Assembly (NCBI GenBank): GCA_015231405.1
Contig: JADGBR010000023.1
Location: forward strand, 1-56,037
From: Candidatus Omnitrophota bacterium
Lineage (GTDB): Bacteria; Omnitrophota; Gorgyraeia; Tantalellales; Tantalellaceae
Length of the DNA: 56,037 nt
Direction: 5' to 3'
Shown: positions 1 to 56,037 of the stretch, piece by piece
How positions within the stretch are numbered: position 1 is the first letter of the stretch
Layout: the number at the start of each line of letters is the position of its first letter
Made by a program: the position numbers and the translations under genes
Notes under the pieces: model-generated
What the model saw: only the letters and a program-made list of their open reading frames with translations
Databases searched by the model: none
Told to the model about the DNA's origin: nothing

Positions 1-243
1 GACGGTTTCGAGATCGCCGAAAAAGATCTAGACACGAGGGGCCCCGGGGAATTCTTCGGGACAAGACAAAGCGGCATTCCGGAGATACGGTTCGGAGATA
101 TACGCCAGGACATGGGGATCATGGAAGAGGCGAGACGTGAGGCGTTCGGTCTTGTCGAGTCGGACCCTTCGTTGTGTGATCCACGTCATGCCGGAATTCG
201 TGCCAGTATTGTTGAGAGGTTCAGGGGGAAGGCGGTATTGTGA
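1..243 (+). CDS. recG: ATP-dependent DNA helicase RecG, C-terminal end (partial)
   Basis: The window opens inside this gene; frame 1 is open from base 1 to a TGA at 241-243 and gives the last 80 residues. RecG unwinds branched DNA such as stalled forks and Holliday junctions. The visible part starts with DGFEIAEKDLDTRGPGEFFG and continues into TRQSGIPEIRFGDIRQD, the signature that closes helicase domain 2 in RecG (family usually LRGPGEFFGTRQSGLP). The tail DPSLCDPRHAGIR is the usual short C-terminal region. The helicase motifs lie off the left edge. rsmD follows after a 145-bp gap holding a hairpin repeat. RecG followed by RsmD and CoaD is a common gene order in bacteria, which supports the call. 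Confidence 0.93.
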   Translation, partial: DGFEIAEKDLDTRGPGEFFGTRQSGIPEIRFGDIRQDMGIMEEARREAFGLVESDPSLCDPRHAGIRASIVERFRGKAVL

Positions 244-280
244 TGTTGTTTGCCGGGTCAATAGTGGATCTGCCGCAGTG

Positions 281-363
281 CGTCATTGCGAGCCCCGCAA
301 AAGCGGGGCGAAGCAATCCCTATAGAGATTGCTTCGTCGGCCTCGGGCCTCCTCGCAATGACG
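281..363. repeat. REP-like palindromic repeat (CGTCATTGCGAG family), copy 1
   Basis: The left end CGTCATTGCGAG and right end CTCGCAATGACG are perfect inverted repeats. An inner pair GAAGCAATC / GATTGCTTC also matches, so the element can fold into a long cruciform. A second member lies at 26547-26619. It fills most of the recG-rsmD gap (244-388), which holds nothing else I can recognise. Confidence 0.85.
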
Positions 364-388
364 GGCCCTCTTATCGAACAAAGGCAAG

Positions 389-946
389 GTGGACTTGCGC
401 ATAATAGCAGGCAAATACAGGGGCCGAAAGATACAATTCCCCGACGGTGACGACGTTCGCCCCACGAAAGACCGTATACGGGAGTCGGTGTTCGATATCA
501 TCAGTGAGATCGTTCCCGGGGCAAAGGTCCTCGATCTTTTCTCCGGGAGCGGCGCGTACGGACTGGAAGCAATATCAAGAGGGGCGGAAAGTTCGGTTTT
601 CGTGGATAATCAGGCGAAATGCGTGGATTGTGCCAAAAGCAATGCTCTGTCACTTGGGATAAAGGATGAAGCTGACATTCTCAATGGGGATGTTCTCGAT
701 ATAATGCCGGTTCTTGAAAAAAAAGGACTCAGGTTCGACATTGTTTTCGCTGACCCTCCGTATAATAAGGGGTTAGCCAAAAAAACCTTGATAAGGATAA
801 TTGATTATGATATATTTAACCGACCTGTTTTCTTTGTTATGGAACACCATAGGGAAGAAAAGGTTGATGAGATACACCATGGGTTTGTTCTGATCAAAAA
901 TAAAACTTATAACGAAACAGTAATATCGATATTCTCAAAAAAATGA
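389..946 (+). CDS. rsmD: 16S rRNA (guanine966-N2)-methyltransferase RsmD
   Basis: RsmD methylates N2 of G966 in 16S rRNA using S-adenosylmethionine. The 185-residue length is typical. The N-terminus DLRIIAGKYRGRKI and the RPTKDRIRESVFDI segment (about residues 24-37) are characteristic. Motif I is VLDLFSGSGAYGLEAISRGA (47-66), and the catalytic DPPY is at 122-125. The chosen start is GTG at 389; a TTG at 395 would give the family's usual MRIIAG start, so either is possible. No strong ribosome binding site is visible. The 3' end overlaps coaD by 4 bp (ATGA), so the two are probably translated together. Confidence 0.95.
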   Translation: MDLRIIAGKYRGRKIQFPDGDDVRPTKDRIRESVFDIISEIVPGAKVLDLFSGSGAYGLEAISRGAESSVFVDNQAKCVDCAKSNALSLGIKDEADILNGDVLDIMPVLEKKGLRFDIVFADPPYNKGLAKKTLIRIIDYDIFNRPVFFVMEHHREEKVDEIHHGFVLIKNKTYNETVISIFSKK

Positions 947-1428
947 GCCTTTCCGCGGTATATCCGGGTACTTTTGATCCCGTCACTAACGGTCATCTGG
1001 ATGTGATAAAAAGGGCGGCGTCCCTTTACGATAGAGTTGTTGTTTCGGTCGCGCACAGCGTCGGGAAAAACCCTCTTTTTACGGTAAAAGATAGGGTAGG
1101 CATGCTCAAGGAAGCTGTAAAAGGTATCAAGAACGTCGAGGTAGTGGATTTTAAGGGTTTGGTAGTCGACCACGCGGTTAAAATGTCAGCCAAAGTGGTC
1201 TTAAGGGGTATAAGGATGATATCCGATTTCGATTACGAATTTCAGATGGCATTGACAAATAGAAAACTGAATCCCGATATCGAGACGGTATTTTTAACGC
1301 CCAACGAGAACAGTTCTTATCTCTCGAGCAAGCTCATCAAGGAAGTGGCTTTTTTGGGCGCTGATGTGTCAAGATTCGTGCCCGAACATGTCCGGAAAAA
1401 ATTAAAAAGGAAGTATCAGGATGAGTAG
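943..1428 (+). CDS. coaD: Phosphopantetheine adenylyltransferase
   Basis: CoaD transfers AMP from ATP to 4'-phosphopantetheine, the penultimate step of CoA synthesis, in the cytoplasm. The protein is 161 residues, the family's usual size. It has the nucleotidyltransferase motif YPGTFDPVTNGH (residues 7-18, the HxGH-type site) and the downstream SSYLSSKLIKE segment near residue 127. RGIRMISDFDYEFQMA is also typical. It overlaps rsmD by 4 bp and pta by 8 bp. The last CoA step, coaE, lies far downstream at 53976. Adjacency to pta and ackA places CoA synthesis next to acetyl-CoA turnover. Confidence 0.97.
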   Translation: MSLSAVYPGTFDPVTNGHLDVIKRAASLYDRVVVSVAHSVGKNPLFTVKDRVGMLKEAVKGIKNVEVVDFKGLVVDHAVKMSAKVVLRGIRMISDFDYEFQMALTNRKLNPDIETVFLTPNENSSYLSSKLIKEVAFLGADVSRFVPEHVRKKLKRKYQDE

Positions 1429-2419
1429 AGTACTAGAGCTCCGGGAAAAGGCAAAAAAGCAGAGAAGGAAGATAGTGTTGTCCGAAGGGGATGACGCGAG
1501 GGTAGTGAAAGCGGCTTCTTTCGTGGCTAAGGAGAAGATCGCGGATGTGTTGCTTCTCGCGAAAAAGGACGCGCTTAACGCGCTTGCCGAAAAAGAGAAG
1601 ATATCCCTCGACGGTGTCGCGATACTGGACCCGTCGCTGGATCCCCGAAAGGGTGAGGTCATTAACGCCTTTTTCGAGCTCCGTAAACATAAAGGAATAA
1701 CTCTTGAGGACGCGTCCAAAGTGGTCATGGAAAAATTCGTTTATTACGGAGCGGTCCTCGTGAATATGGGGATAGCGGACGGATTTGTGGCCGGCGCTAA
1801 ACATACGAGCGGAGACGTCGCCAGGAGCGCGATCTACTGCCTGAAAATGGATAAGGATATCGGGGTCCTTTCCGGTTCTTTCATAATCGAGTTCCCTGAC
1901 TCACCGTATGGAGATAAAGGCCTGTTCCTTTTCGCCGATTGCGGAATAGTACCGGAGCCGACATCCAACCAGCTTGCAGGTATAGCTATATCCTCAGCCG
2001 AGTTGTTCGAAAAGCTGTTCGCTGTAGAGCCTCGTGTGGCGATGCTCAGCTATTCTACGAAAGGCAGCGCTTCCGGGCAATGTATCGACAAGGTTCTTGA
2101 CGCTCTCAAACAAGTAAAGGCGAAAAGACCCGGTATTTCCATAGACGGCGAACTTCAGCTTGACGCCGCTATCGTTCCGGAGGTCGCCAAACTTAAATGC
2201 GCCTCAAGTCCCGTCGCCGGAAAAGCGAACGTGCTTATATTCCCGGACCTAGAGGCCGGGAATATCGCTTACAAGTTAGCCCAGAGGCTTGGTAACGCGA
2301 GGGCCATCGGGCCGCTTCTCCAGGGGATTGAAAAGCCTTGCAGCGATCTTTCAAGGGGATGCAGCTGGGAGGATGTGGTGGACGCCGTTACTATTTCGGC
2401 CGTGAGGTCTCAGAAATAA
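1421..2419 (+). CDS. pta: Phosphate acetyltransferase
   Basis: Pta interconverts acetyl-CoA plus phosphate and acetyl phosphate plus CoA. The protein (332 residues) is the short form with only the PTA_PTB catalytic domain; the DRTGG regulatory extension of enteric Pta is absent. Recognisable segments are KGSASGQCIDKV, ANVLIFPDLEAGNIAYKLAQ (near residues 270-290), GPLLQGIEKP and SRGCSWEDVV at the end. A phosphotransbutyrylase is the main alternative, but acetate kinase next door and these segments favour Pta. It overlaps coaD by 8 bp and is followed by ackA after 20 bp. The pair points to ATP production by acetate fermentation. Confidence 0.95.
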   Translation: MSRVLELREKAKKQRRKIVLSEGDDARVVKAASFVAKEKIADVLLLAKKDALNALAEKEKISLDGVAILDPSLDPRKGEVINAFFELRKHKGITLEDASKVVMEKFVYYGAVLVNMGIADGFVAGAKHTSGDVARSAIYCLKMDKDIGVLSGSFIIEFPDSPYGDKGLFLFADCGIVPEPTSNQLAGIAISSAELFEKLFAVEPRVAMLSYSTKGSASGQCIDKVLDALKQVKAKRPGISIDGELQLDAAIVPEVAKLKCASSPVAGKANVLIFPDLEAGNIAYKLAQRLGNARAIGPLLQGIEKPCSDLSRGCSWEDVVDAVTISAVRSQK

Positions 2420-2439
2420 TAAACTGAAGGAACTTATAA

Positions 2440-3618
2440 ATGTCTATTTTGGTCATTAATTGCGGTTCGTCGTCTGTCAAATACGAGCTTTTCGACATGA
2501 GCGATAACTCTGTCATTTCGAAAGGCGTCGTGGAGCGCATAGGGGGAACGACTTCGTCGATAAAACATGAGGTACCGAAACATGATGTTTATTTCAAAAA
2601 GAGGGCCAACGCCCCGGACCATCTCACGGCGGTAGAGCTAATAAGGAATGTTCTTTCGGACGCCGAGTTCGGCGTTATAACCAACGTAGCGGAAGTGACC
2701 GGGGTAGGGCATAGGGTTGTACACGGCGGCGAGGAGTTCCACGAAAGCACGCTGATAGATAAGACCGTATTGAAATGCATACAGAAATGCTGCAAGCTTG
2801 CCCCGTTACACAATCCGCCCGCACTTGAAGGAATAACCGCCTGTATGAAGATATTCGAGAACGTACCGCAGGTGGCCGTGTTCGACACGGCTTTCCACCA
2901 CTCGATGCCGGAGCACGTGTACATGTACGGGATACCCTATAAGTTCTATAAAAAATTCGGGATAAGAAAATACGGGTTCCACGGAACGAGCCACAGGTAT
3001 GTTTCAAAAAAAGCCTCGGAGATATTGAAAAAGCCGCTGGAAAAAATAAATCTTATCACGGTCCATCTCGGGAACGGCTGCAGCATAGCAGCGGTTTCCG
3101 GGGGGGTCAGCATAGACACTTCGATGGGTTTTACCCCTTTGGAAGGTCTTGTCATGGGGACGAGGTCAGGCGATATGGACCCGGCGGTAGTGACTTTTCT
3201 TATGCAGGAAGAGGCCATGAGCGTCGACGATATGAACACCATGCTTAACAAGAAAAGCGGGTTGTTAGGGATATCCGGTATAAGCAACGACATGAGGGAC
3301 CTTTTGACCGAGATGCATGCGGGTAATCCGAGGGCCAAGCTCGCTTATGACACTTTCGTCTACCGGATCCTCAAATACATAGGGGCATACGCGGCCGCGC
3401 TGGGTTCGGTCGACGCGGTCGTTTTTACCGCCGGGATAGGGGAGAACGTCCCTGAAATAAAGAACGAGATAAAACAGCAGCTTTCGTCGCTTTTGAAGGG
3501 CGCCGAGTTCATGTCTATACGGACGAACGAGGAGCTTTTAATTGCGATCGATACGTTCGAGGTCATTAAGAGAGGGCCACAGGAAACAGATACGAATAAC
3601 GGAGGGATAAATGCCTAA
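2440..3618 (+). CDS. ackA: Acetate kinase
   Basis: AckA makes ATP and acetate from acetyl phosphate, or runs in reverse to activate acetate. The protein (392 residues) has the ASKHA-fold start ILVINCGSSSVKYELF, then GHRVVHGGEEF, VFDTAFHHSMP, KYGFHGTSHRYVS, HLGNGCSIAAV, MGTRSGDMDP and FTAGIGENVPEI. These hold the catalytic arginines and the Asp of the family. The RBS is a modest GAAGGAAC upstream of ATG 2440. Its end overlaps rpmF by 8 bp, an unusual fusion of energy metabolism with a ribosomal protein gene, though both sit in a run that continues into plsX-fabH. Confidence 0.97.
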   Translation: MSILVINCGSSSVKYELFDMSDNSVISKGVVERIGGTTSSIKHEVPKHDVYFKKRANAPDHLTAVELIRNVLSDAEFGVITNVAEVTGVGHRVVHGGEEFHESTLIDKTVLKCIQKCCKLAPLHNPPALEGITACMKIFENVPQVAVFDTAFHHSMPEHVYMYGIPYKFYKKFGIRKYGFHGTSHRYVSKKASEILKKPLEKINLITVHLGNGCSIAAVSGGVSIDTSMGFTPLEGLVMGTRSGDMDPAVVTFLMQEEAMSVDDMNTMLNKKSGLLGISGISNDMRDLLTEMHAGNPRAKLAYDTFVYRILKYIGAYAAALGSVDAVVFTAGIGENVPEIKNEIKQQLSSLLKGAEFMSIRTNEELLIAIDTFEVIKRGPQETDTNNGGINA

Positions 3619-3838
3619 AGTAAAACATCGACATTCTAAATCAAGAGGTAGAAAGAGACGCACCCATTGGAAGCTTGACGAGCCCGCGCTTGTTAAGTGT
3701 TCCCAGTGTGGGAAGGAAAGGACCCCGCACCAGGTCTGTCCGTATTGCGGCTATTATAAAGGCAAAAAGGTCATGCACGTAGAGACCTTGGAAGAGCGCA
3801 GGGATAGAAGGGATAAAAGGAACAAGAGGGCTAAGTAA
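3611..3838 (+). CDS. rpmF: 50S ribosomal protein L32
   Basis: L32 is a small protein of the large ribosomal subunit. The 75-residue product begins MPKVKHRHSKSRGRKRRTH, a standard L32 start (family MAVPKRKTSKSR-like). It carries four cysteines in a zinc-ribbon pattern: C30 and C33 (CSQC), C43 and C46 (CPYC). The tail is very basic. The form is therefore zinc-binding rather than the cysteine-free type. rpmF directly before plsX and fabH is a widely conserved order. It overlaps ackA by 8 bp, and plsX starts 43 bp downstream. Confidence 0.96.
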   Translation: MPKVKHRHSKSRGRKRRTHWKLDEPALVKCSQCGKERTPHQVCPYCGYYKGKKVMHVETLEERRDRRDKRNKRAK

Positions 3839-3881
3839 GTGGTCCTGTGACCTGTCTTCAAAAAGTAAGCGAGGGGATATT

Positions 3882-4883
3882 ATGAAGATTGTAGTTGACG
3901 CGATGGGCGGTGATACGGCCCCGGAGATGCCGGTGCAGGGCGCAGCTATGGCGGCGATGGAATACGGGTATGAGACCGTTCTCGTCGGAGACGAGACAAA
4001 GATAAGAAAGGTCCTTTCCGATTTTAAGGCCACTCCGGAAGTGACGGCCAAGATCAGGATAGTGCATACTACCCAGGAGATCGGGATGGACGAGCCCGCG
4101 GCTATCTCCGTCAGGAAAAAAAGGGATTCCTCCATAGTGCGGGCGGTGGATCTCCTTAAGGAAGGCGAGGCGGACGCGCTGGTGAGCGCCGGAAATACCG
4201 GGGCTGTCGTTTGCGCGGCTACTCTTAGCCTCAGGCTTCTGCCGGGCGTCGACAGGCCCGGAATAGCGGTGATCATTCCGGCTCTAACGCGGTCGTGTCT
4301 CGTGATCGATGTGGGGGCGAATATCGACCCGAAACCCCTGCATCTTTTGCAGTACGGGATAATGGGTGGAGCGTATTCCAGGTATCTTTTGGGCAAGACC
4401 GACCCGAGCGTCGCGCTTTTGAATATCGGCGAGGAATCCACTAAAGGGACGGATTTCGTCAAGGAAGCCCACTCTCTTCTCAGCGGCAGCAAGCTTAATT
4501 TTATAGGCAACATAGAGCCGGCTGAGGTTTACAAAGGCAAAGCCGATATAGTTGTCTGCGACGGTTTCATGGGTAACGTCTTCCTGAAAGTCACGGAAGG
4601 GTTCGCCCATGCCGCGGCTGAACTCCTGAAAAGGGAGCTTAAGAACAGTAACTGGGTGACAAAATTAGGGGCAATGCTCACATTGCCTGCTTTCAGGGCT
4701 CTTAAGAAAAAAGTGGACGCGACGGAATACGGCGGCGCGCCGCTTCTCGGGGTGGACGGCCGGGTGATTATATCACATGGCGCCGCGAACAGCGTTGCCA
4801 TGAAGAATGCGATACATGTTGCGGCCGGATACGTGGACAACCATGTAAATTCGCATATAGTCGAAGAATTGGAAAAATATTGA
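3882..4883 (+). CDS. plsX: Phosphate acyltransferase PlsX
   Basis: PlsX converts acyl-ACP to acyl-phosphate, the acyl donor for PlsY in phosphatidic acid synthesis; it is a peripheral membrane enzyme. The protein (333 residues) begins MKIVVDAMGGDTAPEMPVQG, the family's N-terminal signature. It also has VSAGNTGAVV, VIDVGANIDPKP, LLNIGEESTKGTD, VVCDGFMGNVFLK and EYGGAPLLGVDG, all typical. An RBS (GAGGGG) lies 6 bp before the ATG. It follows rpmF and precedes fabH, the classic lipid-initiation order. Confidence 0.97.
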   Translation: MKIVVDAMGGDTAPEMPVQGAAMAAMEYGYETVLVGDETKIRKVLSDFKATPEVTAKIRIVHTTQEIGMDEPAAISVRKKRDSSIVRAVDLLKEGEADALVSAGNTGAVVCAATLSLRLLPGVDRPGIAVIIPALTRSCLVIDVGANIDPKPLHLLQYGIMGGAYSRYLLGKTDPSVALLNIGEESTKGTDFVKEAHSLLSGSKLNFIGNIEPAEVYKGKADIVVCDGFMGNVFLKVTEGFAHAAAELLKRELKNSNWVTKLGAMLTLPAFRALKKKVDATEYGGAPLLGVDGRVIISHGAANSVAMKNAIHVAAGYVDNHVNSHIVEELEKY

Positions 4884-4961
4884 TAAAGATCAAGTGATCA
4901 AATAATTTTAACTGAGCCAGTTGTTTAAGTGTCAGGCACAGTCAAAATTATCAGGAGGAAA

Positions 4962-5951
4962 ATGCCTGAGGCAAGAAAAGTCGGCATCATCGGGGTGGGA
5001 AAATATCTCCCCCAGCATGTTCTTACCAATTACGACCTTGAGAAAATGGTCGACACGACCAATGAATGGATAATAACAAGGACCGGGATAAAAGAAAGAA
5101 GGATAGCCGCTGAGAACGAGGCCGCAAGCGATATGGCCGTGAAAGCCGCGCGTAACGCCCTGGAAAGCGCCAAACTCAAACCCGAGGATATAGACCTCAT
5201 TATCGTTGCGACGATAACCCCGGATATGTTTTTCCCTTCTACCGCATGTCAACTGCAGTTCAAGCTGGGGATAACTAATATACCCGCTTTCGATATAAGC
5301 GTGGCCTGTTCCGGTTTTGTTTACGGGCTTGTCCTTGCCGAGCAGTTCATTAAGAGCGGCATGTACCGTAACGCGCTGGTCGTCGCGGCCGAAAAACTCT
5401 CAAGCGTCACGGATTGGCAGGACCGTTCGACTTGTGTCCTGTTCGGCGACGGGGCAGGCGCTGCTGTGCTGGCTCAGGTAAACAAGGGCGGGATATTGAA
5501 CTCAACACTAGGGGCGGACGGTTCTAAGGGCGATCTTCTGCAACTTCCGGCCGGCGGTTCCAAGATGCCGGCCAGCATAAGAACGGTTGAGAACAGGCTC
5601 CATACGATAAAGATGGAAGGGAACATCCTGTTTCGACACGCCGTGAAGATCATGGCCGACGCGGCGCGCAAGGTGACGGAACCTCTCGGCCTGAAAGGCG
5701 ACGATATAGATATCATCATTCCCCACCAGGCAAATCTCAGGATACTTGACGCTTTAGCGCTTAGGATGGGCGTCGACCCCAAGAAAAAAGTTTACCTCAA
5801 TATCGAAAAATATGGTAATATGTCGGCCGCTTCGAGCGCCGTAGCCTTGTGCGAGGCTGTCGAGGAAGGCAGGATAAAGAAAGGCGACAAGATACTTATG
5901 GACGCGTTCGGAGGCGGTCTCACGTGGGGGGCGCTTGTTATCGAATGGTAG
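4962..5951 (+). CDS. fabH: 3-oxoacyl-ACP synthase III
   Basis: FabH condenses acetyl-CoA with malonyl-ACP to start type II fatty acid synthesis. I start it at ATG 4962 because AGGAGG lies 4 bp upstream; an in-frame GTG at 4929 would add 11 residues with no RBS. The product is then 329 residues. The Cys-His-Asn triad is visible: C116 in VACSGF, H255 in IIPHQANLRI and N286 in EKYGNMSAAS. The N-terminal KVGIIGVGKYLPQHVLTN and NEWIITRTGIKERRI are typical. It ends before a 238-bp gap rich in repeats, then fabD. fabG and acpP, often next in such operons, are not in this window. Confidence 0.97.
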   Translation: MPEARKVGIIGVGKYLPQHVLTNYDLEKMVDTTNEWIITRTGIKERRIAAENEAASDMAVKAARNALESAKLKPEDIDLIIVATITPDMFFPSTACQLQFKLGITNIPAFDISVACSGFVYGLVLAEQFIKSGMYRNALVVAAEKLSSVTDWQDRSTCVLFGDGAGAAVLAQVNKGGILNSTLGADGSKGDLLQLPAGGSKMPASIRTVENRLHTIKMEGNILFRHAVKIMADAARKVTEPLGLKGDDIDIIIPHQANLRILDALALRMGVDPKKKVYLNIEKYGNMSAASSAVALCEAVEEGRIKKGDKILMDAFGGGLTWGALVIEW

Positions 5952-5999
5952 CGTGGTAACTCTGATGTTGGGCGAACAGAACGCGGAAACGTTAACCCC

Positions 6000-6102
6000 G
6001 GAAAAGCTGTCATTGCCGCGAAAGTTGTCATTCCCGGAAAAGCTGTCATTCCCGCGAAAGCTGTCTTCCCGCGAAAGCTGTCATTCCCGCGAAAGCGGGA
6101 AT
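6000..6102. repeat. Tandem 18-bp repeat grown from a hairpin arm
   Basis: About five imperfect copies of an 18-bp unit (GCGAAAGCTGTCATTCCC; one copy is 17 bp) lie head to tail between fabH and fabD. The unit is the left arm of the 71-bp inverted repeat that begins at 6080, so the arm seems to have been multiplied locally. There are no unique spacers, so this is not a CRISPR array. Confidence 0.85.
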
Positions 6103-6150
6103 CAAATAGAAGCAATATTTTTATGTGGTCCCCGCTTTCGCGGGGATGAC
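6080..6150. repeat. 71-bp MITE-like inverted repeat, copy 1
   Basis: It runs from GTCATTCCCGCGAAAGC to GCTTTCGCGGGGATGAC, which are inverted repeats of each other. The interior includes ATATTTTTATGTG. A second copy of exactly the same length, with the same interior, lies at 13960-14030. Confidence 0.88.
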
Positions 6151-6160
6151 ATTTTTTATT
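6130..6160 (+). terminator. Possible rho-independent terminator after fabH
   Basis: The right arm of the 71-bp repeat holds a small self-complementary hairpin, CCCCGC-TTTC-GCGGGG (6130-6145), followed within six bases by ATTTTTTATTTT. The shape fits an intrinsic terminator, but it is part of a mobile-looking repeat, so this role may be accidental. Confidence 0.4.
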
Positions 6161-6189
6161 TTGTTTGAGAAGATTTTGAAGGAGCTGAG

Positions 6190-7188
6190 ATGATCCGAAA
6201 AAAATACGGACTACTATTCCCCGGTCAGGGTTCCCAGTACGTGGGCATGGGTAAGGACCTTTATGAGAGAGAGGCGGCGGCGAGGTGGGTGTTTGACAAG
6301 GCCGGTTCTCTCCTTGGGATGGATATAAAAAAGCTTTGTTTTCTGGGGCCGGAAGATGAGCTTATGTCGACTAAGAACAGCCAGCCGGCGATATTTACGA
6401 CCTGTATGGCGGCTTTGAACGTTCTGGCCGAAAAAGTGAAAGGCTCTCCTGTAGGGAAAGAAGAGAGGGATCTTTTCTCGAGCGATGATATCGTGAACAT
6501 GGCGTCTATAGCGCTTGGGTTGAGCCTGGGGGAGCCTATCGCTCTTGTTGCGTCCGGGGCGATATCCTTCGAGGACGGTCTCTTTTTCGTCAAGGAGCGC
6601 GGAAGGCTCATGGACGAGGCCTCTAGGAAGGAAGAGGGGCAAATGGCGACGATCCTGGGGCTTGAACTTTCCAAAATAGAGGAGATATGCCTGGGCCTAG
6701 GGTGTCAGGTTGCGAACCTCAATTGTCCGGGCCAAGTTGTCATTTCCGGTCCGTCGAGCGTCGTTGAGCTCGCCGCCGATCTCGCGAGGAACGCCGGAGC
6801 TAAAAGGGCGATTGTTCTCAAGGTGAGCGGGGCGTTCCACTCGGCTTTAATGAAGCCGGCGAAGCATGAACTTAAAAAAGTGCTTTCAAATATTAAGATA
6901 AACGAGCCGGCTGTGGATTTTATAAGCAATCTCGATGCTCTTGTCACAAAGGACCCGGAAAAGATCAGGACGAATCTTTCAGATCAGTTGGATAATAGGA
7001 CACTGTGGGAAGCGTCGGTCACAGCCGCCGTCTCTTTGGGAATAACAGATTTCCTTGAGGTAGGCCCCGGTAAGGTCTTAAAGGGTCTCGCCAAGAAGAT
7101 CGATCCGAAACTGAACGTCACAAACATCGAGACCGTGCAGGATATCGAAAATTTCCTGGGGCAGATGGCCTCCAGCCAGGTCGCTTGA
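6190..7188 (+). CDS. fabD: Malonyl-CoA:ACP transacylase-like protein with altered GHSxG motif
   Basis: FabD loads malonyl groups from CoA onto acyl carrier protein. The protein (332 residues) starts with GLLFPGQGSQYVGMGKDLY, and the later active-site histidine is present (VSGAFHSALM, H217). So is the carboxylate-binding arginine (KERGRLMDEA, R137). The nucleophile elbow, normally GHSLGE, reads GLSLGE (residues 110-115): the serine S112 remains but the preceding histidine is leucine. There is also extra sequence of about 15-20 residues before the elbow (near 83-105). The RBS AAGGAG lies just upstream. It is the likely functional FabD given plsX-fabH next door, but its efficiency or substrate could be changed. 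Confidence 0.9.
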   Translation: MIRKKYGLLFPGQGSQYVGMGKDLYEREAAARWVFDKAGSLLGMDIKKLCFLGPEDELMSTKNSQPAIFTTCMAALNVLAEKVKGSPVGKEERDLFSSDDIVNMASIALGLSLGEPIALVASGAISFEDGLFFVKERGRLMDEASRKEEGQMATILGLELSKIEEICLGLGCQVANLNCPGQVVISGPSSVVELAADLARNAGAKRAIVLKVSGAFHSALMKPAKHELKKVLSNIKINEPAVDFISNLDALVTKDPEKIRTNLSDQLDNRTLWEASVTAAVSLGITDFLEVGPGKVLKGLAKKIDPKLNVTNIETVQDIENFLGQMASSQVA

Positions 7189-7190
7189 AC

Positions 7191-7270
7191 GGTTGTTAGT
7201 TGTTAGGTTTTAGTTGCTAGTGTGGTCGTGATAACCCATCATAAGGTCTTAACCCCTAACCCCTAACCCC
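7191..7270. repeat. Word-repeat inverted element (CTAACCC / GGTTAG type), copy 1
   Basis: The left arm is made of GTTAGTTGTTAGGTTTTAG-like words, and the right arm is CTTAACCCCTAACCCCTAAC. The arms are loosely complementary. A related element lies at 23531-23611. Confidence 0.75.
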
Positions 7271-7273
7271 GAG

Positions 7274-7302
7274 TTGACTTTCGCCCATTACTGTGCTAAT
7301 CT
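7274..7302 (+). promoter_or_regulatory. Sigma-70-type extended -10 promoter for pilMNOPQ
   Basis: TTGACT at 7274-7279, a 17-bp spacer, then TGC and TAATCT at 7297-7302. Predicted transcription starts near 7309, giving a leader of about 40 nt before pilM, with no Shine-Dalgarno sequence in it. A TATAAT also occurs at 7307-7312, but at 27 bp it is too far from the -35. Confidence 0.65.
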
Positions 7303-7347
7303 TGCCTATAATATTAAAAATATATTACTTTCCTAACAAAATACAAA

Positions 7348-8358
7348 ATGCCCAGACCCGTAAAAGGCAGAGATACCATAGGGCTTGATGTTGGTTCTCA
7401 TTCCATCAAGACCGTTGTGGTGGATACGTCCAAGACGAAGCCAGTTCTTTCGGCCTATAACGTGAAGCTTGTTCCCTCCGGCAAGAAAAAAATCCCGATT
7501 GACCAGCTTATAAAAGAGCTTTTTGACGAGATCAATATCAAACCGTCCGAAATTAATCTTTCCATTTCAGGCGGTGACGTCATAGTGAGGTTCATTACGC
7601 TTCCCCGCATGGATAAGGCGAGCCTTGAGGAATCCATGGTCTTTGAGGCAGACAGATATATCCCTTTTAACGTCAACGAGGTGATAATGGACTTTGCCAT
7701 ACTTGACGATGCGGGCGAAGGTAAAATGAACGTACTTCTGGCGGCGGCTAAAAGCGATTTCGTGGAGGGCCAGCTGGAGCTTTTCCGCAAGATCGGGATA
7801 AGGGTGAATCTGATGGATATTAACGCTTTTTCGGTATTCAACGCTTTCTCGATGTCCAACGATATCGACCCGGTCCAAGGGACTGGTTTTTTTGACCTTG
7901 GCCACTCCCAGACGACGGTCATGATAGCGACGGGCAAAATGCCGCGTTTCATGCGGGTTATCCAGACCGGCGGGAAGGATATCACAAAGGCTATTTCCGA
8001 GGACATGGGAGTTACACAGGAAGAGGCCGAGAACATCAAGTACGATCAGCCGAAGGGAATGGAGGACAAAGTGGCTCGGGCGACTTCTGTCGTGATCGAT
8101 GAGCTGGTAAAAGAGATGCAGCTTTCATTCAGCTATTTCGAGAATAAATACGGGAAGGGGATAGATCACATATATTGTTCCGGCGGGATGGTCTACCAGA
8201 AAGGCGTTCAGAATATTATCGGAGAGAAATTAGGGTTAAAGGTGAACGGGTGGGACGTTCTAGGCGGTCTATCCATGGCGGACAGCCTTTCGCGTGAAGC
8301 TTTGAGCGGAGTATCTTCTCAGCTGGCCGCGGCGATAGGGTTAGGACTCAGAGGTTGA
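7348..8358 (+). CDS. pilM: Type IV pilus assembly protein PilM (actin-like ATPase)
   Basis: PilM is a cytoplasmic actin-fold protein that binds the N-terminus of PilN and connects the pilus platform to the assembly ATPases. The 336-residue product has the phosphate-1 motif TIGLDVGSHSIKTVVVD (near 10-26). LPRMDKASLEESMVFEADRY and FEADRYIPFNVNEVIMDF are typical of PilM, as is GGKDITKAISEDMG in the middle. It leads pilMNOPQ after an extended -10 promoter and lacks a recognisable RBS. The pilus subunits, PilB/PilT ATPases, PilC and the prepilin peptidase are not in the window. A type II secretion-like system using PilM-type parts is the alternative. Confidence 0.93.
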   Translation: MPRPVKGRDTIGLDVGSHSIKTVVVDTSKTKPVLSAYNVKLVPSGKKKIPIDQLIKELFDEINIKPSEINLSISGGDVIVRFITLPRMDKASLEESMVFEADRYIPFNVNEVIMDFAILDDAGEGKMNVLLAAAKSDFVEGQLELFRKIGIRVNLMDINAFSVFNAFSMSNDIDPVQGTGFFDLGHSQTTVMIATGKMPRFMRVIQTGGKDITKAISEDMGVTQEEAENIKYDQPKGMEDKVARATSVVIDELVKEMQLSFSYFENKYGKGIDHIYCSGGMVYQKGVQNIIGEKLGLKVNGWDVLGGLSMADSLSREALSGVSSQLAAAIGLGLRG

Positions 8359-8378
8359 TACATTCGGCGGCGCTAAAT

Positions 8379-8455
8379 CCCGCCGTTAACGGCGGGGTTG
8401 GGAAAGCCGCCTCAGTATGAACACTTACCTGGGAACCCCGGGCTTTAGCCCGGGG
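8379..8455. repeat. Two strong hairpins after pilM
   Basis: The first is CCCGCCG-TTAA-CGGCGGG at 8379-8396. The second is CCCCGGGC-TTTA-GCCCGGGG at 8436-8455. Neither is followed by a T run. They may act as mRNA-stabilising or REP-type hairpins inside the pil operon. The rest of this 234-bp gap holds the GTCCATAG word repeat and nothing else I recognise. Confidence 0.8.
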
Positions 8456-8534
8456 AGTATGTATGGGTTCATTGAACTAATAGCGCTGGTTGTAGCCGGT
8501 TGCCGGCTACCGGTTAGAGAAATACAAGATTCAA

Positions 8535-8577
8535 GGTCCATAGTCCATAGTCTATGGTCCATAGTCTATAGTCTAAG
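8535..8577. repeat. Word repeat (GTCCATAG type), copy 1
   Basis: Five or six tandem versions of GTCCATAGTCTATG. The word is itself close to palindromic, so the array is self-complementary. Related CCATGG versions lie at 18463-18494 and 43073-43097. Confidence 0.85.
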
Positions 8578-8592
8578 ATAAAAGTCACAGCT

Positions 8593-9198
8593 ATGATCGA
8601 ACTGAATTTACTGCCAAAAGAACTCAGAAAGAGAAAGAAAAAACTGCTTCCTGAGATACCGATCCTGCCCATAGGCGCCAGCGTGCTGGTCGTTCTTATC
8701 GCGTGTAATTACTTTCTTTCGGCGGTCTTGAAGAACAAGGAGACCGCCGTTCTCAGGGCTAAAAAGGAGTGGGCTGTACTCGAACCTCAGCAAAAAAACG
8801 CGGAGAACCTCGGCAAAGACGTCGAGTCCATCCAAAAACGGCTGACGGCCATGGAACGCGTGACGAAACCTGACCTTTCCTGGGCCAGGCTTCTCTCCGG
8901 GCTGAATAGCGCCGTAATTCCGAACGTTTGGCTGAGCGTTTTTGAGTCGGTCCAGGGGGGCGGTTCGGGTAACTCCGGGGCGTCCGGGAGGGCTATTTCC
9001 CTCGAGGGATACGCGCTCGGTAAGGTCGAAGCGACCTCGACAGTCGGTAAGTTCATTGACAGCCTGAAGGCGAATCCTGAGTTCTCGGACTACTTCGACG
9101 AGATAAAGCTGGATAACATGATCAACAAGGTCGTTTCGGGGGAAGAGGTCATGGAATTTAAACTGATATGCAGGTTCAGGGATTCGGTAAAATTATGA
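8593..9198 (+). CDS. pilN: Type IV pilus assembly protein PilN
   Basis: PilN is a bitopic inner-membrane protein whose cytoplasmic N-terminus binds PilM and whose periplasmic domain pairs with PilO. The 201-residue product begins MIELNLLPKELRKRKKK, close to the conserved INLLP peptide that docks into PilM. A single membrane segment (IPILPIGASVLVVLIACNYF, about residues 21-42) follows, then a coiled-coil region and a ferredoxin-like periplasmic domain. It is separated from pilM by a 234-bp gap of hairpins but overlaps pilO by 4 bp. Confidence 0.9.
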   Translation: MIELNLLPKELRKRKKKLLPEIPILPIGASVLVVLIACNYFLSAVLKNKETAVLRAKKEWAVLEPQQKNAENLGKDVESIQKRLTAMERVTKPDLSWARLLSGLNSAVIPNVWLSVFESVQGGGSGNSGASGRAISLEGYALGKVEATSTVGKFIDSLKANPEFSDYFDEIKLDNMINKVVSGEEVMEFKLICRFRDSVKL

Positions 9199-9791
9199 TC
9201 GACATCAGCAGGAAAAGGGTGATCGAACTCTTAAAGGACGCCCAGGTGAGGTCCTACGCGGCGGGCGGCGTTCTGATATTGGCCTCCCTAGTGTATATCT
9301 CGGTGTTCGTTGTGCCGATTATATCCAGGATAGGGGCTCTTCATCTGGAAATATCCGATTACAACAACAAGATAATGATAGCGAAAAAAAAGATAAGCCA
9401 GATGCAGTCACTGTCGGAGAAACAGAAAACCATTTCCGACGAACTCAAACGCCAGTCCGTTAGGTTCGCCGACCGGAAAGAGATCACGGCGCTCCTGGAG
9501 GATTTCGCGAAGATCGCCAGCAATTCTGAGGTCAAGATCCTCAGCATAACGCCGAATGATAATAAATATATACGGGGAGCTGGCGACGGATCGGAGTTCT
9601 ATACCGGAATGCCCATAACGATAACAGCAAAGACAGGGTATCACCAGCTGGGGAGTTTCGTCGGTGAGCTGGAAGCCAGCGAACGTCTTATAAGGATAGA
9701 TGGTATCAATATCCACGCCGGCGGCGGTGACATGAGACTTCATGATACGGTCATAACACTTAAAACATATGTGACGGCGGGAAATGATTAA
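9195..9791 (+). CDS. pilO: Type IV pilus assembly protein PilO
   Basis: PilO partners PilN in the inner-membrane alignment complex. I start it at ATG 9195, which overlaps the pilN stop (ATGA) and gives 198 residues (MIDISRKRVIELLKD); a longer in-frame start at 9168 lies inside pilN. One membrane segment is visible near residues 20-42 (AAGGVLILASLVYISVFVVP). A long charged coiled coil (about 50-100, KKKISQMQSLSEKQKTISDE) and a small C-terminal domain follow. The sequence is less conserved than in its neighbours; position and architecture carry much of the call. It overlaps the next gene by 8 bp. Confidence 0.85.
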   Translation: MIDISRKRVIELLKDAQVRSYAAGGVLILASLVYISVFVVPIISRIGALHLEISDYNNKIMIAKKKISQMQSLSEKQKTISDELKRQSVRFADRKEITALLEDFAKIASNSEVKILSITPNDNKYIRGAGDGSEFYTGMPITITAKTGYHQLGSFVGELEASERLIRIDGINIHAGGGDMRLHDTVITLKTYVTAGND

Positions 9792-10152
9792 GGCCAGTAA
9801 AACATCGATCTATTCTGTCTTTTTGTGTCTGGCCGTATCCGCGTCAGCGGGAGCCGCGTCCGACGAGAAGGCTTACCGTTACAACCCAAACGGGAAGAGC
9901 GACCCTTTTGTCCCGCTCGTCGGGGTTTCGGAAAGGGCGGTGATCTCGGGCATAAGGGGCATTCTTAGCGCGGGTGATATCAAGCTTCAGGGCATTACGG
10001 TCAACGCTGACGGTAGCCGCGGGGCTATACTTAACGGTGAAATAATGAAGGTCGGGGACACCATGGGCAGGGTCACGATGATATTAATAGAAGAGGGCTT
10101 CATAGAGGTTGAGATCAACAAGAAGAGACATAAAGTGCGGTTATATGAATGA
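9784..10152 (+). CDS. pilP: PilP-like pilus assembly protein
   Basis: PilP links the PilN/PilO complex to the secretin in the periplasm. The 122-residue product has an N-terminal signal peptide (SIYSVFLCLAVSASAGAA, cleavage near residue 25) but no lipobox cysteine. Just after it comes YRYNPNGKSDPFVPL, resembling the PilP consensus around ...GxRDPF. The C-terminal small beta domain (GILSAGDIKLQGI ... AILNGEIMKVGDTMG) fits the PilP/GspC HR fold, which contacts the secretin N0 domain. It is shorter than proteobacterial PilP (about 170). Position between pilO and pilQ supports the call. Confidence 0.8.
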   Translation: MIKASKTSIYSVFLCLAVSASAGAASDEKAYRYNPNGKSDPFVPLVGVSERAVISGIRGILSAGDIKLQGITVNADGSRGAILNGEIMKVGDTMGRVTMILIEEGFIEVEINKKRHKVRLYE

Positions 10153-10189
10153 CCGTTTAAAGGGTTTTCTGGCATTATAAGGAGGGAAA

Positions 10190-11932
10190 ATGCTGAAAAG
10201 TTTTCGAAAAAAGGGATTCATGATAACGCTGGCGCTGGCGTTCATCATATGCAGGGCTGCCTTTACGCAGGACGCGCCGCCAATTCCCGCTCCGGATATT
10301 GCTCCTCAGCCGAGAGAGGAAGTATCGGCCGCTTTGCCCAGCCCGGGCAACATAACTGTGAATTTCAAGGATGTCGACATATTGACCGTACTCAATTATC
10401 TTTCCGAGATAAGCGGCATCGATATCATACCATCGCCGGGAGTGAAGGGTCTTGTGACCATGAGGCTAAGGGACAAGCCGTGGGAGATAGCCCTCGATAT
10501 AGTGACAAGGAATTACGGGTTCGCCTACTCACGGGAGGGCAATATCATCAGAGTTATGCCTAGGACAATGCTGCAGGCTGAAGAGCCTGTAACGGTGGTG
10601 ATCCCTCTGAATTACATAATCAGGGAAGTAGAGCTTTCAAGGTCCGGGGGCGGAGGTGGGACGGAGGACCCGACAGGCGCAGAGTCTTCAGGCACTTCGA
10701 GCGGAGGAGGGGACAGCTACAGCGTCAGCATGAAGGAAAAAAGCATTGAACAGCTTATGAAGGCCATAACCAGCATAATCGATCCCGGAAGGGGAGAGAG
10801 CGCCACTTTTGTCGCTAACGCGAACGCCCTTGTCATAACGTCGATCCCTGCGAAAATAAACGTTATCAAGGAAATGCTGGTGAAGATCGACAAAAAACCG
10901 GCCCAGATCGTACTGGAGGCTAAAGTTATCGAATTAGTCCTGGACGACAGTGAGAAACTGGGGATAGACTGGAACACGGTCGTTACGGCCGCCGGCGCCA
11001 GGAGGCCGATGACTTACCCGTGGGCGAATAACGGTCTCTTCATGGGGATAGACGGCGATTTTCAGCGGAGTATGTACCCCAGGAACGACACTATCGAGGG
11101 AAGGACGGATTTCCCTCTGTTCGGTAACTCCGCGACGGCTTTTCTGGTTAACCCTTTCAACCCGACGGTCGGAGACGCGTCCATGTGGACTTACGGAACG
11201 CTCGATTTTACGCAGTTCACGGCGGTGCTCCGCATGATAAATAACAGGACCGATACGAATATCCTTTCGACCCCGAGGATAACTACCCTGAACAACCAGA
11301 AAGCCACGATAAAGGTCGTCCAGAAGGTAATGCTGCAGGAAACACAGGCAAGCACCCAGACGGCGAATACAGTGACGGTGCAGTTCGAGGATGACGCGAG
11401 TGCCAGGGAGATAGGCGTTAAGCTCACGGTCGTGCCCCATGTTAACGAAGGCGGAGATATAACCGTAAACCTTGTTCCGGAGGTCTCAAGTAACCTGGCC
11501 TTTCAGAATCTTCAGGTGGGTAATGCCGGCACCAATACGGCGATAGCCATGACATATGATACGCGTGAGTCGAATACCCAGGTCCGGGTAAAGGACGGCG
11601 AGACGATATTTATCGGGGGGCTCATACAGGACCAGAAAGTGAAGAATGTTTCGAAGGTCCCGGTTCTGGGAGACCTGTTCGGGGATATCCCGTACCTGGG
11701 AAAACTCGTTAAATATGAAGGGGATGTAGTTGACAAGACGGAAATAGTTTTCTTTGTTACGGTGCACATGGTGAAGGATGGAACGGAATCGATATCAAAA
11801 TCCGGGACGGTCGATCATTACGATCGGTATCAGCTGAACAAAGTGTCAGAGGAGAAGGGAGTCCGGGAGAAGAAAGATAAAAAAATAAAGATGCTAAAGG
11901 ATAAAAGCGAGAAAAAGAAGATAATATGGTAA
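10190..11932 (+). CDS. pilQ: Type IV pilus secretin PilQ
   Basis: PilQ forms the outer-membrane channel through which the pilus or secreted protein passes. The 580-residue product has a signal peptide (to about residue 26). It then has a secretin/TonB N0-type domain (NITVNFKDVDILTVLNYLSE, from about 54), a glycine/serine-rich low-complexity loop (151-177) and an N-domain ending near 235. The secretin domain follows (240-540), including VRVKDGETIFIGGLIQDQ and VPVLGDLFGDIPYLGKL. A lysine-rich tail ends the protein. The RBS AAGGAGGG is 5 bp before ATG. Its 3' end overlaps the next gene by 7 bp. GspD is the alternative; company with pilMNOP favours PilQ. Confidence 0.93.
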   Translation: MLKSFRKKGFMITLALAFIICRAAFTQDAPPIPAPDIAPQPREEVSAALPSPGNITVNFKDVDILTVLNYLSEISGIDIIPSPGVKGLVTMRLRDKPWEIALDIVTRNYGFAYSREGNIIRVMPRTMLQAEEPVTVVIPLNYIIREVELSRSGGGGGTEDPTGAESSGTSSGGGDSYSVSMKEKSIEQLMKAITSIIDPGRGESATFVANANALVITSIPAKINVIKEMLVKIDKKPAQIVLEAKVIELVLDDSEKLGIDWNTVVTAAGARRPMTYPWANNGLFMGIDGDFQRSMYPRNDTIEGRTDFPLFGNSATAFLVNPFNPTVGDASMWTYGTLDFTQFTAVLRMINNRTDTNILSTPRITTLNNQKATIKVVQKVMLQETQASTQTANTVTVQFEDDASAREIGVKLTVVPHVNEGGDITVNLVPEVSSNLAFQNLQVGNAGTNTAIAMTYDTRESNTQVRVKDGETIFIGGLIQDQKVKNVSKVPVLGDLFGDIPYLGKLVKYEGDVVDKTEIVFFVTVHMVKDGTESISKSGTVDHYDRYQLNKVSEEKGVREKKDKKIKMLKDKSEKKKIIW

Positions 11933-12225
11933 AATATTCAGCCGTATTCATAAAACAGGGGCTTATGGCCTTTATCTCTCATCTCGATCTGATGACTTTG
12001 TTCCGCAGGGCTATACGAAGAGCGGAGCTTCCTTTTACGCTTACAAAGGGGTTCTCGCCGAGGATAAAGATAAGCATGGAAAGGGCGCTTAAACTGGGGT
12101 TGGAAAGCGAGTCCGAGAAAATGGGATTTTATCTCGAAAAAGAACAGGACCCGGTATCGATCAAGGAGATAATTAACAGGGAATTGCCTGATGGGATAAG
12201 AATAGTCGATGTATTCAGGGCATGA
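11926..12225 (+). CDS. Short DUF2344 (TIGR03936-like) protein
   Basis: The 99-residue product begins YSAVFIKQGLMAFISHLDLM and contains FRRAIRRAELPFTLTKGFSP, the N-terminal signature of the radical SAM-linked DUF2344 family. Function is unknown. Full members are roughly twice as long, so this is only the N-terminal half; the stop at 12223-12225 is clean and no continuation is seen before rng. In many Firmicutes the family sits between a radical SAM gene and rng-rplU-rpmA-obgE. Here the right side of that order is kept and the radical SAM partner is replaced by the pil genes. It may be a minimal functional form or a decaying gene. Confidence 0.75.
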   Translation: MVKYSAVFIKQGLMAFISHLDLMTLFRRAIRRAELPFTLTKGFSPRIKISMERALKLGLESESEKMGFYLEKEQDPVSIKEIINRELPDGIRIVDVFRA

Positions 12226-12245
12226 CCAGAGATAACGGTTAACGT

Positions 12246-12270
12246 AGGGGCGGCCCTTGTGGCCGCCCCT
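12246..12270. repeat. GGGGCGGCC hairpin, copy 1
   Basis: AGGGGCGGCC / GGCCGCCCCT forms a 10-bp perfect stem around CTTGT. It is the half-length form of the larger element at 44573-44672, which uses the same AGGGGCGGCCCTTGTGGCCG sequence as an arm. Confidence 0.85.
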
Positions 12271-12301
12271 CGAAACATAATATTGATAAATCAGGAGAGG
12301 T

Positions 12302-13906
12302 ATGATGAGGAGAAAGAAAGAGGGAACGGCGCCGGCGGCGGGAAAAAAACAGGATATTTACGTGAATATCGGCCCTGTCGAAAAACGCGTGGCTATTGTG
12401 GAGAACGAGAGGCTCGTGGATTATTTCATGGAGCGCGAGGGCCTCGAGCATTATGTGGGGAGTATCTTCGTCGGGAAGGTGAGTTCTGTCGTTAAGGGGA
12501 TAGAGGCTGCTTTCGTGGAAATAGGAATGGAGAAGAACGGGTTCCTGCATCTTGGTGATATCATCGACAGCGACTGGGTCTTTAAGGAGCTCATGCCCGA
12601 AGGCGACGAGCCGCTCGCGAAAGAGCCTTCTTCGGGGGCCCCCAACGACAAAAAGGAGAGGGACGACGGACATAGATCCAGGCGCAATCCTAAAGGGTTC
12701 GAGCCGGTCAAGCAGGGGCAGAAGCTCCTTGTTCAGGTGGTCAAGGAAGCTATAAGCACGAAAGGGCCCCGGCTTACGACCCATATAAGCATACCCGGAA
12801 GATATGTCATACTTGTGCCTTTTGATAACAATGTCGGGGTATCGCGGCGTATTGAGGATAGGGATCTAAGGAAGCAGATAAGGGAGTATATAAGCGATTT
12901 CAAATTGCCAGAGGGCGTGGGATGCATAGTGCGCACCATGGCGGAAAATATAACCAAAGAAGAGATACACGATGAGTTGAGATATCTTTTGAACATTTGG
13001 AAGATGATACAAAAGAGGGTCGAGACGCAGAATACCCCAGGGGTGGTCTACGAGGAATATGGCACGGTGCTCCGGATGGTCCGCGATAAATTCACCGACG
13101 ATGTGGAAAAGCTTGTCGTGGATTCCAGGGAAGAACATCAGCGGATACTGAACTTCCTTAAATATTTCAGGCCGGCCCTGCGCGCGAAAGTGAAATTATA
13201 CGACGGAAAGACGCCGCTCTTCCAGAAATATGATCTCGAGCACCAGGTGGATGAGATATTCGAGCGGAAGATAAACCTGAAGAGCGGCGGGTCTATCTTT
13301 GTCGAGCAAACGGAAGGGCTTGTTGCGATAGACGTAAATACCGGCAAGTTCACTGGAAAAAAGAACCTTGAGGAAACGGCTTATAAGACCAACCTGGAAG
13401 CCGCGGAGGAGATACCCCGTCAGCTCCTTTTACGTGATATCGGCGGTATCATTATAATCGATTTTATCGATATGGAGAGCAAGGCGCACAGGGACAATGT
13501 TTTTAACCGGCTTCAGGATGAGCTCAAAAGGGATAAGGCCCGCATAAGCCTCAGGGCCATATCAACTTTCGGGATAGTTGAAATGACGAGGCAGAGGATG
13601 CGTAAAAGCCTTGAAAGCGCCTCTCATATCGAATGCCCCGTATGTCACGGCAAAGGCGTCGTTAAAAGCAGCGACACGATAGCTATCGAAGCGGTCCGCA
13701 AGATCGAACATGTTCTATCTTCGATGATCATTGCCCCTTTCGGGAGAAAACACATAGAGGTTATAGTCCATCCCGAGATCAGCGATGTCCTAGTTTCAGA
13801 TCAGGCCAAAATGATGAGCGACATCCAGCGGAAGTACCGGTGCAAGATCGATCTCAGAGAAGAGAAGGCGATGAATCGGGAAGAGGTTATCATTAATAAG
13901 AAGTAA
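12302..13906 (+). CDS. rng: Ribonuclease G/E
   Basis: This is the endoribonuclease that cuts AU-rich single-stranded RNA in rRNA maturation and mRNA decay. The 534-residue length matches RNase G rather than the long RNase E with its scaffold tail. It has an S1 domain (about 50-165) interrupted by a charged insert near 98-135. The catalytic aspartates are visible in VAIDVNTGKFTG (D344) and IIIIDFIDME (D387), and the zinc-link cysteines in ECPVCHGKG (C445, C448). The RBS AGGAG precedes ATG 12302; a second ATG follows at once. rng-rplU-rpmA-obgE is a conserved order. Confidence 0.95.
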   Translation: MMRRKKEGTAPAAGKKQDIYVNIGPVEKRVAIVENERLVDYFMEREGLEHYVGSIFVGKVSSVVKGIEAAFVEIGMEKNGFLHLGDIIDSDWVFKELMPEGDEPLAKEPSSGAPNDKKERDDGHRSRRNPKGFEPVKQGQKLLVQVVKEAISTKGPRLTTHISIPGRYVILVPFDNNVGVSRRIEDRDLRKQIREYISDFKLPEGVGCIVRTMAENITKEEIHDELRYLLNIWKMIQKRVETQNTPGVVYEEYGTVLRMVRDKFTDDVEKLVVDSREEHQRILNFLKYFRPALRAKVKLYDGKTPLFQKYDLEHQVDEIFERKINLKSGGSIFVEQTEGLVAIDVNTGKFTGKKNLEETAYKTNLEAAEEIPRQLLLRDIGGIIIIDFIDMESKAHRDNVFNRLQDELKRDKARISLRAISTFGIVEMTRQRMRKSLESASHIECPVCHGKGVVKSSDTIAIEAVRKIEHVLSSMIIAPFGRKHIEVIVHPEISDVLVSDQAKMMSDIQRKYRCKIDLREEKAMNREEVIINKK

Positions 13907-13959
13907 GGGCGAGTAATAAGAGACGTCACCAGCGGGCGCGAGCAATGACAAAATTGAAC

Positions 13960-14030
13960 GTCATCCCCGCGAAAGCTGGGAACAAATGGAAATGATATTT
14001 TTATGTGATCCCCGCTTTCGCGGGGATGAC
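13960..14030. repeat. 71-bp MITE-like inverted repeat, copy 2
   Basis: It runs from GTCATCCCCGCGAAAGC to GCTTTCGCGGGGATGAC with the same interior (ATATTTTTATGTGATCC) and the same length as the copy at 6080-6150. It lies between rng and the rplU promoter. The T run seen after copy 1 is absent here. Confidence 0.88.
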
Positions 14031-14065
14031 TTACCGGGTCGGCGGGACAGATAGTAGAAATAATC

Positions 14066-14094
14066 TTGACAGGCAATCGCACTTTTGTTACTAT
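14066..14094 (+). promoter_or_regulatory. Extended -10 promoter for rplU-rpmA-obgE
   Basis: TTGACA at 14066-14071, a 17-bp spacer, TGT, then TACTAT at 14089-14094. This is the closest match to consensus among the promoters in the window. The start is expected near 14101, about 27 nt before rplU. Confidence 0.75.
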
Positions 14095-14127
14095 TAATCC
14101 CATTTTACAAAAGACAGGGGGATAACT

Positions 14128-14442
14128 ATGTACGCGATCATTGAACTTAACGGAGCTCAGGTAAAAGTCGGGAAAGACGAAGTTTTCACGGTTAACAACA
14201 TTAAGGATCAGAAGGAAAAAAATATCCGTGTGGATACGGTCCTTTTCGGAAAAGACGGTGAAAAGTATTATATTGGCCAGCCTTACGTGAAAGGCGCGTA
14301 TGTCGAATGCGAGATAGTTGGAGACAAACGCGCGCGTAAAGTAATAGCGTTCCACTACAGGGAAAGGAAAAGCTCGCAGTCTAAGACCGGCCATAGGCAG
14401 GATCTAACTGAGTTGAAGGTGAAAGAGATCGTATTGAAATAA
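14128..14442 (+). CDS. rplU: 50S ribosomal protein L21
   Basis: L21 binds 23S rRNA and contacts L20. The 104-residue product begins MYAIIELNGAQVKVGKDEVF, the family start, and has GQPYVKGAYVECEIV plus the basic tail KVIAFHYRERKSSQSKTGHRQ. The RBS AGGGGGATA is placed well before ATG 14128. It has its own promoter (14066) and is followed by rpmA after a 131-bp word repeat. The ysxB/prp gene that separates rplU and rpmA in Firmicutes is absent. Confidence 0.97.
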   Translation: MYAIIELNGAQVKVGKDEVFTVNNIKDQKEKNIRVDTVLFGKDGEKYYIGQPYVKGAYVECEIVGDKRARKVIAFHYRERKSSQSKTGHRQDLTELKVKEIVLK

Positions 14443-14449
14443 TTTAAGG

Positions 14450-14551
14450 CGAAGAATACAGAATATAGAATACAGGATCCAGAATAAGGTAGATGCAAAT
14501 GGGAAACAGGGCCTCAACATTCTGGCTTCTGAATTCTGGCTTCTGAATTCC
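14450..14551. repeat. Word-repeat inverted element (AGAATACAGA type), copy 1
   Basis: The left arm repeats GAATACAGAATATAGAATAC and the right arm repeats TTCTGGCTTCTGAATTC. The arms are complementary. Related elements lie at 37727-37857 and 49404-49562. It fills the rplU-rpmA gap. Confidence 0.85.
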
Positions 14552-14573
14552 GTCAATAAAATAGGAGACAGAC

Positions 14574-14828
14574 ATGGCACATAAGAAAGGACAAGGTTCT
14601 TGCAAAAACGGCAGGGATTCACAGGCGCAGAGGCTGGGCGTGAAAGCGTTCGGCGGGCAGGCCGTCACCGCTGGAAGCATAATAATCAGGCAGAGAGGGA
14701 CGCATTTCAAGCCCGGAGATAATGTCGGGAAGGGAAAGGACGACACTCTTTTCGCGCTACGGGCCGGGAAGGTCGCCTTTTCGGGGAACAGGGTAGTGAG
14801 CATCCAGATCGAATCAGAACAGGCATAA
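14574..14828 (+). CDS. rpmA: 50S ribosomal protein L27
   Basis: L27 lies near the peptidyl transferase centre, with its N-terminus reaching toward the tRNA ends. The 84-residue product starts [16 protein letters not shown] and has [19 protein letters not shown], both diagnostic. The start is MAHKK without the cleavable N-terminal extension seen in Firmicutes. This agrees with the absence of the Prp protease gene from the neighbourhood. AGGAGACAG supplies the RBS. Confidence 0.97.
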
Positions 14829-14869
14829 AGATCTCTTTCGTCAGACATCTAATCAGCAACATAGGAAAA

Positions 14870-14911
14870 ATCCGAATGTGTCCCTAGATTAATTGTCTGA
14901 CACATTCGGAT
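14870..14911. repeat. 13-bp-stem hairpin before obgE
   Basis: ATCCGAATGTGTC and GACACATTCGGAT form a perfect 13-bp stem around a 16-nt loop. It ends only 9 bp before the obgE start codon, so the folded form would crowd the ribosome binding site. This could attenuate obgE translation or may simply be a repeat. Confidence 0.8.
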
Positions 14912-14920
14912 CGGGGTAAA

Positions 14921-15943
14921 ATGCTTATTGATCAAGCCAAAATCTATATTGAGGGCGGTCAGGGCGGAAAAGGGTGTAATAGTTTATTCAAGGACATATA
15001 CAACAGGCTAGGCGTGCCGGACGGCGGAAGAGGCGGAGACGGCGGCGATATAGTATTCATAAGCGATCCAAATCTGCAAACCCTTCTCGATTTCAGATAT
15101 AACCAGCATTATAAGGCCGAAGACGGTTCTCACGGCGGCTCGAACAGGAAGACCGGCCGGCGCGGAAAAGATCTTAAGATAAAGGTCCCCATAGGTACCA
15201 TCGTAAAAGACGAAAGCACGGGGTTTGTCATACGCGATCTTGACCAGAGCGGCCTTACGGTCGTGGCGGCCAAAGGAGGCGCGGGCGGAGTAGGAAACTC
15301 CCGGCATAGGGAAGCGTCCGAAGGCGAACGGGGAGGGTCACTTACGATACTTCTCGAACTTAAACTTGTGGCTGAAGCAGGCATAATAGGGTTCCCTAAC
15401 GCCGGAAAATCGACGATCATATCAAGGATCTCAGGGGCGCATTCCAAGATAGCTCCGTACCCGTTCACCACGAAAAGCCCCCAACTCGGCATGGTTTCCA
15501 TAGACGAGGAGTCTTTCGCGGTCGCTGATATGCCGGGGCTGATCGAAGGGGCACATGAGGGCAGGGGGCTCGGTGACAGGTTCCTCCGTCATATAGAAAG
15601 GACGAGGGTGCTTGTTCATGTAGTTGACGCTGTGCCTCCCGACGGGTCGGACCCGGCGGAGAATTTCCGTAAACTGGAGAAGGAACTCTCACTTTACAGC
15701 GACAGCGTGGCCTTGAAGCCCCGGATAGTGGTCCTGAATAAGATGGACCTGGCCGGAGCCGATGCGGCCCTTAAAAAATTCAAAAAGAAAGTGAAAGAGA
15801 AGGTTTTCGCGGTTTCCGCGGCCGAGGGAGAAGGGCTTAAGGAAATGGTGAAGGAGATCCACAAACGGATAAAAGATGCAAAAAAAGATCAAAAGGCTTA
15901 CGATAAAGATCGGGACGAAAGTCTTGACTGGCTCAGGGAATAA
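14921..15943 (+). CDS. obgE: GTPase Obg
   Basis: Obg is an essential ribosome-associated GTPase. The 340-residue product has the glycine-rich Obg fold (1-157; GGRGGDGGDIVFI, GGSNRKTGRRGKDL), G1 GFPNAGKST (157-165), G3 DMPG (203-206), G4 NKMD (273-276) and G5 SA (299-300). It ends soon after the G domain, so the OCT domain of Bacillus Obg is missing, as in other short Obg proteins. Its last 22 codons or so overlap the start of proB in another frame (68 bp). The Obg tail KAYDKDRDESLDWLRE is therefore constrained by ProB. Confidence 0.96.
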   Translation: MLIDQAKIYIEGGQGGKGCNSLFKDIYNRLGVPDGGRGGDGGDIVFISDPNLQTLLDFRYNQHYKAEDGSHGGSNRKTGRRGKDLKIKVPIGTIVKDESTGFVIRDLDQSGLTVVAAKGGAGGVGNSRHREASEGERGGSLTILLELKLVAEAGIIGFPNAGKSTIISRISGAHSKIAPYPFTTKSPQLGMVSIDEESFAVADMPGLIEGAHEGRGLGDRFLRHIERTRVLVHVVDAVPPDGSDPAENFRKLEKELSLYSDSVALKPRIVVLNKMDLAGADAALKKFKKKVKEKVFAVSAAEGEGLKEMVKEIHKRIKDAKKDQKAYDKDRDESLDWLRE

Positions 15944-16970
15944 GCTCGACCCGGAGGTCATAGAAGAGATATCCGGCCAGGTATCCCGGTTAATGAGATC
16001 GGGCGTCGAGGTGGTTATAGTCTCTTCAGGAGCTATCGGAGCCGGACTCGGGCTCCTCTCCATCCCCAAAAGGCCTAAAGCTCTTTCGGAGCTCCAGGCA
16101 ATAGCTAGCGTGGGACAGAGCCATTTAATGGACATATACAACGAGTATCTGGGGAAGAACGGGTACATCGCGGGGCAGATCCTTCTTACGCAGGAGGATT
16201 TTAATGCGAGGGACAGGTTCCTCAATATCCGGCACACGCTTAACACGCTTATCAGATACAAAGCCGTTCCGATAATAAACGAGAACGATTCGGTGTCCAC
16301 CGAAGAGATAAAATGCGGGGATAACGATCGTATATCCAGCCTGGTCGCCGATCTTGCCGATTCGGACATGCTCGTGATCCTCACCGACGTCGAGGGGCTT
16401 TATGATAAAGATGGGAAAGTCATAACTAACGTCGAAGCCGTGACGGACGATATCCGGTCTTTATGCGGAGGCAGGGGAAGTAATGTCTCTACCGGCGGAA
16501 TGATAACTAAAATGGGAGCGGTTACCGCGGCGACGCTCTCCGGGATCGAATGCGTTATTGCCCCGGGCAGAAGAAAGAACGTCGTCACCGATATCGTGGA
16601 GGGTAAGGAAATAGGGACGAGGTTCAAGGCTTCCGGCAAAAAGATAGCCGCCCGCAAAAGATGGATAGCGTTCGGCGTGAAGCCCATGGGCCAGATATTC
16701 GTGGACCACGGCGCTGAAAAAGCCCTTCTGAAAGGCGATAAAAGCCTTCTTCCCAGCGGTATCACCGGCTCTAAGGGAAAATTCGCATCAGGCGACCTCG
16801 TTGATATAATGTCAAAGGATATGAGGATAGTCGCGCGGGGTCTAGTCAATTACGGCGTAGAGGAGATAGAGAAGATAAAAGGACTTAAGACGGACCAGAT
16901 AGAGAAGGTGCTGGGGTATAAGTATTATGATGAGGTTGTGAATAAGGATAACCTTGTGATCATAGAATGA
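15876..16970 (+). CDS. proB: Glutamate 5-kinase
   Basis: ProB phosphorylates the gamma-carboxylate of glutamate, the first step of proline synthesis. The 364-residue product has an amino acid kinase domain: RLTIKIGTKVL at 7-17, VVIVSSGAIGAG, INENDSVSTEEI and STGGMITKMGAV. A C-terminal PUA domain follows (about 275-355). The start ATG 15876 lies 68 bp inside obgE. The overlap is real rather than a start error, because the first beta strand with its substrate-binding lysine begins at residue 7 and no later start would keep it. A 210-bp gap with a word repeat separates it from proA. Confidence 0.95.
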   Translation: MQKKIKRLTIKIGTKVLTGSGNKLDPEVIEEISGQVSRLMRSGVEVVIVSSGAIGAGLGLLSIPKRPKALSELQAIASVGQSHLMDIYNEYLGKNGYIAGQILLTQEDFNARDRFLNIRHTLNTLIRYKAVPIINENDSVSTEEIKCGDNDRISSLVADLADSDMLVILTDVEGLYDKDGKVITNVEAVTDDIRSLCGGRGSNVSTGGMITKMGAVTAATLSGIECVIAPGRRKNVVTDIVEGKEIGTRFKASGKKIAARKRWIAFGVKPMGQIFVDHGAEKALLKGDKSLLPSGITGSKGKFASGDLVDIMSKDMRIVARGLVNYGVEEIEKIKGLKTDQIEKVLGYKYYDEVVNKDNLVIIE

Positions 16971-16975
16971 TTTTA

Positions 16976-17149
16976 GGGTCAAGTGAGGGTCAAGGGGCAG
17001 GGTGCAAGGGTCAAGGAAAGGGGAAAAAAGAGGTACTGGATAAAGCTAATTATCCAGTAATGACGTTTACGAGTTTCATTGATATATTTTTATCCAATCC
17101 CTACCCCCTTTCCCTGACCCCAAACCCTTGCCCCTTGACCCTTTGGTGA
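16976..17149. repeat. Word-repeat inverted element (GGGTCAAGG type)
   Basis: The left arm repeats GGGTCAAG(T/G)GAGGG words and the right arm carries CCCTTGACCC and CCCTGACCCC. Inside is a separate hairpin, TACTGGATAA / TTATCCAGTA. It fills the proB-proA gap. Confidence 0.8.
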
Positions 17150-17180
17150 AAGTTATTCAAGCAAAACGGAGTGATACGAT

Positions 17181-18440
17181 ATGAGCGCTGATACGATCAA
17201 AGACATAGTGACGAGGGCTAAGAAGGCGGCGCCGGGGCTTAGCACGCTGGATACAGCCGTTAAGGATAGAACGCTTCTGGCGATGGCCGTAATATTGGAT
17301 GAGGGAAGGGCGGCCATCAAAGCGGCTAACGATCTGGACGTGAAAAAGGCCGTCGAGGGAGGGAAGGACCCCGCGTTCATTGACAGGCTCAAGCTTAACG
17401 ATAAGCGGATAGACGGGATGCGCGATATGATGAAAGAGGTCGCGGCGCTCAAAGACCCTTTATGGAAGGTCATCGACAGGAAAGAAAGGCCTAACGGACT
17501 TATTGTCGAGAAGGTAAGGGTGCCTATCGGGGTTATAGGCATAATATACGAATCGCGTCCTAACGTTACCGCTGACTGCATAGCGCTTTGTTTTAAATCC
17601 GGGAACGCAGTGATCCTCAGGGGCGGCACAGACGCGATCAATTCAAATAAGGTCATATACTCGCTTTTGAAAAAGGCCGCGTCCCTTGAAAAACTTGACG
17701 AAGGCGTTTTTCAGCTTATTGAGGACACCAAAAGGGAAGCCGTGGACGAGATGCTCCAGGCATCATGGGGGATAGATCTCATCATGCCCAGGGGCGGGGA
17801 ATCTCTCATACGTAACGTGGTCGAGAAAAGCAGGATACCGGTGATAAAACATTATAAAGGGGTTTGCCACGTATACATAGACCTGGGGTCCGAAAGGAAC
17901 ATGGCCCTGGATATCGCCTATAACGCGAAAGTCCAAAGGCCGGGAGTTTGTAACGCCATGGAGACGCTCCTCGTCCATGAGGGCGCAGCGGGGGATATCC
18001 TGCCCGAGATAGCCAGGAGATACACGGAAGCCGGGGTTGTCATGAAGGGATGTCCGGTGACGGTCGGGATATTGAAAGCCTACGACATCGTGGAAGCCCG
18101 GGAAGAAGATTATTACACGGAATACTCGGCGCTCAAGATGAACATACGGGTTGTCCACTCGATCGACGAGGCTATCGCGCATATATCCGGATACGGGTCG
18201 CATCATTCCGACGCTATAGTAACAAATAACGCCGCCAGCGCCGAAAAATTTCTGAGAGAAGTCGACTCGGCCGCCGTTTATGTCAACGCCTCGACCCGTT
18301 TCACCGACGGGGGGGAGTTCGGCCTTGGCGCGGAAATAGGCATATCAACCGACAAAATACACGCCCGGGGCCCGATGGGGCTTGAGGAACTCACGATATA
18401 CAAATATATCGTCCGTGGTGCCGGGCAGATCCGGCGATAA
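17181..18440 (+). CDS. proA: Gamma-glutamyl phosphate reductase
   Basis: ProA reduces gamma-glutamyl phosphate with NADPH to glutamate semialdehyde, the second proline step. The 419-residue product has the aldehyde dehydrogenase-like fold. VPIGVIGIIYESRPNVT is near residues 114-130, the catalytic cysteine is in QRPGVCNAMETLL, and TDGGEFGLGAEIGIST lies near the C-terminus. ALKDPLWKVIDRKERPNGL is typical of ProA. It is the partner of proB upstream. nadD follows after a short word repeat, as in the conserved proB-proA-nadD-rsfS order. Confidence 0.97.
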   Translation: MSADTIKDIVTRAKKAAPGLSTLDTAVKDRTLLAMAVILDEGRAAIKAANDLDVKKAVEGGKDPAFIDRLKLNDKRIDGMRDMMKEVAALKDPLWKVIDRKERPNGLIVEKVRVPIGVIGIIYESRPNVTADCIALCFKSGNAVILRGGTDAINSNKVIYSLLKKAASLEKLDEGVFQLIEDTKREAVDEMLQASWGIDLIMPRGGESLIRNVVEKSRIPVIKHYKGVCHVYIDLGSERNMALDIAYNAKVQRPGVCNAMETLLVHEGAAGDILPEIARRYTEAGVVMKGCPVTVGILKAYDIVEAREEDYYTEYSALKMNIRVVHSIDEAIAHISGYGSHHSDAIVTNNAASAEKFLREVDSAAVYVNASTRFTDGGEFGLGAEIGISTDKIHARGPMGLEELTIYKYIVRGAGQIRR

Positions 18441-18462
18441 TTATCTAAAGTTACTACAACAA

Positions 18463-18494
18463 GGACCATGGTCTATTGTCCATGGTCCATGGTC
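18463..18494. repeat. Word repeat (CCATGG type), copy 2
   Basis: GGACCATGGTC and two or three variants run tandemly up to 4 bp before the nadD start codon, taking the place of the normal leader. Each word is palindromic. Confidence 0.85.
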
Positions 18495-18498
18495 AATG

Positions 18499-19077
18499 AT
18501 GAACATCGGACTTTTCGGCGGAACATTCAATCCTATCCATCTGGGGCATATGGCTCTCGCCCGGGAATGCCTGAGATCTATGGAGCTATCAAAGGTCATA
18601 TTCATACCGGCTTTTATGCCTCCCCACAAGGAGATACAGGGGAACGCTTCAGCCCGTGACCGGGCCGAAATGGTCGAGCTGGCGATAAAAGGGTGCGATG
18701 ATCTCGAGTTATCGACCTATGAGATAGATAAAAAAGGCACTTCATACAGTATCGATACGATCAAGTATTTCATCGCTAAGTACGGTAAAGGGACCGAATT
18801 TTTTTTTCTGACCGGTTCCGATTCCCTGAAAGAGCTTAAGGACTGGAAGAGTATCGATGAGATCATGCGCCTCGTGAAACTGGTAGTGGCAAAACGGCCC
18901 GGTTATGCCCTGGACAGGATATACGGTGACCGCGTGATATATCTGGAAATGAATGAGACGGATATCTCGTCCAGCGTTATAAGGGAAGGTGTCGCCGGCG
19001 GGCTGCCCGTTGATCATCTCATGCCTTCCGGGGTTTGGGAGTATATCAGACGAAAAGGGTTGTATGGGGAGGGATGA
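18499..19077 (+). CDS. nadD: Nicotinate-nucleotide adenylyltransferase
   Basis: NadD adenylates nicotinate mononucleotide in NAD synthesis. I start at ATG 18499 (MNIGLFGGTFNPIHLGHMAL, 192 residues); an adjacent ATG at 18496 is equivalent. Longer in-frame starts at and above 18382 would add a repeat-derived peptide and lie inside proA, so they are rejected. The nucleotidyltransferase HxGH is HLGH, and FLTGSDSLKELKDWKSIDEI and ISSSVIREGV are typical. The word repeat ends right at the start, and no Shine-Dalgarno sequence is seen. Confidence 0.95.
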   Translation: MNIGLFGGTFNPIHLGHMALARECLRSMELSKVIFIPAFMPPHKEIQGNASARDRAEMVELAIKGCDDLELSTYEIDKKGTSYSIDTIKYFIAKYGKGTEFFFLTGSDSLKELKDWKSIDEIMRLVKLVVAKRPGYALDRIYGDRVIYLEMNETDISSSVIREGVAGGLPVDHLMPSGVWEYIRRKGLYGEG

Positions 19078-19080
19078 TTT

Positions 19081-19147
19081 CTGGTGGTTCGTGGTTCGGG
19101 CCATTTAAACAACTTTTTCATACGAACCACGATTCACGAACCACGAT
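19081..19147. repeat. Word-repeat inverted element (CGTGGTTCG type)
   Basis: TGGTGGTTCGTGGTTCG pairs with CGAACCACGATTCACGAACC across a 30-bp loop. It lies just upstream of the promoter at 19165. Confidence 0.85.
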
Positions 19148-19164
19148 TATATCGCTCGAATTGC

Positions 19165-19192
19165 TTGACTTTTATAGCTAGTGTGATAAAAT
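19165..19192 (+). promoter_or_regulatory. Extended -10 promoter for the small zinc-ribbon gene and rsfS
   Basis: TTGACT at 19165-19170, a 16-bp spacer, TGA, then TAAAAT at 19187-19192. The start is expected near 19199, 37 nt before the ATG at 19236. Confidence 0.7.
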
Positions 19193-19235
19193 TTTTTGAG
19201 TTGACTTTTCTTTTAAACCCAATCGGAGGTGTTCA

Positions 19236-19382
19236 ATGGCGCAAGCTTACTGTGTTAAGTGCAAGGCGAAGAAAGAAATGAAAGACGCGAAAGAAGTGAC
19301 GATGAAGAATGGCCGCAAAGCTCAGAAAGGGAAATGCCCTTCATGCGGTACGGGTATGTACAGGATAATGGGTACGAAATAG
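19236..19382 (+). CDS. 48-residue zinc-ribbon protein (DUF5679-like)
   Basis: The small reading frame from ATG 19236 to TAG 19382 encodes 48 residues. It starts MAQAYCVKCKAKKEMKDAKE, then has NGRKAQKGKCPSCGTGMYRI. Cysteines at 6, 9, 34 and 37 form a CxxC...CxxC zinc ribbon, and the product is strongly basic. This matches my recollection of the DUF5679 family of short proteins. No function is established; a nucleic-acid or ribosome partner is plausible from its charge and its place before rsfS. The RBS GGAGGTG is excellent, and the gene has its own extended -10 promoter, so it is very likely translated. Confidence 0.85.
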   Translation: MAQAYCVKCKAKKEMKDAKEVTMKNGRKAQKGKCPSCGTGMYRIMGTK

Positions 19383-19420
19383 TTTTACCCCCGGATCGGA
19401 GTATTTAGAAAAGACTACAA

Positions 19421-19825
19421 GTGGCAGACAAAAAAAACACATCATATAAGAAAGCTTTATTAGCCGCGCGGTACGCTTCCGAAAAGAAAGGACACGATAT
19501 CGTCCTCATGGATATGAGGACGATATCGTCAGTTTGCGATTGGTTCGTTCTGGTCAGCGCCAGATCCACGCCCGGGATAAAAGCCGTGATACGCGCCATA
19601 GATGAGGGGCTGTCACGGGAAGGGGTCAAATACCTCAGGAGGGAAGGCCAATACGAACAGAGGTGGGTGGTGCTGGATTACGGTGATGTTGTGATACACG
19701 CTTTCCTCCCGGAGATACGCGGGTTTTACGGGCTCGAAACACTGTGGAAGGATATTCCCAGAGAGGAATATGACGACAAATGCGTAAAAAAGACGTCCCG
19801 GAAAAGATCAGAGACATCGCCGTAG
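19421..19825 (+). CDS. rsfS: Ribosomal silencing factor RsfS
   Basis: RsfS binds ribosomal protein L14 and blocks subunit joining when nutrients run low. The 134-residue product has the family segments CDWFVLVSARSTPGIKAV, YEQRWVVLDYGDVVIHAFLP and FYGLETLWKD. The start is GTG at 19421 without a clear RBS. The gene follows nadD and the small zinc-ribbon gene, the usual nadD-rsfS order. Its 3' end overlaps argS by 46 bp, so its C-terminal tail (DDKCVKKTSRKRSETSP) is probably shaped by the argS start. Confidence 0.94.
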   Translation: MADKKNTSYKKALLAARYASEKKGHDIVLMDMRTISSVCDWFVLVSARSTPGIKAVIRAIDEGLSREGVKYLRREGQYEQRWVVLDYGDVVIHAFLPEIRGFYGLETLWKDIPREEYDDKCVKKTSRKRSETSP

Positions 19826-21477
19826 AGGCTCTTAAAGAGTATTTTGCAGAGCACCTGCCTGACATCGCTTTCCCTCATGGTATAAAGATCCAGGTCCAAC
19901 CCGCCAAGGATAAGCTGCACGGGGACATTTCCACGAACGCCGCTATGCAGGCCGCATCGTTCGCGAAAAGATCTCCCAGGGAGATAGCGGGGTACCTTCT
20001 AAAGTCCATTGAGCGGAAGATCGGAGGCTCGGATATAGCCGACCAGATCTCTAAGGTGGAGGAAAAGGGCGGGTTCATCAATATTTTCCTTAGCGAGGCG
20101 TATTTCATGGGAGTACTCGCCGGGATAAATTCGCTTAAGTCGGACTACGGAAAGTCCCGGGCCGGGAACGGCATAAAAGTGAATCTTGAGTTCGTCTCAG
20201 CGAACCCTACTGGCCCTCTTACCATAGCCCACGGGCGTCAGGCGGCGATAGGCGATGCGCTTGGGCGCATACTCAGGTTCAACGGCTATGACGTGACTCA
20301 GGAGTATTACCTTAACGATTGCGGCCGCCAGATAAACATGCTCGGGCGTTCTCTTTACGTCAGGTATTTGGGACTTCTGGGTGTAAGTGCGGATATGCCG
20401 GAGGATGGGTATATCGGGGATTACGTTATCAAAGAAGCTCTGGTGATCAAACAGGCCGAGGGGGATAGATATCTCGCGGATACTCCGGAAAACGCCGTAT
20501 TTTTCAGGGATAGGGCCGTCGCGTTCATCATGGAAATGATATACAAGGACCTTGAGGATTTTAGGGTCAGGTTCGACGTATGGACAAGCCAGGGAAAAAT
20601 AGAGAAAGAGGGCCGCGTAGCCGAGGCCATAAGCGAACTTGAGCGGAAAGGGCATGTTTTTCGGGATGGAGGAGCGGTATGGTTCAGGTCCACGGCTTTC
20701 GGGGACGACAAGGACAGGGTGCTCATTAAGAGCGATGGGTCTTACACGTATCTTGCTCCCGATATCGCCTATCACAAGGATAAGTATTCCCGGGGGTTCG
20801 ATAAGCTTATCGATCTTTTGGGGCCTGACCATCACGGATATATCCCTAGGATGAAAGCCGCCGCCGAGGCGTTGGGCCGGAACAAGGATTCTCTGGACAT
20901 CCTTATCGTCCAGCTTGTAACTCTTATGCGCGGCGGCGTGGCGGTATCGATGTCGACAAGGAAGGCCGAATTCGTAAGCCTTCGCGAGATCATTGACGAG
21001 ATAGGTACGGATGTCGCGAGGTTCTTTTTTCTCGTCAGGAGGCTGGACAGCCATCTTGATTTTGATATCGAGCTCGCGAAGAAGGAATCAGACGATAATC
21101 CCGTTTATTACATTCAGTACGCTCACGCCAGGATATGCAGTATTGTCCGTTACAACAACGAAAAAGGGGAAGGGGCGTTGGCATCGGACGGAAGCGACCT
21201 GTCGCTCCTTGTTCACGATTCAGAAAAAAGCCTTATGAGGAAGCTCAGCGATTTCCCCTCTGTCGTGGCCTCCAGTGCGCAGGCGCTCGAGCCTAACAGG
21301 GTGGTAACGTACCTCGGCGAACTTGCCAGGGAATTTCATTCGTTTTATACCAATTGCCGCGTAGTTTCGGATAACACGGAGCTTAGCCGCGCGAGGCTGT
21401 TCCTTGTGGAATGTGTCAGAATAGTCCTCTCGAACGGCCTGGGGCTGTTGAATATCAGTTTACCCGAGAAGATGTGA
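19780..21477 (+). CDS. argS: Arginyl-tRNA synthetase
   Basis: ArgS charges tRNA-Arg. The 565-residue product has the N-terminal Add-1 domain (about 1-110) and a class I catalytic domain. The latter has FVSANPTGPLTIAHGRQAA (139-157, the HIGH-equivalent being IAHG), YLNDCGRQINMLGRSL and LLGPDHHGYIPRMKAA. The KMSK loop is replaced by SMSTRKAEF, a known variation in this family. The C-terminal DALR anticodon-binding domain is present. The start at 19780 lies inside rsfS, and KIRDIAVEALKEY supports it. Confidence 0.96.
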   Translation: MRKKDVPEKIRDIAVEALKEYFAEHLPDIAFPHGIKIQVQPAKDKLHGDISTNAAMQAASFAKRSPREIAGYLLKSIERKIGGSDIADQISKVEEKGGFINIFLSEAYFMGVLAGINSLKSDYGKSRAGNGIKVNLEFVSANPTGPLTIAHGRQAAIGDALGRILRFNGYDVTQEYYLNDCGRQINMLGRSLYVRYLGLLGVSADMPEDGYIGDYVIKEALVIKQAEGDRYLADTPENAVFFRDRAVAFIMEMIYKDLEDFRVRFDVWTSQGKIEKEGRVAEAISELERKGHVFRDGGAVWFRSTAFGDDKDRVLIKSDGSYTYLAPDIAYHKDKYSRGFDKLIDLLGPDHHGYIPRMKAAAEALGRNKDSLDILIVQLVTLMRGGVAVSMSTRKAEFVSLREIIDEIGTDVARFFFLVRRLDSHLDFDIELAKKESDDNPVYYIQYAHARICSIVRYNNEKGEGALASDGSDLSLLVHDSEKSLMRKLSDFPSVVASSAQALEPNRVVTYLGELAREFHSFYTNCRVVSDNTELSRARLFLVECVRIVLSNGLGLLNISLPEKM

Positions 21478-21535
21478 GTGGCGCCGGTGAAGGCGGAAGT
21501 AAAGTAACCAGTTGCCAGTACCCAGAGAAAAATAT

Positions 21536-21621
21536 CGTGGGACGTGGGACGTAGGACGTGGAACGTGGTTTAAGCTGGCCTAAAATTCCTCGTCCTACGT
21601 CCTACATCCCACGTCCTACGT
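21536..21621. repeat. Word-repeat inverted element (GTAGGACGTGGGA type), copy 1
   Basis: The left arm is GTGGGACGTGGGACGTAGG plus a variant; the right arm is CGTCCTACGTCCTACATCCC. They are complementary across about 30 bp. A shorter related element lies at 35646-35686. It ends 15 bp before mfd. Confidence 0.88.
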
Positions 21622-21636
21622 TAATGCTCTCCAAAT

Positions 21637-23544
21637 ATGTTCGACACACTTAAACTATATGTCGACCAGATAGTCGACGAACGGGAGTTAATAGCGACGC
21701 TCGCGGGCCTCGGATACGCGAGGTGTAAGGCGGTATCTGCCGAAGGCGATTTTTCCCTGACGGGAGAGACGCTGGTCATATTCCCGATCACTTATGAGTT
21801 TCCCGTCCGGATCGATATGCCCGATAATCGGATCGCTTCCATTAATAGCGTTGATATCGGCACTTTCAAGACCATCGATAAACACTCCGTTGTCATCGTT
21901 TTTCCGGTAAGTAAGCTCAGGCGGTCCAAGTTCACTAAACAGGCGACGGGTCTCGGCGAACAGCCGATAGATTCTTTTGTGGACATAGAGCCCGGGGACC
22001 TGGTAGTTCATATAGACCACGGTATCGGAAAGTATCTTGGCGTCCAGAGGATAAGGCGCGGGTCCGCGATGGAAGATCATTTCGTCGTGGAATACCGGGA
22101 TTCTTCCAGGCTTTTCGTAAAGACATCGGATCTCCATAAACTGCAAAGATATATCTCTTTCCACAGGAAACCGCCCGAGCTTAACAGCTTGAAGGGCAAA
22201 GCCTGGGCGGAAACAAAGAAAAAAGCCGCGACCGGCGCCGCTAAGACCGCCGGGGACCTTTTAAAGCTCCAGGCCCTTCGCGAAACGACTCCCGCGTACG
22301 CTTTTGGTCCGGATAACGACTGGCAAAAGGAAGTTGAGGCGGCGTTCCCGTTCAAAGATACCCCCGACCAGGCAAAAGCCTCCAGGGATGTGAAGCTTGA
22401 CATGGAAAAACCTAAGGCCATGGACCGCCTTTTGTGCGGGGACGTCGGCTACGGGAAAACGGAGGTCGTGCTCAGGGCCGCATTCAAAGCGGTCATGAAC
22501 GGAAAACAGGTGGCCTTTCTTGTCCCTACCACCATTCTGGCGGAACAGCACACGAACACTTTTTATCAGCGGCTGAAGAACTATCCCGTTAACATAAAAA
22601 TGCTTAATCGCTTTTGTACCGGCGCTGAGCAGAAAAAAATAATAGACGATCTGGCTGCCGGAAAGATAGATATCGCGATAGGAACGCACCGTCTGCTTTC
22701 AGGCGATGTCAAGTTCAAGGACCTCGGACTTCTTATCGTAGACGAGGAGCAGAGGTTCGGCGTAGGACAGAAGAACAGAATAAAGAGGATGAAGTTCAAT
22801 ATAGATATCCTGACCCTTACGGCTACGCCTATTCCAAGGACCCTGTATATGGCCCTTATGGGTGGTAAGGATATTTCGGTCATAGAAACGCCTCCCGTGG
22901 ACAGGTTGCCGGTGAATACTGAGCTGATCGAATTCGATAAAAATATCATACGGAACGCCATTAGGGCGGAGCTCGCGCGTTCGGGGCAGGTCTATTTCGT
23001 ACACAATCGCGTGGACAATATCGCGAGGCTGGCTGAGGAGATACAGAAACTCGTGCCGGAAGCGAAGCTTCTGGCGGGACACGGTCAGATGAGCGCAAGG
23101 ACCCTTGAAAAGACGATGATGCGTTTTATAAAGGGCGAAGTTGATATCCTGGTCAGCACCACCATTATCGAGTCGGGGATAGATATACCGAACGCCAATA
23201 CCATGTTCATCAATGAGGCCGACAAGTTCGGGCTGGCGGATCTTTACCAGCTTAGAGGAAGGATCGGCAGGTTCGACAGGCAGGCCCACGCGTACCTGAT
23301 CGTGAAGAACATTTCCACGCTGACCCACGAGGTCCAGGAAAGGCTAGCGGCAATAAAAAAATACCAGGAGCTCGGCTCGGGTTTCAAGATAGCTATGAGG
23401 GACATGGAGATGCGGGGAGCGGGGAATATACTCGGTCTCGAGCAAAGCGGGTTCATAGACCAGATCGGATTCGACCTGTATTGCCGTTTGTTGCGGGAGG
23501 AGATACAGACGCTTAGGACGGGGGTGACAGGTGATAGGAGTTAG
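21637..23544 (+). CDS. mfd: Minimal transcription-repair coupling factor (Mfd-like translocase)
   Basis: Mfd removes stalled RNA polymerase and recruits UvrA. This protein has only 635 residues against about 1,150 in the usual family. It keeps a remnant of the end of the UvrB-homology part (RELIATLAGLGYARCKAV to about 95) and the RNA polymerase interaction domain (EPGDLVVHIDHGIGKYLG, about 115-175). The RecG-like translocase is complete: GDVGYGKTE from 268, DEEQRFG from 369, TATPIPRTL from 395, then RGAGNILGLEQSGFIDQIGF. It lacks most of the UvrA-binding N-terminal module and stops where the C-terminal autoinhibitory domain would begin. Both ends are clean, with repeats on each side, so this is a natural short form rather than a frameshift. 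Confidence 0.9.
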   Translation: MFDTLKLYVDQIVDERELIATLAGLGYARCKAVSAEGDFSLTGETLVIFPITYEFPVRIDMPDNRIASINSVDIGTFKTIDKHSVVIVFPVSKLRRSKFTKQATGLGEQPIDSFVDIEPGDLVVHIDHGIGKYLGVQRIRRGSAMEDHFVVEYRDSSRLFVKTSDLHKLQRYISFHRKPPELNSLKGKAWAETKKKAATGAAKTAGDLLKLQALRETTPAYAFGPDNDWQKEVEAAFPFKDTPDQAKASRDVKLDMEKPKAMDRLLCGDVGYGKTEVVLRAAFKAVMNGKQVAFLVPTTILAEQHTNTFYQRLKNYPVNIKMLNRFCTGAEQKKIIDDLAAGKIDIAIGTHRLLSGDVKFKDLGLLIVDEEQRFGVGQKNRIKRMKFNIDILTLTATPIPRTLYMALMGGKDISVIETPPVDRLPVNTELIEFDKNIIRNAIRAELARSGQVYFVHNRVDNIARLAEEIQKLVPEAKLLAGHGQMSARTLEKTMMRFIKGEVDILVSTTIIESGIDIPNANTMFINEADKFGLADLYQLRGRIGRFDRQAHAYLIVKNISTLTHEVQERLAAIKKYQELGSGFKIAMRDMEMRGAGNILGLEQSGFIDQIGFDLYCRLLREEIQTLRTGVTGDRS

Positions 23545-23611
23545 GTTTTAGTTGTAAGTTATTGTCTATGGGCTGAACAACCTAACCCCTAACCGCTAAC
23601 AACTAATCCCC
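23531..23611. repeat. Word-repeat inverted element (CTAACCC / GGTTAG type), copy 2
   Basis: GGAGTTAGGTTTTAGTTG opposes CCTAACCCCTAACCGCTAAC. It begins inside the last codons of mfd and is related to the element at 7191-7270. Confidence 0.75.
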
Positions 23612-23624
23612 GCCCTAAAATCTC

Positions 23625-23652
23625 TTGACGACCACCCGTATTCTGTTACCAT
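23625..23652 (+). promoter_or_regulatory. Extended -10 promoter for the parvulin genes
   Basis: TTGACG at 23625-23630, a 16-bp spacer, TGT, then TACCAT at 23647-23652. Predicted start near 23659, about 30 nt before the ATG at 23689, which has an AAGGTG RBS. Confidence 0.65.
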
Positions 23653-23688
23653 ATTCACAATATCTTTATATCTACATAAGGTGCTTTT

Positions 23689-24573
23689 ATGCGATCAACC
23701 TCTCTAAAAAACTATTTTACGGTTTTTGGAACTTTTGCCGTATTTTGCCTGTTAATTCAAGTAAGCGGTTGCGCTAAAAAACCTCCTGAGAGGGATATTA
23801 TCGCTCGGATCGGTAAAGACATTGTTACCGTCGAGGATTTTAACGACAGGGTGCGGCATCTCCCTGAAAGTTACCGGGAGTTGGCGCTTAAGAAGAAGGA
23901 TAAATTCGTTCAGGGTATAGTTAATGACACTCTCCTATTCCGCGAAGCATTGAAAAAAGGGCTCGATAGGGATAAGGATGTGTTGAAAACCATCGAAGCG
24001 GCGAAGGTCAAGATCCTCATCGCGCGTTATCTCAATGATAATGTCGAGGATGCGATCCAGATCGGGGAAGATGAGATCCTGAAAGAATACGAGGATAATA
24101 AAAAGCTATATATGACCCCAGAGGTGCTTAGGGTATCGAATATTCTTGTCGGAACAAGGCATGAGGCTGAGGAAATACTGGCCGAGTTGACGAGAGGGGC
24201 GTCTTTTGAGGAGCTGGCGAGAAATAAGTCCATGGACCCTACAGCCCAGAGCGGTGGTGACATAGGGTATTTTCCCGTTGGGCAGCTCATCCCCGAATTC
24301 GAGAATGCTTGTAAATCTTTACAACTGGACGAGATTAGTGGTATAGTGAGGACAAAGCTGGGTTACCATATTGTCAAACTTACGGACAGGAAGAGCCCTA
24401 TAGAGAAACCACTGGACGAAGTCAAGGAGAATATCAGGACGTCCCTGTCTAAAAAGCACAAACAGGTAAAGTTCAATGATCTTTTAAAGCAGTTACGCGA
24501 GAATGCCGGCATTAAGATCAATGAAGAAGCGCTCGCGAAAGCCGGTGAAGTAACCAACGAAAGTAAAAAATAA
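23689..24573 (+). CDS. Parvulin-type peptidyl-prolyl isomerase lipoprotein
   Basis: This is a PrsA/SurA-like periplasmic foldase. The 294-residue product has a signal peptide ending in VSGC (lipidated cysteine at residue 28). An N-terminal SurA-type helical chaperone part follows, and then one PpiC/parvulin domain (about 145-235) with LRVSNILVGTRHEAEEILAE, GGDIGYFPVGQLIPEFE and KLGYHIVKLTDRK. The C-terminal tail is helical and charged. It is the first of two adjacent parvulins and has its own promoter. It probably helps fold outer-membrane or secreted proteins such as the secretin at 10190. Confidence 0.9.
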   Translation: MRSTSLKNYFTVFGTFAVFCLLIQVSGCAKKPPERDIIARIGKDIVTVEDFNDRVRHLPESYRELALKKKDKFVQGIVNDTLLFREALKKGLDRDKDVLKTIEAAKVKILIARYLNDNVEDAIQIGEDEILKEYEDNKKLYMTPEVLRVSNILVGTRHEAEEILAELTRGASFEELARNKSMDPTAQSGGDIGYFPVGQLIPEFENACKSLQLDEISGIVRTKLGYHIVKLTDRKSPIEKPLDEVKENIRTSLSKKHKQVKFNDLLKQLRENAGIKINEEALAKAGEVTNESKK

Positions 24574-24589
24574 TAGGAGGGTCGTATCG

Positions 24590-25552
24590 ATGAAGAATGT
24601 CAGGGTAAGAGTATGGTTCTGGGTAGCCGCGCTTGGTGCGTCGTTCTTTTTAGCAGCGGGGATATCGTCGGGTGAAGTGCTCGATAAAGTCATGGTTGTC
24701 GTGAACGATGAAGTCGTGACCCAGCGTGAGTTTGACAGAGCGTTCGATCCGGTCAAGAAGAATTTCGAGGCAAATTTCAAGGGCGATGAGCTCACGGCGC
24801 GGTTAGAGGACGCCAAGAAAAAGCTCATGGATCAGATAATAAATATGAAGCTCGCGATCAGCATCGCTAAAAAAGACAAGGTAGAGGTGGACCAGACGGA
24901 GCTTGATAAAAGGGTCGAGAAGATCAAGTCCTATTACGGCGACGAGAAAACTTTCCTCGAAGCCCTTGAGGACAGAGGGACAACTTTTACTGAATTCAAA
25001 AAGGATATTTCCGAGCAGATGATGGCCCAGACGGTCGTTGATAAGGAAGTGGCTCAGAAGATAGTTATCACGCCCACAGAGATAAACGAACTGTACGACA
25101 AGAACAAGGAAAAGCTCATCTCCCCAAAAACAGTAAAATTGTGGAGCATAATGATCCGTAAGACCGAGGATGCCGCCGCCGATAAAAAGAAGATGGAAGA
25201 CGTAATAGCGAAGCTTAACGCCGGCGAGGATTTCGGCGACGTCGCAAAGAAGTTTTCCGAGGGGCCGTACGCTGAAAAAGGCGGAGACATGGGCGAAATT
25301 TACAAGGGCCAGCTTCTCAAAGAGATGGATGACGCGGTGTTCAACGCGGAAAAAGGCAAATTGACCCCGATCGTGGATACCAAGATCGGACTTCATGTTT
25401 TCAAGATAGAGGAAATACATGAATCTAAGCAGATGGAACTCGCCGAAGTGAACGATTTTCTTAAATCCCAGATCTTTAAGAAGAAATTCGACGAGCAGTT
25501 AGCTACGTGGCTTGAGGAAAAGAAAAAGAATGCGTATATTTCCTATAAATAA
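24590..25552 (+). CDS. surA: SurA-like periplasmic chaperone with parvulin domain
   Basis: The 320-residue product has a cleavable signal peptide (VWFWVAALGASFFLAAGISS, end near residue 28). DKVMVVVNDEVVTQREFDRA then matches the SurA N-terminal start. The helical chaperone region runs to about 165. A single parvulin domain (about 175-275) has KLWSIMIRKTEDAAADKKK, AEKGGDMGEIYKGQL and TKIGLHVFKIEEIHE. Escherichia SurA has two parvulin domains; one is common elsewhere. The RBS is AGGAGGGTCG. It overlaps pdxA by 23 bp, and surA-pdxA-rsmA is the classic order in Gram-negative bacteria, which argues for SurA. Confidence 0.9.
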   Translation: MKNVRVRVWFWVAALGASFFLAAGISSGEVLDKVMVVVNDEVVTQREFDRAFDPVKKNFEANFKGDELTARLEDAKKKLMDQIINMKLAISIAKKDKVEVDQTELDKRVEKIKSYYGDEKTFLEALEDRGTTFTEFKKDISEQMMAQTVVDKEVAQKIVITPTEINELYDKNKEKLISPKTVKLWSIMIRKTEDAAADKKKMEDVIAKLNAGEDFGDVAKKFSEGPYAEKGGDMGEIYKGQLLKEMDDAVFNAEKGKLTPIVDTKIGLHVFKIEEIHESKQMELAEVNDFLKSQIFKKKFDEQLATWLEEKKKNAYISYK

Positions 25553-26543
25553 GCCCTGTGTAATAGGTACCATGGGAGATCCGGCGGGTATAGGTCCGGA
25601 GGTTATAGGAAGTTCATTGGAAGACGTTCAGATCCCCGGCGAGGCGGCGCTGGTTCTCGTCGGGGATACGGAACTCATAGAGAGATACCTGCCTGGGCGA
25701 TACTCGAAGAAAGACCTCAACGTGATATCCCTTAAAGAAGAGATATCCTTAGATCCGTCCCGCGTGAATATCATCGATCCCGGACCCGATCTCCGGGACA
25801 GGAGCCCGGGCTTACCCACTTCCGAAGGCGCGAGGAAAGCGCTTAACTGTCTTTTTACATCCGTCGCGATCGTGAAGGCCCTTCCCGACGCTTCTCGGGC
25901 GGGTATTGTTACCGGTCCCGTCAATAAAAGCGCGATAGCTTCAATATCTCCTGGTTTTATCGGGCATACCGAGTATTTCAGGGACTCTTTTCCGGTCGAG
26001 CATACCACGATGGTCCTTGCCGGGGACAGGTTATGCGTATCCCCGGTAACAAGGCATATACCGGTTGCGGATGTGCCTACGAAACTTACACCCGCTCTTC
26101 TGGCTGTGACCATCCGTGATATAGTGGCCAATAGAAAATTCCTTACAGGGAAAGACGATCCCGTGATAGGAGTATCAGCGCTTAATCCGCATTGCGGCGA
26201 GGATGGTACGATCGGGCGCGAGGAGATAGACATGATAGCCCCCGTGGTCAATGCCGAGAGAGAACAATATAAGAACATTATCGGTCCCGTTTCGGCGGAT
26301 ACGATCTTTTATAAGGCGTTGAAAGGGGACATTGATATCGTCATAGCCATGTACCATGATCAGGGCCTGGCACCTTTCAAGATGATAGATTTCGATTCGG
26401 GCGTTAACGTTACGCTGGGCCTCCCATGCGTCCGGACGTCGCCAGATCACGGAACGGCTTATGACATAGCCGGACGCGGCGTAGCGTCGAGCGTGTCCAT
26501 GCGTAACGCGTTCAAGCTGGCGTTACGGGCGTTGTGTATATAG
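25530..26543 (+). CDS. pdxA: 4-hydroxythreonine-4-phosphate dehydrogenase
   Basis: PdxA oxidises 4-phosphohydroxythreonine in the DXP-dependent route to pyridoxal phosphate. I start at ATG 25530 (337 residues, MRIFPINKPCVIGTMGDPAG); a TTG at 25512 would add six basic residues. GMGDPAGIGPE-type start, FIGHTEYFRDSF, ALNPHCGEDGTIGREEIDMI, MYHDQGLAPFKMIDFDSG and RTSPDHGTAYDIAGRG are all present, including the metal-binding histidines. The start lies 23 bp inside surA. It is followed by a REP-like element and rsmA. Confidence 0.96.
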   Translation: MRIFPINKPCVIGTMGDPAGIGPEVIGSSLEDVQIPGEAALVLVGDTELIERYLPGRYSKKDLNVISLKEEISLDPSRVNIIDPGPDLRDRSPGLPTSEGARKALNCLFTSVAIVKALPDASRAGIVTGPVNKSAIASISPGFIGHTEYFRDSFPVEHTTMVLAGDRLCVSPVTRHIPVADVPTKLTPALLAVTIRDIVANRKFLTGKDDPVIGVSALNPHCGEDGTIGREEIDMIAPVVNAEREQYKNIIGPVSADTIFYKALKGDIDIVIAMYHDQGLAPFKMIDFDSGVNVTLGLPCVRTSPDHGTAYDIAGRGVASSVSMRNAFKLALRALCI

Positions 26544-26546
26544 CGC

Positions 26547-26619
26547 CGTCATTGCGAGGAGCGCCAGCGACGAAGCAATCTCAATACTTTCAGGGTTGCT
26601 TCGCTTCGCTCGCAATGAA
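26547..26619. repeat. REP-like palindromic repeat (CGTCATTGCGAG family), copy 2
   Basis: CGTCATTGCGAGGAGCGCC at the left and CGCTCGCAATGA at the right, with inner CGAAGCAATC / GGTTGCTTCG pairing. It is related to the element at 281-363. Confidence 0.85.
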
Positions 26620-26656
26620 GAGTTTATTAAAGGATCGAACTGTTACAAAAGAATGA

Positions 26657-27496
26657 ATGGACATTTCAAAGCTGAGAGAGAACTGGAAACTACACGGCTT
26701 CCGACCGTCTAAAATTCTCGGCCAGAATTTCCTTATCGACAAGAATATCAGGGACAAGATACTCGCTAATATTTCCCTTTCGGGAGACGATACCGTCGTG
26801 GAGATAGGCCCGGGCTTCGGTGCTATGACGGTAGAGCTCTCGAAAAAATGCGCTTCTGTTACGGCGATAGAGAAGGACCGTACGATCTACGATATCGTTT
26901 CCGGGGAAATCGCCTGCGGAAAAATTAAAATGCTCAACGAGGATTTCCTGGAAGTCGATCTTGCAGCTCTTTGTCCCGCCGGGAAAAAACTGGTGGTCTA
27001 TGGGAACATCCCCTACAGCATAACAACTCCCATCATCGAGAAGGTCATTGAAGCCAGGGACCATGTCGGAAAAGTGTTCATGGTGATGCAGGATGAATAC
27101 GCGAGACGTCTTACTTCCGGCCCCGGAACAAAAGAATACGGCTCGATCACCTGTTTCGCGCAGTTCTACGCGAAATTAAAACCCCTTTTCAAGATCAGCA
27201 AGAACTGTTTTTTTCCCGTTCCCAAGGTCGATTCCTGTCTCCTATCGATGGACCTTTCCCGGGGGCCTCTCGTCACGGTAAAGGACAGGGAGCTCATGTT
27301 CAGGATAATAAGACAGTCTTTTTCGCAAAGGCGTAAGCAGATACTTAACACCATCTCCCACTCGGATTTTCTGGGTATCGACCGTCCGGTATGGGAAACG
27401 ATCCTCAAAGACACAGGCATTGGCGTTTCCCTCCGCGCAGAGAACCTTTCCATCCACGATTTCGCGAAAATCGCGGATCGGGTGAACGACAAATAA
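26657..27496 (+). CDS. rsmA: 16S rRNA (adenine1518/1519-N6)-dimethyltransferase
   Basis: RsmA (KsgA) dimethylates two adjacent adenines in the 3'-terminal loop of 16S rRNA and checks small-subunit assembly. The 279-residue product has PSKILGQNFLIDKNI near residue 17 and the SAM motif VVEIGPGFGAMTVEL. The catalytic NIPYSITTPII, FFPVPKVDSCLLSM and SFSQRRKQILNTI are also present. The start ATG 26657 has only a weak upstream purine stretch. After it comes the 346-bp gap with the hairpin, the CRISPR-like repeat and the island promoter. Confidence 0.96.
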   Translation: MDISKLRENWKLHGFRPSKILGQNFLIDKNIRDKILANISLSGDDTVVEIGPGFGAMTVELSKKCASVTAIEKDRTIYDIVSGEIACGKIKMLNEDFLEVDLAALCPAGKKLVVYGNIPYSITTPIIEKVIEARDHVGKVFMVMQDEYARRLTSGPGTKEYGSITCFAQFYAKLKPLFKISKNCFFPVPKVDSCLLSMDLSRGPLVTVKDRELMFRIIRQSFSQRRKQILNTISHSDFLGIDRPVWETILKDTGIGVSLRAENLSIHDFAKIADRVNDK

Positions 27497-27553
27497 AACG
27501 GCTATCCTTTATCATCAAAAACGGTCAGTCAACCCCGCGAAAGAATAAACATA

Positions 27554-27621
27554 GTGTCAGGCCTCCCCATTGGACAAATTTCATAATTTCTTGGTTTTTG
27601 TCCAATGGGGAGGCCTGACAC
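27554..27621. repeat. Perfect 25-bp-stem hairpin (GTGTCAGGCCTCCCCA type), copy 1
   Basis: The arms at 27554-27578 and 27597-27621 are perfect reverse complements over 25 bp with an 18-nt A/T-rich loop. The outer 16 bp (GTGTCAGGCCTCCCCA) are shared with the palindrome at 55865-55897. No T run follows. In RNA this would be one of the most stable structures in the window. Confidence 0.92.
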
Positions 27622-27688
27622 CACGAGTTATTCTATGCTGAATATTCGCAGTAATCGAGAAATAAATACCGGTAAAATCAAGGTTTAA

Positions 27689-27721
27689 ACACGCCCCGCG
27701 CGGGGGGTGTGGATTGAAACT
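27689..27721. CRISPR. Single orphan CRISPR-type repeat (type I-C-like)
   Basis: The 33 bases at 27689-27721 have a GC-palindromic core (CGCCCCGCGCGGGGGGTG) and end in GTGGATTGAAAC. That is the layout of type I-C repeats, which are about 32-33 nt and end in the same ATTGAAAC tail. No second copy is found within the next few hundred bases, and no cas gene is in the window. The about 35 bases after it could be a former spacer. This is best read as a relic or solo repeat. Confidence 0.6.
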
Positions 27722-27773
27722 ACGTCGATGAGGATCTTCCAGGCGATACGTTTAGCAGGAATGCCAGATAAAA

Positions 27774-27802
27774 TTGACTTTTAATTACTCATATGCTAAT
27801 TT
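27774..27802 (+). promoter_or_regulatory. Extended -10 promoter for the sulfotransferase island
   Basis: TTGACT at 27774-27779, a 17-bp spacer, TGC, then TAATTT at 27797-27802. Predicted start near 27808, 35 nt before ATG 27843. No Shine-Dalgarno sequence is present in that leader. Confidence 0.65.
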
Positions 27803-27842
27803 TAAATGACCGTGGATATCAGTACTCGTATCAGTAATTAAA

Positions 27843-28850
27843 ATGGATCCTATATTCATCATCGGCACCGAAAGGTCGGGCACTAATATGCTCAGGCTTA
27901 TGCTTGACGCCCACCCTTCGATCTGCGTACCACATCCTCCGCATATATTTAAGAATTTCTATCCGCTACTTTCGAAATACGGGGATCTCGATAAGGAAGA
28001 CAATTTGAGATGTCTCGTGAACGACGTGGTCCGTTCCGTGGAACTCCATCATTACCAATGGCCACTTGGGATCGACAGGGAAAAGGTGTTCTCGGCCTCT
28101 TTGGGAAAAGGGCTGGCCGGGGTGTTCGGGGCTGTATATGATCAATACCTCGCGCATACCGGGAAAAAAAGGTGGGCATGTAAAAGCACTTTCATGATAC
28201 ATCACGTTGACCTCATGCGGGAGGTATACCCTGGGGCGAAGTTCATTTACATGGTCAGGGATGGCCGGGACGTGGCGCTTTCGGCGAGGGACAGTATTTT
28301 TAGCGATTATTCGGTCTATTATTCGGCACTTCGCTGGAAAAGGGAGCAGGATCTGGGAGAACAACTGCTTGAAAGGTTAAAGGAAGATGATATAATCCTT
28401 CTCAAGTATGAAGAGCTCATTAAGGATACGGAAAAGGAGCTCAAAAGGATATCGGGTTTTATCCGTGAAGAGTTCTTTCCCGGGATGCTCAAGTTCTTTA
28501 ATACCCGGGAGGCCGCGAAGAGCGCCGGCATAAGCCTGGCGTGGCGGAATACCGGAAGGCCGGTTATGTCCGGCAATAGCGGTAAGTTCCTCGCCGGGCT
28601 TAGCGAAAAAGAAATTGAGCTGTTCGAGACGATAGCGGGTAAAGAGCTCCGTCGTTTCGGATTTGAGCTTGTGAATAAGGACCCGAAAGCACGGTTCGGC
28701 CCTTTGAGCTTGACTTTCTTTTTTATCGAGGAAAACGTTCGTAAAGCGCTCGTAGAGATAAAACATCTTTTTACCGATAAAAATAACGTCCTGAGATTTA
28801 AGAAAAGCCTTTTTTTATGGTCTATCTATCTCAAAAAAAGAAAAAGATGA
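27843..28850 (+). CDS. PAPS-dependent sulfotransferase family protein (1)
   Basis: The 335-residue product matches the Sulfotransfer_3-type fold: a 5'-phosphosulfate loop FIIGTERSGTNMLRLMLDAH (5-24) and a 3'-phosphate loop YMVRDGRDVALSARDS (136-151). ILLKYEELIKDTEKEL is the usual region after them. Such enzymes move sulfate from PAPS to a hydroxyl or amine of a sugar, peptide or lipid; the acceptor cannot be read from the sequence. There is no signal peptide, so it is cytoplasmic or membrane-associated; the C-terminal part (LTFFFIEENV ... LFLWSIYLKKRKR) is hydrophobic-basic. It opens the island and overlaps the next gene by 4 bp. Confidence 0.88.
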   Translation: MDPIFIIGTERSGTNMLRLMLDAHPSICVPHPPHIFKNFYPLLSKYGDLDKEDNLRCLVNDVVRSVELHHYQWPLGIDREKVFSASLGKGLAGVFGAVYDQYLAHTGKKRWACKSTFMIHHVDLMREVYPGAKFIYMVRDGRDVALSARDSIFSDYSVYYSALRWKREQDLGEQLLERLKEDDIILLKYEELIKDTEKELKRISGFIREEFFPGMLKFFNTREAAKSAGISLAWRNTGRPVMSGNSGKFLAGLSEKEIELFETIAGKELRRFGFELVNKDPKARFGPLSLTFFFIEENVRKALVEIKHLFTDKNNVLRFKKSLFLWSIYLKKRKR

Positions 28851-30217
28851 TGGAATACGGGTACTACATAGATAAGGTCAATACCTACCGGAAGGGCATA
28901 CTGGAGGCCGCCGGTGGCAGACGCTTGCCCGGTCCGGAGAGCGTTAAGAAGATCCTCTTGATCGCTTCCGCCCCCAGGACAGGCTCAAGCCTCCTCTTTG
29001 ACATATTGAAGAGGGCCTCGGGGATGTATTCATTAGCCGGGGAAGACGTGCCGTATTATAAACTCAACGGGCTTTCTTCCGATCTTGCCATGTCCGACGC
29101 TATATCCGACGCTAGAGACGCCTCGGGCGCGGATGAGCGCCTGGCTAATGACCTTCTCGGAGATATGCGCGTTTCAGGGATAGAGGGGAAGTTCCCGGCT
29201 GACCGGGACGGCGTGGAAAGATATATCGTAGATATTGCTCTCAGGTTCTCGATCGAGTGGCCCCTTGTTGATCTCTCCTATGAGAAGTTCAGGTCACTTG
29301 CTTTGGAGGCCTACGATGTTTACGGCTCGGAGAACAGGAAGTTCGATAAAACGGAGTTCTATCTGAGGTTGATCAGAGGCCTCAGGACAGTTTACAAAGA
29401 GATAGATCCGTATTATTACGATATACCGGCGGCTTCTATAAAAAAGTGGTTCCCGGAGCAGAGGGTCCCGGAGGGACCTCCGAACGATGTTCTCATGATC
29501 GAGGAGCCTCCGTTCATTTTACTGGCTCCATCGGATAAAGTGACGGATAAGGACCTTAGAGAGAAGACCCTTCTATTGAAATCTTCGGTCAATTGTTACA
29601 GGATGGGTTATGTGAGGAAACTGTTCCCGTCGGCCGATATCAAGGTGATCTATCTCACAAGGAATCCCGCTGCTTCCATCAGCGGTCTTTACGAAGGGTG
29701 GCTCCATAGAGGGTTCTTTTCCCATAATCTGAGGCATCTTAAGGAAAAGACAGGCCTTTTGCCCGACGGGCTCGATATAAAGGGGTATTCAAATACAGGG
29801 CCATGGGGTAGATGGTGGTGGAATTTCGACCTGCCCCCTGGATGGCAGGACTATACCCGTAGGAAACTCGCGGAAGTATGCGCCTTCCAGTGGGCGAGTG
29901 CCAACAGCGCCATACTCGAATTAATTGAAAACGATGCGAGCAACTTCACGCGGGTGAGATACGAGGACCTGGTCCTTGACGACAATTTCAGGCTGGATGA
30001 GATCCGAAGACTTTTAAATTATGCCGGTGTAGTTGACGACATAACCGGTAAAATGAGTTTGAAAGCGCTTCCGGTGATACAGGCGACCAGCCATCCCGTG
30101 CTGTACAGGTGGAAAAAAATGAGGGATATAATAATTCCTCTGACGGAAAGTCACGCGATAAAGACCATAGCCGAGGGAATGGGTTACACTGCCTCCGGGG
30201 CCGGGGACTGGACATGA
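28847..30217 (+). CDS. Sulfotransferase-like protein (2), large
   Basis: The 456-residue product (start ATG 28847, overlapping the previous stop) has a P-loop-like ILLIASAPRTGSSLLFDIL (36-54, SAPRTGSS at 41-48) and a second site KVIYLTRNPAASISGLYEGW (from about 266). FTRVRYEDLVLDDNFRLDEI follows. These are the two PAPS-contact regions of sulfotransferases, separated by an unusually long insert (about 60-255) rich in aromatic and acidic residues. It is unlike the first sulfotransferase in sequence, so a different acceptor is likely. Stf0-like or nodulation-type sulfotransferases are alternatives. It overlaps the amidinotransferase-like gene by 4 bp, which implies coupled translation. Confidence 0.8.
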   Translation: MMEYGYYIDKVNTYRKGILEAAGGRRLPGPESVKKILLIASAPRTGSSLLFDILKRASGMYSLAGEDVPYYKLNGLSSDLAMSDAISDARDASGADERLANDLLGDMRVSGIEGKFPADRDGVERYIVDIALRFSIEWPLVDLSYEKFRSLALEAYDVYGSENRKFDKTEFYLRLIRGLRTVYKEIDPYYYDIPAASIKKWFPEQRVPEGPPNDVLMIEEPPFILLAPSDKVTDKDLREKTLLLKSSVNCYRMGYVRKLFPSADIKVIYLTRNPAASISGLYEGWLHRGFFSHNLRHLKEKTGLLPDGLDIKGYSNTGPWGRWWWNFDLPPGWQDYTRRKLAEVCAFQWASANSAILELIENDASNFTRVRYEDLVLDDNFRLDEIRRLLNYAGVVDDITGKMSLKALPVIQATSHPVLYRWKKMRDIIIPLTESHAIKTIAEGMGYTASGAGDWT

Positions 30218-31089
30218 ACCGGCGCGGGACGGATAGCGAATATAAAAGGCTTAAGGCCGTTCTTTTGCATAAAGGCGGTCCGGAAATAGAAAGGGTTTTA
30301 TCTCCGGGTGAGGTGCTCTATTCCGGAAAGATCTCATATCCCGCTTTAGCGGAGGAGTTTGGATCGCTTGAGAAGGTTTTCACTTCGCTCGGGGTGAAAG
30401 TGTTCCATATTGACGCTTCGAGGATAGACGGGACCGACCCGAGAAGTTTTTATAATTTGATGTACGCCCGTGACCTTTTTTGGGCGTCCTCGGGCGAATG
30501 CCTTATTTCGAGGATGCGGCATGAAGTTCGCCGGGACGAAGTGAAATACGCGGCGAGGACTTTATCCGCGCTGGGAATGTCGATAAGGGAAACGTACCCC
30601 GATGGCGCTCATTTCGAGGGGGCCGATATTCTCTGGCTGTCTCCCCGCGAAGTTATGGTCGGAGTGGGTGGACGGACCAACGACCTGGGTTTTGAGGCTA
30701 TTACGCGGTCCCTTTCCGCTAAAGGGATAGGAACGATAAGGGTCCCGGCGCCGGGGGCGTCGCTCCATTTGCTCGGTAGCGTGCAGATAGCGTCAGGTGA
30801 TCTTGTTTTTGTGAGGCGGGGGATCGGCAGCGGCATCATGGAGGCGCTCGAACGTAACGGCATGCGTGTAGTGACCGTGCCCGAAACGGATGAGGTCTCG
30901 AAAAGGTTCGCGATGAGCGTTGTTACTGTCGCTCCCCGTGAAGTGATAATGCCAAGAGGGAACCCCGGCATGAAGGATGTTTTTCTCTCTTCGGGCGTGA
31001 CGGTCGTTCGGGAGATCGAGACTCGAGAGCTCATTAAAGGCGGCGGCGGTCTTGGCTGCGCTGTCGGAATACTGGAGAGAGTTGTATAG
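30214..31089 (+). CDS. Amidinotransferase/dimethylargininase-fold enzyme
   Basis: The 291-residue product (ATG 30214) has the five-bladed guanidine-modifying fold. ARDLFWAS (R86, D87), HFEGADILW (E135, D138), GASLHLLGSVQI (H185) and the C-terminal GGGLGCAVGILERV (C282) supply a full Cys-His-Glu/Asp catalytic set. RVPAPG and IMPRGNPGMKDV are also family-like. Members hydrolyse or transfer amidino groups of arginine compounds (dimethylargininase, arginine deiminase, glycine or inosamine amidinotransferase). Which of these applies cannot be decided here. I reject an upstream start at 30109 that lies inside the sulfotransferase gene. Translational coupling to that gene suggests they act on one substrate. 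Confidence 0.85.
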   Translation: MNRRGTDSEYKRLKAVLLHKGGPEIERVLSPGEVLYSGKISYPALAEEFGSLEKVFTSLGVKVFHIDASRIDGTDPRSFYNLMYARDLFWASSGECLISRMRHEVRRDEVKYAARTLSALGMSIRETYPDGAHFEGADILWLSPREVMVGVGGRTNDLGFEAITRSLSAKGIGTIRVPAPGASLHLLGSVQIASGDLVFVRRGIGSGIMEALERNGMRVVTVPETDEVSKRFAMSVVTVAPREVIMPRGNPGMKDVFLSSGVTVVREIETRELIKGGGGLGCAVGILERVV

Positions 31090-31134
31090 CGCTTTACGCT
31101 ATGCCGTATCGGGAAAATAAAGAGAGGTATATAA

Positions 31135-31902
31135 ATGGGCAATAATGAATGCACCGGATCATTTGATAAGCTCCGAGACCAGTTCAACAGACGGTCCGAT
31201 ACGTTCGATACGAGCGCTAACTGGATAACCGACAGCCGGCTTATCAGTGCCCATGTGGAGTTGTCAGGCCTGTCTAACGGAGCGCTTCTCGAGATATGCT
31301 GCGGCACCGGACGTGTCGGAAGGGCTTTAAAGGAAAAAGGGTGGGAAGTGACCGGACTCGACATATGCGACAGCATGCTTGAAAAGGCCGGGAAATATTT
31401 TTCCGCGAGGAACGGGAAGGCGGAAGAGCTGCCGTTCGGGGACGCCTCTTTCAGCGCGGTCGTCTGCAGGCAGTCTTTCCAGTTCCTCGACTCGATGAAA
31501 GTGCTGGGAGAGGTCAAAAGGGTGCTGAGACCCAAAGGGGTGTTCGTGATGAGTTTGACGGTGCCTTTCTCGGATAAGGATAAAGACTGGCTTCGGCATA
31601 TACACAAGACGAAACAGCCACTGCTTTTAAAATTTTACGATAAAGAGACTTTAGCCCGGGAGTTGGAGCGTTATGGGTTCAGGATCGAAGAGGAGAGGAC
31701 GCTCACCGTAAGGGAATCGATAAATAAATGGATGGAATTCGCTCCGGAACTGTCGAGTGAAGTGAAAAATAACGTGATCTCTCTAGTCAGGGACTCACCG
31801 CCGGAGTACAAAGAGCTTCATAATGTCGGGGTTGTTAAGGGAGAAGTGTTTGAGGATTGGAACTGGGTCGTGTTCAGGGCGGGCGTAGCGGAACGGGCAT
31901 AG
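31135..31902 (+). CDS. SAM-dependent class I methyltransferase
   Basis: The 255-residue product has motif I LLEICCGTGRVGRAL (near 51-65), GLDICDSMLEKA, and the ubiE-like LPFGDASFSAVVCRQSFQFL. VKRVLRPKGVFVMSLTV follows. It is clearly related to the C-terminal domain of the protein at 33472: both have a tyrosine/phenylalanine-plus-NSS-type N-terminal box, CRQ..QF.D, RES.NKW and a P..(F/Y)(R/K)ELH segment. The RBS is AGAGGTAT. It stands right before a separate radical SAM protein, so the same two activities occur here split and, one gene later, fused. Confidence 0.88.
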   Translation: MGNNECTGSFDKLRDQFNRRSDTFDTSANWITDSRLISAHVELSGLSNGALLEICCGTGRVGRALKEKGWEVTGLDICDSMLEKAGKYFSARNGKAEELPFGDASFSAVVCRQSFQFLDSMKVLGEVKRVLRPKGVFVMSLTVPFSDKDKDWLRHIHKTKQPLLLKFYDKETLARELERYGFRIEEERTLTVRESINKWMEFAPELSSEVKNNVISLVRDSPPEYKELHNVGVVKGEVFEDWNWVVFRAGVAERA

Positions 31903-31979
31903 CGCACGGCGTAAAGCTGATAGCGTGTTGTAGTAAAATAATAATAGTTCTGCCATACGCCATGCGCTATGCGATAACG
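31881..31979. repeat. Word repeat (AGCGCATGGCGTA type)
   Basis: CATAGCGCACGGCGTA at the left, starting inside the last codons of the methyltransferase, opposes CATACGCCATGCGCTATGCG at the right. A fragment of the same word (AGCGCTTTACGCTATGCCG) lies at 31088-31106. Confidence 0.7.
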
Positions 31980-32001
31980 CGAATGTTAAAGAACAGGGAT
32001 C

Positions 32002-33444
32002 ATGCGGAATTTTGACAATACCATAACATACAAACGGCTTAGAAAAATAGCCGAGACTACCGACCACAAAAAGGTGCACGATCTCAGGGTCGGGATGATC
32101 GTGCCACCGTCGCCGTTCGTGGTCCCATGCGGGTGGGAATTCGTGCATAGCGCGCCTTTCGAAGGTCCGTCCGTGATAGCCGCTGTTCTGAAAGGGCTGG
32201 GCGTGGAAGTCGTTCTCCTTGACCGGAGGGAAGATATTGATCCGGAAAAGCTGAAGGGCGGGCCGTTAAAGAAACTGGATATCGTATGTTGTGTCTCATA
32301 CGAGGATAGCTTTCCATACCAGAAAAGAGTTATCGAGATAGCTAAAGCCGAAGAGAAAGACCGACCGGTCATCATCGGCGGACCTCTTGTTTCCTCCGTG
32401 CCCGAACTAATAATGAACAACACCATGGCCGATTATGCCGTCATTGGTGAAGGGGAGCTGACGACGATAGAGCTTATGGACCGCCTGATGGGTGTGAAAG
32501 GCGCTCCGGAACTGAGCGATATCGATGGGCTGGCTTACAGGTCGGAAAACGGCAAAGTCGTTCAGAATAAACGCCGCGAACAAATGACGGATATAGACGC
32601 GGTGCCCTTACAGGACATTTCGGTCTGGCCTTCTGTCATGAAGACAGGTTCAGCCGCCGAAATTTATATGACCTCAAGCAGGGGGTGTCCGGGCAATTGC
32701 AGCTTCTGCTACAGGGCCATGCCTCTATTAAGGCATAAATCCCCGGAAAGGGTGCGAAGGGAACTCGAATACCTTAAAAGGTACGGATATAAATTCGTAT
32801 GGTGGAGCGACCTAACCTTTATCGACGATAAAAAACGGGTCCACGAGCTTATGGACGGGGCTTTTAGCGGGATCGATTTCAGGTGGTGCTGTTTCACGAG
32901 GGTAGACGGGCTGTCCCGTGAAGTCCTTAAACACATGAAAGAGAACGGATGCGATATAGTGATGTTCGGGTTCGAGTCTATCACAAGCGAGATCCTGAAG
33001 TATTTCAGGAAAAAGATATCCCAAAACCAGATGGTTAAAGCCATAGAGCTCACGAGGGAAGCGGGTCTCAAGGTAGGCGGTCTTTTTATTCTCGGTGCTC
33101 CCGGTGAGACAAGGGAAAGCCTTGAAAGGGTGGTCGAGTTCTCGCGCGAGTTCAGGGAAGTGACCAGGGTGAAATACATGTCAGCACTTCCGGGGACCAC
33201 GCTTTACTATGATGCCCTGAAAAATGGTATCATAAAGGACGAGCTGGAACATCTGTATTTTCTTTCGAGGGAAAGGTCGGTCGAGGATGACGAAATATTA
33301 TCTTTTTCCGGTGTTCCGGAGCATGAGCTCCGGTCGGCGTATCGCGCGATCAACGGGCAGATAGAGGTCAGGCCTTACGAATACTGGAACGAGTGCAACC
33401 GTTTCTTGGACGCGCCGAAGAAGTTCAAGGATAGGCTCGTTTAA
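32002..33444 (+). CDS. Radical SAM protein with cobalamin-binding-like N-terminal domain
   Basis: The 480-residue product has a Rossmann-like B12-binding-type domain (about 25-165; IIGGPLVSSVPE and DYAVIGEGELTTIELMDRL are typical). The radical SAM core follows, with its cluster motif SSRGCPGNCSFCYRA (C229, C233, C236), then VMFGFESI and GGLFILGAPGETRESLERV. The cobalamin-histidine motif DxHxxG is not evident, so cobalamin would bind base-off without it or may not bind. Such enzymes often methylate unactivated carbons or phosphorus. It pairs with the methyltransferase upstream and is paralogous to the N-terminal two thirds of the next protein. Confidence 0.88.
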   Translation: MRNFDNTITYKRLRKIAETTDHKKVHDLRVGMIVPPSPFVVPCGWEFVHSAPFEGPSVIAAVLKGLGVEVVLLDRREDIDPEKLKGGPLKKLDIVCCVSYEDSFPYQKRVIEIAKAEEKDRPVIIGGPLVSSVPELIMNNTMADYAVIGEGELTTIELMDRLMGVKGAPELSDIDGLAYRSENGKVVQNKRREQMTDIDAVPLQDISVWPSVMKTGSAAEIYMTSSRGCPGNCSFCYRAMPLLRHKSPERVRRELEYLKRYGYKFVWWSDLTFIDDKKRVHELMDGAFSGIDFRWCCFTRVDGLSREVLKHMKENGCDIVMFGFESITSEILKYFRKKISQNQMVKAIELTREAGLKVGGLFILGAPGETRESLERVVEFSREFREVTRVKYMSALPGTTLYYDALKNGIIKDELEHLYFLSRERSVEDDEILSFSGVPEHELRSAYRAINGQIEVRPYEYWNECNRFLDAPKKFKDRLV

Positions 33445-33471
33445 CGAGTGAACATAGAGGAACTGATCATT

Positions 33472-35622
33472 ATGAAAAGTTTACCCGAATGCGAATATAA
33501 CTATTCAACGGCCACCGATCCTTTCGAGGAAGAGCTGAGGCGTATATCCTATTCCGATATCATAGAAAAGCGCCCGGAAAAGATAGTACTTGTGGTGCCG
33601 GCTTCCCCCCAGGTCCCGACTCCCGGCAGGGAGTTCCTAGTGACAGGGCCTTTCGAAGGCTTCACGTATATGGCGACGCTGGTGAAAAAAATGGGATTTG
33701 ACCTCGAGGTGGTGGATTGCCGGCTTAAGGACGACCCTGAGAAGCTTGTCATGGAGGCCTCTTCCGGAGCTGACGCTATAGGTCTCGGGGCGTTTTGCGA
33801 TTCTTTCGATTTTTTGAGGAAGGTCACGCGTGAGATAAAGAAGAAGTATCCCCAAAAGACGGTCTTTCTTGGAGGGCCGCTCGTTTCGTCACTTCCGGAG
33901 ATCATGATGGATAACACTTCGGCGGACCTAGGCATCATCGGCGAGGCCGAGCTCACGATGATCGAGCTCTTGACCGCGCAATTCAGCGCGGAAGAAAGGG
34001 ACCCCTCCGGCATAAAAGGGATAGTCTATAGGAAGAACGGTAAGATAGCTATGACCGCCCCCAGGCCTCAGATAAAGGACCTGGATAATCTGCCTTTATT
34101 GGATTACACTATCTGGCCGAATTGCCGGGATATATTGAAGAACGGCCAGATCCTGATCTCGTCCATGAGGGGATGCCCGATGGATTGCTCTTTCTGTTTT
34201 AAGACCATACCCGCCCTCAGGATGAAAAGCCTGGAAAGGTTCGAGGCGGAAGTCGAGTACCTGAAAAGAACGACGGGGTTCAACTATACATGGCTTAACG
34301 ACCTTACGTTCAACGTCAAAGAGGACCGGGCCATCAAGATATGCCGCATCCTACACCGACACGGGGTTCGTTACCACTGTTTCGCGCGCGTCAAGAATGT
34401 CAGCCGTGAATTCACTCGCGTCCTGAAAGAGACCGGATGCCTCGGCATCTGGTTCGGCATAGAATCGTACGATCAGGATGTCCTGGACGCGAATAGGAAA
34501 GGTATAACGATCGGGGATATTAACAACGCCGTGAAAGTTTCCGGGGAAGCTGGCCTTGAGGCGAGGGGCCTATTCATCGTCGGGCTTTACGGCGAAACGG
34601 AAGAGTCGCTTAAAAAGATGCTCGGGTACATAAAGAACAGTTCGTTCCTTCCGCTCGTGAAATACCTTGTGCCTTTCCCCGGGACTTCGCTCTACCATCA
34701 CGCGGTCGGGACCGGCAAGATACCCGACGCGGTGAGATTCCTCGAGATGCTTTCCAAAAGGAAAATACGGGACTTTGACGACGAGATCATAAACCTCACC
34801 GACTTGCCGGACGATACCATGCGCCGGTATTTTCATGAGATATGGAAAATAACGGCGGATAGGGAAAAGGGAGCCGAGTGCGGTACGGGTGAGAACCCGG
34901 AGGATCATTTCCGTAAAAGAGCCGGGAAATACGACAATTCGTCCAGCTGGGTGGACGATCCGGCGCTTATCCGCAAGATCTATGATATGTCGGGCGCGGG
35001 GAAAGGTTCTATCGTCCTCGATGTCGCCATAGGCACAGGTAAGGTCGCGGGAGTGTTCCACGACAATGGGAGCCGCGTTATCGGGATAGATATCTCCCCC
35101 GGCATGGTAGACCATGCCGGGAAGTTTGCCGACTGGATAATTATGGCGCGCGCCGAGGCGATGCCGTTCAAGAACGGGTTTGATGTCTGTACCTGCCGGC
35201 AGGGGCTGCAGTTCATGGACGTTCCCGCGGCCCTGGGTGAGATCTCTAGGGTCCTTAAGCCGGGCGGACGCGTGGTTCTCAGCCATTTAACGGCTTATGA
35301 CCGGGAAGACGGGGCAACGGCTTTCCATATCCAGAGGCTGCGGAATCCCGCGAGGAAGAATTATTTTCTTCCGGGAGACCTCGGCGCGTCGCTTTCTTCG
35401 GCCGGTTTTACCGATGTGGTCGCCGAAGAATATATAACAAGGGAATCCGTTAATAAATGGATAGACAACGGGGCGATAAGCGCCGGCGCGATGGCTGAAA
35501 TAAAAGAAGTCTATAGAACAGCGCCTGCGAGGTTCAGAGAACTTCATCGGATAGAATTTGCCGGGGATGATATATTCGATTCGATGAAAATGGAGATCGT
35601 GCGTGCGGTTAAACCGTATTAG
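33472..35622 (+). CDS. Radical SAM/B12-type protein fused to a methyltransferase
   Basis: I start at ATG 33472 because AGAGGAA lies 9 bp upstream (716 residues); GTG 33448 would add eight. Order: B12-binding-like domain (about 35-170, with FLGGPLVSSLPEIMMDNTSA), radical SAM core (SSMRGCPMDCSFC, C235, C239, C242), a linker, and a class I methyltransferase from about residue 475 (VLDVAIGTGKVAGV, GIDISPGMVDHAG, VLKPGGRVVLSHL). It looks like a fused version of the two preceding genes. The shared RESVNKWID and FRELH boxes show the methyltransferase halves are paralogues. Two SAM-using centres in one chain suggest two successive methylations or a methylation plus a radical step. Confidence 0.88.
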   Translation: MKSLPECEYNYSTATDPFEEELRRISYSDIIEKRPEKIVLVVPASPQVPTPGREFLVTGPFEGFTYMATLVKKMGFDLEVVDCRLKDDPEKLVMEASSGADAIGLGAFCDSFDFLRKVTREIKKKYPQKTVFLGGPLVSSLPEIMMDNTSADLGIIGEAELTMIELLTAQFSAEERDPSGIKGIVYRKNGKIAMTAPRPQIKDLDNLPLLDYTIWPNCRDILKNGQILISSMRGCPMDCSFCFKTIPALRMKSLERFEAEVEYLKRTTGFNYTWLNDLTFNVKEDRAIKICRILHRHGVRYHCFARVKNVSREFTRVLKETGCLGIWFGIESYDQDVLDANRKGITIGDINNAVKVSGEAGLEARGLFIVGLYGETEESLKKMLGYIKNSSFLPLVKYLVPFPGTSLYHHAVGTGKIPDAVRFLEMLSKRKIRDFDDEIINLTDLPDDTMRRYFHEIWKITADREKGAECGTGENPEDHFRKRAGKYDNSSSWVDDPALIRKIYDMSGAGKGSIVLDVAIGTGKVAGVFHDNGSRVIGIDISPGMVDHAGKFADWIIMARAEAMPFKNGFDVCTCRQGLQFMDVPAALGEISRVLKPGGRVVLSHLTAYDREDGATAFHIQRLRNPARKNYFLPGDLGASLSSAGFTDVVAEEYITRESVNKWIDNGAISAGAMAEIKEVYRTAPARFRELHRIEFAGDDIFDSMKMEIVRAVKPY

Positions 35623-35645
35623 CAGTTTCCCGGTACGTATGAAGT

Positions 35646-35686
35646 AAGACGTAGGACGTCCCACTTCCCACATCCTACGTCCTGCG
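35646..35686. repeat. Word-repeat inverted element (GTAGGACGT type), copy 2
   Basis: AGACGTAGGACGTCCCAC opposes CATCCTACGTCCTGC. It is the short version of the element at 21536-21621 and fills the gap before the phosphodiesterase-like gene. Confidence 0.85.
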
Positions 35687-35704
35687 GAACTTTCTGGAGG
35701 TTGA

Positions 35705-37705
35705 ATGAGGAAGCTTAAATTGTTCCTTGCCGTGATATTGCTGGCCACGATGGCCCAGAGGGGCCTATCAGACGACAAGACCCCCTCGCCTAAGATCAAG
35801 CTGTACTGGTTCATTCCCGACGGCCTGAGGGCTGAGCCTGAAACTTTCAATATATACAAGTGGGCCCAAGAGGGATACCTGCCGAACATAAAGAAAATGA
35901 TGGATAACGGCTCATATGGTTACTCGCGTCCCGTATACCCGGGGCATACTCCCGTGAATTTCGCCACGCTTTTCACGGGCTCATATCCCGAGGTGCACGG
36001 CGTTTCGGACGGGACGATGCATACGGAGGGCAACCCGCTTGGAAGGCCTTCGGTAATGGGGTTCAGCTCGACGGCTAAAAAGGTCGAGCCGATATGGGTA
36101 ACGCTCGAGAAGGAGGGGCGGAAGGTCGGCCTATTGTCGGTCCCGGGCTCCACTCCCCCGGAATTGCAGAATGGGTATACTATGGTCGGCAGGTGGGGAG
36201 GGTGGGGAGCCAATTTCAACGCTATAGATTTCGAGGAGATCGGGGAAGGAGGAATGAAAAAGGGGCTCGCGAGAAGCTCAAAGCTCTTCTTTTTCGGGCC
36301 GTCCCTCGCGGTTTTCACGAGTGCCAGAATATCCGACGTGAACATCGGTAAGAGCACTTACTCTACGGCGAAGACGGTCGACCTTGAGGCATGGGGGGCG
36401 CTTGTCCGGGCGAATATATACGATTCCACGGACGACGGCAAAGAGAACTACGACAGGGTGTCATTTATTTCCGGGGAGAAAGAGATCGCGGACCTCAAAG
36501 AAGGGGAGTGGAGCGGCTGGCTTCCGATAAGGCTTAAGTGGAACGATGTTACCGTCGATTCCGAGGTGAAGGTAAAGGTGATAAGGCTGGAGGATAACGG
36601 GTACTATAAGATACGTTTTTATTACAACGCTATGAACGAGACTAACACCGACCCGTCCTTTCTCGCCGCGGATATGATCGATAACGCCGGACCGATGGTG
36701 GACTCGGTGGATAGTTTTCCGGCCCAGCTTATTTTCTATCCGGAAGATAAGGATACTTTTATCGAGGAAGCATCCATGTCTTTCGACTGGCATGTGAAAG
36801 GGGCGGAGTATTTTCTCAAAAAATACGACCCGGATATCTTTATCCACGACATATATACGCCCAACCAGATGTTCACTTCCAGATGGTGGATGGGATATGT
36901 CGACCCCAAGTCGGCTTTGTATGGCGAGAAAAACCTGGAGGAAAGGGACCGTCTCTTCAGGGAGGTAAAGGAAATATACAGGCGGGTCGACGAGGTCATG
37001 GGTAAGTACCTGGAAAAGGCCGATGAGGATACGGTAGTGGTCCTTACCTCGGACCATGGCATAGCGCCGCTTTCCCGGTGGGTTAACCTGAACAATTATT
37101 TCGCCGGGAAAGGATGGCTCAAATTCAGCGTTGATCCAAAAACCGGCGAAACGCTTGTGGACTGGCAGGGGTCGAAAGTGGTGTATCTCAACTTCGGAAA
37201 TATTTATATCGCCCCGTCGGGTCTTCATGACCGGGATGGGAAATGGTCCAGGCAAAAGGGCGAGGGATACGAGAAACTCCGTGAAGAGGTCATTACGGCC
37301 TTAGAAGCCCTGAAGGATAAAGACGGCGCGAGCCCCGTCGCTTTTATAGTTAAGTGGGAGGATGCCGAAAAGGAACTGCGCCTGCCAGGAGAGCGGGTAG
37401 GGGACCTCATAGTTTCCAATAAGCCCGGCTTCGGTTGGAACGAGGAGATGACGGAAGGGAAAGATATCTTTGAGGACTCGCTTATCACGGGATACAAACA
37501 GGCGCTTAAATCGGACGATCTTCCCGCTATGTGGGTCCCGTTCGTGATCATGGGCCCGGGTGTCAAAAAAGGTAATTACCTCGGCGACAAGCCTTTCGAA
37601 ATGATAGACCAGTACCCGACCCTGATGACGCTCATTAAAGCGGACATGCCAGGATTCGTGCAGGGAAAGCCCGTCGAAGGGGTATTCGAGAAAAGTCGAG
37701 ACTAG
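35705..37705 (+). CDS. Exported alkaline-phosphatase-superfamily protein (type I phosphodiesterase-like)
   Basis: The 666-residue product has a signal peptide (LKLFLAVILLATMAQRGLSD, to about 22), so it works in the periplasm. KLYWFIPDGLRAE gives the metal aspartate D39. HTPVNFATLFTGSYPEVHGV (81-100) lines up with the nucleophile segment of nucleotide pyrophosphatases, making T82 the likely nucleophile. VVLTSDHGIAPLSRW supplies further ligands. Two other expected histidines are not obvious: near HDIYTPNQMF, and where the family has GxHG, this one has LPAMWVPFVIMGPG. The metal site or substrate may therefore differ. Sulfatase-like or phosphonate-cleaving activity is possible in this superfamily. 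The RBS is GGAGG. Confidence 0.82.
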   Translation: MRKLKLFLAVILLATMAQRGLSDDKTPSPKIKLYWFIPDGLRAEPETFNIYKWAQEGYLPNIKKMMDNGSYGYSRPVYPGHTPVNFATLFTGSYPEVHGVSDGTMHTEGNPLGRPSVMGFSSTAKKVEPIWVTLEKEGRKVGLLSVPGSTPPELQNGYTMVGRWGGWGANFNAIDFEEIGEGGMKKGLARSSKLFFFGPSLAVFTSARISDVNIGKSTYSTAKTVDLEAWGALVRANIYDSTDDGKENYDRVSFISGEKEIADLKEGEWSGWLPIRLKWNDVTVDSEVKVKVIRLEDNGYYKIRFYYNAMNETNTDPSFLAADMIDNAGPMVDSVDSFPAQLIFYPEDKDTFIEEASMSFDWHVKGAEYFLKKYDPDIFIHDIYTPNQMFTSRWWMGYVDPKSALYGEKNLEERDRLFREVKEIYRRVDEVMGKYLEKADEDTVVVLTSDHGIAPLSRWVNLNNYFAGKGWLKFSVDPKTGETLVDWQGSKVVYLNFGNIYIAPSGLHDRDGKWSRQKGEGYEKLREEVITALEALKDKDGASPVAFIVKWEDAEKELRLPGERVGDLIVSNKPGFGWNEEMTEGKDIFEDSLITGYKQALKSDDLPAMWVPFVIMGPGVKKGNYLGDKPFEMIDQYPTLMTLIKADMPGFVQGKPVEGVFEKSRD

Positions 37706-37726
37706 TTAAGAAGAAGTAAGGGATAC

Positions 37727-37857
37727 AGAAGCCAGAATTCAGAATACAGAATTCAGAAAAAATGTGGGGGTGGACATTATTCTGGTTTCTGTATTCTGTA
37801 TGCCGGCTTCTGGCTTCTGGCTTCTGTATTCTGTATTCTGGCTTCTGGATTCTGTAT
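37727..37857. repeat. Word-repeat inverted element (AGAATACAGA type), copy 2
   Basis: The left arm (AGCCAGAATTCAGAATACAG and a variant, to about 37760) faces a right arm of TTCTGTATTC / TGGCTTCTGG words (37780-37857). The right arm is also read, on the minus strand, as the last 25 or so codons of the exported protein at 37777-38478. Confidence 0.88.
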
Positions 37858-38478
37858 ATCTATGACTTGAATTTTTTCAAGGCTTTCGAGTATTTTCACC
37901 GCTTTTTCTTCAACAAAATCTTTTACGGGAATGAATATCAGTATCTGGAAGACTGTTCCGGAGGAAGGCTCATAGAACGAAGCGCAAATGGCCCTTTGCG
38001 CTATCAGGTTGTCGTCCCATACGCCTAGGACGTACCTGTCGGAGGCATTGGCTATAAGTATGTCCCTTTCGACTCCCAGTATCATTGCCTTTTTCTCGTA
38101 TGGTTTTTTATCCTCTGGAGCGCCCGTAACTCGCGTTATCATAGCCGCGTAAGGGACCACACGATCACCGTATAACCCTTTTATTATCGCATGCTTGTTC
38201 TTCGCGAATTCAACTCCTTTGTCCGGGGGGATGGGCCGGTCCGCTTCTATCTCTATCCTCTGGCCTGGGCCTTCTGCGGTAATGGAGTGGTACGTGGTGC
38301 CCCTGGCGACCTGTTTAAAATCGCGTTTTATCGCAAGATCCCCGGCTTCCGTGGCTATCCTCACGCCGTAAGTGGCAAGTGTGGCGTTCAAAGTAGAGGT
38401 TTCAGCCGCTAAGGTCATACCAGGCAGGATAAGAACTGAGGCAAGGACCGATATGACGGACAATGGGATCTTTCTCAT
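37777..38478 (-). CDS. Exported protein of unknown function with repeat-derived tail
   Basis: I do not recognise a family. The 233-residue product has a signal peptide (PLSVISVLASVLILPGMTLA, cleavage near 24). A mixed alpha/beta region of about 180 residues follows with no cysteine cluster or clear catalytic motif. An AGGAG RBS lies upstream of the ATG. The last 26 residues, from about IQNPEARIQNTEARSQKP on, are a translation of the word repeat at 37780-37857, and the stop codon also comes from it. The original C-terminus was probably near KILESLEKIQ. It is the third gene of a minus-strand operon after two arylsulfotransferase-like genes, 12 bp from the second, so it likely acts with them in the periplasm. 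Confidence 0.75.
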   Translation of the reverse strand: MRKIPLSVISVLASVLILPGMTLAAETSTLNATLATYGVRIATEAGDLAIKRDFKQVARGTTYHSITAEGPGQRIEIEADRPIPPDKGVEFAKNKHAIIKGLYGDRVVPYAAMITRVTGAPEDKKPYEKKAMILGVERDILIANASDRYVLGVWDDNLIAQRAICASFYEPSSGTVFQILIFIPVKDFVEEKAVKILESLEKIQVIDIQNPEARIQNTEARSQKPAYRIQKPE

Positions 38479-38490
38479 AAAACTCTCCTT

Positions 38491-39777
38491 TTATCTTATG
38501 GCCTTTGGATCGTGACCTTTAGCTTCCAATAACGGCGCGACGTATCCCGGCGGATAACGGAACGCCCGTTTCATCCCCAGACCGCCCATAAGCCTGGCAT
38601 AGGTCGATATATAGTCCCAGACTATCTCGCCTTTAGGCGTTACCTCGAAAACCCTTTCCGACAAGCCTTCACAAATGAGCGTGTTGCCGTTCGGAAGACG
38701 TTCGGCATTGCATAAATTGACTGAGAAGAAATCGTTCTTTGGCCACGAATGATATTCCCAGACGATATTGCCGGCGACCGGGTCGATCTCGATAACCCTC
38801 GACCATTTCCTCTTCGCTCCGTTATCGAAGATAAGGATGTTGCCGTTGTCTATCATCCGCGGAGTATGAGGGTTCTCGAGTTCGCCGGGGCCCCAGGCCC
38901 ATATGATCCTGCCCGAGGGATACTCTATGATACCGATCGTATCGACACCGCAGAAACAAAAGAGGATATTCCCGGATTTGAAACGCGGGTCATTAGCTTC
39001 TAAGGGGTTCGGTCCGAGGATCATGGCAGTGTTGTTGTGAGCCCAGTCTTCTCCTTCATAATACAAGCCGTTCGCGAAATCTCCGGAAGCGCTCTCCTGC
39101 CATTGGCTTTCCCGAAAAACAGTGAACACATCATGGAATCCGCTCAGCGATACGAGCTCTTTCAAATGATCCTCGCCTTTCCATTGCCAGAGCGTTCTTC
39201 CATCTTTAGTTATTATGTCGATCCGCGGTGCCGACATGGATCCTAGAGGGAAAGGTGAGCCCGGAGGAGTCGGAATGGTATCCTTATAGGTTACGACGAA
39301 CGTGTCATTGTCGATCAAATAGAACTCGTTCTCGAAAACTCCCGGAGAGAGGAACAGTTCGTTACTTTCGGCATCAAGTTCTTTCAATCCAGACATCTGT
39401 CCAGGGGATTCCATCCCGGACATTTGTGTCGCCAGAAAGAGTGTGCCATTGTCGCTCAGCCTCCCGAGGGAGGGAGGAGGGTCGGCAACCAGCCACCGGT
39501 GGATCGTAAGGCCGTCCATATCAACAAGATCAACGGGCGACAGTCCGCCGGTAAAAGATGGCTGAGAAAGTAGGGGGACGAGAAGGGTATAGCCTTTGAA
39601 CGTCTTTTCGGGTTTATTGATCCTGAGGCCCGTGACGCGTTTATCGACGGTTTTAGACGATACGATCACGCGATCTTTGCCGGGATTTGCGGTAGGGGCG
39701 TCGAGCCAGATATCACCGGAGCGGGTGCTAGTCGCCATCAGAAATAAAAAGACCATGAGGGGAACACACCACCTCAC
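38491..39777 (-). CDS. Arylsulfotransferase-like exported beta-propeller (2)
   Basis: The 428-residue product has a signal peptide (VPLMVFLFLMATSTRSG) and then a repeated beta-propeller with blades ending in ASST/PQQ-type W motifs (GRTLWQWKG, GRIIWAWGPGE, GNIVWEYHSW, GEIVWDYIS). EDWAHNNTAMILG and ENPHTPRMIDNGNILIFDNG resemble the histidine-bearing segments of arylsulfate sulfotransferase. In the third segment, AERLPNGNTLICEG, the histidine equivalent to the sulfated one is not seen. It may be a PAPS-independent sulfotransferase with altered chemistry or a binding propeller. It overlaps its paralogue by 4 bp and looks like a tandem duplicate. Confidence 0.8.
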   Translation of the reverse strand: MRWCVPLMVFLFLMATSTRSGDIWLDAPTANPGKDRVIVSSKTVDKRVTGLRINKPEKTFKGYTLLVPLLSQPSFTGGLSPVDLVDMDGLTIHRWLVADPPPSLGRLSDNGTLFLATQMSGMESPGQMSGLKELDAESNELFLSPGVFENEFYLIDNDTFVVTYKDTIPTPPGSPFPLGSMSAPRIDIITKDGRTLWQWKGEDHLKELVSLSGFHDVFTVFRESQWQESASGDFANGLYYEGEDWAHNNTAMILGPNPLEANDPRFKSGNILFCFCGVDTIGIIEYPSGRIIWAWGPGELENPHTPRMIDNGNILIFDNGAKRKWSRVIEIDPVAGNIVWEYHSWPKNDFFSVNLCNAERLPNGNTLICEGLSERVFEVTPKGEIVWDYISTYARLMGGLGMKRAFRYPPGYVAPLLEAKGHDPKAIR

Positions 39778-41054
39778 TTTTTCTCCTGTTCTTTGGATCC
39801 GAGCAAAGGCGCGGCATATTCGGGCGAATATTTATATGCCCGGTAAAAACCCATCCCTCCGGTCAATTTGGCGTAAGTCGACAGGTAATCCCATACGATC
39901 TCGCCTTTCGGCGTGATCTCGAAAACCCTTTCTGAAAGGCCTTCGCAGATGAACGTGTTGCCGTTCGGAAGACGCTGAGCGCTCGAGAGCATATCGCTGA
40001 AAAAGCTGTTTTTGGGTTCGGCGTGATACTCCCAGACGATCTTTCCGGTGGCGGGGTCCATTTCAATGACCCTTGACCACTTTCTGCGGGCGCCGTTATC
40101 GAAGATAAGTATGTTCCCGTTGTCGACCATAGAAGGGGTATGCGGGTTATCGAGTTCTCCCGGGCCCCAGGCCCACACAATTTTCCCGGAAGGATACTCC
40201 AATATGCCTATTAGGTTGATCCCGCAAAAACAAAAAAGGATATTTCCGGACTTGAAACGAGGATCTTTCTCCTCAAGCGGGTTAGGGGGTATGAACATGG
40301 CAGTATTATTGTGAGCCCAATCCGATCCCTGATAACAAAGTTTTCCCGAGCTGTCTATAAAACCCTCGCCCGCTCCACTAGCGGCCATAGATTTGAATTC
40401 CGCGAAAATGTCATAAAACCCTGGAAGATCCACGAGCTCATCAAGATGTTCTTCCGCTTTCCATTCCCAGATAACGCGCCCGTCCCTTGTTAATAGGATT
40501 ATGCGGGGGGACGACATGTGCTTAAGGGGGAACGGGGAACCGGCAGGGGTTTGGACCGGTTCATCCCTGGCGATGAGGAACGTGTCGTTGTCGATGATCT
40601 GGAATTCGTGGTCGAGTATCCCCCTGTAGATAAAGGTCTGATTGCTTTCGGCGTCAAGTTCCTTAAGACCCGCGATATTAGAGCTGTTGGAGTCGTTTTG
40701 GTTAGAGAAAATGACTTTCCCGGTCTCTGTAAGCCTTCCCAGAGAAGGAGAAGGGCTGTTTTCCACGATCCACCTGTAGACCATAATGCCGTCCATATCG
40801 ACAAGATCGATCGAGCACATGCCGCTGTAATCGGATCGCCCTACGAGCGGGGTGAGAAGAGTGTACCCTTTGAACGTTTTTTTTGGATCATTCACGCGAA
40901 GTCCCGTAATATGTTTATCGATAGTGCCCGAGGTCACGACCACGGGTTTTTTTCCGGGATTGGCGGAAGGAGCCTCGAGCCATTGGTCGGGCGACTCCGT
41001 GGCTAGCGTGAAGGATAGAAGTAAAGAGAGTATGAAGGTAATGAATTTAACCAT
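39774..41054 (-). CDS. Arylsulfotransferase-like exported beta-propeller (1)
   Basis: The 426-residue product is highly similar to its neighbour downstream: GLKELDAESN, DWAHNNTAM, DPRFKSGNILFCFCG, DNGNILIFDNGA and RLPNGNT.ICEGLSERVFE all recur at the same positions. It has a signal peptide (FITFILSLLLSFTLATES). Candidate catalytic histidines are in DWAHNN and NPHTPSM, with an arginine pair in NGARRKWSRVI. It is the first gene of the minus-strand operon, and its upstream region (41055-41262) shows no convincing promoter. Together with the PAPS-type sulfotransferases on the other strand, it suggests sulfate-ester chemistry on both sides of the membrane. Confidence 0.82.
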   Translation of the reverse strand: MVKFITFILSLLLSFTLATESPDQWLEAPSANPGKKPVVVTSGTIDKHITGLRVNDPKKTFKGYTLLTPLVGRSDYSGMCSIDLVDMDGIMVYRWIVENSPSPSLGRLTETGKVIFSNQNDSNSSNIAGLKELDAESNQTFIYRGILDHEFQIIDNDTFLIARDEPVQTPAGSPFPLKHMSSPRIILLTRDGRVIWEWKAEEHLDELVDLPGFYDIFAEFKSMAASGAGEGFIDSSGKLCYQGSDWAHNNTAMFIPPNPLEEKDPRFKSGNILFCFCGINLIGILEYPSGKIVWAWGPGELDNPHTPSMVDNGNILIFDNGARRKWSRVIEMDPATGKIVWEYHAEPKNSFFSDMLSSAQRLPNGNTFICEGLSERVFEITPKGEIVWDYLSTYAKLTGGMGFYRAYKYSPEYAAPLLGSKEQEKK

Positions 41055-41262
41055 TTAATTAAATATATGATACTTGCGGATAAGCAAAATGCAATAGTTA
41101 ATGTTCGGCGGGGAGCTCAAAGCCGATATCCCGATCATGTAAAAATGCATGCTGAATTTCATAGAGTTCCTTGCTTCACGCCCACACCCCTAGCGCAAAG
41201 ACTTCTCCGATCAGGTGATGAGAGTCAGCATAAGAGGTTACAATGCCGACATCCCTTCGCAA
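41055..41262. other. Divergent intergenic region, nothing recognised
   Basis: About 210 bp between the minus-strand propeller operon and the gatC promoter. Short open frames exist on both strands (for example 41067-41276 on +, which runs on into the gatC promoter), but none has an RBS or a recognisable product. It is not built of word repeats, unlike most gaps here. I see no clear promoter for the minus-strand operon. Confidence 0.5.
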
Positions 41263-41291
41263 TTGACTTTTCATAACCCGTATGCTACTTT
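41263..41291 (+). promoter_or_regulatory. Extended -10 promoter for gatCAB
   Basis: TTGACT at 41263-41268, a 17-bp spacer, TGC, then TACTTT at 41286-41291. The start would fall near 41298, only about 11 nt before ATG 41309, so the transcript would be nearly leaderless and has no Shine-Dalgarno sequence. Confidence 0.62.
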
Positions 41292-41308
41292 AAGTAAAAT
41301 TCACTATT

Positions 41309-41611
41309 ATGGACAATCCCAAAAACGAAATTACGAACGAGATCGTAGAATACGCGGCCAGGTTGGCAAGACTTTCACTTAGCGAGAAAGAAGTGGCAGT
41401 ATTCAAAGTGCAGCTCGGGGGTATATTGAATTACGTTTCCCAGCTGAACGAGATCGACACCTCGAATACGCCGCCGACCTCGCACGCTATCCCTTCTCTC
41501 TTGAACGTGTTCCGCGAGGATGTTCCCGTCAAGTCGTTGCCGAGGGAGGAGGCGCTGAAGAACGCGCCGGATGAGTCGGACGGGTTCTTCAGGGTGCCGC
41601 GGGTTATTTGA
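41309..41611 (+). CDS. gatC: Asp/Glu-tRNA amidotransferase subunit C
   Basis: GatC is the small stabilising subunit of GatCAB, which converts Glu-tRNA-Gln and/or Asp-tRNA-Asn to the amidated forms. The 100-residue product has VEYAARLARLSLSEKEVAVF, LGGILNYVSQLNEIDTSN, then NVFREDVPVKSLPREEALKN and the closing DGFFRVPRVI, all typical. It begins a gatC-gatA-gatB run directly after an extended -10 promoter, with no Shine-Dalgarno sequence. A short word repeat (GTGCACGGGTT twice, 41612-41637) separates it from gatA. Confidence 0.95.
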   Translation: MDNPKNEITNEIVEYAARLARLSLSEKEVAVFKVQLGGILNYVSQLNEIDTSNTPPTSHAIPSLLNVFREDVPVKSLPREEALKNAPDESDGFFRVPRVI

Positions 41612-41649
41612 GTGCACGGGTTCCGGGTGCACGGGTTTAGTGGATCAAT

Positions 41650-43074
41650 ATGAAGGATACTCTCAACGGGATAGCGAACTATAGGAAATGGTTAAACGCC
41701 CAGAAGCGTGCGTTCAGTGACATCGCTTCTGACATCGCTGAAAACGCGGCTAAGGTCAATGACTCAGTCCACTCTTTTATATCCGTAGATAAGGATGAGA
41801 TCCTTCTGAAGGCCGGGAACGTCGAGAAGAGCGGCCATAGCGGGGCGCTTTACGGGGTGCCGGTCGCGGTTAAGGATAATATCTGCATTAAGGATGTTCT
41901 CACTACATGCGCTTCGCGTATTCTTGAAGGGTTCAGGCCTCCGTACAACGCTACTGTCATAGAAAAACTCGAAAAGGCCGGAGCGCTGGTCATAGGCCGG
42001 GCCAATATGGACGAGTTCGCTTTCGGTTCGTCGTGCGAGACTTCCTGTTACGGCCCGACCAGGAATCCATGGGATATCTCCCGTGTCCCAGGCGGGTCGA
42101 GCGGCGGAGCGGCCGCGGCAGTAGCCGCCGGCCAGGTCGTAGCGTCACTCGGGTCGGACACCGGCGGGTCCATAAGACAGCCGGGCGCGCTTTGCGGTAT
42201 TGTCGCTCTTAAGCCGACTTACGGGAGGGTTTCGAGATACGGGCTCATAGCTTTCGCCTCAAGCCTCGACCAGATAGGTCCGATGACTAGGAACGTGGAG
42301 GATTCGGCTAAGCTGCTTGAGATCATAGCGGGTCATGATCCGAAGGATTCCACTTCCGTAGATATCGAAGTGCCCAACTACTCGAAAGAACTTGGCGGCG
42401 GGATAGAAGGACTGACTATCGGTATCCCCGGAGAATATTTTATCGAAGGTATAGCCAAGGATGTTCTCCTGAGGGTAAAAGAGGCTATGGAAGTTTATAG
42501 AAAGCTTGGCGCGAGGATCGTCGACATATCCCTGCCGCATACGAAATACGCACTCAGCTGTTATTACATCATAGCCCCGGCCGAGGCCAGCTCTAATCTG
42601 GCGCGTTACGAGGGGGTGCATTACGGCCGCCGGGCTAAGGCGAATGATCTTATCGATATGTACATAAAAAGTCGTAATGAAGGGTTCGGCCCGGAGGTCA
42701 AACGGCGCGTGATACTCGGGACTTATGTGTTATCGAGCGGATATTACGACGCTTTTTATCTTAAAGCGCAGAAAGTAAGGACGAAGATAAAAGAGGATTT
42801 CGACGCGGCTTTTAAGAAATGCGATATCATACTGACCCCGACCTCGCCTACGACAGCTTTTAAGATAGGAGAGCGCATGGATGACCCTCTCTCGATGTAT
42901 CTGTCGGACGTGTTCACTATCCCGGCGAACCTTGCCGGTTTACCGGCGATATCGATACCGTGCGGTTTGGACGGCTCGGGTCTACCGGTAGGTTTGCAGC
43001 TCATGGGTAAACCGTTCGGAGAGGCGACTTTGTTCAAGGCGGCGTATGCGCATGAAAAAAACAACATTAATTAG
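41650..43074 (+). CDS. gatA: Asp/Glu-tRNA amidotransferase subunit A
   Basis: GatA releases ammonia from glutamine for the transamidation. The 474-residue product has the amidase-signature triad K75 ([11 protein letters not shown]), cis-Ser S150 (VPGGSSGG) and S174 ([11 protein letters not shown]). [20 protein letters not shown] and [20 protein letters not shown] follow. Length and spacing agree with characterised GatA. No strong Shine-Dalgarno sequence precedes the ATG. It lies between gatC and gatB. GatCAB in the genome suggests that at least one of GlnRS or AsnRS is missing. Confidence 0.97.
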
Positions 43075-43097
43075 TCCATGGTCCATTGTCCATGGTC
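43073..43097. repeat. Word repeat (CCATGG type), copy 3
   Basis: GTCCATGGTCCATTGTCCATGG words run from the gatA stop to 15 bp before the gatB start. It is related to 8535-8577 and 18463-18494. Confidence 0.85.
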
Positions 43098-43112
43098 AAG
43101 GTCGATTCAGAT

Positions 43113-44555
43113 ATGACAGATCATACCAGATACGAAACGGTCATAGGACTTGAAGTTCATCTTCAATTGAACACGCGGACGAAGACTTTCTGCGGGTGTT
43201 CGATCAAGTTCGGGGCGGAGCCTAACACACAGGTTTGTCCGGTTTGCCTGGGGCTCCCGGGCTCACTCCCTGTTTTTAACAGGGAAGTCCTTAATTCGGG
43301 CATCAAGGTCGCGCTCTCTCTGGGCTGCGATATACAGAAGACGATGAAGTTCGACCGCAAGAATTATTATTATCCGGACCTCCCTAAAAATTACCAGATC
43401 AGCCAGTATGACCAGCCGCTGTCGGGTAGGGGCAAGATCGGCATTAAACTGGAGGATGGCACCAGGAAGGAGATAGGCATCACGCGCGTCCATATCGAGG
43501 AAGACGCCGGCAAACTCCTCCATTCCGAGACGGACTCTTACAGTTTAGTGGACCTGAACCGCACCGGAACACCTTTACTCGAGATAGTCTCGGAACCGGA
43601 TATGCGGTCACCTTACGAAGCGTATGAGTATCTCGTGAAACTGAAACAGGTGCTGAAATATCTGGACGTTTCGGACTGCAACATGGAAGAGGGCAGCCTT
43701 AGGTGCGACGCCAACATATCAATAAGGAAAAGAGGCGCCCGGGAGTTCGGAAAGAAGGTCGAGATAAAGAATATGAACTCTTTTAAGGCCGTCAGGGAAG
43801 GCCTTCTTTTTGAGGAGGAAAGGCAAAGAGAGGAATTGGAGGAAGGCCGGGAACTTACGCAGGAAACAAGGCTTTGGGACGAGGATAAACGCGTTACAGT
43901 ATCGATGCGAAGCAAAGAGGCTTCGCACGATTACAGATATTTTCCCGAGCCGGACCTGGTGCCTTTCGAGATATCCGCCGATCTGGTTGACGGGATACGC
44001 CGAGCGATGCCCGAAGGTCCCGAAGAGAAGAAGATAAGGTTCGCCGCGGAGTATGGCATGGGTGAGAAAGATATAGAGGTCCTGACGGCGGAAAAGGATA
44101 TAGCGGACCTCTTCGAGGGGGCGGCCGGTTTGTCGGGTGACCGGACCGGAGCCTGCAACTGGGTCAAGGGCGAAGTGATGATGCACCTTAAGGAGAGGGA
44201 GACCGATGTGAAAGGTCTGAAGCTCTCGCCGGGGAATCTCGCTCAGGTGATAAAACTGGCCGGTGAGGGGAAGATCAGCAATCTCGTGGCGAAGGAAGTC
44301 CTCAGGGAGTCTATAGATACCGGGCGCGACCCGTATTCGATCGTCAAGGATAAGGGGCTCGAGCAGGTCTCGAACGCCGACGCTCTTGGCGAGATCGTGT
44401 CGAAAGTTATCCGGGAGAATGAGCGGTCGGTCAGCGATTTCAGGAAAGGTAAGGACGCCGCTCTCGGTTTTCTCGTGGGACAGGTGATGAAGCTCTCGGG
44501 CGGGAAGGCGAACCCGAAGGTAGCGGGGGAGTTGCTCAGAAAAGCGCTGACGTGA
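43113..44555 (+). CDS. gatB: Asp/Glu-tRNA amidotransferase subunit B
   Basis: GatB binds the mischarged tRNA and phosphorylates and amidates the side chain. I choose ATG 43113 (480 residues, MTDHTRYETVIGLEVHLQL), with AAGG 11 bp upstream; in-frame starts at 43086 and 43092 lie within a CCATGG repeat. It has TFCGCSIKFGAEPNTQVCPV, LPKNYQISQYDQPL, HIEEDAGKLLH and DLNRTGTPLLEIVSEPDM. RYFPEPDLVPF precedes the C-terminal YqeY-like tail domain. The two CxC/C pairs near the N-terminus (CGC and CPVC) form the zinc site seen in some GatB proteins. Confidence 0.96.
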   Translation: MTDHTRYETVIGLEVHLQLNTRTKTFCGCSIKFGAEPNTQVCPVCLGLPGSLPVFNREVLNSGIKVALSLGCDIQKTMKFDRKNYYYPDLPKNYQISQYDQPLSGRGKIGIKLEDGTRKEIGITRVHIEEDAGKLLHSETDSYSLVDLNRTGTPLLEIVSEPDMRSPYEAYEYLVKLKQVLKYLDVSDCNMEEGSLRCDANISIRKRGAREFGKKVEIKNMNSFKAVREGLLFEEERQREELEEGRELTQETRLWDEDKRVTVSMRSKEASHDYRYFPEPDLVPFEISADLVDGIRRAMPEGPEEKKIRFAAEYGMGEKDIEVLTAEKDIADLFEGAAGLSGDRTGACNWVKGEVMMHLKERETDVKGLKLSPGNLAQVIKLAGEGKISNLVAKEVLRESIDTGRDPYSIVKDKGLEQVSNADALGEIVSKVIRENERSVSDFRKGKDAALGFLVGQVMKLSGGKANPKVAGELLRKALT

Positions 44556-44572
44556 ATAACCGTTGTGTCCAA

Positions 44573-44672
44573 CCGTAGGGGCGGCCCTTGTGGCCGCCCT
44601 GGACAAGCGCGCCGGTATGAACAGGTTGTCGTAACCAGACGACCAGGTCGGCCACAAGGGCCGCCCCAACGG
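44573..44672. repeat. GGGGCGGCC inverted repeat, copy 2 (full length)
   Basis: The arms 44573-44596 and 44649-44672 are 24 bp long with one mismatch, around a 52-bp interior. The arms contain AGGGGCGGCCCTTGTGGCCG, the same sequence as the short hairpin at 12246-12270. It fills the gatB-ctpA gap. Confidence 0.9.
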
Positions 44673-44699
44673 TTCTTATTTTTGCGAGGAGGATATTTT

Positions 44700-46052
44700 A
44701 TGAAAAAACTCTTAGCCGGTCCATTGTTACTTGCCGCGGTGCTTATCGGCGCGGCGATGTACGTCCAGGCCGAGAACGACCCGCCGGAGGATGAGAAGGG
44801 CATATTCGAGTTCGTCCAGATCTTTTCCGACGCTTTTTCGCTCATCCACAGCGAGTATTTCAAGAACGTCAAAAGCAAGGATCTCATTTACGGCGCCATT
44901 GAGGGAATGACCTCCAAGCTCGACGGTTACAGCGAGTTCCTTGACGCGGAAAGTTTCAAGGAGATAACGGAGGAGACCAAGGGCGAGTTCGGAGGGATAG
45001 GCGTGGAGATCGGGGTGCGCGACGGCGTATTGACGGTCATATCCCCGATGGAGGACGGCCCGGCTTTTGTCGCGGGAATAAGGTCGGGAGACCTTATCGT
45101 CAAAATAAACGACGAGATAACCAGGGGCATGACGCTTGACGACGCCATCAAACTGATGCGGGGAGACCCCGGGACGAAGATAAATATATCCGTAAGGCGC
45201 GAAGGCGTCCCGGAAGTGATCGATCTCGAGATCACGCGGGATATCATAAAGCTTAAAAGCGTCAAAGAGGCCAAAATACTCGAAGGAGTTATCGGGTATA
45301 TCAGGATAGTCGATTTCCAGCTTCACACGGCTCGTGACCTCCGGGACGGCATGAAAGGCCTTATCGACAAAGGCGCCAGAAGCGTGATAATTGACCTCCG
45401 CAATAACCCCGGAGGCCTTCTCGACGCAGCCATAGACGCCGCCGATTGTTTCATGGACCCGGGCGAATTGATAGTGTATGTCGAGGGCCGCGATCCGTCC
45501 AAAAGGGTCAATTTCAACGCGAAGAGGGAAAACCTTTATAAGGATATAAGGCTTATCGTTCTCGTGGACGGCGGATCGGCCAGCGCCTCTGAGATATTCG
45601 CCGGGGCCGTTAAGGATAACAGGAAAGGCCTCATAGTCGGGGAAACGACTTTCGGCAAAGGTTCGGTACAGGCCGTAGTCCCTCTTAAGGATGGGTCGGC
45701 GGTGAAGCTCACGACGGCGGCTTATTACACTCCTTCAGGAAAAAATATCGCGGAGAAAGGCATTGAGCCGGACATTTTCGTGAAACGGATATACGAGAAC
45801 GAAGAAGCTGTACCCGCCGATAGCGGCGATAAGACGGAGACCGCTTTCGAGGGGGTCAAGGGCTCCGGGAAAGAGGAAAAAGATAAAGATAAAAAAGAAG
45901 AGGGTGCCGGGGAAAAGGATAGCGGTAAAAAAAGCGCGGCCTCACCTCACGATAGACCCGAACGTGATAATCAGTTGGAGACCTCGGTAAGTATACTTAA
46001 GAGCGCTACTATTTTTGATGGGTTCAATAAGAAAGAGGCGGCGACGCCGTAG
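44700..46052 (+). CDS. ctpA: Carboxyl-terminal processing protease (S41)
   Basis: This periplasmic serine protease trims protein C-termini and cell-wall enzymes. The chosen ATG 44700 has GAGGAGG 9 bp upstream and gives 450 residues; a longer frame back to 44565 only translates the GGCGGCC repeat. It has a signal peptide or anchor (5-24) and a PDZ domain (about 95-175, GEFGGIGVEIGVRDGVLTVI). The S41 core follows, with a catalytic serine in GGSASASEIFAG (291-302) and lysine K320 in TTFGKGSVQ. The C-terminal tail is lysine/glutamate rich. It overlaps the deacetylase gene by 35 bp; ctpA next to this deacetylase family is a known arrangement in envelope operons. Confidence 0.94.
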   Translation: MKKLLAGPLLLAAVLIGAAMYVQAENDPPEDEKGIFEFVQIFSDAFSLIHSEYFKNVKSKDLIYGAIEGMTSKLDGYSEFLDAESFKEITEETKGEFGGIGVEIGVRDGVLTVISPMEDGPAFVAGIRSGDLIVKINDEITRGMTLDDAIKLMRGDPGTKINISVRREGVPEVIDLEITRDIIKLKSVKEAKILEGVIGYIRIVDFQLHTARDLRDGMKGLIDKGARSVIIDLRNNPGGLLDAAIDAADCFMDPGELIVYVEGRDPSKRVNFNAKRENLYKDIRLIVLVDGGSASASEIFAGAVKDNRKGLIVGETTFGKGSVQAVVPLKDGSAVKLTTAAYYTPSGKNIAEKGIEPDIFVKRIYENEEAVPADSGDKTETAFEGVKGSGKEEKDKDKKEEGAGEKDSGKKSAASPHDRPERDNQLETSVSILKSATIFDGFNKKEAATP

Positions 46053-47244
46053 AAGCAAAAATTTCAATAAACGGCTTATCTGGGCATGGGCGGCCTCCGT
46101 ACCTCTATTGCTCATATCCGCGGCTCTGTATCTGTTCCCCAGCGATCTTGCTCCGGATATCCGGGATATAAACAAAACCTTCCTCAAGGTCCTCTCCGCG
46201 AATGGTCTCTCGTCCGACGAGATGAGCTATAATAAAAAAGTCGAATGGAGGCGGTTCCACGCTAAAGGGGAAAGCTATTTTTACGAGTTCACCCCTTCCT
46301 ATTATGTCGACACGGCCCCGCTTAAGGCTGAAATAACGGAAGGGATATGGAAGCTAAGGGCCGTGAACGCGAGGGATATCAGGATAAACAGGACCAGGGA
46401 GGGTAAGACCGAGATAATAGAGGTGCTGTACAAAGGCTCACGCGCCGTATATGCCAGGATCATCGTTACCGCTAAAGCTTCCCCGCGTCACGAGAAAAAA
46501 CCCGAGCCTCGCGGGGAGGAAAAGGCCACTCCAGTATCTCCAGAGGAAAAAGTGATCCCGCTTCCGACTATCCAGGAAAAAGGCCGAGGCAGGCTGGCCG
46601 TTGTTCTGGATGATTTCGGTTACAATACGACCAATCTGGGTGTTCTTTCGGAATTGGGATTCCCGGTCACGTTCGCTGTTCTCCCTGATCTGCCTGCGAC
46701 AGTCGAGGCGTGTAAACGGGCCGCAGCGAACGGAGACGAGGTCATTTTGCATATGCCGATGGAGCCTTTATCGTACAGCGCCGCCCTTGAGAAAGGTACG
46801 ATCATGGCCGGTATGGAAAGCTCCAAAGTCAGAAGTCTTCTGGCGGGGGCGCTTTCCTCGGTCTATAACGCGAAGGGCGTTTCGAACCATCAGGGGTCCA
46901 AAGCCACTTCCGATAAGCATGTTATGAAAAGCGTCATGGTGTTCCTAAAAGAGAAAGGATTGTTCTTTCTGGATAGTTTTACAGCGTCGGGATCGGTTTG
47001 TCCCGAGATCGCCCGCCAGACCGGGATAAGTTTTACGCAGAGGGATGTTTTTGTGGACAACGAGATGGATAGGGCGTCTATTATGGGAAAGTTCAGGGAG
47101 GCGGCCGACATCGCGATGAGAAAGGGTAGCGCGGTCGCCATCGGCCACGATCGCTCTTTGACGGTGAGGACGCTAAAAGAGATAGGGCCGGAGCTGAAAG
47201 CGAAGGGAGTTAAGTTCGTGAGGTTGTCAGAGTTGGTTCGTTAA
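46018..47244 (+). CDS. Divergent polysaccharide deacetylase family protein
   Basis: The 408-residue product (ATG 46018; a TTG just before is possible) starts with a very basic stretch (RKRRRRRRSKNF) and one membrane helix (about 21-41). A periplasmic linker follows, then the divergent deacetylase domain (from about 190). That domain has RLAVVLDDFGYNTTNLGVLS, FPVTFAVLPDLPATVEACK, GDEVILHMPMEPLS, GVSNHQGSKATSD, FFLDSFTASGSVCPEIARQ and AIGHDRSLTVRTL. These match the YibQ/DUF610 group, whose members sit beside EnvC or Ctp proteases and probably act on peptidoglycan or glycans. The start lies 35 bp inside ctpA, so the two are co-translated. EnvC is not present here. Confidence 0.88.
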   Translation: MGSIRKRRRRRRSKNFNKRLIWAWAASVPLLLISAALYLFPSDLAPDIRDINKTFLKVLSANGLSSDEMSYNKKVEWRRFHAKGESYFYEFTPSYYVDTAPLKAEITEGIWKLRAVNARDIRINRTREGKTEIIEVLYKGSRAVYARIIVTAKASPRHEKKPEPRGEEKATPVSPEEKVIPLPTIQEKGRGRLAVVLDDFGYNTTNLGVLSELGFPVTFAVLPDLPATVEACKRAAANGDEVILHMPMEPLSYSAALEKGTIMAGMESSKVRSLLAGALSSVYNAKGVSNHQGSKATSDKHVMKSVMVFLKEKGLFFLDSFTASGSVCPEIARQTGISFTQRDVFVDNEMDRASIMGKFREAADIAMRKGSAVAIGHDRSLTVRTLKEIGPELKAKGVKFVRLSELVR

Positions 47245-47339
47245 CGGTTCTCGGTTGCCTGTTGCCCGTTGCCGGTTCAGCGAGAAAAAAGTATTTGCTT
47301 TCATGGAACCGGCAACGGGCAACTGACAACAGGTAACGA
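47242..47339. repeat. Word-repeat inverted element (TTGCCGGTTG type)
   Basis: GGTTGCCTGTTGCCCGTTGC and CGG words at the left face GGAACCGGCAACGGGCAACT at the right, around a 30-bp loop. It lies between the deacetylase and tsaD. Confidence 0.88.
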
Positions 47340-47360
47340 ACATGCCGGCAAAGGTGAATA

Positions 47361-48404
47361 ATGCTAACGATCGGTTTTGAAACATCATGCGATGAGACTT
47401 CGGTAAGCGTCGTTGAGAACGGGATGGTGCTTTCCAACGAGGTGTCATCAAGCGTCCACCTTCACTCTGAGTACGGAGGGGTCGTGCCGGAGATAGCGTC
47501 AAGGCATCATGTCGAATACATTGTGAGTGTTTTCGAAAAAGCGCTTTCGGATTCAGGGAAGCGTAAGGAAGACCTTGAGCTTGTAGCTGTTACACAGGGT
47601 CCGGGCCTTCCCGGGTCTCTTCTGGTTGGAATAACTTTCGCTAAAGCCGTCAGCTACGCCCTTGATATACCCATCATCGGGGTGGACCATGTTCAAGCGC
47701 ATTTGTATTCGCCACTGTTGAATACGGGCGCTGAAATGAAAAACATCCTTCCTTTCACGGGGCTCGTCCTCTCGGGAGGACATACAAGCGTGTTCGAGTG
47801 CCATGACATGCTTCGCCCGGAATGTATCGGCCGTACGCTTGACGACGCCGTCGGCGAAGCGTTCGATAAGGCGGCGAAAATAATGGACCTGGGTTATCCG
47901 GGCGGACCGCTCATAGAAAAGATGGCCCGATCTTATAGCGGCAAGAAAATGTCCATTTTTCCAAAGGCTTACTTAAAGGATTCTCCGGGGATAGATTTCA
48001 GTTTCAGCGGCATAAAAACCGCTGTTCTCTATTATTTTCGGGCTAGCGATAAGAGCGATAACGAAAAGATCAGGATATCGTTCGAGTTCCAGGAAGCGGT
48101 GGCGGATGTCGTCATGAGTAAAATAAAGGATGCGGTAGAGAGGACCGGACACAAGAGGATAATAGTCGGCGGCGGAGTTATCAATAATGAACGATTAAGG
48201 CAGGCAATAAAAGAATTTTCCGAAAAAGCCCGCATAAGACTCTATATACCCGAAAAACAGTATTGTTCGGATAATGCGGCTATGGTGGCGGGGTTAGGCG
48301 AATTACTTTACGCATCGGGAATAAGGATGGATCTCGGTATAAACGCGGAACCTAACGGAACAATGGATAATAAAAAGCTAGAAAAAAAGATAAAAAAAAG
48401 GTAA
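47361..48404 (+). CDS. tsaD: tRNA N6-threonylcarbamoyladenosine transferase TsaD
   Basis: TsaD transfers the threonylcarbamoyl group to A37 of ANN-decoding tRNAs, working with TsaB/TsaE. The 347-residue product starts LTIGFETSCDETSVSVVENG, the ASKHA start. It has GGVVPEIASRHHVEYI, the metal HxxxH in VDHVQAHLY (H110, H114), TGLVLSGGHTSVF, LDDAVGEAFDKAAKIMDLGY and YCSDNAAMVAGLG near the end. No strong RBS is visible. tsaB and tsaE are not in the window. Confidence 0.96.
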   Translation: MLTIGFETSCDETSVSVVENGMVLSNEVSSSVHLHSEYGGVVPEIASRHHVEYIVSVFEKALSDSGKRKEDLELVAVTQGPGLPGSLLVGITFAKAVSYALDIPIIGVDHVQAHLYSPLLNTGAEMKNILPFTGLVLSGGHTSVFECHDMLRPECIGRTLDDAVGEAFDKAAKIMDLGYPGGPLIEKMARSYSGKKMSIFPKAYLKDSPGIDFSFSGIKTAVLYYFRASDKSDNEKIRISFEFQEAVADVVMSKIKDAVERTGHKRIIVGGGVINNERLRQAIKEFSEKARIRLYIPEKQYCSDNAAMVAGLGELLYASGIRMDLGINAEPNGTMDNKKLEKKIKKR

Positions 48405-48461
48405 AATGCACTTGGCTGTCAGCTTTCAGATATCGGCTGTAAGCTTAAAAAGGAGGAAGTA

Positions 48462-49025
48462 ATGATGAGAAGAAGACCTAGTGAAAATGAAAGCGCCCAG
48501 GAGCGTGAAGAAGAAAGATATCTTGACGTCAACGCCGCGATGCAGGGTTCGTTACGTTTTGACGATCCGGTGAATCTTCGGATCAGCGGGAAGTTCGAAG
48601 GGATGCTTGATACCAAGGGGAACCTGATCATAGGTCAAAAGGCCGAAATAAAAGCCGATATCACCGGCGAGTGCATTGAGATAGCGGGTTCGGTTATGGG
48701 AAATATTAAAGCCTCCAAGATACTCAGGTTGAAAAGCTCAGCCAGGCTCGACGGCGACGTTGAAACCACGAAACTTTCGATCGAGGAAGGGGCTGTCCTT
48801 ATCGGCCGGGTCAGGATGGAAACGGGCGGCACTCTGGGAGTGCAGTCCCAGGAGACGAATATAATGGATATCAACCAGGTCGCCAGATATCTTGAGGTAG
48901 ATCTCGGAAAGGTAAGCGACTGGGTAAATAACGGTATGCTGCCCGGGGTGTCCCGGAACGGCGCGTGGATCTTCGATAAAAGGAAGATCGACGAATGGAT
49001 AGCTCAGGGAAAGACGCGCAGGTGA
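48462..49025 (+). CDS. Bactofilin fused to a helix-turn-helix DNA-binding domain
   Basis: The 187-residue product has a charged N-terminal tail, then a bactofilin beta-helix core (about 22-120). Its repeating turns read RISGKFEGMLDTKGNLIIGQ, EIAGSVMGNIKASKILRLKS and RLDGDVETTKLSIEEGAVLI. Bactofilins polymerise without nucleotide into membrane-associated filaments. Unusually, residues 135-182 (IMDINQVARYLEVDLGKVSD and WIFDKRKIDEWIAQG) form an excisionase-type (HTH_17) winged helix. The RBS AAGGAGG is excellent, with two adjacent ATGs. Six bp later comes a second gene with the same type of HTH. A link between filament and DNA is a reasonable inference; nothing here proves DNA binding. Confidence 0.88.
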   Translation: MMRRRPSENESAQEREEERYLDVNAAMQGSLRFDDPVNLRISGKFEGMLDTKGNLIIGQKAEIKADITGECIEIAGSVMGNIKASKILRLKSSARLDGDVETTKLSIEEGAVLIGRVRMETGGTLGVQSQETNIMDINQVARYLEVDLGKVSDWVNNGMLPGVSRNGAWIFDKRKIDEWIAQGKTRR

Positions 49026-49031
49026 GGATAA

Positions 49032-49391
49032 ATGGATAAATTATTGACGCTTGAGGAGCTATCATATTATTTAGGGGTCAAGGAAGACAGGCTTGTCAAG
49101 CTGATCGAGAAGGGGGTCATCTCCGGATATCAGATAGGGGGGGAGTTCCTCCGTTTCCGTAAAGATCAGATAGACGCCATAAGGCATGAGATAAATTCCA
49201 GGGTCAGGGATTCCGACCGCATCACGGTGAAGGAGCACAGAAAGAGCCTTACCAATAAGCGCAAGGTCGTGGGCGAAAAGGATAATTTTTTTGACAGGAT
49301 CGCGGATTTTATTTACTTTAAGGATTTTTACATTATTACCGGCGTGATCATCTGGCTTCTGTGCTTTTTCATTCTGAAAGAATTGTCATAG
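49032..49391 (+). CDS. Tail-anchored excisionase-type HTH protein
   Basis: The 119-residue product starts with an HTH_17 domain (5-52; LLTLEELSYYLGVKEDRLVK, IGGEFLRFRKDQIDAIRHEI). A basic linker follows (55-85), then a C-terminal membrane helix (FYIITGVIIWLLCFFIL, about 99-115) with only four residues after it. This puts the DNA-binding domain in the cytoplasm on a membrane tether. It starts 6 bp after the bactofilin-HTH gene, with GAGG as RBS. Its HTH resembles that in the bactofilin fusion. The domain may bind DNA or, as in some MerR-like adaptors, act as a protein-contact module. Confidence 0.85.
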   Translation: MDKLLTLEELSYYLGVKEDRLVKLIEKGVISGYQIGGEFLRFRKDQIDAIRHEINSRVRDSDRITVKEHRKSLTNKRKVVGEKDNFFDRIADFIYFKDFYIITGVIIWLLCFFILKELS

Positions 49392-49403
49392 TAAGTATAG
49401 TGA

Positions 49404-49562
49404 GGAATCAAGGATCCGGGAGTCAGAATCCAGAACGACAATGAGATTTCTGGAAAATTGAATAGTGGTTTTTTGGTTGGGCAAAATGAACCCAAATCTA
49501 AGAGTCCTGCGCCAGTATTCCGGATCCTGTATCCTGTATTCTGGATTCTGTATCTTGTATGC
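49404..49562. repeat. Word-repeat inverted element (AGAATACAGA type), copy 3
   Basis: The left part (ATCCGGGAGTCAGAATCCAG) opposes the right words CGGATCCTGTATCCTGTATT, CTGGATTCTG and TATCTTGTATGCTG across a loop of about 75 bp. It fills the gap between the tail-anchored HTH gene and the PDZ gene. Confidence 0.82.
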
Positions 49563-49596
49563 TGTTTAAAATGATGCGATATATTGTTTAAAAACC

Positions 49597-50559
49597 ATGA
49601 CAAAGTTCAGATATTTCATTTTCGCCGCGTTACTGGCAGTGCTTTCTCTTGATTCCCGCGCCGATACGGTCTTTCTCAAGGACGGGACGAGGATACAGGG
49701 CGTGATCCTAGATGAGTACAGCGACAGGGTCCTGGTCTCCACGACCGAGGGGGAGAAAAGCGTTTTAAAGGACGATATCTGGAAAGCCTCTTACAGCGAT
49801 GAGATAAGGTCTACCTTGCATAAGGCCAGGAACATGGTTAGGCGGGGAAAACTTACGGAAGCGTACTCTTACTACAAAAAAGTTTCGGAGCTTGATCCGG
49901 GTAATATCGAGGCCGATATACGGATCGAGTTCCTTCGTAAGAACATAAAGAACGGCGTCCACGATAAGGTTTGGGACAATATCGAGATGAGGACCAGCGC
50001 GCTTTCGGGCGGGCGTTACGATCCGGCATTCGCCGTTAAAAAGGAAAGATATAAATTTTTCCTTTCTCCGGGCGAACCCTTTGTGACCGTCAACGCGAAA
50101 GTTGAAGACGCCGAGGGGATCGTATTCCAGCCTAATAGGCTTACCAGCGGTGACAGGATAATATCCGTCTGGGGGGCTAAGACCGCTTACCTGAGCGTGG
50201 AAGAGATAGCCGGGCTTCTGGCCACAAACGGCGACAACAAGGTCGTTTTCGAAAGGGACGTGGACGTCGCGATGGGAAATCCTCTCCGGGGTTTGAGTGT
50301 TTTCCGGTTCTCCGGACGATACAGGGCCATAACGGGCGCGTCACTTGAACTGAACAATAAAGGTGTCGAGGTCATGAAAGTCGATCAGGGGGGACCGTTC
50401 TCCCTGGCCGGGATCATTCCGGGTGATATAATCTCTTCGGTGAACGGGGAAAGCATTAAATACACACCTATTAAGAAAGTCTTTCAGAGGATAGAGGCTG
50501 GCGCGGGCTCTAAAACAGTATTCAGTATCCAGAGAGATATCACTATTTGGAATAAATGA
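49597..50559 (+). CDS. Exported protein with TPR-like and PDZ domains
   Basis: The 320-residue product has a signal peptide (YFIFAALLAVLSLDSRAD, cleavage near 22). A small beta unit follows (TVFLKDGTRIQGVILDEYSD), then a helical TPR-like stretch (KARNMVRRGKLTEAYSYYKK, about 74-120). The C-terminal half looks like two PDZ domains. The last is the clearer: ITGASLELNNKGVEVMKVDQ, GPFSLAGIIPGDIISSVNG. No protease motif is present, so it is probably a periplasmic scaffold or sensor. It overlaps the HAMP gene by 4 bp, suggesting that the two form one signalling or envelope unit. Confidence 0.8.
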   Translation: MTKFRYFIFAALLAVLSLDSRADTVFLKDGTRIQGVILDEYSDRVLVSTTEGEKSVLKDDIWKASYSDEIRSTLHKARNMVRRGKLTEAYSYYKKVSELDPGNIEADIRIEFLRKNIKNGVHDKVWDNIEMRTSALSGGRYDPAFAVKKERYKFFLSPGEPFVTVNAKVEDAEGIVFQPNRLTSGDRIISVWGAKTAYLSVEEIAGLLATNGDNKVVFERDVDVAMGNPLRGLSVFRFSGRYRAITGASLELNNKGVEVMKVDQGGPFSLAGIIPGDIISSVNGESIKYTPIKKVFQRIEAGAGSKTVFSIQRDITIWNK

Positions 50560-51116
50560 GCAATAGAGACCAGAGACAGAGGACAAGGCTTGTAATCGTG
50601 AGGGGATTCCAGGTAAGGTTCATAATCCTTATTGTGGCGTTCGTGCTCCTTACGGCCCTGGTCTCGGGATATACGGTTTATTACTACATATGGAAGCTGA
50701 TAGGGGATAAGCTCAACGGTGTATACCCCCAGGCTCATCTGGTCGACATGGTAGCCAGGGTTAACAGCGTCCTTATATCAAGGTTTCTTCTCCTGGTGCC
50801 GCTTGTCGTCCTGGTGGGGCTTATATTTTCCAACAGGATATCCGGTCCGATATATAAGATGAAATTGTTCCTTTCCTCGATTTCGGAGCATAACGATGAC
50901 GGCTCCCTGGTAGAGCTAAGGGAGGAGGACGAGTTCCACGATGTGGCAGAGGGGATAAACAGGATCGTGAACAGGCTCAGGTCCGAAAAGAGAAAACACC
51001 GCTCCGTCATGGTGAGTATGGGTAAGGAGATCGACTCTATCATTCCGGGGCTAGGGGATGAAAGGGCCTCCCGCGAAGCACTTGAGTCACTTAGGGATAG
51101 GATCAAGGCGCAATAA
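50556..51116 (+). CDS. Two-helix membrane protein with HAMP domain
   Basis: The 186-residue product has a membrane helix at about 22-46, a short periplasmic loop (47-73) and a second helix at 75-92. A HAMP domain follows at once (SNRISGPIYKMKLFLSSISE, 92-145), then a short helical tail. No kinase, methyl-accepting or cyclase output domain follows. Such stand-alone HAMP proteins may signal through a partner. It overlaps the PDZ gene by 4 bp, so the periplasmic PDZ protein is a likely partner. The gene ends about 200 bp before polA. Confidence 0.82.
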   Translation: MSNRDQRQRTRLVIVRGFQVRFIILIVAFVLLTALVSGYTVYYYIWKLIGDKLNGVYPQAHLVDMVARVNSVLISRFLLLVPLVVLVGLIFSNRISGPIYKMKLFLSSISEHNDDGSLVELREEDEFHDVAEGINRIVNRLRSEKRKHRSVMVSMGKEIDSIIPGLGDERASREALESLRDRIKAQ

Positions 51117-51121
51117 TATCC

Positions 51122-51149
51122 TTGACTAAAGACGAATAGTTCATATAAT
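51122..51149 (+). promoter_or_regulatory. Consensus-like promoter upstream of polA
   Basis: TTGACT at 51122-51127, a 16-bp spacer, then a perfect TATAAT at 51144-51149. It lacks the TGN extension found at the other promoters. The start would be near 51156, leaving a leader of about 160 nt before polA. That leader shows no repeat, uORF or riboswitch I recognise. Confidence 0.65.
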
Positions 51150-51318
51150 AAGCCTGTACTTCACAATAACGCATGTCAAAACAATTCCCGATGACACTAT
51201 TGATAACCAGCGTTTAACAAGAGCGAGCGTAGTTCGTTGAAGTCTTATTTTTCTTAGTTTAATATGCCGGCCATTTTTTTATGCGCTACTCTTTCTTTCC
51301 GTTTACCGTTGTCTTGCG

Positions 51319-53973
51319 ATGAAAAATAATAAAAAGAGATTATTCCTTATCGACGGGAACGCCTTCTGTTACAGGGCTTTTTACGCTATCAAGGACCTCA
51401 GATCGTCAAAAGGGTTCCCTACGAACGCCATTTACGGCGTCATCAGCATGCTGAAAAAGATAATCAGCGGGTTTGAGCCGGAGATGATGGCCGTGGTTTT
51501 CGACACCAAGGGCCCTACCGAACGCCACAAGAAATTCAGCGAGTACAAGATCCATCGCAAACCCATGCCGGACGATCTTATTCTGCAGTTCCCGAGGATC
51601 AAGGAAGTGATCAAAGCCCATAATATAGCCATGTTCGAGCTTCCCGGGCACGAAGCCGACGACGTCATAGCGACGCTGGCCGAAAAAGCCGTGGGGAAGG
51701 GGCTTGAATGCGTCGTGGTGACTTCCGATAAGGACGCGCTCCAGCTCGTGGGTGGGGACATAAGCGTTCTTAGCCCCGAAATGAAGGAAAATAAGGTTTA
51801 CGGGAAGGAAGAAGTGATAGAGAAGTTCGGTGTGCCGCCGGATGCAATGACGGAACTTATGGCCCTTACCGGAGACGCGAGCGATAATGTCCCAGGGGTT
51901 GACGGTATCGGTGCGGTCACTGCCAAAAAGCTCATTAACGAATACGGGACAATAGACGGCCTTTACCGTAACATTGATAAGCTTGGCGAGGGCGCCGTGA
52001 AAAGAAAACTCGAGGAAGGAAGGGACTCGGCTTTCTTGAGCCGTGAGCTCGTGACGCTCATAAAGGACCTGCCGGTAGAACTGGATATCAATAAGGTCAG
52101 GCTGTCCTCTCCTGATAATAGGAAGCTTACCGAGCTTTATACGGAATTCGAGTTCAGGGGGCTCCTCAAAGAGACGGGACAGGTCACTTGCGATAAAGAG
52201 AAGACCGGATCCGTCATCCACCGCTCCGAAGAAGATATTAAAAAACTTTGTGAAAGGGTAAGCGCGGCCGGCAAAGCGGCTATACGCATCGTAGCCGGCG
52301 CCTGCCAGGGAAAGATAGCGGGTATAGCCTTATCCTGGAAGGGAAAAGAGGTACATTACGTGCCCTTTCCGGCAGAGGGCACCGGAAGTTTCAAAGCGCT
52401 AAAGAAGATCTTAGAGGACGGGGATATCCCCAAATACGGGCATAACATGAAAAATGACATTTCACTTCTGGCGTCGGCTGGGATGGCTTTGGGCGGTATC
52501 GATGTCGACGTAATGATAGCCGATTATCTTCTTTTGCCGAATTTTTCGGACCACGAGCTTTCCGGGATAGCGGTCCGCCGGCTCGGCTACGCATTGCCGG
52601 AGGCCGGAGTAAATAAGGTAAAATGGGAGAGCTCGGGTCAGGGCACCATGGATTTTGACGAAACGGTGGCTATGGACGAGGCGGTCCTCGAAGAAGCCGG
52701 CGCGGTTTTAATTTTAGCCGAGCCGATGAAAAAGGAGCTCAAAGAAAAAGGGCTATATGAACTTTTCAGGGATGTGGAAATGCCGCTTATATCCGTTATC
52801 GGCGCCATGGAGACCGAAGGTGTAGGGATAGACATAGATAATATGGAAAAGACCTCCGTGGAACTCGACGAAAAGATCAGGCTTTCTACCGCTAAGATAT
52901 TCGATATGGCCGGAGGCGAGTTCAATATTAATTCTCCGAAGCAGCTTCAGCATGTATTGTTCGATGGGCTGAAACTCCCGGTCATGAAAAAAACGAAGAC
53001 CGGGGCCTCGACCGACGAATCGGTCCTTGCGCAGCTCGCTCCTTTGCACGCTTTGCCGGCGCTCATCCTCGAACACAGGTCGCTCACCAAGCTGAAGACC
53101 ACCTATTACGACGCTGTTTTGAGGATGGTCGACAGGAAGACCGGACGGCTCCACACTACCTTTAACCAGGCGGTGACAGCTACCGGTAGGCTTTCATCCA
53201 GCGACCCGAACCTGCAGAACATACCCGTAAAGACCGAGCTTGGCAGGGAGATACGTAAGGCTTTCACATCCCCGCGTAAGGGCGAGGTCCTTATTGCGGC
53301 GGATTATTCGCAGATAGAGCTCCGGGTCCTGGCGCATCTCTCAGGCGATAAAAACCTAATAAAGGCTTTCGTAAAGGACGAAGATATACACAAATACACC
53401 GCTTCCCTCATCTTCGACGTCCCGCTGGATGCCGTGACGGATAAGATGAGATCGTCGGCGAAGACGGTGAATTTCGGGATATTATACGGTATGGGCGCTT
53501 TCAGCCTTTCAAAGGACCTCGAGATAAGCGTGGACGAAGCCGGGAAGTTTATCGAGTCGTATTTCGAAAGGTATGAGGGAGTGAAGAAATTCATCGACGC
53601 TACCCTCGACAAAGCCAGGAAAGACGGATATGTTACGACGATCCTCGGAAGGCGGCGGGACATCCCGGAGATATCCAGCCCCAATATCCAGGTAAAAGGT
53701 TTCGCGGAAAGGGCGGCGATGAACACCCCGGTCCAGGGTTCAGCGGCGGATATCATAAAACTCGCGATGCTGGAATGTTCGAGAAAATTGACGAATGCAG
53801 TAATGATACTCCAGGTGCATGACGAGCTTATCTTCTCATGCCGGAAAAAGGACGTTGCTCAGGCGGCCAGAGAGGTAAGGAAGCTTATGGAGAACGTCAT
53901 GGAGCTTAAGGTCCCCCTTAAAGTCGACGTGCAATGGGGTAAGAACTGGCTCGAGATGGTCGATGTGGGTTAG
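51319..53973 (+). CDS. polA: DNA polymerase I (proofreading site degenerate)
   Basis: PolA fills repair gaps and removes RNA primers. The 884-residue product has the 5' nuclease domain (1-290; FLIDGNAFCYRAFYAI, LPGHEADDVIATLAEKA, TSDKDALQLVG, GDASDNVPGVDGIG). It also has a 3'-5' exonuclease-fold region (300-480) and a family A polymerase domain: motif A D662 in AADYSQIELRVLAH, motif B 711-724 RSSAKTVNFGILYG and motif C VHDE at 833-836. In the exonuclease region the ExoI motif, normally DTET, reads AAIRIVAGAC (320-329) and lacks both acidic residues, so proofreading is probably lost, as in Taq or Bst. It has no Shine-Dalgarno sequence. coaE follows 2 bp later. Confidence 0.95.
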   Translation: MKNNKKRLFLIDGNAFCYRAFYAIKDLRSSKGFPTNAIYGVISMLKKIISGFEPEMMAVVFDTKGPTERHKKFSEYKIHRKPMPDDLILQFPRIKEVIKAHNIAMFELPGHEADDVIATLAEKAVGKGLECVVVTSDKDALQLVGGDISVLSPEMKENKVYGKEEVIEKFGVPPDAMTELMALTGDASDNVPGVDGIGAVTAKKLINEYGTIDGLYRNIDKLGEGAVKRKLEEGRDSAFLSRELVTLIKDLPVELDINKVRLSSPDNRKLTELYTEFEFRGLLKETGQVTCDKEKTGSVIHRSEEDIKKLCERVSAAGKAAIRIVAGACQGKIAGIALSWKGKEVHYVPFPAEGTGSFKALKKILEDGDIPKYGHNMKNDISLLASAGMALGGIDVDVMIADYLLLPNFSDHELSGIAVRRLGYALPEAGVNKVKWESSGQGTMDFDETVAMDEAVLEEAGAVLILAEPMKKELKEKGLYELFRDVEMPLISVIGAMETEGVGIDIDNMEKTSVELDEKIRLSTAKIFDMAGGEFNINSPKQLQHVLFDGLKLPVMKKTKTGASTDESVLAQLAPLHALPALILEHRSLTKLKTTYYDAVLRMVDRKTGRLHTTFNQAVTATGRLSSSDPNLQNIPVKTELGREIRKAFTSPRKGEVLIAADYSQIELRVLAHLSGDKNLIKAFVKDEDIHKYTASLIFDVPLDAVTDKMRSSAKTVNFGILYGMGAFSLSKDLEISVDEAGKFIESYFERYEGVKKFIDATLDKARKDGYVTTILGRRRDIPEISSPNIQVKGFAERAAMNTPVQGSAADIIKLAMLECSRKLTNAVMILQVHDELIFSCRKKDVAQAAREVRKLMENVMELKVPLKVDVQWGKNWLEMVDVG

Positions 53974-53975
53974 AG

Positions 53976-54575
53976 ATGGCGAAAAAAATAATCATAGGCG
54001 TCACCGGGACTTTCTCTTCGGGCAAAACCTCCGTCGCGGAAATGATACTCGCCATGGGAGCGTCGAGGAAGGTGGACGCCGATAAGATAGGGCATAAACT
54101 CCTCGCGGAGAGGAGCGTGATACGGAGGGTAACCGATGTTTTCGGGAATGGGGTGCTGTCAGGGGAGCGGATAGACCGGAAAAAACTCGGGAAAATAGTT
54201 TTTTCGGATAAGAAAAAGCTGGGATTTCTCAATGACATCATGCATCCGCTGATACTCGGAAGGATAAAGGAAGAGGTCGACTCGGTCCCGCGTGGAGCGG
54301 TAGTAATAGACGCGCCTCTTCTTATCGAGACGAAGCTCGACAAGTTAGCGGATATCGTGGTGGTAGTCTTGACGGACGACGATATAGCCGCTAAAAGGGC
54401 TATATTAAAGGGGTTTACAAAAAAAGAGATAGACGGAGTGCGGTCCCATCAGCTTACTTTGCCGGAAAAACTTAAAGCGGCTGATTTTATAATAGACAAT
54501 AACGGTGGTATCGATAAAACAAAAGAAGGAGTGAACGAGTTATGGAAAAAAGTCCAAAAGAGCCTAAAAGCGTGA
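53976..54575 (+). CDS. coaE: Dephospho-CoA kinase
   Basis: CoaE phosphorylates the ribose 3'-OH of dephospho-CoA, the last CoA step. The 199-residue product has the P-loop [20 protein letters not shown] (GTFSSGKTS), then [30 protein letters not shown] and [13 protein letters not shown], followed by a lid region. The lysine-to-serine P-loop variation (GxxxSGKT) is within family range. It starts 2 bp after polA, a common polA-coaE-rho order. It overlaps rho by 34 bp. Confidence 0.93.
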
Positions 54576-55852
54576 AGGCCCAGTCGGGCGTTGATGAACT
54601 GGACATCGTCAAATTGAAGAACATGAAAATATCGGAGCTAAGCGACCTGGCTAAGGGCCTCAGCGTCAACGGCATAAGCGGGCTCAAAAAACATGAGCTT
54701 ATTTTCAAGGTCCTGCAGGCGAAGATAGAGCAGAGCGGGTCAGCTTACGGAGAAGGCGTCCTCGAAAGACTGGAGGACGGGTTCGGATTCCTCCGCAGTC
54801 CCGATTATAACTATCTCCCCTGTCCGGACGATATTTATGTTTCGCCGTCGCAGATAAGAAGATTTAACCTCAAGACCGGCGATACTATCAGCGGCCAGAT
54901 AAGGCCTCCCAAGGAAGGCGAGAGGTATTTCGCTCTTCTGAAGGTAGAAGCCGTTAACTATGAGAATCCCGAAGTCGCGAAGAACAAGATATTCTTTCCG
55001 AACCTTACTCCGCTTTACCCGAACGAAAGGTTCACCCTCGAAACTACCCAGGAAGAAGTTTCGATGAGGATAATGGACCTTTTGACCCCGGTTGGGAAGG
55101 GACAGAGAGGGCTTATAGTAGCGCCGCCTTACAGCGGTAAAACGGTATTTCTGCAAAAGCTCGCTAACGCTATCAGTACCAATTATCCTGAGGTAGTGCT
55201 TTTCATACTTCTCATAGACGAGCGGCCGGAGGAGGTCACGGATATGCAGAGGTCTGTAAAGGCCGAGGTCATAAGTTCTACTTTTGACGAGCCCGCGCAG
55301 AGGCATACCCAGGTTGCGTACATGCTGATGGAGAAGGCTAAACGGCTTGTCGAGCACCAGAAAGACGTTGTCATACTCCTGGACTCTCTTACACGGCTGG
55401 CGCGCGCGCACAACACGGTATGCCCCCATTCCGGTAAGATCCTCTCGGGCGGTGTCGACGCCAACGCCCTGCACGAACCGAAGAAATTCTTTGGAGCCGC
55501 GAGGAATATCGAGGAAGGCGGAAGTTTAACGATAATCGCGACCGCCCTTGTCGATACCGGAAGCCGCATGGACGAGGTCATATTCGAGGAGTTCAAAGGC
55601 ACCGGCAACATGGAGATACAGCTCGACAGGAACCTGTTCCAACGGAGGATCTTCCCGTCGATCGATATCAAGAAGTCGAACACGAGAAGGGAAGAGCTTC
55701 TCATCAATAACGACGACCTCCAGAGGATATGGCTCATGCGTAAAGCCCTCTCGGACCTGGATTCCGCCGAAGCCATGCAGCTCCTCATCGACAGAATGAA
55801 GAAGAACAAATCGAACAAGGAATTCCTGGAAAATCTGAGCAAGATATCCTAA
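54542..55852 (+). CDS. rho: Transcription termination factor Rho
   Basis: Rho is a hexameric RNA helicase that ends transcription. The 436-residue product has an N-terminal Rho_N helical part ([20 protein letters not shown]), the cold-shock-like RNA-binding domain ([34 protein letters not shown]) and the ATPase core. The core has the P-loop [52 protein letters not shown] and [20 protein letters not shown]. The start ATG 54542 lies 34 bp inside coaE, with AAGGAG 10 bp upstream. With few convincing intrinsic terminators in the window, Rho may do much of the terminating. Confidence 0.97.
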
Positions 55853-55864
55853 CCCTAACCAAAG

Positions 55865-55897
55865 GTGTCAGGCCTCCCCAATGGGGAGGCCTGACAC
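55865..55897. repeat. 33-bp perfect palindrome (GTGTCAGGCCTCCCCA type), copy 2
   Basis: GTGTCAGGCCTCCCCA, a single A, then its exact reverse complement. It shares the full 16-bp arm with the larger hairpin at 27554-27621. It lies 12 bp after the rho stop, without a T run. Confidence 0.92.
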
Positions 55898-55928
55898 GCT
55901 AATTGATGGGGACGGTAGATTCTAACTT

Positions 55929-56036
55929 CTAGTGCAACACCTCTTGAAACTTTTCATGAGGCGTATACCAGCCAAGAGTTTTGCGAGGCCGGTCGTTTAT
56001 TTTATCCTGAATTTGCTTAAGTCTTCTTTTTGATAC
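55929..56036 (-). mobile_element. IS30-family transposase, C-terminal end (partial)
   Basis: On the minus strand the frame is open from the window edge to a TAG at 55931-55929 and gives 35 residues, including KQIQDKINDRPRKTLGWYTP and HEKFQEVLH. INDRPRKTLGWYTP matches the conserved C-terminal end of IS30-type transposases (NxRPRKxLGxxTP). The rest of the element lies off the right edge. The sequence GATGGGGACGGTAGATTC at about 55907-55924 may be its terminal inverted repeat. It inserted, or stops, just after rho. Confidence 0.88.
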
Positions 56037-56037
56037 T

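Follow-up and report, generated by a model that had tools for sequence, protein, structure and literature searches.

Gene content and layout

The window, i.e. the whole stretch of DNA that was analysed, comprises 56,037 nucleotides from a Candidatus Omnitrophota bacterium. It contains an island of ten genes, all of which were found where the original prediction had placed them, with families assigned by Pfam:

27843..28850, + strand: ST1, PAPS-type sulfotransferase (Sulfotransfer_3), 335 aa (Pfam PF13469, E 4.6e-33)
28847..30217, + strand: ST2, larger sulfotransferase, 456 aa (Pfam Sulfotransfer_3, E 2e-9)
30214..31089, + strand: DDAH/ADI-type guanidine hydrolase, 291 aa (ADI family PF02274, E 6e-13)
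31135..31902, + strand: MT1, class I methyltransferase paired with RS1 (Methyltransf_11, E 8.5e-20)
32002..33444, + strand: RS1, B12-binding radical SAM enzyme (PF02310 and PF04055 above cut-off)
33448..35622, + strand: RS2-MT2, fusion of a B12-binding radical SAM enzyme and a methyltransferase (Pfam)
35705..37705, + strand: PDE, exported alkaline-phosphatase-superfamily enzyme (Phosphodiest, E 3.2e-32)
37777..38478, - strand: EXP, exported protein (no Pfam or NCBIfam family)
38491..39777, - strand: ASST1, exported arylsulfotransferase-like propeller (PF14269 and PF05935 above cut-off)
39774..41054, - strand: ASST2, exported arylsulfotransferase-like propeller (PF05935, E 1e-14)

The 4-bp overlaps proposed to join the first three genes are real and read ATGA at 28847-28850 (ST1/ST2) and 30214-30217 (ST2/hydrolase), which places the start of ST2 at 28847. 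A single promoter ahead of the seven plus-strand genes had also been proposed. Here, a consensus scan of the window gave 13 promoter-like sites against a mean of 14.0 in shuffled sequence and none directly upstream of 27843, which lends this claim no support. No composition signature of recent transfer was seen at the island, as the GC content per gene is 0.47-0.55 versus 0.50-0.51 in the flanks and the tetranucleotide distances are unremarkable. Phage or viral carriage was looked for and not found. An identity as defence system was rejected, since the matches were only weak generic ones to radical SAM enzymes and methyltransferases.

Enzymes of the cluster

ST1 displays the features of a PAPS-dependent sulfotransferase. 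It matches the sulfotransferase profile with 115.7 bits (cut-off 27), its 5'-phosphosulfate loop GTERSG and the 3'-phosphate residues R139/S147 are invariant in the alignment, and the extended PAPS-loop GTERSGTN as well as the RDGRDVAxSA motif are near-invariant across 8 homologues. ST2 reaches 38.5 bits against the same cut-off of 27; R43/G45/S46/S47 and R271/N272/P273 are invariant in a 10-member alignment, and the usual 3'-phosphate motif lacks its serine, with Gly279 where ST1 has Ser147. The top PDB matches of ST2 are sulfotransferases by profile and fold alike, the fold matches of its predicted structure being weak (TM ≤0.36 by query length) and giving no hint of the acceptor. By profile, the solved relatives of ST1 are the CurM sulfotransferase and protein-tyrosine sulfotransferases, and the CurM/olefin synthase sulfotransferase domains are among the nearest solved relatives of both proteins; in contrast to those systems, a polyketide synthase is absent here.

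Genes for PAPS synthesis recur in or beside the clusters. The window genome has three APS-kinase matches and carries CysD/CysN on contig C22, and clusters of Omnitrophota have a nucleotidyltransferase-APS kinase fusion within or next to them. In the Bdellovibrionales locus CysD and CysN-CysC lie nearby, in Elusimicrobia CysC-CysD-CysN adjoins the hydrolase, and in genome G396 an APS kinase is situated between the hydrolase and a gene for an MBL protein. Since PAPS-making genes accompany so many clusters, it is well supported that the predicted sulfation is PAPS-dependent, in line with the cytoplasmic sulfation originally proposed. The MBL protein of the relatives, whose gene lies outside the window, scored 139.8 against the GntH equivalog (cut-off 333) and 136.7 against RNase Z; an identity as GntH-type (guanitoxin) hydrolase was rejected, as the score is below the cut-off and RNase Z is nearly equal.

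The ADI-fold protein had been described as having an amidinotransferase fold. Its PDB profile matches are DDAH and arginine deiminase, whereas Arg:Gly amidinotransferases reach an E value of 0.31 at best and over a stretch of only 61 residues. D87, R106, E135, R154, H185 and C282 are invariant in an 11-member alignment. Aligned to DDAH of P. aeruginosa, the protein keeps the catalytic Cys, His, Glu and Asp as well as the pair of arginines binding the substrate carboxylate. Of these, the Cys, His and Glu and the two arginines are shared with arginine deiminase too. The amidinotransferase identity was therefore rejected in favour of a hydrolase of the DDAH/arginine-deiminase type. Given these matches, removal or deimination of a guanidine group is a more likely reaction than its installation; the guanidine/arginine chemistry of the original prediction is retained. 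Unlike DDAH and arginine deiminase themselves, it scores well under the NCBIfam cut-offs (best 48.8 bits versus 414) and represents a separate subfamily linked to sulfotransferases.

RS1 and RS2 both have PF02310 and PF04055 above cut-off and the CxxxCxxC motif, as expected for B12-dependent radical SAM enzymes; in RS1 the motif is present in every member with that region covered. RS1 is 67-70% identical to its counterparts in other Omnitrophota clusters and 45-52% to those of other phyla. MT1 lies immediately upstream of RS1 in nearly all examined loci, and RS2 and MT2 are separate neighbouring genes in the G133 cluster and in Geobacteraceae. The top NCBIfam matches are HpnJ and related B12 radical SAM enzymes (RS1 150.8 bits, RS2 133.1 bits). 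These scores are far below the HpnJ cut-off of 577.6 bits, no hopanoid genes were noticed near RS1 or RS2, and the assignment as HpnJ or hopanoid enzyme was rejected.

For the periplasm, handling of sulfate or phosphate esters had been suggested. Exported ester-processing enzymes are indeed part of the cluster, and PDE has counterparts in Elusimicrobia (locus L019; 57-58% identity) and in the G133 cluster, whose copy is 51% identical. The nucleophile of PDE is a threonine (HTPVN), as in every exported sulfatase-fold or PDE enzyme with a readable motif, instead of the C/S-x-P-x-R of formylglycine sulfatases, an identity that was thus rejected. With this threonine, phosphate esters are more plausible substrates than sulfate esters. 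Furthermore, these enzymes show weak matches to phosphoethanolamine and lipoteichoic acid synthases.

The minus-strand trio has to be divided. EXP shares 27% identity (E 3e-19) with the N-terminal domain of the exported sulfatase-fold protein of the cluster in L011, and its homologue in L060 is a separate gene between PDE and the sulfatase-fold protein. By this homology EXP does belong to the conserved cluster, unlike its operon partners ASST1 and ASST2. Its predicted structure gave no convincing fold match, only weak Mog1/PsbP-like ones. The two propellers had no match in any other cluster locus examined and were rejected as a conserved part of it. They share the six-blade propeller family of the E. 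coli arylsulfate sulfotransferase EcAST (PDB 3ELQ); its N-terminal beta-sandwich, however, has no match in either. Key residues of EcAST are H436 (the sulfohistidine), H252, H356, N358, R374 and T501 (PMC13426309). His436 aligns with the conserved PHTP histidine of ASST1 and ASST2, and H356 and N358 are also kept in both, whereas R374 is replaced by Cys and T501 by Leu; H252 is kept in ASST2 and replaced by Asn in ASST1. In the alignment, chain 4p04 reads QNTAW at the place of His436 and is presumably a mutant of this catalytic histidine.

Recurrence of the cluster and exchange for an importer

The cluster families recur in at least five phyla (Omnitrophota, Geobacterales, Nitrospirota, Bdellovibrionales and Elusimicrobia), with more than two or three of the genes together in other genomes, and the order ST1-ST2-hydrolase-methyltransferase-B12 radical SAM is kept in other Omnitrophota. 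Of 384 Omnitrophota genomes, four have ST2, and these four are also the ones with strong DDAH-like matches (Fisher 1e-9); all seven ST2 genomes among 141 Geobacterales also have RS1 (4e-11), and the distance matrices of the cluster genes agree with r of 0.71-0.94. Because the same families stand together in five phyla and because of these co-occurrence statistics, the grouping is well beyond chance. An accessory island of chance neighbours in one assembly, without joint function, would fit its absence from 16 other genera sampled of the same family, but this explanation is already refuted by the co-occurrence, the order conserved across phyla and the correlated divergence. Co-occurrence together with the family assignments shows that the two predicted PAPS-type sulfotransferases, the DDAH-type hydrolase and the two B12 radical-SAM/methyltransferase pairs belong together as a single unit, accompanied by PAPS-synthesis genes and exported phosphodiesterase-type enzymes. 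The joint unit of the original prediction, including its radical SAM and methyltransferase steps, is thereby supported. The hosts are mostly uncultured bacteria and also include a record named Geobacter sp. OR-1.

A second type of locus is found in genomes that have RS1 and lack ST2 and the hydrolase. Here, RS1 has a transporter as its neighbour, in most cases one of the sulfonate (Ssu) family. Locus L020 reads RS1-[MT2-ST1-ST2-hydrolase]-RS2, and L021 reads RS1-[SsuA-family binding protein-permease-ATPase]-RS2. The importer of L021 is also present in L019, L031 and G996, so that an SsuA/TauA-type importer adjoins RS1 in four genomes of three lineages. The association was noticed post hoc; G996 is the one genome examined later as a test, and it fits. 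The fourth ST2-negative genome, L027, has a different transporter, its sole Pfam match being TctC, below cut-off. Exported hydrolases occur in importer-type and sulfotransferase-type loci alike. Genomes without ST1, ST2, MT2 and the hydrolase, which have the importer at the same place, probably take up the sulfated intermediate from outside, and this exchange favours a small molecule over a lipid head group.

Candidate pathway and alternative readings

We found no description of the cluster in the literature searched, in agreement with the earlier statement that no named pathway has this set. The nearest systems differ in defined points. Clusters for cylindrospermopsin and saxitoxin in cyanobacteria likewise combine an ADI-superfamily guanidine enzyme with sulfotransferase(s) and an APS kinase; their guanidine enzyme is a genuine Arg:Gly amidinotransferase, and they rely on polyketide synthases. 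In the present cluster a hydrolase of the DDAH type is found instead, an assembly line is missing and there are two B12 radical-SAM/methyltransferase pairs. Five haloarchaeal plasmids examined (L072, L074, L088-L090) carry an ST2 homologue (31-33% identity), a YqcI/YcgG protein and an annotated adenylyl-sulfate kinase, which, where tested by profile, is fused to the same nucleotidyltransferase domain as in the cluster; this gene content speaks in favour of the pathway proposed below. The YqcI/YcgG family hydroxylates guanidine N-H (PMC12866846). These operons share a guanidine-type enzyme and, where tested, the kinase fusion; in contrast to the cluster, the enzyme is an oxygen-dependent heme hydroxylase, the domain order of the fusion is reversed and no radical SAM genes are annotated nearby. 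The reversed fusions suggest an unrecognised small ATP sulfurylase.

In the pathway we propose, PAPS would be made by CysDN/CysC (in the window genome on contig C22) or by the nucleotidyltransferase-APS kinase fusion. An amino acid of the arginine type may be the substrate of the hydrolase, and the small acceptor derived from it would be sulfated by ST1 and ST2. RS1 with MT1 and RS2 with MT2 could then methylate or rearrange the sulfated intermediate, which is probably taken up by the importer where the sulfotransferase block is missing. In the periplasm, the phosphodiesterase and EXP, and in the window also the arylsulfotransferase-like enzymes, may process phosphate or sulfate esters of this intermediate. 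That the cluster makes, or imports, a small sulfated arginine-derived metabolite, which is then modified by the B12 radical SAM enzymes, is put forward at slightly less than an even chance. Against it stand the exported enzymes, which are phosphate-type by their nucleophile and not explained by a purely sulfate story, and the glycosyltransferases or acyltransferases in or beside some clusters. The serine missing from the 3'-phosphate motif of ST2, the post hoc nature of the importer association with its one later confirmation and the different transporter of L027 also weigh against it.

The latter would fit a locus that sulfates and decorates a surface glycan or lipid head group, with the exported alkaline-phosphatase-superfamily enzymes as head-group phosphotransferases. 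A GT2 glycosyltransferase adjoins ST1 in L010, and in L023 one lies upstream of MT1. L056 and L022 have membrane proteins of the PMT family and with TPR interspersed in the cluster, L058 and L011 have acyltransferases, and a DegT aminotransferase is located immediately upstream of MT1 in L022 and L030. ST1 also weakly resembles NoeE (29 bits, cut-off 500), and the phosphoethanolamine/lipoteichoic acid synthase matches point the same way. Nevertheless, no glycan gene is common to all clusters, a sulfonate-type small-molecule importer takes the place of the sulfotransferase block, and the carboxylate-binding arginines kept in the hydrolase argue for a free amino acid, which makes this alternative rather unlikely. 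The importer and the exported hydrolases shared by both locus types could also mean that an MT1-RS1-RS2 core serves catabolism or salvage of organosulfonates or sulfate esters, with ST1, ST2 and the hydrolase as accessory source of the same substrate. This appears improbable, since there would be little point in investing PAPS to supply a catabolic route and neither a sulfonate monooxygenase or lyase nor a sulfite-handling gene was seen in the listed loci. Modification of a RiPP or protein, with sulfation of tyrosines and a hydrolase acting on peptidyl-arginine, would agree with the protein-tyrosine sulfotransferases matched by ST1 (profile) and ST2 (fold) and with the B12 radical SAM enzymes common in RiPP loci. 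However, no small ORF is common to the intergenic gaps of 8 clusters and the window, so a RiPP cluster was rejected for want of a conserved precursor peptide. Neither RRE, peptidase nor peptide exporter was noticed, and the arginines for a free amino acid are retained; this explanation is very improbable.

The island may be a single example of an as yet uncharacterised locus for biosynthesis of the sulfated arginine-derived metabolite, thinly spread over anaerobe-rich phyla, at the same odds of a little under even. More speculative, and on balance unlikely, is that the metabolite is a new, vitamin-like compound, made by a few anaerobes, scavenged by others via a dedicated Ssu-type importer and converted by B12 radical SAM enzymes into a cofactor or signal across phyla. 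A list of odd neighbours has become a defined, testable candidate pathway with a fixed gene set in five phyla. If the importer reading is true, a sulfated small molecule passes between microbes, and ligand binding to the SsuA-like protein would be a direct route to its identity.

Layout and conservation of the island

The island is flanked by housekeeping genes, rsmA on one side and a gatA-type gene on the other, and comprises two gene groups:

27843 to 37705, + strand: seven genes
41054 down to 37777, minus strand: three genes

Gene calls and 4-bp overlaps given in the original prediction were correct, with the second sulfotransferase, ST2, starting at 28847. The single promoter proposed for the + strand genes was not borne out, as a consensus scan performed no better than on shuffled sequence. 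No compositional difference between island and flanks was found. A REP- or MITE-like inverted repeat, GTGTCAGGCCTCCCCATTGG...CCAATGGGGAGGCCTGACAC, is present at 27554-27621 and 55865-55897 (four half-sites in the window, 0.01 expected). Furthermore, a single sequence, cgccccgcgcggggggtgtggattgaaac, that looks like a CRISPR repeat of type I-C lies upstream of the first sulfotransferase, ST1, at 27690-27720; its search pattern occurs once in the genome searched.

Searching 384 Omnitrophota genomes with the DDAH-like hydrolase revealed, together with the window's own genome, three strong relatives (~41% identity, E <1e-61), and an independent ST2 profile returned the same four genomes (Fisher 1e-9). 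All three relatives display the identical order ST2-hydrolase-[nucleotidyltransferase/APS kinase]-MT1-RS1, where MT1 is a methyltransferase and RS1 a B12-binding radical SAM enzyme. ST1 precedes ST2 in the two whose contig reaches that far, and in one the second such pair, RS2 and MT2, fused in the window, follows as separate genes, with the exported alkaline-phosphatase-superfamily enzyme PDE further along. Across 84,980 species genomes, an RS1 scan identified 20 loci, spread over Omnitrophota, Bdellovibrionales, Geobacterales, Nitrospirota and Elusimicrobia. Geobacter sp. OR-1 (L025) and the loci L020, L022 and L023 have a complete or almost complete set of MT1, RS1, RS2, MT2, ST1, ST2 and hydrolase, together with exported MBL and sulfatase-fold proteins; in the remaining genomes the modules are divided among at least two places. 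The gene set is thus kept together beyond the window, its order being conserved in Omnitrophota and its families recurring in four other lineages.

The set is rare (ST2 in 4/384 Omnitrophota, RS1 in 2/296 Nitrospirota). Among 141 Geobacterales, RS1 occurs in eight and ST2 in seven, all seven within the RS1 group (Fisher 4e-11), and gene-by-gene pairwise distance matrices correlate (r 0.71-0.94). We regard it as highly probable that the island forms a single biosynthetic unit in which sulfation depends on PAPS.

Cytoplasmic enzymes and PAPS supply

ST1 and ST2 are sulfotransferases on profile match and a conserved PAPS loop, ST2 departing from the usual serine in the 3'-phosphate motif. The PAPS-synthesis genes, located on another contig (C22) in the window's genome, take independent forms with the clusters:

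Omnitrophota: nucleotidyltransferase-APS kinase fusion, between hydrolase and MT1
Bdellovibrionales: CysD and CysN-CysC, near the set
Elusimicrobia: CysC-CysD-CysN, beside the hydrolase
Genome G396: APS kinase, between hydrolase and MBL

On the five haloarchaeal plasmids examined, ST2 homologues adjoin a YqcI/YcgG-family protein and a kinase annotated as adenylyl-sulfate kinase; in the two cases profile-tested, this kinase includes the same nucleotidyltransferase domain, with the domain order reversed. Members of the YqcI/YcgG family hydroxylate guanidine N-H (PMC12866846). In bacteria and archaea alike, the ST2 family is thus found with an enzyme acting on arginine or guanidine.

Both domain orders are seen, across bacteria and haloarchaea, in fusions of a CTP_transf_like nucleotidyltransferase domain with APS kinase, which might be an unrecognised small ATP sulfurylase:

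L009, 10996-11892: fusion
L072, 16333-17187: fusion
L074, 13700-14554: fusion

On C22, a gene row (L035, 2093-8559) encodes a CDP-alcohol phosphatidyltransferase, a nucleotidyltransferase, a class I amidotransferase-like protein, a PEP-synthase-like kinase, an SGNH-like protein and a CysC-like kinase, a set resembling the Campylobacter O-methyl phosphoramidate set (cj1415-cj1418).

For the hydrolase (30214-31089), profile searches of the PDB returned DDAH and arginine deiminase, and amidinotransferase at E 0.31 only. The six key residues of P. aeruginosa DDAH, D66, R85, E114, R132, H162 and C249 (positions counted on the alignment to the window hydrolase), all have equivalents that do not vary among 11 members drawn from five lineages. 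Retention of the carboxylate-binding arginines makes a free amino acid of the arginine type the probable substrate.

RS1 and RS2 contain a B12-binding domain and CxxxCxxC, scoring far under named-family cut-offs. Because they are paired with a class I methyltransferase (a fusion in the window), these enzymes may act jointly with it on one substrate. In the Bdellovibrionales cluster (L017), where RS2 was not found, a diiron-protein-like gene (14895-15605; FA_desaturase_2 match weak, below cut-off) adjoins ST2 and might take the place of RS2.

Exported enzymes

Signal-peptide-like or Tat-like N termini are present in PDE and, in relatives, also in one or two sulfatase-fold proteins and the MBL protein. 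The nucleophile position, where sulfatases need Cys or Ser, is threonine in every sulfatase-fold member with a readable motif, so chemistry on phosphate esters is the likelier. In two other clusters, a homologue of the minus-strand protein EXP (37777-38478, 233 aa) occurs as a domain joined to the sulfatase-fold protein or lies adjacent to it, which ties the minus-strand operon to the unit. The arylsulfotransferase-like propellers ASST1 and ASST2 occupy the place of the relatives' sulfatase-fold protein and occur in none of the other clusters examined. Compared with the E. coli arylsulfate sulfotransferase residue list (PMC13426309), both keep His436, His356 and Asn358, and Arg374 and Thr501 are not kept. 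On a haloarchaeal plasmid (L067), a propeller 42% identical to ASST2 neighbours a sulfatase, two aminotransferases and a carbon-nitrogen hydrolase.

Importer exchange and the proposed product

Four genomes (G386, G388, G394, G398) contain RS1 and lack both ST2 and the strong hydrolase; G386 shows no more than a generic match (E 1.9e-9). In G386, G388 and G398, the same SsuA-family binding protein, permease and ATPase (69-79% identical) directly follow RS1; G394 has a different transporter near RS1, its sole match, TctC, being sub-threshold. Nitrospirota show an exact exchange, with L020 arranged as RS1-[MT2-ST1-ST2-hydrolase]-RS2 and L021 as RS1-[binding protein-permease-ATPase]-RS2. G996, also RS1-positive and ST2-negative and examined after the swap was noticed, reads MT1-RS1-binding protein-permease-ATPase-RS2 (importer 71-73% identical). 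Excluding G395, whose contigs are too short and whose ST2 match is a fragment, a transporter lies near RS1 in 5/5 ST2-negative vs 0/16 ST2-positive genomes (Fisher 5e-5, in part a post hoc comparison; 8e-4 counting the Ssu-type set only).

The simplest reading is that the sulfotransferase block and the importer provide the same compound, one resembling a sulfonate or sulfate ester. Tentatively, at a little under even chances, the product would be a small arginine-derived sulfated metabolite, made or imported. The main rival, that the cluster decorates a surface glycan or lipid head group, we consider rather unlikely.

All enzyme families are already known, and no description of this combination, which we place among metabolite biosynthesis clusters, was found in the papers searched. 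Its novelty would rise if the product turns out to be a shared cofactor.

Follow-up and report, generated by a model that had tools for sequence, protein, structure and literature searches.

A bactofilin–winged-helix fusion and its tail-anchored winged-helix neighbor form a candidate filament–membrane coupling module in Candidatus Omnitrophota

Bactofilins are widespread, and there is still little understanding of how they select their partners and come to the membrane. The global consensus of their N-terminal membrane-targeting sequence is MFSKKKK, and in BacA the role of this sequence can be taken over by the bitopic client PbpC (PMC12448750). In Myxococcus xanthus, the C-terminal extension of BacP recruits PadC (PMC5703909). 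The HTH domain of RodZ binds MreB, not DNA (PMC6946637). Winged helices (wHTHs) that do bind DNA are represented by BldC, in which K26 and R30 contact bases, T27, T29, W31 and K33 contact the backbone, and H46, R47 and R48 contribute contacts from the wing; the substitutions R30A and H46E each abolish DNA binding, and RacA uses the equivalent of R30 (PMC5859096).

Two adjacent genes, termed A and B, were analyzed in a 56,037-nucleotide stretch of DNA (the window) from a 3.66 Mb genome of Candidatus Omnitrophota, a phylum placed in the PVC group by NCBI taxonomy. The features of the pair are as follows.

48462–49025, + strand: ORF A, bactofilin–wHTH fusion, 187 aa; both Pfam domains matched at E 0.01 in 66/66 scanned orthologues
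48525–48812, + strand: bactofilin beta-helix domain of A, aa 22–117 (PF04519, E 5.7e-24)
48828–48851, + strand: flexible linker of A from core to wHTH, about aa 123–130 (pLDDT <50)
48864–49010, + strand: C-terminal winged helix of A, aa 135–183, acidic, DNA-contact residues lost (PF12728, E 1e-8; fold; residue test)
49032–49391, + strand: ORF B, tail-anchored wHTH protein, 119 aa; HTH_17 matched at E 0.01 in 67/67 scanned orthologues
49041–49178, + strand: N-terminal winged helix of B, aa 4–49, acidic recognition helix and basic wing (PF12728, E 3.1e-6; fold; residue test)
49305–49334, + strand: juxtamembrane motif of B, DFIYFKDFYI, family consensus DF[FLW]YFNDFYI (column frequencies, paired loci)
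49332–49388, + strand: single C-terminal transmembrane helix of B, about aa 101–119 (Kyte-Doolittle hydropathy)

The first-pass annotation had read A as a bactofilin with an excisionase-type winged helix at its C-terminus, and profile and fold comparisons agree with that reading. A scores 84.6 bits against PF04519 (curated cut-off 27.9) and 35.7 bits against HTH_17, PF12728 (curated cut-off 27). AlphaFold2, given 66 sequences, models A as a beta-helix (about aa 20–120, pLDDT block means 90–97) followed by a C-terminal winged helix (block means 81–89) made of helices 137–144 and 148–156, strands 163–165 and 168–172, and helix 173–181, the topology published for BldC (PMC5859096). In Foldseek searches with this model bactofilins rank first, followed by BldC, RacA and RdfS; the matches also include CbpM bound to a J-domain, a case in which the same fold serves to bind a protein. 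VIA-align gives the bactofilin core a Z of 18.3 to the Thermus thermophilus bactofilin 6rib, a filament structure, and of 16.0 to BacA (2n3d), and aa 131–184 a Z of 8.4 to BldC. A PDB sequence search agrees with Foldseek and VIA-align on the domains of A, and RacA (5i41/5i44) and BldC are among the closest solved relatives of its wHTH by both sequence and fold. Ice-binding proteins, carbonic anhydrases and other beta-helix proteins matched by VIA-align were set aside as common architecture only.

The position that forms the polymerization interface in other bactofilins (F130 of BacA, F105 of TtBac) is L, F, I, M or V in all 161 A proteins scored. No clear transmembrane segment was found in A proteins. 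A hydrophobic residue at position 2–3 together with at least three basic residues at the N-terminus, which resembles the known membrane-targeting sequence, occurs in 53% of them, a figure subject to uncertain start codons, and in this half of the family the N-terminus could itself bind membrane.

B begins 6 bp after A and was likewise correctly recognized as carrying the same domain type with a C-terminal membrane anchor. It scores 27.8 bits against HTH_17 (curated cut-off 27) and matches the excisionase profile TIGR01764 ('excise') at E 1.7e-8. Its wHTH was modeled in an in-frame A–B fusion with stops read as Gly, an artificial read-through device in which AlphaFold2 folds both winged helices and reaches a pTM of 0.41, with no usable inter-domain placement and no conclusion on docking; VIA-align relates the B domain to MerR-family winged helices at Z 7.0–7.5. 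The C-terminal segment, aa 101–119, has a 19-residue Kyte-Doolittle window of 2.09. Across 169 B proteins, 97.6% have a window of at least 1.6, ending a median of one residue from the C-terminus. Just before this helix, DF[FLW]YFNDFYI is near-invariant. One B lineage (L033, L039, L125 and L138) keeps the wHTH and transmembrane helix and has no aromatic juxtamembrane motif, reading EFIRAHGIYLL, for example.

The pairing reaches far beyond this contig, and the A–B pair belongs to the core of Candidatus Omnitrophota, being present in most sampled members. Contigs were scanned with phylum-specific peptides as queries; among the best 80 of 297 matches, named relatives are all Candidatus Omnitrophota or Omnitrophica, including Tantalella and Aadella, with the exception of one 'uncultured bacterium'. 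A and B lie side by side in most of 79 near genomes. The gene immediately after A is B in 36/36 loci from relatives, in all of the best 80 of the 297 scan loci, in 30/30 loci from other classes of the phylum, and in 56 of 57 further loci; these sets overlap and reduce to 169 unique A–B pairs. The check suggested earlier, whether a tail-anchored HTH gene is always adjacent, thus gives one exception, L219 in genome G115. There A (L219:1390–2022) is followed by an unrelated dehydratase-like gene with no adjoining B, and the B match of that genome (E 9.7e-22) lies elsewhere in it or beyond the range of the locus. A filament former and a membrane protein with a common wHTH-type module, as first described from a single contig, are therefore a conserved unit.

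The two genes differ in how far they stand alone. A bactofilin match was found in 40 of 59 relatives; one of the 40 (G022) is a fragment elsewhere, and the other 39 carry A. In 38 of these 39, A is the sole bactofilin; the remaining genome, G049, has two and 8% contamination. Of 33 genomes picked mainly for the absence of A, 31 have no bactofilin match. Extra bactofilin matches that end before the wHTH occur at G068:C26, G049:C74, G059:C85 and G137:C112. The B profile matches 341 of 352 Omnitrophota genomes at E 0.001 or better, the weakest of these matches being probably ordinary HTH_17 proteins. Six genomes have B without A or any other bactofilin (G008, G024 and G058 of family f7, G026, and G047 and G091; loci L208–L212 and L215); in five of them B sits in its usual slot after tsaD or mgtC, and the neighborhood in G008 differs. 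In family f17, A is absent and B matches are weak or absent. Single absences of A or B are uncertain in draft genomes; the pattern recurs within families. A thus comes paired with B, and B also occurs on its own. That B is found without A, and A almost never without B, is what an anchor (B) and its client (A) would show, and the persistence of B without any bactofilin implies that B has a function or partner beyond A.

In the best 80 of 297 loci the conserved order is gat–ctpA–tsaD–[mgtC]–A–B–larB. Upstream of A lie gatA, gatB, ctpA, often a polysaccharide deacetylase, and tsaD; an MgtC-like gene immediately precedes A in 69 of the 80, and larB-like and larC-like genes often follow B. The genes that we take to be gat, mgtC, larB and larC were named by reading their sequences, with no family search behind the names. 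The window has no MgtC-like gene in 48405–48461, and tsaD is directly upstream of A. The suggested link to mobile DNA is contradicted by this setting: a mobile-element or excisionase (Xis/RDF) role was ruled out by the housekeeping neighborhood of the 80 loci, by a search of viral contigs in which no relatives were found, and by plasmid matches that cover the bactofilin core only.

Other features of the region were recorded. Downstream of B, window positions 49597–51116 encode two proteins, one of 320 aa with a PDZ domain and an apparent signal peptide, the other a 186-aa membrane protein with two helices that resembles the HAMP region of sensor kinases; polA follows. Among the best 80 of 297 relatives, 19 have a cluster of such HAMP-like proteins close to B. 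The intergenic stretches 49395–49600 and 48405–48460 contain short imperfect repeats, read by eye, of the types 'attctggattctgtatcttgtat' and 'ggctgtcagctttcagatatcggctgtaagctt'.

Neither winged helix is a recent copy of the other. In a tree with canonical HTH_17 domains the A domains form one clade and the B domains nearly one, A and B domains from the same locus share a mean identity of 23%, and the distances between A and B exceed those of either to canonical HTH_17. Recent duplication of one wHTH into the other gene is ruled out on these grounds, and the two genes seem to have acquired their domains independently.

A and B are proposed to form a filament–membrane coupling module in which B docks the bactofilin filament via repurposed winged helices, a reading to which we assign a probability of roughly 0.55. 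A would polymerize via its bactofilin core, giving a filament that displays winged helices along its length on flexible linkers. B would be held in the cytoplasmic membrane by its single C-terminal helix, with its wHTH facing the cytoplasm. Both domains belong to the MerR/excisionase superfamily and, having shed their DNA contacts, would serve as protein-docking modules. The wHTH of A would dock on that of B, perhaps head-to-tail as BldC protomers do on DNA, and B would therefore recruit and orient the filament at the membrane, possibly with a role in cell shape or wall growth. This reading is favored because published precedents (RodZ–MreB, BacA–PbpC and BacP–PadC) cover each of its steps. 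A more specific version, a phylum-wide device in which two DNA-binding-type winged helices were independently turned into a docking pair between the only bactofilin of the cell and a tail-anchored membrane adaptor, a RodZ-like solution from other parts, falls a little short of even odds.

Pairing of the two HTH domains had been one suggestion of the first-pass annotation; it survives as the preferred reading, with weak support for direct docking from coevolution. Column pairs between the two winged helices are enriched 1.6–1.9 fold among the top inter-protein couplings. When the BldC interface was mapped onto the pair, the set joining the head of A to the tail of B exceeded randomly drawn sets of columns, with p 0.035 when the mean was scored and 0.0095 when the top three were (uncorrected, with four arrangements and two statistics tried on an alignment of about 140 effective sequences), and the other three arrangements did not stand out in column permutation. 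The Arg22–Glu16' salt bridge of BldC is not kept in the mapped A–B pair. The same method missed an intra-domain hairpin, and bactofilin–B distances correlate as well as wHTH–B distances. Because the hairpin was unrecovered and phylogeny not fully removed, the coevolution support is counted as weak.

These data also bear on a different arrangement, in which A and B make no mutual contact, each binding instead to a third partner such as a membrane enzyme reached via the juxtamembrane motif of B, and are co-located as they serve the same complex. Such an arrangement would fit a motif about as conserved as any other part of B, the survival of B after loss of A in several lineages, and winged helices that are not recent mutual duplicates. 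Strict adjacency and the mild coupling between the winged helices suit direct contact slightly better, and docking on a third partner is considered unlikely.

To judge whether the winged helices bind DNA, their contact residues were compared in an alignment that held 123 domains from A, 124 from B and, as controls from genomes of this phylum, 34 canonical HTH_17 domains; one intended control, L172, was left out after it proved to be a B protein. The equivalent of the base-reading R30 is acidic in 102 of 123 A proteins (83%) and basic in 7, versus basic in 25 and acidic in 1 of the 34 controls (Fisher 1.6e-15, A versus controls). In B this position is mixed, with 58 basic and 35 acidic residues among 124. 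The equivalent of T27 is Thr or Ser in 34/34 controls, 12/123 A proteins and 4/124 B proteins. Over the whole domain, the mean net charge of the controls is +3.85, that of A −2.78 and that of B +0.44; the corresponding values are +1.35, −0.69 and −1.30 for the recognition helix and +3.15, −0.59 and +2.58 for the wing, which in B is basic and keeps an invariant arginine. The suggested link to DNA thus runs against an acidic A domain that has lost the BldC contact residues and against an acidic recognition helix in B, although the B wing is basic. Judged from these residues, A very probably binds no DNA in the manner of BldC or RacA. The same is probably true of B, with room for doubt because its wing stays basic.

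A RacA-like tether, in which one or both winged helices bind DNA with little sequence preference and the filament and membrane protein anchor the chromosome to the membrane, has to be weighed against the same residues. The nearest solved relatives of the A domain include the chromosome-anchoring RacA and the DNA-coating BldC, and the bactofilins of M. xanthus position ParABS via PadC (PMC5703909). The basic B wing with its invariant arginine would also fit, and the RacA domain itself is not net basic over the mapped range. Yet net charge is above zero in just 1 of 123 A domains, the base-reading residue is mostly acidic there, the Thr/Ser phosphate contact is gone from A and B, and no chromosome-segregation gene was recognized in the conserved neighborhood of the best 80 of 297 loci, so that a chromosome tether appears improbable. 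Still more doubtful is a role for B as a membrane-bound transcription regulator, its wHTH still binding DNA and the A filament clustering or sequestering it: B does exceed the cut-offs of the HTH_17 and excisionase domains, has the basic wing and invariant arginine, and persists without A, but its recognition helix carries −1.3 against +1.35 in controls and only 4 of 124 proteins retain the Thr/Ser contact.

If the docking-pair version is correct, A would be, to our knowledge, the first bactofilin with a dedicated folded membrane receptor. In a phylum whose members are mostly uncultured, one bactofilin has become fixed that carries a folded interaction domain and is linked to a membrane gene. 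The apparent novelty lies in combining a bactofilin whose folded domain would serve for docking with a membrane partner dedicated to it. In keeping with the initial impression that no such system had been described, full-text searches of published articles, few of them from subscription journals and most judged by title, abstract or context, gave no description of a bactofilin–HTH fusion beside a membrane HTH protein. Should the two domains dock, they would provide a compact, reconstitutable model of filament–membrane coupling and, with RodZ as the first, a second example of a DNA-binding fold that became a cytoskeletal adaptor. The residue comparison also carries a warning that genes annotated as 'excisionase family DNA-binding protein' in Omnitrophota may not bind DNA.

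Each of the closest known systems shares part of this layout. The A C-terminal domain has the fold of BldC and RacA, and BldC oligomerizes head-to-tail through that fold; the DNA-binding residues present in those proteins are lost in A and B, and neither protein is fused to a bactofilin. In the BacNOP–PadC–ParAB system, a bactofilin C-terminal extension also recruits a specific partner encoded nearby (PMC5703909). However, the partner of BacP is a soluble ParB-like protein, bound by a disordered extension, whereas A has a folded wHTH and a membrane-anchored neighbor. BacA and PbpC of Caulobacter crescentus likewise join a membrane-bound bactofilin to a bitopic partner protein (PMC12448750), but BacA has no winged helix and PbpC, which binds BacA by its cytoplasmic tail, is a cell-wall synthase, whereas B, a small adaptor, has a folded domain and lacks any enzyme part.

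RodZ–MreB offers a further likeness, a bitopic membrane protein whose cytoplasmic HTH is bound to a cytoskeletal filament instead of DNA (PMC6946637), as proposed here for B and A. B has one transmembrane helix after its HTH domain, as RodZ does. The HTH of RodZ is HTH_25 and that of B is HTH_17, of the MerR/excisionase type; HTH_25 (PF13413) was found in none of the 67 B members scanned, which rules out B as the RodZ of the phylum, as do the separate HTH_25 (RodZ-type) genes elsewhere in most sampled genomes. Canonical small HTH_17 genes occur within a few kb of an HTH_25 gene at G000:C11:300716–306940, G002:C117, G004:C83, G010:C62 and G011:C8. B differs from RodZ also in having its anchor at the extreme C-terminus with no extracytoplasmic domain, and the filament here, unlike MreB, is a bactofilin that bears an HTH of its own.
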